Part shown: positions 1-37,257 of the stretch, piece by piece
How positions within the stretch are numbered: the first letter of the stretch is position 1
Layout: every line of letters starts with the position of its first letter
DNA from: a virus
Direction: 5' to 3' (one strand)
Virus record (IMG/VR): IMGVR_UViG_3300046006_001093
Coordinates: 1 to 37,257 of that record
Length of the DNA: 37,257 bases
The notes under the pieces: generated by a model
The model's input: only the letters and a program-made list of their open reading frames with translations
The model's database searches: none
What the model was told of the DNA's origin: nothing
Translations under genes and position numbers: made by a program

Positions 1-1
1 T

Positions 2-2728
2 ATCATCAATAGTGTTACCGTAACAAATGCTGGTTCTGGATATCTAGTTGGTAATTATCCTATAGTAGAGAGTAATAGTGGTGCTGGTGCTAATCTAAGA
101 GTTTCGCGAGTTTCTACTGGTAATATTGCTTCTATAACTGTTATCGATGGTGGTGCTGGATATCAAACAAACTCGTTTGCTCTTTTTTCTGGTGGTGGTG
201 CTGGTTCTGGTGCTAATGCTGAATTGACCCTAGTATTAAATGACAGCAGTGTACATCCTAATTCATACAATATCATCTTCAGTACTGTATCAGTAGAAGC
301 AAATACAAACACTACAAACTCAATTGCTAATAATATTTACCAGTCTTTTGCTTATCAGAATCTTAATGTGATCTACACGAACACATCAAACATAAGAGCA
401 AATAGTGGTGTTTCTCTAGCATCGCTCAATCTATCATCTTGGTTGGCTAATAGTAATGTATACTTTGAAACTTTTGACTCACTAAATGTGACAAATCAGA
501 TAAGTGGTGTAAGTAATACTGTATTAATAACTGCAACAAATACAAGATCAAATCTTGTATACATTAGTCCTGCGTTTGCAACAAGACAGTCGAATTTAGT
601 TGTCAGAATTATTAAAAGAGCAAACGCAAATACGACTTTGATCAATGCCCTTCCGTTTTATGTATATGCTAATACTGGTCCAGCAAGAACTGTTACAGTC
701 CGTAATGCAGGTACAAATTATACAGAACTTCCATCTATCAGTATTATCGCAAACACAGGCATTCAAGAGCTAGAAATTCTAGGCAAAATGGTCATCAATA
801 ATGGTGGTTCTGGATATCAGATAGGTAACATCATTCAATTTAACAATGAACCAGGTGGTTATGGAACTGGTGCTAATGCTATCGTATCCAATATTAGTGG
901 AACTGGTGCAATTACGGCTGTCAAATTTGTTCCTAGAACTGGTCAAATAGTCGGCGGTTCTGGTTATAATGTATTACCTACAGCAAATGTGATTTCTGGA
1001 ACAGGTAATGGTGCTAACATTGCCGTGACACATAGACTAGGCGAAGGCGCTTCATTCATTCTGACAAACAGTACTCTAGGTTCTATTCAAGAAATTCAGA
1101 TTGTTAATAGAGGATCAGGATACACAGATGTTCCTACAATCAATCTAAGATCATTAGGAGATGGTACGGCTACTGCTAATGCTACAATTCTAGAAGGTGT
1201 GTTCACATATCCTGGACGTTATCTGAACGATGATGGTTTCGTATCTTCTTATAACTTCTTACAGGACAGAGACTATTACCAGAACTTCTCATATGTTCTA
1301 AGATTGAAAGAATCAATTGCAAACTACCGTAAGGCCATAAAGCAGCTTGTTCATCCTGCAGGTATGAAACTTTTCGGTCAGTATTTGACTATCGACGAAC
1401 AAGATGGTCTGAATAATTCTGAAGGTGGTTTAGAAGCTATCACACGATCATTACCAATACCTACATTATCAATAGACTTTACAACAGGTAATCTAGATTC
1501 AAATGTGACGTTTACCAGATCAAGTAATGCTTCGTTTGTAAACAGTTTTGGTTATATTTCGTATGTTACTGCAAATGTTGCTAGATTTACTCATGACCCT
1601 GAAACACTAAGACCATTAGGTATTCGTGTCGAACCACAGGCCACAAACTTACTTCTATATTCTAATAATTTTACTAATTTATGGTCTAATACTGGTAATA
1701 CAATCATAACTTCTGGTCTCAAGTCACCTGATGGTAATAATAATGCGTATCTTCTTTATGATTCGAATCTTAACAACGACGCATCATTTATTGATCAAAA
1801 TATCACTATAACACCAAGTGCAACTCAGCGACATACATATTCGATTTTTGCCAAAGCAAATACTGCAAATGCATTTGCGATATACTGTTTCTACACAGGA
1901 ACTACAGTGAATGGCTCCAGTGTTATTGTTAACAATTTTAATACTAATAATCCAACTGTAACAGCAGCTATAGCTGAAGGTGGTGAAGAACTTCCATCTA
2001 ATGTTGTTCTTGAAAATTATATTGATGGTTGGAAAAGATTGAGCTTTACTACATTTAACAGAAATGGCTTAAATAACAATATCGTATTCAGAGTATATCC
2101 TGCAACAAGAGATCCTGGAATTACAGGCGCAACCCTATTCTTTGGTCCGCAGCTTGAAACAGGTAATGTCGCGACTACGTATATTCCAACTGGTTCTGCA
2201 ACTGTAACCAGAAGCTCAGACTATCTTGCGGTACAGAATACTGCATTTACTAATGTATTCAATCAGATAGAAGGTACAGTATTCGTTCAGGGTAGTACAA
2301 TAGATTATGTTGTAAATAATGGTGATTATCCTGTTGCTATTGCTTTGGCAAACTCATTTAGTAGAGATACTAATTGTATAGTATTCGGTTCTGATCGCAC
2401 ATCAAATCCACCTGCAAATGATAGTTATATGTCTGCTGTTAAGAATGGATTTAATAATGATATACAATTAGATAGAGTATATGTTGGTAAATCGTTCAGA
2501 GCAGCTTTTGCATATGAAGATGGAAATCTTCCTAAAGGTAACATCATCTTGGCTCTAGATGGCATATCATCAAATAAAGCTAGTGCAAATATACCAAATG
2601 TTAACATACTGTACATATCTCAGACAGCAAGATTTCAACCACAGTATCCACATAATATAGAAAAAGTTGTATATTATAATAAAGAGTTGTCAAATACAAC
2701 AATGATTCAACTGACAACTAAACCATGA
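2..2728 (+). CDS. Large tail/baseplate structural protein with GSGY repeats (5' partial; T4 gene 7 position)
   Basis: The frame is open from base 2, so the true start lies upstream; at least 908 residues are inside the window. The first ~400 residues carry about six degenerate beta-type repeats built around N-x-G-S/T-G/N-Y followed by a proline or asparagine and a Gly-Ala-Asn-Ala stretch. Next comes a conserved-looking segment (about 1198-1410) with FLQDRDYYQNFSY and LVHPAGMKLFG, which I recognise from virion proteins of marine T4-like phages. The C-terminal half (about 1470-2725) has the phage module with TFTRSSNASFVN, RFTHDPETLRPLGIRVEPQ and TNLLLYS, then FGPQLETGNVATTYIPTGS, probably a carbohydrate-binding or adhesin-like beta domain. 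Being directly upstream of gp8 matches T4 gene 7, a baseplate wedge protein, but I see no diagnostic gp7 residues. The tail structural role is fairly sure; gp7 equivalence is a guess. Confidence 0.75.
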   Translation: MINSVTVTNAGSGYLVGNYPIVESNSGAGANLRVSRVSTGNIASITVIDGGAGYQTNSFALFSGGGAGSGANAELTLVLNDSSVHPNSYNIIFSTVSVEANTNTTNSIANNIYQSFAYQNLNVIYTNTSNIRANSGVSLASLNLSSWLANSNVYFETFDSLNVTNQISGVSNTVLITATNTRSNLVYISPAFATRQSNLVVRIIKRANANTTLINALPFYVYANTGPARTVTVRNAGTNYTELPSISIIANTGIQELEILGKMVINNGGSGYQIGNIIQFNNEPGGYGTGANAIVSNISGTGAITAVKFVPRTGQIVGGSGYNVLPTANVISGTGNGANIAVTHRLGEGASFILTNSTLGSIQEIQIVNRGSGYTDVPTINLRSLGDGTATANATILEGVFTYPGRYLNDDGFVSSYNFLQDRDYYQNFSYVLRLKESIANYRKAIKQLVHPAGMKLFGQYLTIDEQDGLNNSEGGLEAITRSLPIPTLSIDFTTGNLDSNVTFTRSSNASFVNSFGYISYVTANVARFTHDPETLRPLGIRVEPQATNLLLYSNNFTNLWSNTGNTIITSGLKSPDGNNNAYLLYDSNLNNDASFIDQNITITPSATQRHTYSIFAKANTANAFAIYCFYTGTTVNGSSVIVNNFNTNNPTVTAAIAEGGEELPSNVVLENYIDGWKRLSFTTFNRNGLNNNIVFRVYPATRDPGITGATLFFGPQLETGNVATTYIPTGSATVTRSSDYLAVQNTAFTNVFNQIEGTVFVQGSTIDYVVNNGDYPVAIALANSFSRDTNCIVFGSDRTSNPPANDSYMSAVKNGFNNDIQLDRVYVGKSFRAAFAYEDGNLPKGNIILALDGISSNKASANIPNVNILYISQTARFQPQYPHNIEKVVYYNKELSNTTMIQLTTKP

Positions 2729-2744
2729 TCTGTTTAAATTTTAT

Positions 2745-2752
2745 TATAAATA
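2745..2752 (+). promoter_or_regulatory. T4-type late promoter box (TATAAATA) before gp8
   Basis: An exact TATAAATA lies in the 47-base gap between the upstream structural gene and gp8, 23 bases before the gp8 start. T4-like phages transcribe late genes from this single -10-like element, using the sigma factor gp55 with the sliding clamp. An AGAGGA ribosome site follows at about 2763-2768. Confidence 0.7.
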
Positions 2753-2775
2753 ATAGTAAATTAGAGGATTAAATT

Positions 2776-4101
2776 TTGAGTTCATCCGCCACATTTATCA
2801 AGTTTCGCGTCAACAGCGCCGAACAGTTCAAAGAATCTGTTTCAGAACCTACTCCAAATACCAACATGTATTTGACTTATGGTAAAGTGGATGCATGGGC
2901 AAATGATGCAAATGCTGATATAGCTAATACTTCTGTATCTACCGAATATCAAATTTGGTCTAACATGATTGGTGGTAAGAAAATCCTCGGCTATGATATA
3001 TCGCATGTAATACGTAGAATTAACTGGGTAGCTAATACATCGTATACCTCATATGATCATAGAAATGCCAATCTATATGATGGTAACACAAATTTTTACG
3101 TTGTCACAAGTGATTACAACGTCTACAAATGTATCGGTAATAACAACAATTCATTAAGCACAGTAGAACCTACAACAATTAATTTTGGCTCGACAGTCGA
3201 GACTTCTGATGGATACATCTGGAAATATATGTATTCAATCTCCGACTCTGATCAGTTAAGATTTACTACAAGCAATTATATTCCAGTTAGAGTACTAGCT
3301 GCAAACGACGGTTCACTTCAATGGCAAGTTCAAGATAATGCTATTGAAGGTGCAATCTATCACATTAAGGTTGCTAATACAGGAACAAATTATAGCAATA
3401 CAAGCAACATCGGCATATCTATATCAGGCGATGGTTCTGGTGCAGATGCGATAGTCACTTTAAACACTGTTTCGAATACAGTGTCATCTATCACAATGAC
3501 GAACTATGGTCAAAATTATACGTATGCTACCGTTGCTATCACTGGTGGTGGTGGTTCGAACGCATCTGTTATAGCTATGATTAGTCCTCCAGGTGGTCAT
3601 GGTAGTAGTCCAATATATGAATTTGGTGGATCAGCGGTTATGATCAATACACAGTTGAAATCGTCTGAGGGCGGAAAACTTCCTGCTACTAACGATGTGA
3701 GACAGATCGCTATCCTTAAGGATCCACTATTGAGAGATGGTTCTGCTGTTTCTTCTAACATTGTTTTTCAACAGGGTATAACTCTGACGACTGCTGGTTC
3801 TGGTGACTATCAACAGGATGAAATAGTATATCAAGGAACATCAGTGTCAACTGCAACTTTCAGTGGTAAAGTTGTATCGTGGGACTCAGCTAACGGAAGA
3901 CTAGTTGTTATAAATACAACAGGAAATCCGCTATCTCAATCTCTTGTTGGAGCAAACACATCGACAAGCAGATTTATCGGTAGCATAATACCAAATTATC
4001 TGAAGCTATACTCTGGTCAACTTTTATATGTTAATAATTTAGAACCAATAACCAGATCAGAAGACCAGACAGAAGATTACAGAATAGTACTGAAGTTTTA
4101 A
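2776..4101 (+). CDS. 8: Baseplate wedge protein gp8
   Basis: Baseplate wedge subunit of the contractile tail, 441 residues against 334 in T4. Matches to T4 gp8 run in order along the protein: IWSNMIGGKKIL followed by VIRRINW (T4 has MW..MMG..KVL and VIPRRDW), SDGYIWKYMYSI (T4 GDGYVWEYLFEI), VRQIAILKDPL (T4 FRQISIITNPL), and the C-terminal DQTEDYRIVLKF (T4 DQTEEINILFTF). The extra length comes from inserted beta modules: GTNY/GQNY repeats at about residues 195-270 and a VYQG-type module at about 336-405 that recurs in gp14 and gp15 of this phage. The start is TTG. The next in-frame ATG is at 2866 and would remove the N-terminal strand that aligns with T4, and AGAGGA sits 7 bases before the TTG. 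A late promoter lies just upstream. Confidence 0.93.
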   Translation: MSSSATFIKFRVNSAEQFKESVSEPTPNTNMYLTYGKVDAWANDANADIANTSVSTEYQIWSNMIGGKKILGYDISHVIRRINWVANTSYTSYDHRNANLYDGNTNFYVVTSDYNVYKCIGNNNNSLSTVEPTTINFGSTVETSDGYIWKYMYSISDSDQLRFTTSNYIPVRVLAANDGSLQWQVQDNAIEGAIYHIKVANTGTNYSNTSNIGISISGDGSGADAIVTLNTVSNTVSSITMTNYGQNYTYATVAITGGGGSNASVIAMISPPGGHGSSPIYEFGGSAVMINTQLKSSEGGKLPATNDVRQIAILKDPLLRDGSAVSSNIVFQQGITLTTAGSGDYQQDEIVYQGTSVSTATFSGKVVSWDSANGRLVVINTTGNPLSQSLVGANTSTSRFIGSIIPNYLKLYSGQLLYVNNLEPITRSEDQTEDYRIVLKF

Positions 4102-4117
4102 GGGAAAATAGAAAATC

Positions 4118-7100
4118 ATGGCAAATACTGCTAACAATCTAGGTCTAACAACAGACTTTAACGTAACACCTTATTACGATGATTACGATGAAGCTAAACA
4201 GTTTTATCGTATATTGTATCGTCCTGGTTATGCTGTACAGGCGCGTGAACTTACTCAGATGCAAACTATTCTGCAAAGACAGATCGAGAGATTTGGCAGA
4301 CATGTATTTGAAGAAGGTACTATTGTTGTTCCTGGTTCTTTTCAGTTATATGCTGCTAATACTAAGTCGTCTCCTGGTCCTCTCAATTACGTAAAAGTAA
4401 AAGACGTTGATGATAGCAATAACACAGTAGATATCACAAACTTCAATGATGTTGAAGTTACTGGCCAAACATCTGGTGTTAAAGGTTTTATCAACATTGT
4501 TATTGATGGTTCTGAATCATCTACAAACAAAAAGACTATTTACGTTGATTATCTACAAGCATCTAATGCTAATAGTCAAATAGTCAAATTTATTGCTGGT
4601 GAAACTCTAACATCCAATATCGGTAACCTAAAAGTTGTTGATACTGATGCAACTGGATTTGGTTCAGCATTCCGTATTACATCAGGTATCGTGTTCTCTA
4701 AGGGACATTTCATTTGGTTCCCAACACAAGAAGTTGTTCTAGATCGATACAATGACACACCAACATGTAAAGTTGGATTCAATATCGCAGAATCGATTGT
4801 AAATTCATCAACTGACAACAGTCTTCTTGATCCAGCACTAGAGTCTTCAAACTATTCAGCTCCTGGTGCAGACAGATTTAAACTTGACGCTGAATTGCAA
4901 GTACGAGAAATTAATGATCCTGAAGATTTGCCTGATTTTACTACACTGTTTACAATTGAAAATGGCATTATTCAAATTCTTAATGAGAGAACGCAATACT
5001 CACTGATCAATGATGAATGGGCTAAGAGAACCTTTGATGAGTCTGGAGACTATTATGTTTCTGGATTAAATATTGACATACGCGAGCATCTTGATAACGG
5101 ACTAAATGGTGGCGTATACACAAGCGCGCAGGGTGGAAACGCTAATCTCATCTCTGTGAGAGTAGAATCTGGTGATGCCTATGTTAAAGGATATAGAGTT
5201 GCAACTGAAGCTACAACTCCATTAACTACACTAAGATCAACTACATATTCAAATGTTGAAAATCAAAGTGCTTCAGCCTTCTTAGGATCATATGTCACAA
5301 TTGATGAGATGGTTGGACATTTGCCATTAGATACTGGTGTAGAAGTTAGACTTTACGACACTCAGCAAAATCGTCTTTCTAATGCAACATTCACAGCAGC
5401 ACAGACTGGAAATTTAATTGGTACAGCCAGAGTTGCTTCTATAGAATATAATACAGGAACTTTAGGTACAGCAGACGGCAAATTAGATATGTATCTAATG
5501 GATATCCGTATGAATGGAACAAATAGTTTTTCAACTGTAAGAAGCGTTTATATTGACAATGCGTCAACTGCTGATTTTGGTGCAGATATCGTTCTTGATC
5601 CTATAACAAATTCGACTGTTCTTTATGAGCCTTTCAATGTTCCTCTTCTATACTACACAGGTTCGAATCATACCCGCAAGATAAAAGGTGTATTGGAAAC
5701 TTCTGATACAACATATAACTATACTACAACTTTACCTGTAACCATTACAGGTGGTAATTTCTCTGTTTCTGCTCCAGGCAGTGACTCTCTTCCTTATTCT
5801 GGCGTTCTTTCTACGTCTAGTAAGAGAGACATATTACTAAGTCTCAACTCAGCATTAAACGTTGCAACTGCTATAACAGTAACCAACAACGGTACGACAC
5901 TTGTTGGAACAAACTTTACCAAGTTGAATGCTGGTGATATGTTGAAGTTCTCAGGCCTGGCAGATACAACAGCAAACATTTACTCCATCGTTTCTATTGC
6001 TAACGCAACACACCTAGTTGTAAATAAAGTTCCTGCTGTCCCTCTTTCAGGCAACAGTCTCTTCAAACATTACGGAAACGGTGATTATATCGATCTAACA
6101 ACCTTAGGTTTCGATAGCGGAACTGTACGTACAGTCACAGCAGCCGGTACAACACTCACGTTTGCTCTTAATGAAACTGCAATTGCAGGATCAGCAGTTG
6201 TTTCTTTCAAAGCTAAAAAAACAACAGCCGTTGAAGCTGCTAAAACTCTTAGACCAAGCAGATATGTACAAATAAACTGCTCAACTGCTGGCACAAGTGG
6301 TCCATTTAATCTAGGATTCTCTGACGTTTATAGAATTAAACAGATTCGTAAAAAGTCAACCAGCAACTTCTCTTCAAACACTGAAGGAACTCTGGTAACA
6401 AATCAATTCATTTTTGATAATGGACAGAGAGATACCCACTATGACATTGCCAGAATTGATCCAATCGCAGGACTAACTGCAACAGATAGACTTCTGGTAG
6501 AATTAGACTACTTTATTCCTGATTACTCACAGGGTAAAGGTTATTTCACAGTAGATTCTTATCCAGTTAACGATGTAACTGCGTCTTCAACTACTATCAC
6601 TACAGCAGAAATTCCTATCTATAAGTCTCCTACATCAGGTAAAAGTTATGACCTGAGAAACCATCTTGACTTTAGACCTATCAAGTCTATTTCTGCAACC
6701 GATTCGACGACTGTTGCTGGTGCTTCGGTGAATCCTGCAACATCAACAACATTCAACTATTCTGGTACAGGTATAACATTAATATCACCGTCTACAGAGG
6801 TCATATATGATTACTCATATTATCTAGGTAGAAAAGATGTTGTCCATGTCAACAAAGATAAGATATTCTCTATCACCAGAGGTGTTCCAGCTGCAACTCC
6901 AGTAACACCACAGATCAGTGACAATGAGATGGTTCTTGCTGTTCTCAATATTTCTCCTTATCCTTCAATTTCACCATACTACGCAAAGTTGATTGGTCGA
7001 CAAGATATTGCAACAACTACACGTTGGATTGCACCAATTAGACAAACTATGCGTGATATCGGTATCATGAAAGATAGAATTACAAATCTAGAATATTACA

Positions 7101-10027
7101 CTTCATTGTCATTACTAGAGAAGAATGCTCTTGATCTATTAATTTCAGATGCAAGTGGAAATGATAGATTTAAGAACGGTATCTTCGTTGATACATTTAC
7201 AGATCATCAACTAGGTGCAACATACAATGATGATTATCGAATTGTCGTTGATCCACAAGAAAAGAGTATTAGACCTTTATACTCAATGCAACCTATCAAC
7301 TATGATTATCTTTCAGGCACTAATATTAGAAAAACAGGTGATATAGTAACACTTGACTATACTGAAGTACCGTTTGCCAATATTCTTTCTGTAACTTCTA
7401 CATTAAACACTGAAAAATCTAATTATAAATTTATTGGTAACTTGACTCTTGCACCCGCACAAGACGTTTGGATTGATACTAATGATGCAATACCACCAAA
7501 TGTAATATCGATTAATGGTGCAAATCTAGATGGTATGGAAGACGCTCAACAGTCTGGTGGTATAACAACAACATGGAACTCATGGCAAACTAACATCACA
7601 GGTTATAAAGTTTATGCTGGTGATGATGCCTCTAGTACATTAGTAGGAACGTTCTCTTCTGCTGCTGAAGCAAATAGAGTTGCGCAGAATATCAGAACAT
7701 CCGCTTCTGGTGCTACAATTGAAACCATCACTACAAGTTCACGTACTGGCACAGAATATTTTAACTATCTTGATAGTGACTCAACTTCAGTCGGCTCTCG
7801 CGTGATCAATACAGAAATTGTTCCTTACATTAGAGCCCAAACTCTAATGGGTAAGGCAACAGGTCTAAAACCTTTCGCTAAGTATTTTGTATTCTTTGAC
7901 AGCATTAATATGACAGAATATGTCAGACCAATCACTGAGGCCGAATATAATAACGTTGCCGCTGTATCAAGTTGGACAAATGCTGTTGGAACTGATGTTA
8001 TTGCCAACTCTAATGGTGAAATTTGGTTTAGATTAAATCTTCCAAATACAGACAATCTTAGATTTACTGTAGGTCAAAAGAAATTATTGATAACAGATAG
8101 TCCAACAAGTTCTGATTTTGCAACTTCATTTGCATCAACATCATTCTTTGCCCAAGGTCTTATTCAGACAAAGCAAGACACAATCCTATCTACAAGACAG
8201 GTTGAAAATAGACAAAAGACTGTTTCTGAATTGACAGTAGGTTCAACATTCAGTTCTCTTCCTCCTCTACCAGAAGAACCTGAATATGAAGCTCCTATAC
8301 CAGATCCTCCTGACAACGGTCAAGTATGTCTCGCATATGTGATGCCAATCAAAGCTCCAGATAACGAAGAAGGTCTATTCTTAACTTCTGTTGAAGTATT
8401 CTTCGCAGAGAAGCATCCTACACTTGGTGTCTGGTTTGAACTGAGAGAAGTTGACGCTGGTGGCGGTATTACACTAAATCAAGTTCCATTCTCAGAAAAG
8501 CGTTATACAAATTCACTGGTACCCATTTCTACAAATGGTAAAACAAATGGCATGACTGTCACTTTTGATACTCCAGTATTCTTGTATAGTAACAAATCTT
8601 ATGCTTTCATTGTTCACCCTGAAGCTGGAAATCCAAATTATTACTTGTGGTGTTCACGTATTGGTGAAATCGATGTAAACACTGGCAAACAGGTAACAAG
8701 CAGATCATATACAGGTTCAACATTCACGACAAACAACAACGTAATTTGGAATCTAGTTGATCAAGTTGATATCGTTTGTAACTGGAAGCGCGCTTCATTC
8801 GTGTCGTCTGGCAACTTTGAAATTGGCAACAGACCAAAAGAAAAACTGTATATTCAGAATGTTGTAGGAAGCATAGAAGGATTTGGTGAACCAATTTCTT
8901 CTGGTGATAGATTGACACTATCAGGATATGGTGGAGCAACTATTGCTGTTACTGACCTTATTGTCGGTGGTACTTCTGGCATTAATGCTAGTGTTGTTAA
9001 TATCAATTCTGGCACATACTCTATGTCAAACATTCGATATACTGTAGGTGAAACTGTAACCGTAAGATATGCTTCAAATGCAACATCAAAAGGTACTGCG
9101 ACAATTGCAACAAGAGAAACAGGTAAAGGATTCCTTGAGTACTATAAAGAGTCATCAAATTCAACGTATGTAATTCTAGATAGTTCTAATGGTAAGTTCT
9201 TTGCTAACGACTCAATATTTGATATTTCTGACGAAGGTTCTGCTACAATTTCAAGAATCGGCAATTTCAGATATTCATTGATCGACTTTGAACCTGCAAT
9301 CATTAACTTTGCTAAAGCTACACAGTCATTTGAAATGGCAACATATTCAAATACTGGCACTGCCCAAGCTTATGTTAATATCGATACTGGTGAAAACTAT
9401 GAGTTTAGTACTGAGATGGCAGTTTATTCAAGATCAAATGAAATTGCTTCATTGTCATCCAACAGATCAAATAAAGTTCGTGTGAACATGAACTCATCTT
9501 CAAACTATCTAACACCTGTATTTGATATTGGTAGAACTCAATCTATTATTGTGGATAACATTGTTAATTCCAATACAGTAAATGAGACTAATGAAAGTGG
9601 CGGCAATCTGTTCAATAAGTATATCTCAAAGATTGTCACATTGGCTGAAGGCCAAGATGCTGAAGATTTGAAGGTGTATCTGACTGCATATCGTCCACCA
9701 AACACAGATGTTAAAGTTTGGATTAAGATTTTAAACGGTGAAGATTCAGATACTATGGCACAGAAATCTTGGATTGAACTTGAAAAGAGTTTTGGTGGAG
9801 ATATATCATATTCATCTCTCGTAGACAAGAAAGACTTCAAGGAGTATATCTTTAATATACCTTCTTCTTATATGACAGGTACTTTAGGAGAAGTGAGATA
9901 TACTAACACTCAAAGCATTCTTTTCACTGGATATAAATCATTCCAGATTAAGATAGGATTGTTGGCAACAAACTCTGCAATAATTCCTAGAGTTGCAGAT
10001 TTAAGAGCGATTGGTCTTCAGATTTAA
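4118..10027 (+). CDS. Giant DUF4815-type virion structural protein
   Basis: 1969 residues, the largest gene here. The N-terminus (residues about 17-75: TPYYDDYDEAKQFYRILYRPGYAVQARELTQMQ split over two motifs, then ERFGRHVFEEGT) is the hallmark of the DUF4815 family, found in tails of marine T4-like phages. Further family-like segments are RITNLEYYTSLSLLEK (about 985-1000), SSLPPLPEEPEYE with a proline-rich linker (about 1380-1400), and a region with SYAFIVHPEAGNPNYYLWCSRIG (about 1490-1515). It follows gp8 in the place of T4 genes 9 and 10, so it probably builds the outer baseplate or anchors fibres; that is inferred from position. A ribosome site (AAGGGAAAA) precedes the ATG by about 10 bases. 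No signal peptide or membrane segment is visible. The family call is strong; the exact role in the tail is unknown. Confidence 0.88.
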   Translation: MANTANNLGLTTDFNVTPYYDDYDEAKQFYRILYRPGYAVQARELTQMQTILQRQIERFGRHVFEEGTIVVPGSFQLYAANTKSSPGPLNYVKVKDVDDSNNTVDITNFNDVEVTGQTSGVKGFINIVIDGSESSTNKKTIYVDYLQASNANSQIVKFIAGETLTSNIGNLKVVDTDATGFGSAFRITSGIVFSKGHFIWFPTQEVVLDRYNDTPTCKVGFNIAESIVNSSTDNSLLDPALESSNYSAPGADRFKLDAELQVREINDPEDLPDFTTLFTIENGIIQILNERTQYSLINDEWAKRTFDESGDYYVSGLNIDIREHLDNGLNGGVYTSAQGGNANLISVRVESGDAYVKGYRVATEATTPLTTLRSTTYSNVENQSASAFLGSYVTIDEMVGHLPLDTGVEVRLYDTQQNRLSNATFTAAQTGNLIGTARVASIEYNTGTLGTADGKLDMYLMDIRMNGTNSFSTVRSVYIDNASTADFGADIVLDPITNSTVLYEPFNVPLLYYTGSNHTRKIKGVLETSDTTYNYTTTLPVTITGGNFSVSAPGSDSLPYSGVLSTSSKRDILLSLNSALNVATAITVTNNGTTLVGTNFTKLNAGDMLKFSGLADTTANIYSIVSIANATHLVVNKVPAVPLSGNSLFKHYGNGDYIDLTTLGFDSGTVRTVTAAGTTLTFALNETAIAGSAVVSFKAKKTTAVEAAKTLRPSRYVQINCSTAGTSGPFNLGFSDVYRIKQIRKKSTSNFSSNTEGTLVTNQFIFDNGQRDTHYDIARIDPIAGLTATDRLLVELDYFIPDYSQGKGYFTVDSYPVNDVTASSTTITTAEIPIYKSPTSGKSYDLRNHLDFRPIKSISATDSTTVAGASVNPATSTTFNYSGTGITLISPSTEVIYDYSYYLGRKDVVHVNKDKIFSITRGVPAATPVTPQISDNEMVLAVLNISPYPSISPYYAKLIGRQDIATTTRWIAPIRQTMRDIGIMKDRITNLEYYTSLSLLEKNALDLLISDASGNDRFKNGIFVDTFTDHQLGATYNDDYRIVVDPQEKSIRPLYSMQPINYDYLSGTNIRKTGDIVTLDYTEVPFANILSVTSTLNTEKSNYKFIGNLTLAPAQDVWIDTNDAIPPNVISINGANLDGMEDAQQSGGITTTWNSWQTNITGYKVYAGDDASSTLVGTFSSAAEANRVAQNIRTSASGATIETITTSSRTGTEYFNYLDSDSTSVGSRVINTEIVPYIRAQTLMGKATGLKPFAKYFVFFDSINMTEYVRPITEAEYNNVAAVSSWTNAVGTDVIANSNGEIWFRLNLPNTDNLRFTVGQKKLLITDSPTSSDFATSFASTSFFAQGLIQTKQDTILSTRQVENRQKTVSELTVGSTFSSLPPLPEEPEYEAPIPDPPDNGQVCLAYVMPIKAPDNEEGLFLTSVEVFFAEKHPTLGVWFELREVDAGGGITLNQVPFSEKRYTNSLVPISTNGKTNGMTVTFDTPVFLYSNKSYAFIVHPEAGNPNYYLWCSRIGEIDVNTGKQVTSRSYTGSTFTTNNNVIWNLVDQVDIVCNWKRASFVSSGNFEIGNRPKEKLYIQNVVGSIEGFGEPISSGDRLTLSGYGGATIAVTDLIVGGTSGINASVVNINSGTYSMSNIRYTVGETVTVRYASNATSKGTATIATRETGKGFLEYYKESSNSTYVILDSSNGKFFANDSIFDISDEGSATISRIGNFRYSLIDFEPAIINFAKATQSFEMATYSNTGTAQAYVNIDTGENYEFSTEMAVYSRSNEIASLSSNRSNKVRVNMNSSSNYLTPVFDIGRTQSIIVDNIVNSNTVNETNESGGNLFNKYISKIVTLAEGQDAEDLKVYLTAYRPPNTDVKVWIKILNGEDSDTMAQKSWIELEKSFGGDISYSSLVDKKDFKEYIFNIPSSYMTGTLGEVRYTNTQSILFTGYKSFQIKIGLLATNSAIIPRVADLRAIGLQI

Positions 10028-10042
10028 ATTGGGATATAGAAC

Positions 10043-10237
10043 ATGCAAAAGACTGAAGTACCTGGAATATATAAGGATGGTAAAGGTGTTCTTATAAATA
10101 AAGATAAGGATGCCCTTGCTGCTTACAAATTGCGCAAAGAAAAAGATAGAAAATTAATGTTGATCGAAGATGAATTGCGATTTCTAAGAAATGATATTGA
10201 AGATATAAAAAACCTACTAAAAGGACTAGTAAAGTAA
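10043..10237 (+). CDS. Small coiled-coil protein between tail genes
   Basis: 64 residues. The N-terminal third (VPGIYKDGKGVLINKDKDAL) is a short polar segment. From about residue 25 to the end it is a charged amphipathic helix rich in Lys, Glu, Leu and Ile, with heptad-like spacing (LIEDELRFLRNDIEDIKNLL). Its stop codon directly abuts the ATG of the next fibre gene, so translation is probably coupled. Small proteins of this shape sit at this spot in other T4-like marine phages as far as I recall. A linker, trimerisation or chaperone role for the fibre is plausible, but no function can be assigned from the sequence. Confidence 0.75.
   Translation: MQKTEVPGIYKDGKGVLINKDKDALAAYKLRKEKDRKLMLIEDELRFLRNDIEDIKNLLKGLVK
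10093..10100 (+). promoter_or_regulatory. Possible intragenic late promoter box (TATAAATA)
   Basis: An exact TATAAATA lies inside the 64-residue gene, about 140 bases before the S74 fibre. The same bases encode Leu-Ile-Asn-Lys in a run of AT-rich codons, and several chance matches are expected in coding DNA of this composition, so this one is weak. Confidence 0.25.
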
Positions 10238-11332
10238 ATGCCAATTACTCCAGTAGACTTGACCGACACATTTGATGTTTGGCGCATTAGAACAAATCAG
10301 AATATAAATTTATCTGAAAGTGCAAACACAGCGGCGGCGGCTGCGTTTACTAGAGCTAATGCTGCAAACGTTCTAGCATTCAATACTGGTATAGGCGCTA
10401 ATGCTTATGCAACTGCGGCCACTGCTGGTGCTAATGCATACATGATTACTATCCAGAATGGTTCTAACACAGCAATTGGTACAGGTGCAAATAGTTATTT
10501 ACTAGCAACTCTAGCTGGTGCTAATGTTGCCGTAGGTACTGGTGCTAACGCATATATGATCGCTGTTCAGAATGGTTCAAATACTGCCGTAGGTACAGGT
10601 GCAAATGCATTCACTAGTGCAACAATAGCAGGCGCCAATACTGCCGTAGGCGTAGGTGCAAATGCATTCACTAGTGCAACAATAGCAGGAGCTAACACAG
10701 CAATTGGTACAGGAGCTAACGCCTTTGCTACAGCCGCTGCAACTGGCGCAAATACAGTGGCCGTAGCCGCTTTTGCTAAAGCTAACTCATCAAGTGTTAA
10801 TATCTTTTCAGACTTAGTTAATACAAACAGATATGTTACCTTTGCAAACAACAATTCTGGTAATACACAATCACTGAACGTTTCTACTTATGGACTATTG
10901 TTTAATCCTTTTACAAGCACACTAACGTCCAATAATATCTCAATTCCTGTGTCATTAGGTATTGGCACAGCACCTTCTGGTACAGCAGGTGAGATTAGAG
11001 CAACGAGTGATATTACTGCATACTATTCATCAGACATTTCGTTGAAAGAAAATATAAATGTGATACCTGATGCTCTCTCAAAATTAATCCAAATAAATGG
11101 TGTTGAATTTGATTGGAGTCAATCATACATCGACAAAAGAGGTGGTGAAGATGGGTACTTTATCCGTAAAAGAGACGTTGGTGTTATAGCTCAAGAAGTA
11201 GAGAAAATTCTTCCTCAAGTAGTTGCAACAAGAGGTGATGGAATTAAAGCTGTCAAATATGAAAAACTAATAGCATTACTAATTGAAGCTATCAAAGAAT
11301 TGAACGAAAAAATAGAATCTAAGAAAGAATAA
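10238..11332 (+). CDS. Tail fibre with C-terminal S74 intramolecular chaperone domain
   Basis: 364 residues. An N-terminal segment (1-45) is followed by Ala/Asn-rich tandem repeats of about 19 residues (about 46-180; core GTGANAF, TSATIAGANTAVG), then a beta segment (about 185-255), and a C-terminal Peptidase_S74 chaperone domain (about 262-364). In this family the domain folds and trimerises the fibre and then cleaves itself off with a Ser-Lys dyad. The expected pair is visible in SSDISLKEN: Ser265 before Asp266 and Lys270 five residues later, so cleavage is predicted at 265/266, removing about 99 residues. GVIAQEVEKILPQVV and YEKLIALLIEAIKELNEKI match the conserved helices of the released domain. 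This is likely a short or accessory fibre for host binding. It starts immediately after the coiled-coil gene. Confidence 0.9.
   Translation: MPITPVDLTDTFDVWRIRTNQNINLSESANTAAAAAFTRANAANVLAFNTGIGANAYATAATAGANAYMITIQNGSNTAIGTGANSYLLATLAGANVAVGTGANAYMIAVQNGSNTAVGTGANAFTSATIAGANTAVGVGANAFTSATIAGANTAIGTGANAFATAAATGANTVAVAAFAKANSSSVNIFSDLVNTNRYVTFANNNSGNTQSLNVSTYGLLFNPFTSTLTSNNISIPVSLGIGTAPSGTAGEIRATSDITAYYSSDISLKENINVIPDALSKLIQINGVEFDWSQSYIDKRGGEDGYFIRKRDVGVIAQEVEKILPQVVATRGDGIKAVKYEKLIALLIEAIKELNEKIESKKE
10597..10689 (+). repeat. Tandem 57-nt repeat in the S74 fibre
   Basis: A 36-base block is identical at 10597-10632 and 10654-10689, giving a 57-base (19-residue) period. More diverged units extend over roughly 10390-10770 and encode the GANA repeats of the fibre shaft. 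The exact copies point to a recent unit duplication, and shaft length could vary by slippage. Confidence 0.8.
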
Positions 11333-11336
11333 AAAT

Positions 11337-11675
11337 ATGGCAGCATATGTAGAACTTTACATGGATCAAGGTACAACATTCAATAATGTCATCAACATAA
11401 CAGATGACGTTACGAATGCTGTTGTGAATGTTTCAGGTTATACAATAACAAGCCAAATGCGTAGGTCATATTATTCAGCTAATGCCACTGCTAATATCAT
11501 ATGCACAATAACAGATGCATCAAATGGTGAGATTACCATGTCAATGACCTCAGCTAATACATCAAACATAAGACCAGGAAGATATCTATTTGACGTTAAA
11601 ACAATAAATACTTCTAATGTAGTCTCACGCATACTTGAAGGAATAGTGACAGTTACACCTCAAGTAGGAAGATAA
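11337..11675 (+). CDS. Small virion-type beta-sandwich protein
   Basis: 112 residues with no signal peptide. The pattern is alternating beta strands (YVELYMDQGTTF, GYTITSQMRRSYYS, GRYLFDVKTINTSN, RILEGIVTVTP). This resembles the small Ig-like or BppU-N-like proteins encoded next to tail fibres in T4-like marine phages, where a short domain describes strands, a turn and a terminal valine-rich strand. It starts four bases after the S74 fibre stop and its own stop is followed after one base by the next ATG, so it is in the same translational unit. A baseplate or fibre connector is likely but inferred from neighbours and fold pattern. Confidence 0.7.
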   Translation: MAAYVELYMDQGTTFNNVINITDDVTNAVVNVSGYTITSQMRRSYYSANATANIICTITDASNGEITMSMTSANTSNIRPGRYLFDVKTINTSNVVSRILEGIVTVTPQVGR

Positions 11676-11676
11676 A

Positions 11677-11913
11677 ATGTCAATCAAAGTATTAGTCAAC
11701 TCTACACCAAAAAATAGAGTTTCGATAAACAATCAGCAAAGAGAAAATATCAGAACAGTTGGTATTGGTAGCAGTGGTGGAGCGGTAAGCTTAACACAAC
11801 TCAATGATGTTGACGCATCTGATCCAAACAATAATGAAACTTTAGTATATGATGCGCTGAGTGAAAAGTATGTCATTAAAGAGTTACCTATTATAAACGG
11901 TGGAACGTTCTAA
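11677..11913 (+). CDS. Small hypothetical tail protein
   Basis: 78 residues. It has a basic N-terminal part (about 1-35), a Gly-Ser linker (GIGSSGGAVSLTQL), then an acidic stretch with Asp/Asn and a C-terminal ELPIINGGTF. SLTQLNDVDASDPNNNETLVYD resembles the short linker found in many phage fibre proteins. Its stop is directly followed by the ATG of the 1547-residue fibre, so it may be an adaptor or assembly partner for that fibre. I cannot assign a specific function. Confidence 0.7.
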   Translation: MSIKVLVNSTPKNRVSINNQQRENIRTVGIGSSGGAVSLTQLNDVDASDPNNNETLVYDALSEKYVIKELPIINGGTF

Positions 11914-14900
11914 ATGGCAAATACACTAATTCAAATAAAAAGATCAACTACTACAGCAACCCCAAGTTCTCTTAATGTGGGCGAGCTTGCTTATTCTTAT
12001 ACATCAAATATAGCTTTTATAGGTACTTCTGATAATACTGGTGCACTTCCCATCGGTGGTCAATTTTATGTTGAAAGAACAAATACTGCTCTAGTGGCAG
12101 CCAATGCCGCATTGGCTAATACTACAGGTACATTTGCAGGCACACTTACAGTAGCAAATGATCTGATTGTTACTGGTAATGCTACATTTGATACCAATAC
12201 AATGTATGTTGATGCTATTAACAATAGAGTTGGTATTGGTACAGCAGCACCATTGTTTAGATTACAAAGCAATGGTACTATAGCATCATATTCATCAGAT
12301 GGAACAAATTATGGCACATTAGGTTCTACGAGTATAAGTCTCGGCCAGAACAATTCGTTTCGCTCAGTTATATCTCATTCTGGAAATGAATCTTTACATT
12401 TTACTCCGTACAATCAATTAGTACTTGCGCTGTCTGCTTCAGATTTTACACCAAGTGTCCAGCTGACAAGTAGCAGAACTTTTGGTTGGAGTTCAACTAA
12501 TGGACAATCTAATAGTCCTGATCTAGTTTTTCATAGAGATGTTGCAAATACGTTAGGCCAAAGAAACGGTACAGCAGGTCAAACATATAGACTTTATGGT
12601 ACATTTACAGACACATCTAATTATGAACGTTTAAGTATTTCTGCTAACGCAAGTGGTTCTTTTATACAGACACAACATGCTGGAACAGGAACTGCTCGAT
12701 CACTGAATCTAGGCGCTAACAATACAACATTATTTCAAATTCAGCCAGCCGCAAAACCAATAAGAATGTCATCGGGTAGTATTGCTGGTACATCAGGTAC
12801 AGGATTTTATCATTTAGATAATACTTCTTTTGCTTTTGGTCAAGATGCAGGATCGGGTGTGTGGGGTGGTATCTATTATGATGGATTTGTAGTTTCTTCC
12901 GAAAAGTTCTATGGTTTTGGATCATCTGGAACAGCTTCTCCTGATACTTTATTATATCGTGATGGTGCGTCAGGAAGGTTAGCACAAAGAAATAGTTCAG
13001 CCGCACAATCATATCGTCTTTATGGTACATATACAGATGCTTCTAACTATGAACGTATCAATCTAACTGCTAACACAACTGGACATTATATTATTGGTGA
13101 AGAAGGTGGTACTGGTGCTGCTCGTCCATTATATCTAGGTTCTAATAATGCTATTGCTGTTACTATTGAATCTAATAATACAGTTAGAACAAGTAGTACG
13201 CTTACATCTGGTGGAAGTATTGGTATTGGTGGTCAAGCTGTAACTAGTGCTGGTTGGGAATATAATAATCCCGCCGACATGTCAATTTATTCAAACTCTT
13301 CTAAAATGATAGGTATACACGGTGGTAGCGGTTTTGTATTGTTTAGAAACGCAATTGCATTAAGTAGTACTGCAAACTATAATACTCAAGATGTCATTCT
13401 CGCGCGCGATGCTGCAAATATATTAGCACAACGTAATGGTACAGCTAATCAAACATATCGTCTATATGGCACATACACAGACACATCCAATTATGAACGC
13501 ATAAACATAACTGCTAACACAACTGGCCATTATATCATTGGTGAAGAAGCAGGCACTGGATCAGGACGACCATTATATCTAGGTTCTAATAACCGTATCA
13601 ACATGACAATCGATACTTCTGGTAACGTTGGCATTGGTGTAACTGCACCATCTAGCATCCTTGATGTAAATGGTAAAATTACAACTCGATTTGGTGGTGC
13701 TTTAAGAGGTTACTTTGGTAGTCCTTCTTGGGATAGTTCTTATGTTGCAATTCAACATGGTTCTCTTGGCGAATCTTCAAGCAATGCAGCAATTCATCAA
13801 AGTTCGGTTGGTGACACTACACTCAATGCTGCAATAGGTAGAAGCGTTCTACTTAAAATTAATAATGATGCTGGAGGTCAAGGACAACTTGCATTTACTA
13901 GTAAGAATTTTGCATTTACTGGTGCAAACGTTGGTATTGGTATTGCTACAGCAACGTCCAATCTGCATGTTATCGGTACAGCAAACGTCACATCGAATCT
14001 TGTTGTTCAAGGTGTAGATGTATTATCAAGTATAACAGGTGCTAACAACTATGCTAACTCTACATATGTAAAGTTGTCAGCAGCAAGCCAGACAATAACT
14101 GGCGATCTAACAGTTGTTGGTAATCTAAGTCTTAGTGGAAATACTACATTTTCTAACGCTCAAACGCTGATCGTCAATGATCCACTAATCTATCTTGCTG
14201 GTAATAATTATACTTCAGACATTATAGATATAGGTTTCATTGCCAACTATGTGAACGCAACTGGATCTAATGTTCATACTGGATTGTATCGTGAACATGA
14301 AGACAAGATGTACTATCTGTTTCAGGGTTATGATAGAGAACCAATAAACAATCATATTGGTGCTTTATCTAATAACATGACGCTTGCTGTTCTTAATGCA
14401 GACTTGAGAACAAGCAACTTGACTCTTGGTGGTACAAACACTATCACATGGATCACATCTTCATTTGCGAAAGCCAATGCAGCACTAGCTAATACATCTG
14501 GTATTTGGTTTAACGGCAATCTAACAATAGGTTCTGCAACATCTGATGTGTATCTTGGTGACACGATTGTCTATGCTAATCTTGGTAGTGCTGTATCAAA
14601 TAGTAACTCTGGTTTTGTCATTAATCAGACATGGAACAACGCAGGTCAAATTTTTACTGGTCTGACAATCAATGTTAATAGCACCGCGGCTTCGGCATCT
14701 TCTTATCTTCTTGACGTAAAACAAAACAATGCTAGTGCCTTCTATGTGAGACGATACACAGGAATTCAAGGTGAAATTGGTATTAATTCAAACGGTGGTA
14801 TTTGGAATTTAAGAGTTGTTGGTAATGAAGTTAATCTAATAGGAACTTCTGGCAATCATAACGTTAAACTTCCAGGCGCAAACTTTCTTCGTTCCGCTGT

Positions 14901-16557
14901 TGGTTATGGCTTTGAACTAGGTAGCTCAAGTGGTTCTGTATTATATTCAGGCGCGCAAGAAGCGGCAAACACTCTTGCACAACGTAACGGAACAGCAGCA
15001 CAAGCATATCGTCTTTATGGCACATATACTGACGCATCCAATTATGAACGTATCAATCTAACTGCTAACACAACTGGTCACTATATTATTGGTGAAAAAG
15101 GTGGTACTGGTTCAGCAAGACCATTATATCTTGGTTCTAATAATGCTATTGCAGCAACGATTGATGATCAGGGTAGAGTTGGAATTGGCACTACAAGTCC
15201 AACCTCGCCTCTTCATGTGGCTGGTGCAACATTTCCAGTAGCAAGAATAGAAAGAACAACGTCTCTTACAACAGGATCAAGGTCCTCATTTGCATCAATA
15301 CACAAAACAACTGGTGATATGACAGATGGTTTTGGCACTGATTTCAGTTTTATAATAAGAGATTCATCAAATGTTGATAATGAAATCGCTCAATTTGGTG
15401 CGTGGAGAGATGGTGCAGACAATAGCGGAACACTATTTTTCTCGACAATAAATGCTGGTGTGTTTGAGTATCCAAAGATGTTTATCAAACCCAATGGTCG
15501 TGTTGGTATTGGTACATTCACACCAACAGCAAAACTAACGCTTGCCAATGGTACATCTGCTACATCACAACACATATACGGTACTTATACAGATGCATCC
15601 AATTATGAACGTATAAACATAACTGCCAACTCTTCTGGTCATTATATCATTGGTGAAGAAGCTGGTACTGGATCAGCAAGACCACTATATCTGGGTTCTA
15701 ATAATGCTATTGCAGCAACGATTACTGATCAGGGTAGAGTAGGTATTGGTACGACAAATCCTCTTGCTACATTGCAAGTTAATGGAAGTATATTATTAGC
15801 TAACAGTTCTGGAGTTGGTTTAAACACTCTACTCATAAATCCAAAAAATATATCCAACTTCTCAGTGATTGGTACTTATCCTGCTGAAGGTACCAACATC
15901 AACTCTACATTATGGGTTGTACCAAAAGGAACAGGTGTAGCAAACAATAAGGCACAAATTAACGTCTTTAAAACAGATTTCGTGGCAGATTCTACAAATT
16001 ATGAGTTTGCTGGTCTTAGAGCAAGAGATTTTGATTTTTTCTTCGCAACAGGAAAAAATGGAACTGGTATAACAAGACCATTAGTTTTTTCTGCTGGTGG
16101 TTTAAATGGCCCGCCTATAAACGAAAATCAATTTGTTGTTGACACAACAGGTAACGTAGGTGTCGGCACATCATCGCCTGCATACAAACTAGAAGTTGCT
16201 GGTTCGTTTGCTGCTCAGACAAAGAGCTTTATTATCAACCATCAGAGCAAACCAAATCACAGACTAAGATATGGTTCACTAGAAGGTCCTGAAAACGGTG
16301 TATATGTTCGTGGCAAGTCAACAAGCAATGTCATTGAACTACCTGATTACTGGACATGGTTGGTTGATGAAGACACAATCACTGTTAATATCACACCAAT
16401 CGGTAAAAAGCAAACCCTATTCGTAGAGAAGATTGAGAACAACAAAGTTTATATAAAGAATGACGCTTGGTTTAGCTCAGATGTAAATTACTTCTACACT
16501 GTATATGGCGAGCGTAAAGACGTAGACAAACTCATAGCGGAGATACCTAACCCATGA
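11914..16557 (+). CDS. Long modular tail fibre (1547 residues)
   Basis: The N-terminus (TLIQIKRSTTTATPSSLNVGELAYSY) is the attachment-type start seen on fibres of marine T4-like phages. The body has VGIGT..P motifs and five copies of a ~65-residue module (core RLYGTYTDASNYER, then GHYIIGEEGGTG and RPLYLGSNN) at roughly 12530, 12955, 13405, 14955 and 15535. A central domain (about residues 745-835) has LIVNDPLIYLAGNNYTSDI and YYLFQGYDREPINNHIG. The C-terminus (from Lys1437) holds a conserved tip domain with RYGSLEGPENGVYVRG and a following PDYWTWLVDEDTITVNITPIG; similar domains cap many viral and bacterial surface proteins. No S74 Ser-Lys motif is present. It probably mediates host recognition. 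The stop overlaps the next start by four bases. Confidence 0.88.
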   Translation: MANTLIQIKRSTTTATPSSLNVGELAYSYTSNIAFIGTSDNTGALPIGGQFYVERTNTALVAANAALANTTGTFAGTLTVANDLIVTGNATFDTNTMYVDAINNRVGIGTAAPLFRLQSNGTIASYSSDGTNYGTLGSTSISLGQNNSFRSVISHSGNESLHFTPYNQLVLALSASDFTPSVQLTSSRTFGWSSTNGQSNSPDLVFHRDVANTLGQRNGTAGQTYRLYGTFTDTSNYERLSISANASGSFIQTQHAGTGTARSLNLGANNTTLFQIQPAAKPIRMSSGSIAGTSGTGFYHLDNTSFAFGQDAGSGVWGGIYYDGFVVSSEKFYGFGSSGTASPDTLLYRDGASGRLAQRNSSAAQSYRLYGTYTDASNYERINLTANTTGHYIIGEEGGTGAARPLYLGSNNAIAVTIESNNTVRTSSTLTSGGSIGIGGQAVTSAGWEYNNPADMSIYSNSSKMIGIHGGSGFVLFRNAIALSSTANYNTQDVILARDAANILAQRNGTANQTYRLYGTYTDTSNYERINITANTTGHYIIGEEAGTGSGRPLYLGSNNRINMTIDTSGNVGIGVTAPSSILDVNGKITTRFGGALRGYFGSPSWDSSYVAIQHGSLGESSSNAAIHQSSVGDTTLNAAIGRSVLLKINNDAGGQGQLAFTSKNFAFTGANVGIGIATATSNLHVIGTANVTSNLVVQGVDVLSSITGANNYANSTYVKLSAASQTITGDLTVVGNLSLSGNTTFSNAQTLIVNDPLIYLAGNNYTSDIIDIGFIANYVNATGSNVHTGLYREHEDKMYYLFQGYDREPINNHIGALSNNMTLAVLNADLRTSNLTLGGTNTITWITSSFAKANAALANTSGIWFNGNLTIGSATSDVYLGDTIVYANLGSAVSNSNSGFVINQTWNNAGQIFTGLTINVNSTAASASSYLLDVKQNNASAFYVRRYTGIQGEIGINSNGGIWNLRVVGNEVNLIGTSGNHNVKLPGANFLRSAVGYGFELGSSSGSVLYSGAQEAANTLAQRNGTAAQAYRLYGTYTDASNYERINLTANTTGHYIIGEKGGTGSARPLYLGSNNAIAATIDDQGRVGIGTTSPTSPLHVAGATFPVARIERTTSLTTGSRSSFASIHKTTGDMTDGFGTDFSFIIRDSSNVDNEIAQFGAWRDGADNSGTLFFSTINAGVFEYPKMFIKPNGRVGIGTFTPTAKLTLANGTSATSQHIYGTYTDASNYERINITANSSGHYIIGEEAGTGSARPLYLGSNNAIAATITDQGRVGIGTTNPLATLQVNGSILLANSSGVGLNTLLINPKNISNFSVIGTYPAEGTNINSTLWVVPKGTGVANNKAQINVFKTDFVADSTNYEFAGLRARDFDFFFATGKNGTGITRPLVFSAGGLNGPPINENQFVVDTTGNVGVGTSSPAYKLEVAGSFAAQTKSFIINHQSKPNHRLRYGSLEGPENGVYVRGKSTSNVIELPDYWTWLVDEDTITVNITPIGKKQTLFVEKIENNKVYIKNDAWFSSDVNYFYTVYGERKDVDKLIAEIPNP
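12530..15723 (+). repeat. Five-copy fibre module (RLYGTYTDASNYER type)
   Basis: Five copies lie at roughly 12530-12742, 12955-13170, 13405-13617, 14955-15168 and 15535-15723. Two further copies are in the fibre at 19225-21309 (a degenerate one near 19799-19985 and a good one near 20278-20490). Protein identity between copies is very high in the core, while the segments between copies differ. Boundaries are by eye. Confidence 0.8.
13966..14021 (+). repeat. 56-nt exact repeat shared with second fibre (copy 1)
   Basis: These 56 bases are identical to 20863-20918 in the other large fibre gene, in the same reading frame, encoding HVIGTANVTSNLVVQGVDV. Identity extends to synonymous positions, which suggests recent transfer or gene conversion between the two fibres. 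Confidence 0.9.
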
Positions 16558-16766
16558 CAACTTTTACAATTGAAATAACAGACGAATCAAAGCTTGCTGG
16601 TATTACAGCAGCACGTAACAAGTACAATGAGAACTTACCTTTGACGATCACTGATGAAGAAGGTGATGAGATTCCTAATCCAGCTATTCTAGAAACTGAC
16701 GAAGATTATGTTCAGTTTGTAATGGATAAAGCATCTGAGAGTTATGCTAATCAGTACGGTACATAA
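16554..16766 (+). CDS. Small acidic protein after the long fibre
   Basis: 70 residues, strongly acidic (DEEGDEIPNP, ETDEDYVQFVMDKASESY). The start ATG overlaps the fibre stop (ATGA) and its own stop overlaps the next ATG by one base, so it is translated in series. The N-terminal FTIEITDESKLAGITAARNKYNE looks like a beta strand and then a helix. Similar small proteins follow fibre genes in related phages as far as I recall. A fibre assembly or chaperone role fits the position and the charge but is not shown by any motif. Confidence 0.75.
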   Translation: MTTFTIEITDESKLAGITAARNKYNENLPLTITDEEGDEIPNPAILETDEDYVQFVMDKASESYANQYGT

Positions 16767-17452
16767 TGGGTGTTAATTATAATAGTAAGATTGTTACTGA
16801 TGGTCTAGTGCTATGCCTGGATGCGGCTAATCGTAAGTCATATCCAGGTAGTGGTAGTACATGGGCTGATCTTGTAAGTAGTAACGTTGGAACATTAACA
16901 AACGGTCCTACTTTTGATACAGGAAACAGCGGTTCTATAGTTTTTGACGGCATAAACGATTTTGTTAACGTTGCTAGTCAATCTATAACCACAAATACTT
17001 CATTTACAGTTTGTTGTTCTGTTTACTTTACAAACTGGAATGATAACTCTTTTAAACCATTAGTTGATGCTGGTAATTTAGGAAGTGGTACTACAAGTTG
17101 GACTTTATCAAAAAACAATATAAATGAACTATTTGTGTCTGTTAATGGTGGATTCATTTCGTTAAATCCTAACATATCAAATAACACATGGTATCATATT
17201 GCTGCGACAGCTACGGCAGGAACGCCATATGTGTTAAGACTTTATGTGAATGGATTCGCAAGAACACCAACAAGTACATCAAATAGTAACTCTTTAACTG
17301 TTGCAACACAACCTGTTCGTATATTTGCCAGTAGCTTCAGTGCGATTTATACTGCTGGTAGAGTATCAAATGTGCAGATTTACAATCGTGCATTATCAGC
17401 ATCAGAAATTCAACAAAACTTCAATGCACTAAGAGGGCGCTATGGAATTTGA
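16766..17452 (+). CDS. LamG/concanavalin-like adhesin protein 1
   Basis: 228 residues forming one LamG-like jelly-roll domain (Laminin_G_3 type). Diagnostic pieces are an N-terminal IVTDGLVLCLDAANRKSYPGSGSTW, SIVFDGINDFVNV, the strand FTVCCSVYF, WYHIAATATAG with YVLRLYVNGF, and the C-terminal VQIYNRALSASEIQQNFNALRGRYGI, split here into motifs. Such domains bind glycans or other surface ligands. There is no signal peptide, which suits a virion protein. It is one of three paralogues in tandem (the others at 17695 and 18423) and overlaps its neighbours by 1 and 11 bases. It is likely a decoration or receptor-binding protein attached to tail fibres. Confidence 0.85.
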   Translation: MGVNYNSKIVTDGLVLCLDAANRKSYPGSGSTWADLVSSNVGTLTNGPTFDTGNSGSIVFDGINDFVNVASQSITTNTSFTVCCSVYFTNWNDNSFKPLVDAGNLGSGTTSWTLSKNNINELFVSVNGGFISLNPNISNNTWYHIAATATAGTPYVLRLYVNGFARTPTSTSNSNSLTVATQPVRIFASSFSAIYTAGRVSNVQIYNRALSASEIQQNFNALRGRYGI

Positions 17453-17705
17453 AACTAGACAATATGTCATCTTCAACGTATCAGAACTTGATCTGATCGA
17501 CTTCACACAAGTTCTTGAAACGTCAGCAGAGACAGTCAGACGTTCAGTTGATGGTACTAAAACATTTGTGAAGTGGGAAGGTTCTGTTGCTGCATGTGTA
17601 GAATCTCTCATCACAAAAGGTGAATATCTGACATATGAAGAGATATTAGCTATCATGAACACAGAAGAGTGGACTACACCAATGGACGAGATGAATGGGT
17701 CTTAA
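17442..17705 (+). CDS. Small protein between LamG paralogues
   Basis: 87 residues, acidic overall. It starts 11 bases inside the preceding LamG gene and ends 11 bases inside the following one, so all three are translationally coupled. It has a beta strand (RQYVIFNVSEL), two helix-like parts (LIDFTQVLETSAETVRRSV and YLTYEEILAIMNTEEW) and a short strand between (KTFVKWEGSV). As with the 70-residue protein before LamG 1, a small acidic gene precedes a LamG gene, so a chaperone or adaptor pairing is plausible. No recognised family. Confidence 0.7.
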   Translation: MEFETRQYVIFNVSELDLIDFTQVLETSAETVRRSVDGTKTFVKWEGSVAACVESLITKGEYLTYEEILAIMNTEEWTTPMDEMNGS

Positions 17706-18426
17706 TCATTCACCTCGAATTGTCACTGATGGTTTAGTTCTGTGTTTGGATGCAGCTAATCGCAGATCGTATCCTGGTAGTGGTAACACATGGATTGATT
17801 TAAGTGGTAATGGTTATCATCTTACTCTGACGAACGGTCCTACATATAGCTCAAACAATAGCGGAGGAATAGTATTCGATGGTATAAACGATTATGCTTT
17901 AGGAACAGATACTATCAGAGTTGGTGGTAAAAATAAAACACTGACAACTGAAATTGCTTTTTTCTTACCTACTTCTGGAATAGGAATGATTTTAACCAAT
18001 CAGAGACAGGGTGGAGATAACGGACAAGGTCTCTATACATGCAGTAACACTACACTACAATTTGAACAACACTCGCGAACAGCACCTCCTTACTTATATT
18101 ATCTAACAGCATCAGCTCAAGGATTTTCCAATCTAAGAATTGATGGTTGGAATATAGTCTCTTGGGGTTTGACAATTGGAACATCAAATATCTCATGTAA
18201 TTACATGATTAATGGATACACTGAAACAATTTCAAATACAATTGTTTGGGACGGTGTAGAAAGCTTGACCGACGATAATCTCGAAATAGGAAGATGGAAA
18301 AATCACACGTATGGTGATTTCTATGGTAAACAAACAGTCGGAAGTCTTAAAGTTTATAATAGAGTTTTGAGTGTCAGTGAACAGTTAAGAAACTTCAATG
18401 CTCTCAGAGGAAGATACGGAATATGA
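17695..18426 (+). CDS. LamG/concanavalin-like adhesin protein 2
   Basis: 243 residues, same architecture as its neighbours: RIVTDGLVLCLDAANRRSYP at the N-terminus, DLSGNGYHLTLTNGPTY, GIVFDGINDYAL, a central jelly-roll, and SLKVYNRVLSVSEQLRNFNALRGRYGI at the end. The ends are almost identical to paralogue 1, while the middle has diverged (it contains TNQRQGGDNGQGLYTC and DGWNIVSWGLTIG), which is what one expects if the variable core binds ligand. It overlaps the next gene by four bases. Confidence 0.85.
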   Translation: MGLNHSPRIVTDGLVLCLDAANRRSYPGSGNTWIDLSGNGYHLTLTNGPTYSSNNSGGIVFDGINDYALGTDTIRVGGKNKTLTTEIAFFLPTSGIGMILTNQRQGGDNGQGLYTCSNTTLQFEQHSRTAPPYLYYLTASAQGFSNLRIDGWNIVSWGLTIGTSNISCNYMINGYTETISNTIVWDGVESLTDDNLEIGRWKNHTYGDFYGKQTVGSLKVYNRVLSVSEQLRNFNALRGRYGI

Positions 18427-19190
18427 GTGTCTATGCTGGTCCTGAGATATCAAATGATAGTTTAGTTTTACATCTTGACGCTGCTAACCGTAGATCGTAT
18501 TCAGGCAGCGGTACAACATGGACAGATTTAAGTGGTTTTGGACAAAACTTTACGTTGTATAATTTACCTACTTTTTCGAGTAACAGTCAAGGTGAACTTT
18601 TGTTTTCTGGTTCTAATGATTATGCGAGAATACGAGGAAGCAGTTCTATAGATTTGATGAACTCTAATGGAACAGTTGAAGTATGGTTTAGAACAATATC
18701 TAATACTTTAGGAACTGATGCTTATGCACGATTAATTAGCTTTTCTGATGAAGCAGGTACAGGATCTGATACAACTTCGACACAAACCAGTGAAAATGAT
18801 TTTAATACTTACCTGTGCGTAGTAAAAAATAATACAGACGAGAGATTGGCTTTATGGTATAAAAACAATCCAAGTGCTTTTGGTCCTGCAACTTTAGTAA
18901 ACACAAATCAACATTTCAATGCAGTCATATCTTGGTCTACAAACGCATCACAAATGACATTCAGCTTCTATTTAAATGGATCAGTTGCAAATACAAGTAC
19001 CGTAACTCAATCTGCATATAGCACAAGTGCATCTACAATAACGATTGGTCAAAACTCCAAAGGTGCACTTGGTAACACATTTCAAAATTCTACTTGTGCT
19101 TTTTCAATGATAAAAATGTACAACAGAGCATTAACAGCAGCAGAAATACGACAAAACTTCAATGCACACCGCGGCCGCTTCGGGATATGA
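18423..19190 (+). CDS. LamG/concanavalin-like adhesin protein 3
   Basis: 255 residues, third LamG paralogue. The N-terminal motif is changed to NDSLVLHLDAANRRSYSGSG, followed by TWTDLSGFGQNFTLYN, LLFSGSNDYARI, GTVEVWFRT, MTFSFYLNGS and the C-terminal MIKMYNRALTAAEIRQNFNAHRGRFGI. It lacks the preceding small acidic partner that paralogues 1 and 2 have. Its TGA is the first part of a GATAAATA box that may drive the next fibre gene. Glycan or surface binding is likely from the family. Confidence 0.85.
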   Translation: MSVYAGPEISNDSLVLHLDAANRRSYSGSGTTWTDLSGFGQNFTLYNLPTFSSNSQGELLFSGSNDYARIRGSSSIDLMNSNGTVEVWFRTISNTLGTDAYARLISFSDEAGTGSDTTSTQTSENDFNTYLCVVKNNTDERLALWYKNNPSAFGPATLVNTNQHFNAVISWSTNASQMTFSFYLNGSVANTSTVTQSAYSTSASTITIGQNSKGALGNTFQNSTCAFSMIKMYNRALTAAEIRQNFNAHRGRFGI

Positions 19191-19196
19191 TAAATA
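19189..19196 (+). promoter_or_regulatory. Probable late promoter box (GATAAATA)
   Basis: It overlaps the stop codon of LamG 3 in a 34-base gap and matches seven of eight bases of TATAAATA. It lies 28 bases before the ATG of the second fibre, with GAGAG at about 19216-19220 as a possible ribosome site. Confidence 0.5.
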
Positions 19197-19224
19197 ACAA
19201 GACCAGTATCAACAGAGAGTAGTA

Positions 19225-21309
19225 ATGGCAACTAATTACAAAGACATTGTGATTACCCCATCTAGGGGCGATGCAAACAATGATCCAGTCATCAAGTTTT
19301 CAGCAGGTGATGCAACTTCTAATTTAGATATGAACGTTCGCTTCTATGCAACGTCTAACGGAACTATGTCTTTTGAAGGTACCTCTGGCCAACTATTCTC
19401 TGTCACGAACGATCTCACTGGTACAATCTTCTCTGTAAACGACATATCTGGTATTCCTTCTATTGAAGTTGATGCTAACGGTAAGATATCTATGGCTCAC
19501 TTCGGTGGTAACGTAGGTATCGGTACCAAAACACCATCTAGTATCTTTGACGTAAATGGTAAAATAACTGGAAATAATTTTAGTTCATCTTTAAGTACGA
19601 ATGTCGCTTCACCATCATTTGCAATGGGAACAACTGGTATTTGGTCTAGAAATAGCTCTGTTCGTTTAAATTTCGCAATAAATGGCGCGGAATCTGGCGT
19701 TGAAGTTGGCACTAATTTATTTGCTCTAGCTTCAACTGCATATATATCATGGACAAGCGGTACTCTAGCAAGTACTAATCCTGATTTATTTTTACAGAGA
19801 GATGCTGCTAATACAATTGCGATACGAAATGGTACGGCACCGCAAACGTTTAACTCATATAAGACGTTTACAGATTCAAGTAACTATGAGCGTATGGAAT
19901 TTGGTTACATTTCTGCTCTCGGTGTTTATGGCGTTTCCAGCGGTTTTGCTGGCACAGGTACTGCTCTGCCTTTTTATGTCGGTCCTCGTGGTAGCGCACC
20001 ATATTACTTAATGACGAACAGCACTGCCCGCTGGCAGGTTTCTGGAGTCGGCCACTTTATCGCATCTACAGACAACATATACGATATTGGTACGTCTGGT
20101 TCAAATAGACCGCGTAGTGTTTATGTTTCTAACTCTATGTTTGCTCCAACATATTATGTTGATACTGGTGCGGCTGCGGCTCTTGGCACAGCAGGTCTAA
20201 CACTCAACAGAACAAATGGTGCATATATCGGTTGGTCAAACAATAATGCTACTGTTGCTCCCGATACTACAATATACTCAGATGGTGCAAATACAATTGC
20301 TCAAAGAAATGGAACAGCAGGTCAGACATATCGTCTTTATGGCACATACACTGACGTATCAAATTATGAACGTCTTGCTATCTCTGCCAACTCTTCTGGT
20401 CATTATATAATTGGTGAAGAAGGTGGAACTGGTTCAGCAAGACCATTATATCTAGGTGCCAATAATAAAACAATCGTGACTATTGACTCTAATATGAGTA
20501 TGAATGGTTCAAGTATATCCCTCGCAAACGTAGGTCCATCAGGTGGTATTCAGATATATGAAGGCACTACTACACCAAGTAGTCATTATATGCGACACAC
20601 CGCTAGAGGATTCACACACTACTACGGTAACTCTACATTTCCTCGTTCAACATTTGGAACTTATGGTGGTGGTGGAATATATGAAGGTCTAGCTTTTGGT
20701 CAAGACGGTGCATCAATTGCAACTTCAGGCGCGAGTATCGGTATACCAGAAATGCGAACATTAGCATTATGGACATCAAACGGAACATCTGAAATTGAGC
20801 GTGTGCGCATTAACGCATCTGGTAATGTTGGTATCGGTACAACAACACCCACAGCTAAACTTCATGTTATCGGTACAGCAAACGTCACATCGAATCTTGT
20901 TGTTCAAGGTGTAGATGTCACTACAGCAATAAATAATGCTAATTCTGCATACGCAAAAGCAAATGTACGTACATTGGGTATAACAGTTGATGGTAGTGGT
21001 ACTCCATTAACTACAGGAATTAAAGGTTTTGTTCCTGTTTCGTTTTCTGGAACGATAAGAAATGTCAACGTGATTGCTGATAGATCAGGCAACATTTCTT
21101 TTGATATATGGAAAACGAATAATACTATTCCAAATTCAAATAACTCTATTACTGGAAATAACTATATAAAATTGAATAATTCTCAGTATCTAAATATAAA
21201 TATATTCTCTTCATGGTCACTAACCGTCAACACAGGAGATGTTTTCGGTTTTAATGTTGTCTCAGCAAATACGCTAACAAGAGCAACTTTGACTATAACG
21301 GTAGATTAA
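19225..21309 (+). CDS. Second modular tail fibre (694 residues)
   Basis: The N-terminus (ATNYKDIVITPSRGDANNDPVIKFSAGD) is a different attachment module from the 1547-residue fibre, with similar ones known on marine phage fibres. The body carries VGIGT..P motifs at about residues 95 and 535 and two copies of the YGTYTDVSNYER-type module shared with the long fibre. Close to the C-terminus a 56-base DNA block is identical to the long fibre. The last ~115 residues (from about TLGITVDGSGTPLTTGIKG) form a separate beta-rich domain ending in RATLTITVD, likely the receptor-binding tip; I cannot name its ligand. A late-type box precedes the gene, so it may be expressed independently of the LamG genes. 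Confidence 0.85.
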   Translation: MATNYKDIVITPSRGDANNDPVIKFSAGDATSNLDMNVRFYATSNGTMSFEGTSGQLFSVTNDLTGTIFSVNDISGIPSIEVDANGKISMAHFGGNVGIGTKTPSSIFDVNGKITGNNFSSSLSTNVASPSFAMGTTGIWSRNSSVRLNFAINGAESGVEVGTNLFALASTAYISWTSGTLASTNPDLFLQRDAANTIAIRNGTAPQTFNSYKTFTDSSNYERMEFGYISALGVYGVSSGFAGTGTALPFYVGPRGSAPYYLMTNSTARWQVSGVGHFIASTDNIYDIGTSGSNRPRSVYVSNSMFAPTYYVDTGAAAALGTAGLTLNRTNGAYIGWSNNNATVAPDTTIYSDGANTIAQRNGTAGQTYRLYGTYTDVSNYERLAISANSSGHYIIGEEGGTGSARPLYLGANNKTIVTIDSNMSMNGSSISLANVGPSGGIQIYEGTTTPSSHYMRHTARGFTHYYGNSTFPRSTFGTYGGGGIYEGLAFGQDGASIATSGASIGIPEMRTLALWTSNGTSEIERVRINASGNVGIGTTTPTAKLHVIGTANVTSNLVVQGVDVTTAINNANSAYAKANVRTLGITVDGSGTPLTTGIKGFVPVSFSGTIRNVNVIADRSGNISFDIWKTNNTIPNSNNSITGNNYIKLNNSQYLNINIFSSWSLTVNTGDVFGFNVVSANTLTRATLTITVD
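20863..20918 (+). repeat. 56-nt exact repeat shared with long fibre (copy 2)
   Basis: Identical to 13966-14021, about 6.9 kb upstream, same strand and frame. The bases on either side differ, so the match ends sharply. Confidence 0.9.
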
Positions 21310-21323
21310 AAGGAACATAAAGT

Positions 21324-22283
21324 ATGCCTATTATAGTATACAGATCAACAGACCCAGGCGCACCAGCTCTTAACGGAACAGCAGGCTCACTTGTGAACGT
21401 TCTTGATGCGATTCTTGTGAACGGTTATGGTGCAAAGGCTAACGCTGGTTGGGGTATTGCAAATACAGGTACAAACAAAAGAGTTTATCGATCAAACGGA
21501 GGTTCTACACGATATTTTTATCGTGTACAGGACGATGGCCCAGGCACTGGCAACACGCGAGAAGCAAGAATTTATGGGTCTGAAGGAACAACAAACATCG
21601 ATACTCAAACTAACAAATTTCCTGCATCACAATTTATCGTAAGAAAATCAATGACTACCGACACAGCTAACAATCAATGGATTGCTGTGGCTGACAATAG
21701 AACACTATATTTCTTTAATAGAGTTCGAGATTTTCCAGGTTGGACTGCATTCATGTTTGGTGAATATTATTCACTGAAACCAACTACAGATGCAAACAAT
21801 GCAATAATTATGGGTCGTACAACGGAACAAACTAGCGTAAGCACAACATATCCTTCACCTGCAGGTGAAGGTCTAGCAACTTTATCTGCTGTTAATGCTA
21901 CAGTTGCTGGTACTGCAATGCCTAGAACTTATAATGAATTTTTTGGTCCAGTTACACCAGGCAAACATGGAAATCCTGCACATTCAGCAGCAACTTTAGT
22001 CGGGCTGTCGATATATCCTAATTTTAGTGCAAACATACATTTGACACCAATATCAATTACAGAAAACGCTGCATATCCAGTATTAAGAGGCAGAATGCGT
22101 GGTCTATATCACATTCTGCACCCAGCAAGCGCAAATCTTCAGAGCAACGTCAGTTGGACAGGCACAAGCACATGGTTAGGTGTTGGTTCAATGTCTGGCA
22201 AGACATTCATGTCAATTTCTCCGACGGCCGATGGCACTGGCATTTATGTTATTGAAACATCAGACACATGGGAGACTAATTGA
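21324..22283 (+). CDS. Tail-associated paralogue A (YRSTD family)
   Basis: 319 residues, first of three tandem paralogues. The family begins with IVYRSTDPGAPALNGTAGSL, VLDAILVNGYGAK and AGWGIA, then has RYFYRVQDDG, EARIYGSEG, WIAVADNRTLYFFNRV, FMFGEYYS in the middle, and ends with ISPTADGTGIYVIETSDTWETN. I know this family as unnamed phage proteins near tail fibres of various tailed phages. There is no enzyme motif, signal peptide or membrane segment. The pattern of short strands and conserved aromatic residues suggests a beta-rich virion domain. A ribosome site (AAAAGGAA) precedes the ATG. This copy is the most diverged of the three. Confidence 0.8.
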   Translation: MPIIVYRSTDPGAPALNGTAGSLVNVLDAILVNGYGAKANAGWGIANTGTNKRVYRSNGGSTRYFYRVQDDGPGTGNTREARIYGSEGTTNIDTQTNKFPASQFIVRKSMTTDTANNQWIAVADNRTLYFFNRVRDFPGWTAFMFGEYYSLKPTTDANNAIIMGRTTEQTSVSTTYPSPAGEGLATLSAVNATVAGTAMPRTYNEFFGPVTPGKHGNPAHSAATLVGLSIYPNFSANIHLTPISITENAAYPVLRGRMRGLYHILHPASANLQSNVSWTGTSTWLGVGSMSGKTFMSISPTADGTGIYVIETSDTWETN

Positions 22284-22314
22284 TGACTGTTACCGTTTAT
22301 AGATCCACAGATGC
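22247..22314 (+). repeat. 68-nt exact repeat across gene junction A/B
   Basis: Identical to 23227-23294. It spans the last codons of paralogue A, the overlapping stop and start (TGATG) and the first codons of paralogue B. A third copy with one change covers the end of paralogue C (24227-24273). Confidence 0.92.
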
Positions 22315-23263
22315 CAGCGCACCAACTTTGACTGGTCAAATCGGTTCACTTTGTACTGTACTTGATGCTATTCTAGTGAATGGTTATGGCGCAAAAGCCG
22401 CGGCTGGTTGGTCATTAGTTACAAGTTCACCTATACAAGGAAAAAGAACATATCGAGTTGGCGCTGGTAATATGCGAGCATACTTGCGTGTTCATGATGA
22501 TTCCCAAAACGTTTTTGCTTTAGGTCGCGAAGCTCGTCTTAGAGGTTTTGAAACTGAATCAGGATTTTCAACAGACATTGGTGCGTTTCCTTTAGCCAGC
22601 CAAGCGGGTAACGGTATCATTTTTAGAAAGTCTGCAAGTAACGACTCTACAACAAGACCTTGGGTTGCCATAGCTGATGATAGAACGTTATACTTTTTTG
22701 CATTGTCTGGTGATTATATTGGTTATTCGAGCTTTATGTTTGGTGAATACTATTCATTTAAAGGCGGTGATAACTTCAATAGTATTATTATAGGTAACGT
22801 TACAGAAAGAGCAGTGGCGGCTACTACTGGTGCTATCACTGCTGCATTGCCAACACAGGAAACATTAGATACTTTTGCAGCACCAACAGCGGCAGTTGCA
22901 GGTCACTTTGTTGCAAGAAGTTTTAGTGAGTATTACCAGCCTTCATTTCCTGTAGGTAAATATGGACATGCTGGACACTCTGCCGTAACGTCAGTTGGTC
23001 TTTATAACTACCCTAACAACTATGATAATAACATTCATTTGTGGCCAGTTACTATAGTAGAACCATATGTCAATAATGTTATTAGAGGTCGTTTAAGAGG
23101 TTTCTGGCATTTCCTACATCCAGTAGGTGTTCCTATATATGACGGTGAAACATGGTCGGGCACTGGTGATTATAACGGCAAGACATTTATGGCTATTAAA
23201 CCTACAGCACAAGGTACTGGAGTATTTGTTATTGAAACATCAGACACATGGGAGACTAATTGA
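22283..23263 (+). CDS. Tail-associated paralogue B (YRSTD family)
   Basis: 326 residues from the ATG at 22283, which overlaps the previous stop in TGATG; an in-frame TTG three bases earlier is a less likely start. It is closer to paralogue C than to A, sharing MTVTVYRSTDASAPTL, RVHDDSQNVFALGREARLRGF, PWVAIADDRTLYFF, YIGYSSFMFGEYYS, GRLRGFWHFLHPVGV and the C-terminal VIETSDTWETN. Conserved ends and frame with a variable middle suggest duplication followed by diversification of a surface-exposed protein. Role unknown; tail or fibre decoration is the best guess from position. Confidence 0.8.
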   Translation: MTVTVYRSTDASAPTLTGQIGSLCTVLDAILVNGYGAKAAAGWSLVTSSPIQGKRTYRVGAGNMRAYLRVHDDSQNVFALGREARLRGFETESGFSTDIGAFPLASQAGNGIIFRKSASNDSTTRPWVAIADDRTLYFFALSGDYIGYSSFMFGEYYSFKGGDNFNSIIIGNVTERAVAATTGAITAALPTQETLDTFAAPTAAVAGHFVARSFSEYYQPSFPVGKYGHAGHSAVTSVGLYNYPNNYDNNIHLWPVTIVEPYVNNVIRGRLRGFWHFLHPVGVPIYDGETWSGTGDYNGKTFMAIKPTAQGTGVFVIETSDTWETN

Positions 23264-23294
23264 TGACTGTTACCGTTTATAGATCCACAGATGC
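23227..23294 (+). repeat. 68-nt exact repeat across gene junction B/C
   Basis: Second copy of the 22247-22314 block, across the stop and start of paralogues B and C. Further exact stretches shared by B and C include a 44-base block encoding GRLRGFWHFLHPVG (near 23088 and 24098) and a 36-base block near 23180 and 24189. Confidence 0.92.
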
Positions 23295-24273
23295 TAGTGC
23301 ACCAACTCTTAACGGAACAGCAGGGTCACTTTGTACTGTACTTGATGCTATTCTAGTAGATGGTTATGGTGCTAAGCCTGGTGCTGGTTGGTCAAAAATA
23401 TTATCATCAACATCAAATCCACTAATTAGCGGTGGAACTGCTGGAGCAAAAAGAATTTATCGTTGCGGTTCTGGAGCTATGAGACCTTATCTTCGTGTTC
23501 ATGATGATTCCCAAAACGTTTTTGCTTTAGGTCGAGAAGCTCGTCTTAGAGGTTTTGAAGGTGCCGAATCATCTTTCGATTTGAACATTGGTGCATTTCC
23601 TACATTAGGACAGGCAGCTAACGGTATCATATATCATAAATCTGCTTGGACAGATACAGCGGCAAGACCTTGGGTTGCTATAGCTGATGATCGTACAATA
23701 TATTTCTTCTCATTACCTGGTGATTATATTGGTTATGCGAGCTTTATGTTTGGTGAATACTATTCACTGAAGTCTACTACTGACTCATATAACGGTATGA
23801 TCATTGGTCGTATAACTGAACGTACAGCCGCTGCCGCTGCATTAACTGTGGCATTATCTACACAAGAGACTCTCGAAACGCTATCAGTATTGCCTGCAAC
23901 AGTTCCAGGTCACTTCACTGCAAGAGGTTTTGGTGAACATTATCAACCATCTATGCCTGTAGGCAAACATGGTAGTGGCATACACTCTGCGACAACACTT
24001 TCAGGTCTTTTTGTATATCCCAACTCAGTTGATGCTGGTTTGTATTTGTCTCAGGTTTGGGTACACGAACCTTTAGGTAACTCGGCTGTTGTGCGCGGTC
24101 GTTTAAGAGGTTTCTGGCATTTCCTACATCCAGTAGGTGTACAAGTTGCTGATGGTGATATGTGGAATGGGACTGGTGCACTTGCTGGTAAGACATTTAT
24201 GGCTATTAAACCTACAGCACAAGGTGCTGGAGTATTTGTTATTGAAACATCAAACACATGGGAGACTAATTGA
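23263..24273 (+). CDS. Tail-associated paralogue C (YRSTD family)
   Basis: 336 residues from the ATG at 23263 (TGATG overlap with paralogue B). Same layout as B, with a longer insertion after AGWSKI (about residues 38-60, NPLISGGTAGAKRIYRCG) and a changed central part (TERTAAAAALTVALSTQE). The C-terminus differs from B by an Asp-to-Asn change near the end. Its stop is followed directly by a TTG start of the next small gene. No named function; likely a virion surface protein. Confidence 0.8.
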   Translation: MTVTVYRSTDASAPTLNGTAGSLCTVLDAILVDGYGAKPGAGWSKILSSTSNPLISGGTAGAKRIYRCGSGAMRPYLRVHDDSQNVFALGREARLRGFEGAESSFDLNIGAFPTLGQAANGIIYHKSAWTDTAARPWVAIADDRTIYFFSLPGDYIGYASFMFGEYYSLKSTTDSYNGMIIGRITERTAAAAALTVALSTQETLETLSVLPATVPGHFTARGFGEHYQPSMPVGKHGSGIHSATTLSGLFVYPNSVDAGLYLSQVWVHEPLGNSAVVRGRLRGFWHFLHPVGVQVADGDMWNGTGALAGKTFMAIKPTAQGAGVFVIETSNTWETN

Positions 24274-24519
24274 TTGGCTTTTCTCGGAAACATAGGATCA
24301 AGCACTCTTATTGCAGTAACATCAAATACCATTAATAGTGCACCTGCCAATGGTTTTCATGTTTCTGGAAATGTCACATATTTGTCTTTTGCGGCTTCTA
24401 GGTCTAACAATGTTAATTGGACTAATAAAACAAATACTAATGGTACGATCAATGTTGTCCTTGTAGCAACTTCAACAGGTATATCTGGCGGTGAAAAATC
24501 TTACGTGTTCGTGAGTTAA
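24274..24519 (+). CDS. Small Ser/Thr/Asn-rich protein, TTG start
   Basis: 81 residues. The likely start is TTG immediately after the stop of paralogue C (TGATTG), which gives MAFLGNIGSSTLIAVTSN. The composition (Ser, Thr, Asn, Val, no charged core) and alternating strands (VTYLSFAASRSN, GTINVVLVATST, KSYVFVS) suggest a small beta protein like a fibre fragment or knob. It ends the transcription unit before a possible hairpin and a new late promoter. No family recognised. Confidence 0.6.
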   Translation: MAFLGNIGSSTLIAVTSNTINSAPANGFHVSGNVTYLSFAASRSNNVNWTNKTNTNGTINVVLVATSTGISGGEKSYVFVS

Positions 24520-24524
24520 GTGTC

Positions 24525-24558
24525 TTGGTAATGATACTGTGAAATGCTGTATTGCCAA
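24525..24558 (+). terminator. Possible stem-loop between transcription units
   Basis: TTGGTAAT (24525-24532) can pair with ATTGCCAA (24551-24558), eight pairs including one G-U, with an 18-base loop. It sits in the 86-base gap just before a late promoter box. There is no T-run after it, so termination is doubtful; it could instead stabilise the 3' end of the upstream message. Confidence 0.3.
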
Positions 24559-24561
24559 ATA

Positions 24562-24569
24562 TATAAATA
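24562..24569 (+). promoter_or_regulatory. T4-type late promoter box before the propeller gene
   Basis: Exact TATAAATA in an 86-base gap, 37 bases before the ATG of the beta-propeller gene. The gap is one of the longest here and the box is flanked by AT-rich sequence. Confidence 0.7.
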
Positions 24570-24605
24570 ATAGTGAATAATATTTAATTATAACGTGAGT
24601 ATATC

Positions 24606-25580
24606 ATGAAAAATTTTGTCAGTTATGCCATCAGTAACGGTGGCAAAATCAAACCATTATTAGTAGATGCTGCATCAACAAACGGCACAGGTCTTTTTAA
24701 TCCTAGTGTGTTTGTTGATGATGATAAAACATATATCAACATACGTCATTGCCAGTATACTCTATACCACGCAGAGTTGGGCAAACACGAACATCCATAC
24801 GGCCCTCTAGTATATTTTAATCCAGAAAATGATATCACACTGACAACCACCAATTACTTTGGTGAGTTGAATGATGATCTATCAATCAAGTGGATACATA
24901 AGATTGACACTTCTAAGTTGGATGTCAAACCATTATGGGAATTTATTGGGCTAGAAGATGTACGTATTGTTAAGTGGAAGAATGCAATGTATATATGTGG
25001 TGTCAGACGAGACACAACACCAAACGGCGAAGGTCGTATGGAACTATCTGAGATAGAAATTGGTAATGGATATGTGAAAGAAGTGTCGCGCTTTCGCATA
25101 CCTGCACCTGTTCCTAATGCATCCTATTGTGAGAAAAATTGGATGCCAATTTTACATGAAGATTTTACATTCTTAAAGTGGTGTAATCCAGTCGAGATTG
25201 TATCTTTTGATCTTAAAGACGCTACATGTAAAACAAAATTTTTAGGTAATCAAGTTAACTTCGATAGAGATCAGAGGGGCGGTGGTCAAGTAATTTTGTG
25301 GGAAGACGGATATCTGACGCTCACACATGAGACTGATTTGTTCAATAGTGAAGTCGGTAAGAAAAACGCGACATATAAACATCGGTTTATTCATTGGGAC
25401 AAAAATTGGAATGTAATTACCAAGTCGCCTGTATTCTCGTTTATGGATGCAAAGATTGAGTTTGCATGTGGATTAGCTAAGAAGAATGATAAGATACTAA
25501 TCACATTTGGTTTTCAAGATAATGCTGCGTTCGTATTAGAATGTCCTAGTGATGCTGTGAAGGAATTTATAAATGCTTGA
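24606..25580 (+). CDS. GH43/GH130-like five-bladed beta-propeller protein
   Basis: 324 residues. The repeating pattern fits a five-bladed propeller of the GH43/GH130 (mannoside phosphorylase-like) group: FNPSVFVDDDKTYINIRH (31-48), GLEDVRIVKWKNAMYICG (115-132), CEKNWMPIL (175-183), RGGGQVILWEDGYLTLTH (224-241), HRFIHWDKNW (259-268) and IEFACGLA (284-291). The Leu-Glu-Asp, Glu-Lys-Asn-Trp and Glu-Phe motifs correspond to family positions that bind sugar or phosphate. Families like this act on or bind mannose-type and related glycans. No signal peptide, so it would work in the host cytoplasm or on the virion. It overlaps by eight bases the TPR-methyltransferase fusion, and the two probably modify or build the same glycan. 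Substrate unknown. Confidence 0.7.
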   Translation: MKNFVSYAISNGGKIKPLLVDAASTNGTGLFNPSVFVDDDKTYINIRHCQYTLYHAELGKHEHPYGPLVYFNPENDITLTTTNYFGELNDDLSIKWIHKIDTSKLDVKPLWEFIGLEDVRIVKWKNAMYICGVRRDTTPNGEGRMELSEIEIGNGYVKEVSRFRIPAPVPNASYCEKNWMPILHEDFTFLKWCNPVEIVSFDLKDATCKTKFLGNQVNFDRDQRGGGQVILWEDGYLTLTHETDLFNSEVGKKNATYKHRFIHWDKNWNVITKSPVFSFMDAKIEFACGLAKKNDKILITFGFQDNAAFVLECPSDAVKEFINA

Positions 25581-27450
25581 TGCTTTTATTGTTGATTATG
25601 CGAACGATTCAGAAAATCCAATCAAGAACTATAAAGTTGGTTTAGAGTATGAACGACTTGGTCATACAGCAGCCGCCATTTCATATTTTCTACGTGCAGC
25701 CGAGAGAACTGACAATGATGATTTGTCTTATGAGTGTTTGATACGTATAGGTTTCTGTTTTGAACGTCAACGAAACAGAAACTACACAGTCAAAAGTATG
25801 TTCTATGCTGCTATGTCATTGATTCCAGAAAGACCAGAAGCATATTATCATTTATCTAGAATGCTAGAGAGTGAAAAACAACATTTTGAAGCATACTCGA
25901 TGGCCGAAGTTGGCTTAACCATCAGTAAGACCGATTTTAACAATCTCAATATCGATTATGGTGGTCGTGGTTACTTACTCTTTCAGAAAGCAGTTAATGC
26001 ATGGTGGAGAGGTAGATGTATGGAAGCCAGAAAGATATTCCAGGACATCCTCAACAATCATTGGTCAGAACTGGATGATAAACATAAGAATTTGGTTGAA
26101 AACAATATAACATCGCTTGGTTCTGGACCATATAGTTATGCATTCAAAATGTATAAAGATGATATGTATGACAAGCTACGGTATAAATTTCCTGGTTCTG
26201 ACAAAATCAAGAACAACTATTCTCAAGTATATCAAGACTTGTTTATCTTATCATTGCTCAACGGTAAACGAAATGGATCTTTCTTAGAAATCGGTGGTGC
26301 CGACCCTTGGATGGGTAATAACACAGCCCTATTAGAAACAGAGTTTGATTGGACTGGTGTCTCTATTGAATATGATAAGAAGTTTATTGATAACTATAAG
26401 GTAAATAGACCTAAAACTAAAGTTCTACACCATGATGCACTAACTGTTGATTACACTAAGGTATTATCAGAGAACTATGGTGATAGTAAGATCATCGACT
26501 ATCTTCAACTGGACATTGAACCAGCTAAAAATACCTATGAATGTATGATGAAGATTCCATTTGATGATTTTAAATTTCGTGTGATTACTTATGAGCATGA
26601 CTACTATGCAGACATAACAAGATCATACCGTGACAAATCTAGAGAATACCTTAAATCAAAAGGATATGTGTTAGTTGTAAATGATATCTCACCTGATGGT
26701 ATATGTAACTTCGAAGATTGGTGGGTTCATCCAGAACTAATTGATATTGATATTCTCAATAGTATGATCGATACTGACGAAAAAACAAAATCTGCTACAG
26801 ACTATATGTTTCCAGATAAACCAATCAAGATAGAGCATATGTCTGAGATGAAAGATTATAATATCTACAATAGTAATATGAGAAAGACTTCATGGATTGT
26901 AGATAGTTTTTACTCCGAGCCTGAAAAAATAAGAAAGTTTGCTCTTGAACAAAATTATCTAGAGGGTGGATTAGGTAGAGGTTTTATTGGTCGCAGAACA
27001 CAGCAACAGTTTCTATTTCCAGGCCTAAAAGAAAAGTTTCAAGACATTATGGGCAAGACCATTACCAAGTGGGAAGATTATGGAATGAACGGTAGATTTC
27101 AGATAGCATGGTCTGGTGAACCATTAGTATATCATTGCGACAGCCAAAGGTGGGGAGGTATGTTATATCTCACACCAGGTGCACCATATCAATGTGGCAC
27201 AACTCTTTATGCAAACAAGCAAACTAGAGCTAGGACATACTATGACCAGGGTTGGGATGCAGCATGGACAAATGTGCCTGGTGATTGTCATCTAGATGGA
27301 ACACCATTCGAATCAGTTGATGTTCTTGGTAATGTGTATAATCGTCTTGTTATCTTCGATGCATCTTGTATTCACTCAGCATCTCAGTATTTTGGTACCG
27401 TTAAAACAAATGCTCGATTGTGGCAGATGTTCTTCTTTGATACTGAATGA
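25573..27450 (+). CDS. TPR / FkbM methyltransferase / 2OG-Fe(II) oxygenase-like fusion
   Basis: 625 residues with three parts. Residues 1-200 are TPR-like helical repeats (YEREGH-like GLEYERLGHTAAAISYFLRA, then PEAYYHLSRMLES). Residues about 215-395 are an FkbM-type SAM methyltransferase: glycine-rich motif FLEIGGADPWMGNNT (237-251), acidic strand end SIEYDKK (264-270) and DYLQLDIEP (309-317). Residues about 435-625 resemble the DUF6445 / 2OG-Fe(II) oxygenase fold, with a possible iron triad His521, Asp523 (YHCDSQRWGGMLYL) and His601 (FDASCIHSAS) and Arg615 near the end as a possible 2OG contact. FkbM enzymes O-methylate sugars or small molecules. With the propeller gene upstream, glycan tailoring is the most likely job, on the host surface or on the virion. 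Domain calls are from motifs only; substrates are unknown. Confidence 0.78.
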   Translation: MLDAFIVDYANDSENPIKNYKVGLEYERLGHTAAAISYFLRAAERTDNDDLSYECLIRIGFCFERQRNRNYTVKSMFYAAMSLIPERPEAYYHLSRMLESEKQHFEAYSMAEVGLTISKTDFNNLNIDYGGRGYLLFQKAVNAWWRGRCMEARKIFQDILNNHWSELDDKHKNLVENNITSLGSGPYSYAFKMYKDDMYDKLRYKFPGSDKIKNNYSQVYQDLFILSLLNGKRNGSFLEIGGADPWMGNNTALLETEFDWTGVSIEYDKKFIDNYKVNRPKTKVLHHDALTVDYTKVLSENYGDSKIIDYLQLDIEPAKNTYECMMKIPFDDFKFRVITYEHDYYADITRSYRDKSREYLKSKGYVLVVNDISPDGICNFEDWWVHPELIDIDILNSMIDTDEKTKSATDYMFPDKPIKIEHMSEMKDYNIYNSNMRKTSWIVDSFYSEPEKIRKFALEQNYLEGGLGRGFIGRRTQQQFLFPGLKEKFQDIMGKTITKWEDYGMNGRFQIAWSGEPLVYHCDSQRWGGMLYLTPGAPYQCGTTLYANKQTRARTYYDQGWDAAWTNVPGDCHLDGTPFESVDVLGNVYNRLVIFDASCIHSASQYFGTVKTNARLWQMFFFDTE

Positions 27451-27451
27451 T

Positions 27452-27459
27452 TATAAATA
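27452..27459 (+). promoter_or_regulatory. T4-type late promoter box before the glycine-rich adhesin
   Basis: Exact TATAAATA in a 28-base gap, 19 bases before the ATG at 27479, with AAGAGGA at 27467-27473 as ribosome site. Confidence 0.7.
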
Positions 27460-27478
27460 ATACTAAAAGAGGACCACT

Positions 27479-28987
27479 ATGACAACCAGTACAGTAGTAA
27501 TACTAAGATCGGGTACAATCTGGACAGTACCCTGGAATTGGAATAGCAACACAAACACAGTAATCTGTATTGGTGGTGGCGCTGGTGGTAATGGTGGTTC
27601 AGCAAACGGTGGCGGTGGTGGCGGTGGTGCCCGTGCAGTATCAACTAATCTAAACCTCACGCCGGGTAGTAATGTGTCATTTCAAATAGGTGCTGGTGGT
27701 GCTTCAGGTTCTAGTGGTGGCGATACATCTTTCAATAGTGGTGCTATTATAGCTAAAGGTGGCTCGACTGGTTCGAATGGAACTGGTGGTGCTGGAGGAT
27801 CAGCAGCGTCTTCTACTGGCACAACAAAATACTCTGGCGGTAATGGAGGTAATGCTTCTGCTGGCAACGGCGGAGGTGGTGGTGGTGCAGCTGGAGATGC
27901 TGGCAACGGAAGTAATGGTGCTACTACAAATGGCGGCGCTGGTGGAATCAACGACGGCGGCAATGGTTCTATTTTGATTAGTGGAACAGGATGGGCTGGT
28001 TTTGATTTAGGCAATCAAGATACTAGATATGGATCTAATTATGCTGGTGGAGGTGGTGGAGGCGGTGCACCTGGTCCAGGTGGCGAAGATGGAAATGATG
28101 CTTCTAACGGTGGTGCTGGTGCATCATTTGGCGGAGGTGGTGGTGGAGGTGGTATTGATATAGGAACTGATGGAGCTGGTGGCATAGGTGGTGTCGGTGC
28201 TATTATAGTAAGTTGGAACTGGGAAGGCAAGATTAAAGCATCTGGACAACTCGCTATGAGTGAGATCAAGGCAACTCTAGATGAAAATTATGCGAACACA
28301 TCATTAAACGAAACGAGCATGAGAACTCTTGCTGGTATACCTTCAGGTCAAATAGCTATTAGTAATTTTTATAGTAAAACACCGAATGCAACGTTTATAG
28401 CTAGTTCATCATCAGGCACATCTGTTCCTAATACTACAACAACCTTGCCATCAGGTTGGGAAGTTAGAGATATGTGCATTTTAGCTGTAACACACTACAA
28501 TCAAGAAACATTTATAAATCAAGATGGTTGGTTTTATGTCGGTAAATCTCTTTCTAATTCCAGCCTTTTAAGATTAAATGTTTTCTATAGAATACTACAG
28601 GCTGGAGATACCGCTCCCTCATTTACCACTGCGCCTCAAGCATGGCAAATGCTTCTCTTTAGAAAAGCGAGCAGATTGACAAACAAACAGGTTGTCAACA
28701 ACTATGGCTTCTTCGGCACTACACTGCCACTTACAGGATTTACCAAGATTTCTGATTCGCGCAGAATTGTTTCTATAGTTGCTGACACTTTCTATTTTTC
28801 CTATCCTACTCCAGCACCACCAGCAGGATGGACAACTCATGTTGTTAATGGTCAAGCAATTTATCAGGGATCCCAAATTTCATCTGCTTCTGTTCCGTCG
28901 AGTTCCTATACTAATGGTTCAACTGTTACATGGACTAATTTTGATAGTGGTTATACTCAAGGTGGTATTCTTTTTGAACTTGAATAA
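27479..28987 (+). CDS. Glycine-rich tail adhesin
   Basis: 502 residues. After a short N-terminal strand region (TIWTVPWNWNSNTNTVICIG) residues about 35-250 are a run of Gly-rich repeats (GGGGGGARAV, GAGGASGSSGG, GGAGGINDGG) that look like polyglycine-II sandwiches, as in the tip adhesins (gp38 type) of T4-like phages such as S16. In phages of this type the loops between glycine strands set host range. The C-terminal half has SGQIAISNFYSKTPNATF, a marine T4-like fibre motif, and then a beta domain (PSGWEVRDMCILAVTHYNQE, LLFRKASR, GGILFELE). The gene has its own late promoter. The minus-strand frame is a proline-rich mirror, not a gene. Adhesin role is likely; direct gp38 homology is not shown. 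Confidence 0.75.
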   Translation: MTTSTVVILRSGTIWTVPWNWNSNTNTVICIGGGAGGNGGSANGGGGGGGARAVSTNLNLTPGSNVSFQIGAGGASGSSGGDTSFNSGAIIAKGGSTGSNGTGGAGGSAASSTGTTKYSGGNGGNASAGNGGGGGGAAGDAGNGSNGATTNGGAGGINDGGNGSILISGTGWAGFDLGNQDTRYGSNYAGGGGGGGAPGPGGEDGNDASNGGAGASFGGGGGGGGIDIGTDGAGGIGGVGAIIVSWNWEGKIKASGQLAMSEIKATLDENYANTSLNETSMRTLAGIPSGQIAISNFYSKTPNATFIASSSSGTSVPNTTTTLPSGWEVRDMCILAVTHYNQETFINQDGWFYVGKSLSNSSLLRLNVFYRILQAGDTAPSFTTAPQAWQMLLFRKASRLTNKQVVNNYGFFGTTLPLTGFTKISDSRRIVSIVADTFYFSYPTPAPPAGWTTHVVNGQAIYQGSQISSASVPSSSYTNGSTVTWTNFDSGYTQGGILFELE

Positions 28988-29021
28988 AATATATTAATTG
29001 TATAATTAGGAGTTAAACTGA

Positions 29022-29333
29022 ATGAATGATGAAAACACAAATGTGGTAATTAATTTTGGAAATCCTCAACACAGAGCTGCTTTAGTTAATGTATCAACTG
29101 GTATTGTTGAAAATGTCATTGTTGTAAACTCATTTGAAGATGAAGTTCCTGCTGGTTATACAATCAAGCCCATAACAATAATTGACCTGGTGGGTGAAAT
29201 AACACAGGAATATTTGGATATGATTGATATTATCAAACAGATTGATCCAGATTATAAAACACCAACTAAAGAGATAGAGATAAGACTCAATGTAACTAAA
29301 TGGAGTGAAGAAAGAGGATTTTATACTGAATAA
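29022..29333 (+). CDS. Small protein after the adhesin (fibre-assembly-like)
   Basis: 103 residues. The motif RAALVNVSTGIVENVIVVNSFEDEVPAGYTIKPI resembles small domains found in phage fibre-assembly or tail-chaperone proteins, where a description of the value is followed by an acidic loop and a Pro-Gly-Tyr (motif quoted in part: ALVNVSTGIVENVIVV). The C-terminal part is charged (YLDMIDIIKQIDPDYKTPTKEIEIRL). AGGAG at 29008-29012 lies 9 bases before the ATG. It follows the glycine-rich adhesin, so helping that protein fold or attach is plausible. Function is inferred from position and loose similarity. Confidence 0.65.
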   Translation: MNDENTNVVINFGNPQHRAALVNVSTGIVENVIVVNSFEDEVPAGYTIKPITIIDLVGEITQEYLDMIDIIKQIDPDYKTPTKEIEIRLNVTKWSEERGFYTE

Positions 29334-29359
29334 GTATAATCTTTATTGGATTCTATACG

Positions 29360-30364
29360 ATGCAGAATAGTTTATTTTGGGTAAATTCTGGAAACAACGT
29401 TGTAACAAACAAGAAAGCTTTTTCAGAATTATATGACTATACCAATCTTAGATACAATATCAATCCAGCATTTGAAAACATTGATTGGACCAAAGAACCT
29501 ACCAAAACCCTCAAGCAACTATATAAAGAAAGAGCAGAGCAACTAAGAACTGACTATGACTATCTGATCGTATATTTTAGTGGTGGTTCAGACTCAATTA
29601 CAGTCGTAAACTCATTTTTAGATAATGATATACCCATAGACGAGATAGTCATCAATTCATTCACACAAGTGGATAAAGATGTTCTGAATTGTGACTATGC
29701 CAAGAGGTATCTTAAGCTTCGATCATTCAGAGGCAAGATAACTATCAATAATTTGGATCTTGATAAGATCAACACCATCATAGATAAGCAGTTGTGGTTT
29801 TATGATGAGTACAATTTTTCTGGTTTGTTGCCGTCATTGTCGAGAAGAAAAATATGTTTCTTCGAACAAAACAACTTACTTTCTTATACAAAAAGAATTG
29901 GTAAAGTGGCTCATATTTTTGGAGCAGAGTTTCCAGATATCACATGTCGCGAAGGTTCGTTCTACTGTAATATCAAATATTCTTCATTCGTAAACAATTT
30001 TGGATATCACGAAGCTTCAATCTTCTTTTTTATTCCAATTGAACATCCAGCTGTGTTTGTCAAGCAATGTCACGTACTAGCAAGGTATATGCATAAGACT
30101 GGTCTTTCGAAAGAAAGTGATTGTAAAATATCCATACGTGATGAATTTAATCCAGCTATGTCTAGTGTCAAAACTGGTGGACGTTCAAAAAACCAATTTT
30201 TGGCTGGCACTGAAAGTAGAATGATATTAGAAACATACATATCAGATAGTAAGTTCAAAGACTTATATAAGAATGCACTATATAATGAATTATTAAAACC
30301 ACAGGTAAACAAAGTAGTATTACTCAATGGATATAAATCATTTAAATTGTTTGATGTTGATTGA
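29360..30364 (+). CDS. PP-loop ATPase A (ATP pyrophosphatase-like)
   Basis: 334 residues. A clear PP-loop, YFSGGSDSI (Ser74-Gly-Gly-Ser-Asp-Ser79), lies at the end of a hydrophobic strand (YDYLIVYF), preceded by a helix rich in charged residues (LKQLYKERAEQLRTDY). PP-loop enzymes cleave ATP to AMP and PPi and adenylate a substrate, as in asparagine synthetase, PAPS reductase-type, tRNA-thiolation and QueC enzymes. I see no CxxC zinc site or glutaminase domain here, and the C-terminal two thirds match no subfamily I know. Related genes annotated as PAPS-reductase-like occur in marine T4-like phages as far as I recall. The next start is two bases after its stop, so the two PP-loop genes are coupled. 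Substrate unknown. Confidence 0.75.
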   Translation: MQNSLFWVNSGNNVVTNKKAFSELYDYTNLRYNINPAFENIDWTKEPTKTLKQLYKERAEQLRTDYDYLIVYFSGGSDSITVVNSFLDNDIPIDEIVINSFTQVDKDVLNCDYAKRYLKLRSFRGKITINNLDLDKINTIIDKQLWFYDEYNFSGLLPSLSRRKICFFEQNNLLSYTKRIGKVAHIFGAEFPDITCREGSFYCNIKYSSFVNNFGYHEASIFFFIPIEHPAVFVKQCHVLARYMHKTGLSKESDCKISIRDEFNPAMSSVKTGGRSKNQFLAGTESRMILETYISDSKFKDLYKNALYNELLKPQVNKVVLLNGYKSFKLFDVD

Positions 30365-30366
30365 AA

Positions 30367-31164
30367 ATGACCACTGAAAATAACTGGTTGACACACAATC
30401 TTCGTGAACGCCTGACCGATCCTAACACAGATTTCAATCATACTATAAAAGTTGATATGTTTGATGACATCACGTTTGACGAGGCCAGCACTGAAGTCTG
30501 CTACAAATTACAAGCAATCAACCCTAATATTTTTTTAGGTTTGAGTGGTGGTTTAGATTCCGAATACGTGTTCAGAAAGCTCCATTCACTAGAAATACCT
30601 TTCACATCGGTAATTGTACAGTGTCCTTGTTATACCAAAGAAACACAGATTGCCTTTAATTTGTGTAAAGAGTATGGTGTTGAACCTGTTGTTATAGAAA
30701 TCAGTGAAAAAGAGATGTTTTTATACTATCATAAGAACATTTATGAATCGTTCAACGGTATAGGTATAGGTTCTGTAGCATCAATTACAGCAACCGAGTA
30801 TGCAAAAAATCACAATGGAATTTTTATAAAGTCTGAACACACAATTGGTGATATAGACGGAAAAGTTGCAATAGAAATGAACGAGTTTGATTTCTATTGC
30901 AATATCAACTACGATAACTCATATAACTTTTTCATGTATACGCCTGAGATTGTATATTCTTTAGCCAAATGTATGGGGAACACCGACTCGCAGACATTCA
31001 AGTGTGCTATGTTCAACATACCCTATAGAGAAAAGATTTATCCTAATTACTCTCCACATATTATGGTTTGTTACAAATATGCGATTTCAAAAAGAAAATA
31101 CCGACCAAGTTCTAAATACACAGAAATACCAAAAAAATTTATTGAGGATCATTTTAAAAAATGA
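30367..31164 (+). CDS. PP-loop ATPase B (asparagine-synthetase-like loop)
   Basis: 265 residues from the ATG at 30367; a TTG two codons earlier is possible but less likely. The loop is IFLGLSGGLDSEYVFRKL (Ser60-Gly-Gly-Leu-Asp-Ser65), the form typical of asparagine-synthetase-type PP-loop enzymes, after a strand and before a helix. Further residues such as VIVQCPCYTKETQIAFNLCKEYG fit the Rossmann-like alternation. There is no glutaminase domain and length is half that of AsnB, so it is a stand-alone adenylating or ligating enzyme at most. Low similarity to PP-loop A beyond the loop suggests two different roles rather than a recent duplication. The stop overlaps the fatty acid hydroxylase start by four bases. 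Substrate unknown. Confidence 0.75.
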   Translation: MTTENNWLTHNLRERLTDPNTDFNHTIKVDMFDDITFDEASTEVCYKLQAINPNIFLGLSGGLDSEYVFRKLHSLEIPFTSVIVQCPCYTKETQIAFNLCKEYGVEPVVIEISEKEMFLYYHKNIYESFNGIGIGSVASITATEYAKNHNGIFIKSEHTIGDIDGKVAIEMNEFDFYCNINYDNSYNFFMYTPEIVYSLAKCMGNTDSQTFKCAMFNIPYREKIYPNYSPHIMVCYKYAISKRKYRPSSKYTEIPKKFIEDHFKK

Positions 31165-31595
31165 CCTATGTTGCAATCTTTATATCTTGGACTTTCGTAA
31201 TCTATTGGATGCATAGACTGGTACATTGCATTCCTTTTCTGCAAACAATACATGCTGACCATCACAGATACGTGAATAATCATGATATTGGATGGCATTG
31301 GTCAAACGTTTTCCTGTATAATGATACATGGATGAGTACACTGGATCTATGGATTACTGAAGTAATACCAACAATGATCATAAGTTTCTTTTTTGGTTAT
31401 TGGCTGTTTGTGCTATACTATTTCTGGGCTGCTTTCATACAAGAGACAATAGAACATAATAATAAATTTGATCTGTATCCTTGGTTAACAAGTGGTAAAT
31501 GGCATATGATGCACCATAAAAACAACAGTTGCAACTATGGTGTGTTTTTTCCTATATGGGATATTTTGTTCAATACACGAAAAGTCGTAAACTAA
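31161..31595 (+). CDS. Membrane fatty acid hydroxylase / sterol desaturase superfamily protein
   Basis: 144 residues, compact for the family. The di-iron histidine boxes are present: His18-x3-His22 (HRLVH), His31-AD-His34-His35 (HADHH), His99 (IEHNN) and His115-MM-His118-His119 (HMMHH). The C-terminal NYGVFFPIWDILFNT is a family signature. Hydrophobic segments at about 1-17 and 65-95 would place it in a membrane with the di-iron site on the cytoplasmic face. The superfamily hydroxylates or desaturates acyl chains, carotenoids or sterols using oxygen. The ATG overlaps the PP-loop B stop (ATGA), so the three genes form one translated unit. A phage copy could change host lipids late in infection; the substrate cannot be told. 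Confidence 0.88.
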   Translation: MTYVAIFISWTFVIYWMHRLVHCIPFLQTIHADHHRYVNNHDIGWHWSNVFLYNDTWMSTLDLWITEVIPTMIISFFFGYWLFVLYYFWAAFIQETIEHNNKFDLYPWLTSGKWHMMHHKNNSCNYGVFFPIWDILFNTRKVVN

Positions 31596-31597
31596 CT

Positions 31598-32503
31598 TTA
31601 TTTTTGATCTAATATGTTAGAAAAATCCCATATACCTGTTTCAGGTCTATTTCTGATTGTATAATGTATAGTTGTCTGAAGATGATTTAGTATCTTATCT
31701 TTCGTATCTAATGTAATTACGTTGTTTTTATGATCAAAAACTTTACAGATATTGCCTTTTTTCATCTCTACAGGTAACCAGTATCTCATGGGTGCAGATA
31801 GACTATTTCCACCACCATACTCTATAGATTTCATACGGCGCCAGGCATCAATCTGACTTGCTCCATAACCAATATCCATCAATTGTAATACCTTTTCATC
31901 CCATAGACATTTATAACAGAGACCACATGAACTAATCTGTTTAGTTTCTTCATCTAGTACGGGCGAGAAACATGAAATTGTCTTACTTCTAATTGCCTCG
32001 GGTAAATATGTGAACACGTGGTATCTGTTGAATTTTTCATGATAGCTGTCATCTGCCAGAGGATGAGTCATCTCACCTCTAGTCATCAACTTATTCCAAA
32101 GATTAAGGGAAGCAAAGTATGTTGGAGTTCCTTTGATATTTTTACCTTTGAAAAGAGATTGATTCTGTTGTTCCCAAGTTCTACCTGTCACCAATCTATC
32201 ATATTTGGAATTATTGATGTGTTCACTTGACCATTCAATACCATAAAGCATTTGGTGGTTGTTCTCATCGTTAATATTACTGGAAACAACTTCCTCGACA
32301 ATCACATCAAAATCTCTGATTTTTTTCAGTTCAGCAATAAGATCGTCGAAGTTGTGCATGAAGATTGCTCTGTTTGCCCATTTCAGATTCTCATCTTTTG
32401 TTGTCAGCGTGACAGTTGTTAACGGTTCATCCGTTTCAGATAAAATCTTATACGCAATGTAAGCCGAATCTGCACCACCAGAAAACAATAGCAGATTTTT
32501 CAT
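31598..32503 (-). CDS. QueC-like PP-loop ATPase with four-cysteine zinc site
   Basis: 301 residues on the minus strand, the only such gene in the window. The N-terminal MKNLLLFSGGADSAYIAYKI has the PP-loop Ser8-Gly-Gly-Ala-Asp-Ser13. Near residue 178 lies Cys178, then Cys193-GL-Cys196-YK-Cys199, the C-x14-CxxCxxC arrangement of a QueC-type zinc site. QueC (about 220 residues) converts carboxydeazaguanine to the nitrile preQ0; the longer length and an unfamiliar middle (about 80-170) make a different substrate possible. No other deazaguanine gene is visible in the window. A ribosome site (AAGGAG) lies upstream of the ATG and a late promoter box on the same strand is 37 bases from the start. 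It converges with the fatty acid hydroxylase gene, with two bases between the stops. Confidence 0.8.
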   Translation of the reverse strand: MKNLLLFSGGADSAYIAYKILSETDEPLTTVTLTTKDENLKWANRAIFMHNFDDLIAELKKIRDFDVIVEEVVSSNINDENNHQMLYGIEWSSEHINNSKYDRLVTGRTWEQQNQSLFKGKNIKGTPTYFASLNLWNKLMTRGEMTHPLADDSYHEKFNRYHVFTYLPEAIRSKTISCFSPVLDEETKQISSCGLCYKCLWDEKVLQLMDIGYGASQIDAWRRMKSIEYGGGNSLSAPMRYWLPVEMKKGNICKVFDHKNNVITLDTKDKILNHLQTTIHYTIRNRPETGIWDFSNILDQK

Positions 32504-32539
32504 ACTAACTCCTTTTTAATATATATAATGTGTTCTCTC

Positions 32540-32547
32540 TATTTATA
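32540..32547 (-). promoter_or_regulatory. Minus-strand late promoter box (TATAAATA)
   Basis: The plus strand reads TATTTATA, so the minus strand reads exact TATAAATA, 36 bases upstream of the QueC-like start at 32503 and inside the 61-base gap between divergent genes. The plus strand here also has TATAAAAG at 32544-32551 and TATAAT at 32524-32529, either of which might serve the TctC gene, but neither is a good match with proper spacing. Confidence 0.65.
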
Positions 32548-32564
32548 AAAGGTATTTCTAACCA

Positions 32565-33539
32565 ATGAAAAGTTTTATAGTTGCTGTGTTGTTGATGATA
32601 TCATCAACAATTGTTCTTGCATCTCAACCACTAAATATCGTTGTTCCGAGTATACCAGGTGGCGGAGCAGACGTACATGCCAGACTTGTATCAAAACACC
32701 TAATCAAATATATCAATACACCAGTCAATGTTATGAATATGCAAGGTGCTGGTGGCCTTACCATGTCAAACTGGATATACAATGTGTCAGACCAGCAGAA
32801 TACAATAGGCATTCTGTCTGTAAACAATAACACAATAACACACGGCATATTGAAAGAGGAAAATGTAAAGTATGATATACAGAAGTTCAAATGGCTTCTA
32901 TCACTAGAAGATGGAGATAAGAATGTCTTTGTCCTCTGGGCAAACAGAACTAGAGGACTAGACAATATCACAATGCTCTTAAAACCAGATAACATTTTTG
33001 TTATTGGAAACCAGGGTCCAAATAATATTCAGACATATTTTATTTCTACTGTTATTGGTGTTAAATCTAAGATCATATTTGGATACAAAGATATCATCAA
33101 AGCATTGGAAATGAACGAGATCGACGCCAGATTTGGTACTATAATGAGTGCAGAGTCTAGATATCCTCAATGGCTGACAGGACAAGATGTTATTGTTCCT
33201 ATTCTACAGATGGGTGCACCACATAGACACCCTTCAATCAAAAATGTTCCAAATATTAGAGAGCTTGTCAAAGATGATAATGATCTAAAACTAATCACAT
33301 TCTATGAAAAATTAGTTAAGTTATCGCGCCTTGTAATAGCACCTCCAAATATGAAGTCAGATAGAGTAGAATTTATCATTGATGCATTGATGAACATGAG
33401 ACAGGATAAAGATTTTATCTCTGACAGTGACAAACTCAATCTAGATTTTAATTTCATCAATCAAAATGAAACTAGTATACTTATACAAGACATTTTAAAC
33501 ACTGATCCTTCTATAGTCAGAATGTTTATAAATAAGTAA
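32565..33539 (+). CDS. TctC/Bug-type periplasmic solute-binding protein
   Basis: 324 residues. A signal peptide is clear: basic start (MKSF), hydrophobic core (IVAVLLMISSTIVLA) and likely cleavage near Ala19/Ser20. The mature start NIVVPSIPGGGADVHARLVSKHL matches the TctC (Bug) signature IVVP..PGGG.D..AR, followed by NMQGAGGLTMSNW (the family's GAGG ligand-contact segment). Length matches the usual ~320 residues. These proteins bind carboxylates such as citrate or dicarboxylates in the periplasm and feed the tripartite TctAB transporter. No TctA or TctB gene is here, so it would have to work with a host transporter, much as phage PstS does for phosphate. It lacks a good ribosome site. The 3' end contains the late promoter box of gp13. 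A proteobacterial origin is inferred. Confidence 0.87.
   Translation: MKSFIVAVLLMISSTIVLASQPLNIVVPSIPGGGADVHARLVSKHLIKYINTPVNVMNMQGAGGLTMSNWIYNVSDQQNTIGILSVNNNTITHGILKEENVKYDIQKFKWLLSLEDGDKNVFVLWANRTRGLDNITMLLKPDNIFVIGNQGPNNIQTYFISTVIGVKSKIIFGYKDIIKALEMNEIDARFGTIMSAESRYPQWLTGQDVIVPILQMGAPHRHPSIKNVPNIRELVKDDNDLKLITFYEKLVKLSRLVIAPPNMKSDRVEFIIDALMNMRQDKDFISDSDKLNLDFNFINQNETSILIQDILNTDPSIVRMFINK
33527..33534 (+). promoter_or_regulatory. T4-type late promoter box before gp13
   Basis: Exact TATAAATA at the very end of the TctC gene, 31 bases before the gp13 ATG. It overlaps the last codons (Ile-Asn-Lys) and continues to the stop. Confidence 0.65.
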
Positions 33540-33565
33540 TATAAACAATGTAACAAGGTCTAAAA

Positions 33566-34405
33566 ATGTCTATTCCATCATCAAGAGAACAACTAAAAGA
33601 TTGGTGCCTTCGTCAGCTTGGGTTTCCAGTCATTGAAATCAATGTCGATGATGACCAGGTTGATGATCGTATCGATGAAGCATTGCAGTATTTCCAGCAG
33701 TTCCATTTTGATGGTGTTGAACGCTGGTACCTCAAGCATCAGATCACACAAGAGAATAAGGATAACGGCTATATTCCTATCACGGAAAACATTATAGGTG
33801 TTACTCGTATTTTTCCTGTAGGATCAACAAATGCTTCTGTAAATATGTTCGACCTGAGATATCAGTTGAGACTTCACGAACTTTATGACTTTACATCTAC
33901 ATCTTACGTCAACTATGTTCTTACAATGCAGCATATCCGTACACTGGATATGCTTTTTTCTGGTGAAACACCCATCAGATTCAATCGTCATACAGATAAA
34001 CTCTACATCGATTGGGATTGGGCAAATGATGTTGATGTTGGTGAATGGGTTATCATTGAAGGTTATATTATAGTTGATCCTAATACATATACAGATATTT
34101 ACAATGATCGTATGTTAAAAAAGCTGGCTACTGCTTACATCAAAAAGCAGTGGGGAGCAAACATGTCTAAGTTTGCTGGTATGCAGTTGCCTGGTGGTAT
34201 TACTATGAATGGTATACAGATATTTCAGGATGCTGTAGCTGAAATCAAAGAACTTGAAGAGTTGATTCGTGATACCTACGAGGAACCTCCTCAGTTTTTA
34301 TTAGGAACCTGGGTATCATTTTTTATAAATACTGCTATAGGGTCATCATTATTAGGATTTATGGGATATGCAGCAAAAATATGGAATTATATACCTATGG
34401 TTTGA
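33566..34405 (+). CDS. 13: Neck/head completion protein gp13
   Basis: 279 residues against 309 in T4 gp13. The sequence has the features I know from gp13 of T4-like phages: SREQLKDWCLRQLGFPVIEINVDDDQVDDRIDEAL at the N-terminus, YFQQFHFDGVERWYLKHQIT, GVTRIFPVG, YDFTSTSYVNYVLTMQHI and the C-terminal helix EIKELEELIRDTYEEPPQF (quoted in pieces of the conserved blocks). It completes the filled head and forms the neck with gp14 before tail joining. After about Gly247 the protein continues with a hydrophobic stretch (TWVSFFINTAIGSSLLGF) that I do not expect in gp13 and that coincides with the leader of the homing endonuclease. So the native C-terminus may have been extended by the insertion. It has its own late promoter. 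Confidence 0.92.
   Translation: MSIPSSREQLKDWCLRQLGFPVIEINVDDDQVDDRIDEALQYFQQFHFDGVERWYLKHQITQENKDNGYIPITENIIGVTRIFPVGSTNASVNMFDLRYQLRLHELYDFTSTSYVNYVLTMQHIRTLDMLFSGETPIRFNRHTDKLYIDWDWANDVDVGEWVIIEGYIIVDPNTYTDIYNDRMLKKLATAYIKKQWGANMSKFAGMQLPGGITMNGIQIFQDAVAEIKELEELIRDTYEEPPQFLLGTWVSFFINTAIGSSLLGFMGYAAKIWNYIPMV
34324..34331 (+). promoter_or_regulatory. Late promoter box for the homing endonuclease, inside gp13
   Basis: Exact TATAAATA within the unusual 3' tail of gp13, 37 bases before the endonuclease ATG, followed by AGGA at 34354-34357 as ribosome site. Late promoters are known ahead of T4 homing endonuclease genes. Confidence 0.55.
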
Positions 34406-35117
34406 TCGTAAGAAAAAAAAATTTTACTTAGGAGCACATTGGGGCACCATTGATGATGGATATATCTGTTCATCACGGTGGATGAAAAACACATATAAAA
34501 GACGACCTCAAGATTTTAAAAGGCGTATATTAGAAAAAGTAATATCAAACAAAGAAGAAATGTTTTTGAGAGAAGAAAATTGGTTGTCTCATATAAAAGA
34601 TAGTGAGTTAGGTATAAAATATTACAATTTACAAAAACACTGGAAACATTGGAATAGTAATCAAGAAAAATCGTTAACAGTTCGTGAAAAGTTATCTGAG
34701 GCATCAAAGAGACTGCATCAAGATCCCGAATATAAGAAAAATTATATTGAAGGTCGTAAAAAGATGCCTCCTCAGACACAAGAACAAATAGACAAGAGAG
34801 CCAAATCTAATACTGGTAAAAAACGTACAGAAGAAACTAAACAGAAGATAAGCGATAGTAACAAAGGTAAAGTTTTAGGTCCTTTAACCGAAGAACATCG
34901 TTTAAAAGTAAGTGAAGCCCTTAAAGGAAAAAAGAATCCTTTTTATGGCAAAACGCATGAACCTGAACTAAAGAAACGTATGAACGAAAAAACCAGTGCC
35001 ACTATGAAGGGTAAAATACCCGCAAACATACCAACAGGATTTTGGTGGAATAACGGCATCATAAATAAAAGAAGTTTAGAATGTCCTGATAATAATTGGA
35101 CAAGAGGAAGACTTTAA
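34368..35117 (+). CDS. GIY-YIG homing endonuclease with NUMOD repeats
   Basis: 249 residues. The catalytic domain is at the N-terminus: KYGIIYLWF (the GIY part) with FYLGAHWG (the YIG part), a basic HxxG region GYICSSRWMKNTYKRRPQDFKRRIL (about 31-55, quoted in part) and Glu70 in LREENWL, the usual metal-binding glutamate. Residues 105-200 are DNA-binding NUMOD3-type repeats (TEETKQKISDSNKGK, TEEHRLKVSEALKGKKNPF). The C-terminal WWNNGIINKRSLECP resembles other phage endonucleases of this type. It is a free-standing enzyme (no intron signs) that would cut gp13-gp14 DNA of related phages lacking it. It overlaps the gp13 end by 38 bases and lies three bases from the gp14 start. Confidence 0.9.
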   Translation: MQQKYGIIYLWFDRKKKKFYLGAHWGTIDDGYICSSRWMKNTYKRRPQDFKRRILEKVISNKEEMFLREENWLSHIKDSELGIKYYNLQKHWKHWNSNQEKSLTVREKLSEASKRLHQDPEYKKNYIEGRKKMPPQTQEQIDKRAKSNTGKKRTEETKQKISDSNKGKVLGPLTEEHRLKVSEALKGKKNPFYGKTHEPELKKRMNEKTSATMKGKIPANIPTGFWWNNGIINKRSLECPDNNWTRGRL

Positions 35118-35120
35118 AAA

Positions 35121-35993
35121 ATGGCAACTTCTCACTACTTCAATAATTATTCTGGGGCGGCCACAAACGAACAACGTCTCATGGAAGAAGTTGTCACTGA
35201 ATCTATTAAGATTATGGGCCATGACGTTTATTACATCCCCCGTGAAGGATTCAATGAGACAGATATTCTCTTCGGTGAAAATCCTCAGTCTAAGTTTGAG
35301 CGCGCCTATCACATGGAAATGTATCTGGCTAACGTAGAAGGATACGAAGGTGACGGCGACTTCTTCTCAAAGTTTGGTTTAGAAATTAGAGATACATCTA
35401 ACTTTGTTGTGTCAAGACTTACATTTGAAAAATATGTGCCGTCTTCTCTAGCAGTAAGACCAAAAGAAGGTGATCTTGTATTTGTTCCTGTAATGCAGAA
35501 GTTGTTTGAAATTAAGTTCGTTGAAGAAGAATTGATGTTCTTCTCAATAGGTAAGAGAACACCATACATATACGAATTGCGTTGTGAACTCTTCCGTTAC
35601 TCACAAGAAAGCCTCAATACAGGCGTCGAAGAAGTGGATCATGTGGAACATACACTGGGCTATACAATTGATATGGATTTAAACAATGGTTCTGGCAATT
35701 ATAATATAGAGGAAAGAGTATATCAGGGTGCAAACCTAGCATATTCTACAGCCTCGGCTGATGTGAAAGACTGGGATCCTATCACACAAAAAATTCAACT
35801 TATCAATATCATTGGTCAATTCCAAGCTAATGCAAATGTTATTGGATCAACTTCAAACACTATATATAACGTATCTATATTCGATGACCTTGGAGACAAT
35901 ACAGATTACGACACATATGATAATAGAAACATTCAGACTGAAGCTGACGCATTTATCGACTTCAGCGAAATAAATCCTTTTGGAAAACCATAA
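35121..35993 (+). CDS. 14: Neck protein gp14
   Basis: 290 residues against 256 in T4. N-terminal blocks NEQRLMEEVVTESIKIMGHDVYYIPRE and ETDILFGENPQSKF match gp14 of T4-like phages, as do AYHMEMYLANVEGYEGDGDFFSKFGLEIRD and RPKEGDLVFVPVMQKLFEIKFVE (given here as landmarks in parts). It joins the head to the tail with gp13. A VYQG-type beta module (about residues 188-257: EERVYQGANL, WDPITQKIQLIN, YNVSIFDD) is inserted near the C-terminus and explains most of the extra length; it also appears in gp8 and gp15. The gene is followed directly by gp15 (TAATG overlap). Confidence 0.92.
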   Translation: MATSHYFNNYSGAATNEQRLMEEVVTESIKIMGHDVYYIPREGFNETDILFGENPQSKFERAYHMEMYLANVEGYEGDGDFFSKFGLEIRDTSNFVVSRLTFEKYVPSSLAVRPKEGDLVFVPVMQKLFEIKFVEEELMFFSIGKRTPYIYELRCELFRYSQESLNTGVEEVDHVEHTLGYTIDMDLNNGSGNYNIEERVYQGANLAYSTASADVKDWDPITQKIQLINIIGQFQANANVIGSTSNTIYNVSIFDDLGDNTDYDTYDNRNIQTEADAFIDFSEINPFGKP

Positions 35994-37000
35994 TGCTCAG
36001 TAATCGACATTTTTATTATCAACTGACAAGAAAGTATGTTATCGCATTCGGTAACATGTTCAACAACATTTCGTTGATAAGAAACAACAAAGATACTGGT
36101 GTTGAAATTGAGAGAATGAAGATTCCTCTCCTATATGCACACAAAGAAAAGTATTATGCTCGTCTCCAATCTGATCCAGATTTGCAGAGAGAGTTGCAGG
36201 TTTCTCTTCCACGTATGTCTTTTGAATTGACAGGCATGTCATATGATCCAACAAGAAAGCAAAACTCTTTATTAAGAACAGCTAAAGCTAATACGTCTTC
36301 AAGAGTATCTTCTCAGTATATGGGTGTTCCATATGATTTGGAATTTGAGTTGAACCTATACACCAGAAACATTGATGATGGAACGCAAATAATTGAACAG
36401 ATATTACCATACTTTAATCCAGATTATACTGTAACAGTAAACGTAATACCTGAAATAGGTTTCCTTAAAGATATACCTATCATACTCAATACTGTAACGA
36501 CAAGCGTTGAACATGAAGGTAACTTTGATGCTGTAAGATTTGTCACATGGAGACTAACGTTCTCTATGAAGGCAAACTATTATGGTCCTATCAGTACACC
36601 TAAAATTATTCGTGAAGTCAATACAAATATCTATAATGATCCATCTCTAAAAGCTGGTAATATCATTAGAATCAATACTGACAGTGGTAACAATGGCACA
36701 TATAAGATAGATGACTATGTGTATCAAGGTCCTACATATCAGACAGCTACAGCAGTTGCTCAGGTAATAGAGTGGAATCAACAAAATGGTAGACTCGTAC
36801 TAGGTGGTGCACAAGGACAGTTTAATGTCAACACTGTGATAACAGCGGTGTCAACTAATGCATCATATAATCTGTCTAGCTTTGATGTTTCGCCATTAAA
36901 GTTAGTTAATATCAATATTGTACCTAAACCTAATACGGCAGATCCTGACGATGATTATGGATTTACAACAACAATTACAGAATGGCCAGAGACTGAGTGA
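35993..37000 (+). CDS. 15: Tail sheath terminator gp15
   Basis: 335 residues against 272 in T4. Landmarks shared with T4 gp15 in order: HFYYQLTRKYVIAFGNMFNNI (T4 YFYNSSFRRYATLMGDLFSNI), VPLLYAHKEKYYARL-like PLLYAHKEKYYARL (T4 VPITYASKEHFMMKL), LPRMSFELTGMSYDP (T4 LPRINLHLVDFSYNA), LNLYTRNIDDGTQIIEQILPYFNPDY (T4 LSIFTRYEDDMFQIVEQILPYFQPHF) and RFVTWRLTFSMKANYYGP. Gp15 caps the sheath and tube and connects the tail to the neck. The VYQG-type insertion (about 219-300, DDYVYQGPTYQTATA and RLVLGGAQGQF) accounts for the extra length. Its stop overlaps the gp16 ATG by one base (TGATG). Confidence 0.94.
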   Translation: MLSNRHFYYQLTRKYVIAFGNMFNNISLIRNNKDTGVEIERMKIPLLYAHKEKYYARLQSDPDLQRELQVSLPRMSFELTGMSYDPTRKQNSLLRTAKANTSSRVSSQYMGVPYDLEFELNLYTRNIDDGTQIIEQILPYFNPDYTVTVNVIPEIGFLKDIPIILNTVTTSVEHEGNFDAVRFVTWRLTFSMKANYYGPISTPKIIREVNTNIYNDPSLKAGNIIRINTDSGNNGTYKIDDYVYQGPTYQTATAVAQVIEWNQQNGRLVLGGAQGQFNVNTVITAVSTNASYNLSSFDVSPLKLVNINIVPKPNTADPDDDYGFTTTITEWPETE

Positions 37001-37257
37001 TGAAACAATTAGCTGAAGCTTTAGGTATTGAACATGAACAAGAAATTTTACCTCCTGTAAAGAAGCAGGAAGTAGCTGTTGCACCTGTTCCTACAGAAGA
37101 TCAAGAAGATCAGAAAGATGACTATAAGCTTGCACGCACAACTTTCCGTGATCTTATAGACAAAGGCAACAATGCAATCGAAGGGATTTCTGATCTAGCT
37201 AAACAGAGCGAGAGCCCTAGAGCATATGAAGTTATGGCTACGCTGATGAAAACAGTT
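37000..37257 (+). CDS. 16: Small terminase subunit gp16 (3' partial)
   Basis: 86 residues before the window ends. It begins MKQLAEALGIEHEQEI, followed by a Lys/Glu/Pro/Val linker (PPVKKQEVAVAPVPTEDQED), then DDYKLARTTFRDLIDKGNNAIEG and SESPRAYEVMATLMKT. The last two align with T4 gp16 (DDYGVVRRNMHFQQQML and ADSPRHMEVFATLMGQM). Gp16 forms the ring that stimulates the packaging motor gp17, whose gene should follow outside the window. The start overlaps the gp15 stop in TGATG, so the four genes gp13 to gp16 are coupled except for the endonuclease. Confidence 0.92.
   Translation, partial: MKQLAEALGIEHEQEILPPVKKQEVAVAPVPTEDQEDQKDDYKLARTTFRDLIDKGNNAIEGISDLAKQSESPRAYEVMATLMKTV

Follow-up and report, generated by a model that had tools for sequence, protein, structure and literature searches.

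Beta-lactam and carbapenam synthetases take part in small-molecule biosynthesis, where they act alongside 2OG oxygenases, and they have a glutaminase-like N-terminal domain. Marine phages carry auxiliary metabolic genes, for example 2OG oxygenases and tctA in SUP05 viral contigs (PMC4164917). The locus described here resembles these in being metabolic-looking cargo of marine phages, but those genes were reported singly, whereas the present island is a multi-gene module that the cellular genomes screened almost entirely lack. The first-pass annotation knew of no described system with this gene set, and the open-access literature searched yielded none either.

The window is the whole stretch of viral DNA that was analyzed (37,257 nucleotides, IMG/VR record IMGVR_UViG_3300046006_001093) and comes from an uncultured T4-like virus of bacteria. 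Five ORFs were found where they had been annotated (Table 1): two PP-loop proteins (A and B), a fatty-acid-hydroxylase-like protein (FAH), a QueC-like PP-loop protein and a TctC-like secreted protein. The stop codon of A (30362-30364) is followed by a 2-base gap and then the ATG of B, and B shares 4 bases with FAH, both as first described. The gene set and its places also stand, but the description did not mention that the minus strand carries the QueC-like gene. This gene is antisense to the A-B-FAH operon and divergently oriented to the TctC-like gene. The upstream neighbors of the island are fibre-type genes, and gp13 has matches in 1,130 phage records. The small protein c10 has no database match, but its family is at the same place in five related contigs (L003, L006, L007, L008 and L014); c10 or c13 is the gene directly preceding the island in related contigs. 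The best reading of the island, with about an even chance of being correct, is that the phage carries ATP-dependent ligases that form amides, together with an exchangeable oxygenase and cognate periplasmic proteins that bind carboxylates.

Table 1. Positions of the island genes, bordering genes and promoter-like signals in the window.
Feature	Position	Strand	Description
c10 small protein	29022..29333	+	103 aa; directly upstream of island
PP-loop A	29360-30364	+	334 aa; FSGGSDS
PP-loop B	30367-31164	+	265 aa; LSGGLDS; counted from its own ATG
FAH (fatty-acid-hydroxylase-like)	31161-31595	+	144 aa; small membrane di-iron hydroxylase, FA_hydroxylase family
QueC-like PP-loop protein	31598-32503	-	301 aa; FSGGADS
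T4-type late promoter-like TATAAATA	32540..32547	-	about 37 bases ahead of the QueC-like start codon
TctC-like secreted binding protein	32565-33539	+	324 aa; signal-peptide-like N-terminal stretch
TATAAATA	33527		shortly upstream of gp13
gp13 neck protein	33566-34405	+	borders the island on the right in many relatives

The island is a local form of a conserved phage module, which dozens of environmental viruses carry. Neither A nor B gave relatives in single-sequence searches; the family was reached with FAH as the seed and then with a B alignment, and 80 IMG/VR loci were kept for B. In the 12 other viral contigs found by FAH alone, B is within 4 kb in 12/12 and an A-type gene is present in 9/12. 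The 68 further B contigs carry an A-type gene (56), FAH (31), a Rieske oxygenase (16) or a TctC-type gene (44), although several contigs are near-copies and the counts are therefore not independent. The order varies (A-FAH-B, FAH-B-A and A-B-FAH), as does the PP-loop copy number. Many contigs have the island flanked by fibre genes and gp13. B and FAH are also found at another T4-like locus near uvsW- and gp32-like genes (L078), a Rieske version is beside PhoH/exonuclease genes (L057), and a phage whose internal virion protein is of podovirus type (L083) has a minimal B-A-secreted-protein operon. The gene coupling had been taken as a sign of a shared task, and the linkage of A, B and an oxygenase across many viruses, in varied orders and genomic places, supports this.

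A chance pile-up of unrelated cargo genes would fit the variable gene order and PP-loop copy number. It has next to no probability, since the co-occurrence in other viruses (12/12 and 47/68 contigs) is conserved and far above chance, and the overlap coupling, the occurrence of the genes together at other loci and the strength of purifying selection point the same way. These viruses did not show the separate, random occurrence that the first-pass annotation had named as the sign of a pile-up. The dN/dS of the island genes is 0.06-0.10 compared with 0.047 for gp13, with medians of 0.08 for B, 0.063 for FAH and 0.068 for the TctC-like gene.

The module is scarce in other records. A, B, a 400-aa PP-loop paralog present in relatives and the partner of that paralog gave no relatives in 50,697 phage records, and L012 B, the 400-aa PP-loop protein and its TctC-type partner gave no match to phage records as queries. 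Annotation pipelines would pass over biosynthetic-type chemistry of this kind, since none of A, B and the 400-aa paralog has a match to a named family and none of the phages in the records searched carries them. B has one match in 84,980 prokaryote species genomes. Among 141 genomes from the order to which a Bdellovibrionaceae MAG belongs, 25 have B-like genes. The Bdellovibrionota chromosomal loci (L092, L114 and L115) share the B-like PP-loop gene, and some of the cellular genes have FA desaturase, Asp/Asn hydroxylase and B12-type radical SAM genes beside them. They differ in having no A-type family member of convincing length, and TctC pairing is not established there.

A and B have no above-cut-off match to any PP-loop family or to Pfam Asn_synthase, and a PDB profile search with A gave no relevant match. 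Their motifs are intact. The SGGxDS loop is invariant in 68 B sequences, and in 62 A sequences it is invariant except for the last S (98%). A C-terminal lysine is conserved in both families (K212 in 97% of B, K235 in 95% of A), and Q236 of A is also conserved at a level of at least 95%. K191, which is kept in 95% of the A family, is missing in the window A protein; this protein groups with those of L074 and L049 in a divergent A subgroup in a quick tree. The AlphaFold model of B (pLDDT 97.3) aligns with human ASNS over 238 of 265 residues (VIA Z 14.2), followed by carbapenam/beta-lactam synthetase (12.1-12.8), NAD synthetase (11.4) and LarE (11.4). The model of A (pLDDT 80.5) has weak parts and its Z is middling, at 12.9 for AsnB 1ct9 (287 of 334 residues aligned), 12.7 for beta-lactam synthetase, 10.9 for carbapenam synthetase and 8.1 for LarE. 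Both models align with the synthetase half only (target residues 118 onward), and the N-terminal Ntn glutaminase domain is absent.

Judged from these predicted models, A and B are stand-alone synthetase domains in the fold class of asparagine, beta-lactam and carbapenam synthetases. They share with AsnB/ASNS (PF00733) the fold along nearly all of their length, the SGGxDS loop and the C-terminal lysine, but are without the N-terminal glutaminase, are too remote in sequence for Pfam Asn_synthase and are encoded alongside an oxygenase in a viral operon. They likewise share the fold of the beta-lactam and carbapenam synthetases but differ from them in the missing glutaminase-like domain, and no clavam or carbapenem gene set was recognized in the islands. 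The suggestion that they are adenylating or ligating enzymes finds support at the level of the predicted fold. A and B would bind ATP at the SGGxDS loop, turn a carboxylate into an activated acyl-AMP, and then couple it to ammonia or an amine to give an amide or lactam. Without a glutaminase domain, they would draw the nitrogen from free ammonia or from a second substrate.

The fold alone does not settle the chemistry, since the core is shared with sulfur transfer of the LarE/TtuA type. The next neighbors by structure or profile include LarE, TtuA and QueC, and by reading of their sequences the loci of remote B homologs (L081 and L086-L091) include FolE-, QueD- and QueE-like genes. Sulfur transfer or 7-deazaguanine synthesis, meaning LarE/TtuA/QueC chemistry on nucleotides or tRNA, nevertheless has very little probability. 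C100 of B (99%) is the only cysteine reaching 90% conservation and no cluster motif was noted; AsnS-type structures score higher and align over the whole length of the B model; and no queuosine genes were recognized in FAH-bearing islands.

FAH matches Pfam FA_hydroxylase (PF04116) with an E-value of 2.1e-16 and 61 bits, which passes the cut-off of 31. The His boxes HxxxH, HxxHH and HxxHH are invariant in 13 sequences, as are the residues H18, H22, H31, H34, H35, H99, H115, H118 and H119. An Acinetobacter phage FAH has 26.6% identity, and a PDB profile search with FAH gave no match. In other phages a Rieske-type oxygenase occupies the oxygenase slot, and the two are never found in the same contig among the 68 other B contigs. 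This one-slot pattern may also mirror lineage. Elsewhere, the module is accompanied by 2OG oxygenases, radical SAM or amidoligase-like proteins. Enzymes of the FA_hydroxylase family act on non-lipid substrates too. Lipid hydroxylation, as first proposed, therefore survives as one option but not as the sole one, because the Rieske-type oxygenase fills the slot in other phages. As part of the amide-forming reading, the membrane di-iron FAH, or the Rieske oxygenase in its place, would hydroxylate the same compound on which the ligases act.

The ligases and oxygenase could instead modify a molecule of the host surface or membrane, such as an LPS uronic acid amide, an aminolipid or a quinone, and so block superinfection or aid release. 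Such a role would account for the position of the island beside the fibre genes, seen in the many contigs with the island between these and gp13. AsnS-like enzymes amidate O-antigen uronic acid in some bacteria, FAH belongs to a membrane enzyme family, and the FAH of L012 has a weak match (0.04) to the ornithine lipid hydroxylase OlsE. Envelope modification is rather unlikely, however, as the OlsE match is far under its cut-off, no constantly accompanying glycosyltransferase was recognized, the genes occur away from fibre genes too, and the soluble secreted binding protein is left unexplained.

The TctC-like protein of the window is below the reporting level of Pfam TctC (PF03401), but 5 of 9 aligned relatives match (best 5e-10). 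The family profile matches the TctC/Bug structures 8hka (0.0013), 2qpq (0.011) and 7ndr (0.012), and a terephthalate-binding protein is among its best PDB profile matches. The signal-peptide-like N-terminus is also shared with TctC/Bug proteins, whereas the pairing with PP-loop genes and the lack of any recognized TctA/TctB nearby are different. Relatives carry the 400-aa PP-loop paralogs with genes overlapping or abutting a TctC-type secreted-protein gene, in 28 adjacent pairs with a spacing of -53 to +12 bases. In 24 distinct pairs the two proteins co-diverge with a Mantel r of 0.87, or 0.84 with B distance removed, compared with 0.5-0.6 for FAH-B and 0.22 for A-FAH. Since each 400-aa ligase paralog has an adjacent co-diverging binder, different versions seem to handle different ligands. 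Joint transfer without matched ligand specificity would also yield such co-divergence. The carboxylate capture proposed in the first-pass annotation would fit the TctC family, and the pairing is a better clue to it than its author had. The window itself is without the 400-aa ligase and TctC pair on which this result rests, and its divergent QueC-like/TctC pair would fill the role of ligase paralog and binder. Once in the periplasm, the secreted protein may bind the carboxylate, either as substrate or as product.

Secreted TctC-type proteins could also supply host TctA/TctB transporters while the enzymes degrade or assimilate carboxylates for the phage, as in classic auxiliary metabolism. TctC family proteins are carboxylate deliverers, the terephthalate-binding match fits this role, and Rieske oxygenases are characteristic of the catabolism of aromatic acids. 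Such nutrient acquisition is considered unlikely, because amide-forming synthetases are not catabolic, each phage has several ligase paralogs, and TctA/TctB genes were not recognized in the islands.

The QueC-like protein is below the cut-off of both Pfam QueC (PF06508; 0.005, 16.8 bits compared with 22) and the PHROG QueC-like family (6e-4). The loop varies within the family, from FSGGADS in the window to SNGADS in L006 and SGGMDT in L026. The QueC zinc motif is C(x)8CxxCxxC (PMC13329287). The protein resembles QueC/QatC/Cap9 in its SGGADS loop and C-terminal four-cysteine motif, but nine aligned rows conserve SC(x)12-14CxxCxxC and do not have the canonical spacing. No YxQxHxxE was seen in the window protein, nor were Qat/CBASS partners among the ten island proteins scanned with PADLOC. 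The gene adjoins TctC genes in six relatives (L006, L007, L014, L024, L026 and L065). QueC/7-deazaguanine was rejected as the lead function, given the motif spacing and the absence of recognized partner genes.

In type IV CBASS, enzymes of the QueC family carry out protein deazaguanylation, and qatABCD also requires such enzymes (PMC13279940, PMC13329287). With this precedent, the PP-loop enzymes could act in defence or counter-defence by QatC/Cap9-like conjugation to a protein or nucleobase, putting a carboxylate-bearing group on a protein. The window protein does match QatC weakly (0.0025-0.005), but over short stretches only. A PADLOC scan of ten island proteins gave only weak QatC, QueC and DpdF matches and none for A and B. 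The cysteine spacing is not that of the canonical motif, and the membrane oxygenase and secreted protein are left unexplained. This function is held to be quite improbable.

Together, the genes of the module probably make or handle a small compound derived from a carboxylate while infection proceeds. If the amide-forming ligase reading is correct, the benefit is likely to be a small compound or modified envelope molecule produced in infection. It is tentatively proposed that the module is an undescribed viral small-molecule system, with a glutaminase-less ligase kit, cognate secreted binders and an interchangeable oxygenase, in which phage-specific amides or lactams are made and then sensed or sequestered outside the cytoplasm. 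Many uncultured T4-like phages and some others would then give a several-kb island to biosynthetic-type chemistry. The ligase, oxygenase and cognate binding protein would form a defined, testable module and not scattered auxiliary genes. For enzymology and natural-product work, this would be a new glutaminase-less branch of AsnS/beta-lactam-synthetase-type enzymes.

Scans for sigma-70 promoters and terminators gave signals at chance level. The T4-type late promoter-like TATAAATA occurs 9 times in the window compared with 4.7 expected, which is suggestive only. The island genes are probably expressed late, together with the fibre and neck genes.

The window carries the five island genes in the order listed in the table. 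Open reading frames bear out the position given to each in the first-pass annotation, and the coupling it described for A, B and the fatty-acid-hydroxylase-like gene (FAH) is confirmed as a tight plus-strand operon. The QueC-like gene, encoded on the minus strand, diverges from the plus-strand TctC-like gene and therefore lies outside of this operon. The right-hand neighbour of the island encodes the T4-type neck protein gp13. The T4-type TATAAATA precedes the QueC-like gene (32540, minus), gp13 (33527) and a fibre gene (27452), and occurs 9 times in the window versus 4.7 expected. These positions only suggest that the island genes are expressed late in infection. The source record has 37,257 bases and is possibly a fragment.

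Open reading frames of the island in the window
Gene	Position	Strand	Remarks
A	29360-30364	+	ORF at the previously annotated position
B	30367-31164	+	ORF; 2-base gap after A
FAH	31161-31595	+	ORF; 4-base overlap with B; passes the Pfam cut-off
QueC-like	31598-32503	-	ORF; family assignment weaker than that of FAH
TctC-like	32565-33539		ORF; family assignment weaker than that of FAH

A shared task had been proposed for the coupled genes A, B and FAH, as opposed to random, separate occurrence of the island genes. A search of IMG/VR with FAH only found 12 other contigs; a B-type PP-loop gene is within 4 kb in 12/12 and an A-type gene is present in 9/12. A search with the B alignment matched more than 100 stretches, of which 80 were kept. 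The 68 contigs new to this search contain A-type (56/68), FAH (31/68), Rieske-type oxygenase (16/68) and TctC-type genes (44/68); near-copies among the contigs cause these co-occurrence counts to overstate independence. The Rieske identity comes from contig L027 (Pfam Rieske, 3e-6). FAH and Rieske-type genes occur together in none of the 68 contigs, a mutual exclusion that would be expected if the two filled one slot. A frequent order is fibre genes, a gene of family c10 or c13, A, FAH, B, a 400-aa PP-loop paralog with its TctC-type partner, 2OG oxygenases, TctC and gp13. The same genes are also found at other places. In L078, B and FAH are close to genes resembling uvsW and gp32; in L057, the neighbours of the Rieske version are PhoH and an exonuclease; and L083, which encodes a podovirus-type internal virion protein, has B, A and a secreted protein in sequence. 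Since A, B and the oxygenase are linked in both the FAH- and B-found contigs and recur at these other loci, random separation does not describe their distribution.

Median dN/dS among related copies is low for FAH (0.063), B (0.080), A (0.103), TctC (0.068) and the TctC-type gene paired with the 400-aa paralog (0.086), with gp13 at 0.047 for comparison, which marks them as working genes. A TctC-type gene comes directly after an A-type PP-loop gene at 28 places, with spacing from a 53-base overlap to a 12-base gap. The PP-loop and TctC-type distance matrices of 24 distinct pairs correlate at r = 0.87 (0.84 with the B distance removed), compared with 0.22 to 0.72 for the other tested island pairs, the highest being FAH with the 2OG oxygenase family c14. 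A second pair type, QueC-like with TctC, is the type that the window contains. Of all features of the island, this repeated combination of a cytoplasmic ligase with a secreted binding protein is the most informative. In contigs L024 and L026, TctC and QueC-like genes are adjacent on opposite strands, and L026 has a tandem repeat of this arrangement, which is another form of the pairing.

AlphaFold modelling drew on 68 sequences for B and 62 for A and gave mean pLDDT values of 97.3 and 80.5, respectively. The best structural match of the B model is human asparagine synthetase, in its synthetase half (Z 14.2, 238/265 residues), followed by carbapenam/beta-lactam synthetases (Z 12.1-12.8) and NAD synthetase and LarE (Z ~11.4). 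For the A model, AsnB (Z 12.9, 287/334 residues) and beta-lactam synthetase (12.7) come first; carbapenam synthetase follows at 10.9 and TsnB9, an AsnB-like hydroxyamidotransferase, at 8.8, and no other PP-loop class exceeds 8.1. Both predicted models match the synthetase half of asparagine synthetase; a glutaminase half is present in neither. Both families have an invariant PP-loop and keep a C-terminal lysine (K212 in 97% of B, K235 in 95% of A), which may be the class's catalytic lysine. The A of the window falls in a divergent A subgroup and is without K191, conserved in 95% of the family. FAH retains every histidine box. The QueC-like family keeps the PP-loop and four cysteines, but their spacing departs from the canonical QueC motif (PMC13329287).

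The most likely mechanism combines amide-type ligation, interchangeable oxygenation and extracytoplasmic binding. A carboxylate would undergo ATP-dependent amide-type ligation, an interchangeable enzyme would carry out an oxygenation step, and the substrate or product would be bound outside of the cytoplasm. Chemistry, substrate, timing and benefit are what we infer; linkage, selection and fold class are observed. A literature search of open-access papers found no published description of the gene set. The closest reports are of single auxiliary genes in marine phages, such as tctA or 2OG oxygenases (PMC4164917). The island is filed as a variant of phage-borne metabolic modules that is itself new, and there is a real possibility that it represents a viral small-molecule system of a new kind.

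A, B, the 400-aa paralog and its TctC-type partner had no match in 50,697 phage records. B has one locus, in a Bdellovibrionaceae MAG, among 84,980 prokaryote species genomes in a scan that relies on short conserved patterns, which remote relatives can escape. Direct search of the order of this MAG found B-like genes in 25/141 genomes, in places adjoining genes for fatty acid desaturase, Asp/Asn hydroxylase or a B12-type radical SAM enzyme. B thus has cellular relatives whose neighbours are enzymes of a similar sort. That order has practically no A family members (3/141 genomes, partial P-loop matches only), and A looks virus-specific within what was searched. The order also has 709-825 aa proteins with a B-like PP-loop region (L117:2481-4958, L118:7194-9587, L120:7010-9139), which adjoin a second B-like gene; the 797-aa one among them had no Pfam match.

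The related contigs have further variants. Island accessories at L006:2985-3803, L057:8838-9191 and L012:9227-9610 comprise an amidoligase-like protein (Pfam 5e-4) together with small proteins of 115-150 aa, the latter in the interval that separates B from the following PP-loop gene. L038 carries five B paralogs and L088 three, along with Rieske-type genes, which suggests an expansion of ligase variants. An AMP-binding (ANL) acyl ligase (L047:11280-12758, Pfam 2e-13) is downstream of FAH-B, with relatives in L004. Remote B homologs in L081 and L086-L091 have neighbours that look like FolE, QueD and QueE genes, named by reading the sequence and not by database matches; the B family may therefore shade into phage QueC proteins.

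Elsewhere in the window, a NUMOD3/homing endonuclease gene (34368-35117, Pfam 7e-17) overlaps the end of gp13 and precedes gp14; the same interval holds a related gene in L008, L014 and L079. A 625-aa protein adjoining the fibre genes (25573-27450) has a TPR-like start, a middle that reads as methyltransferase-like and a C-terminal portion that matches PHROG 1644 (1.5e-28), and is possibly a multi-enzyme protein. The tail region has two sets of three tandem paralogs (16766-19190, PHROG 24074/8510; 21324-24273, PHROG 9600), which suggests that genes for fibres or tail assembly have been duplicated repeatedly.
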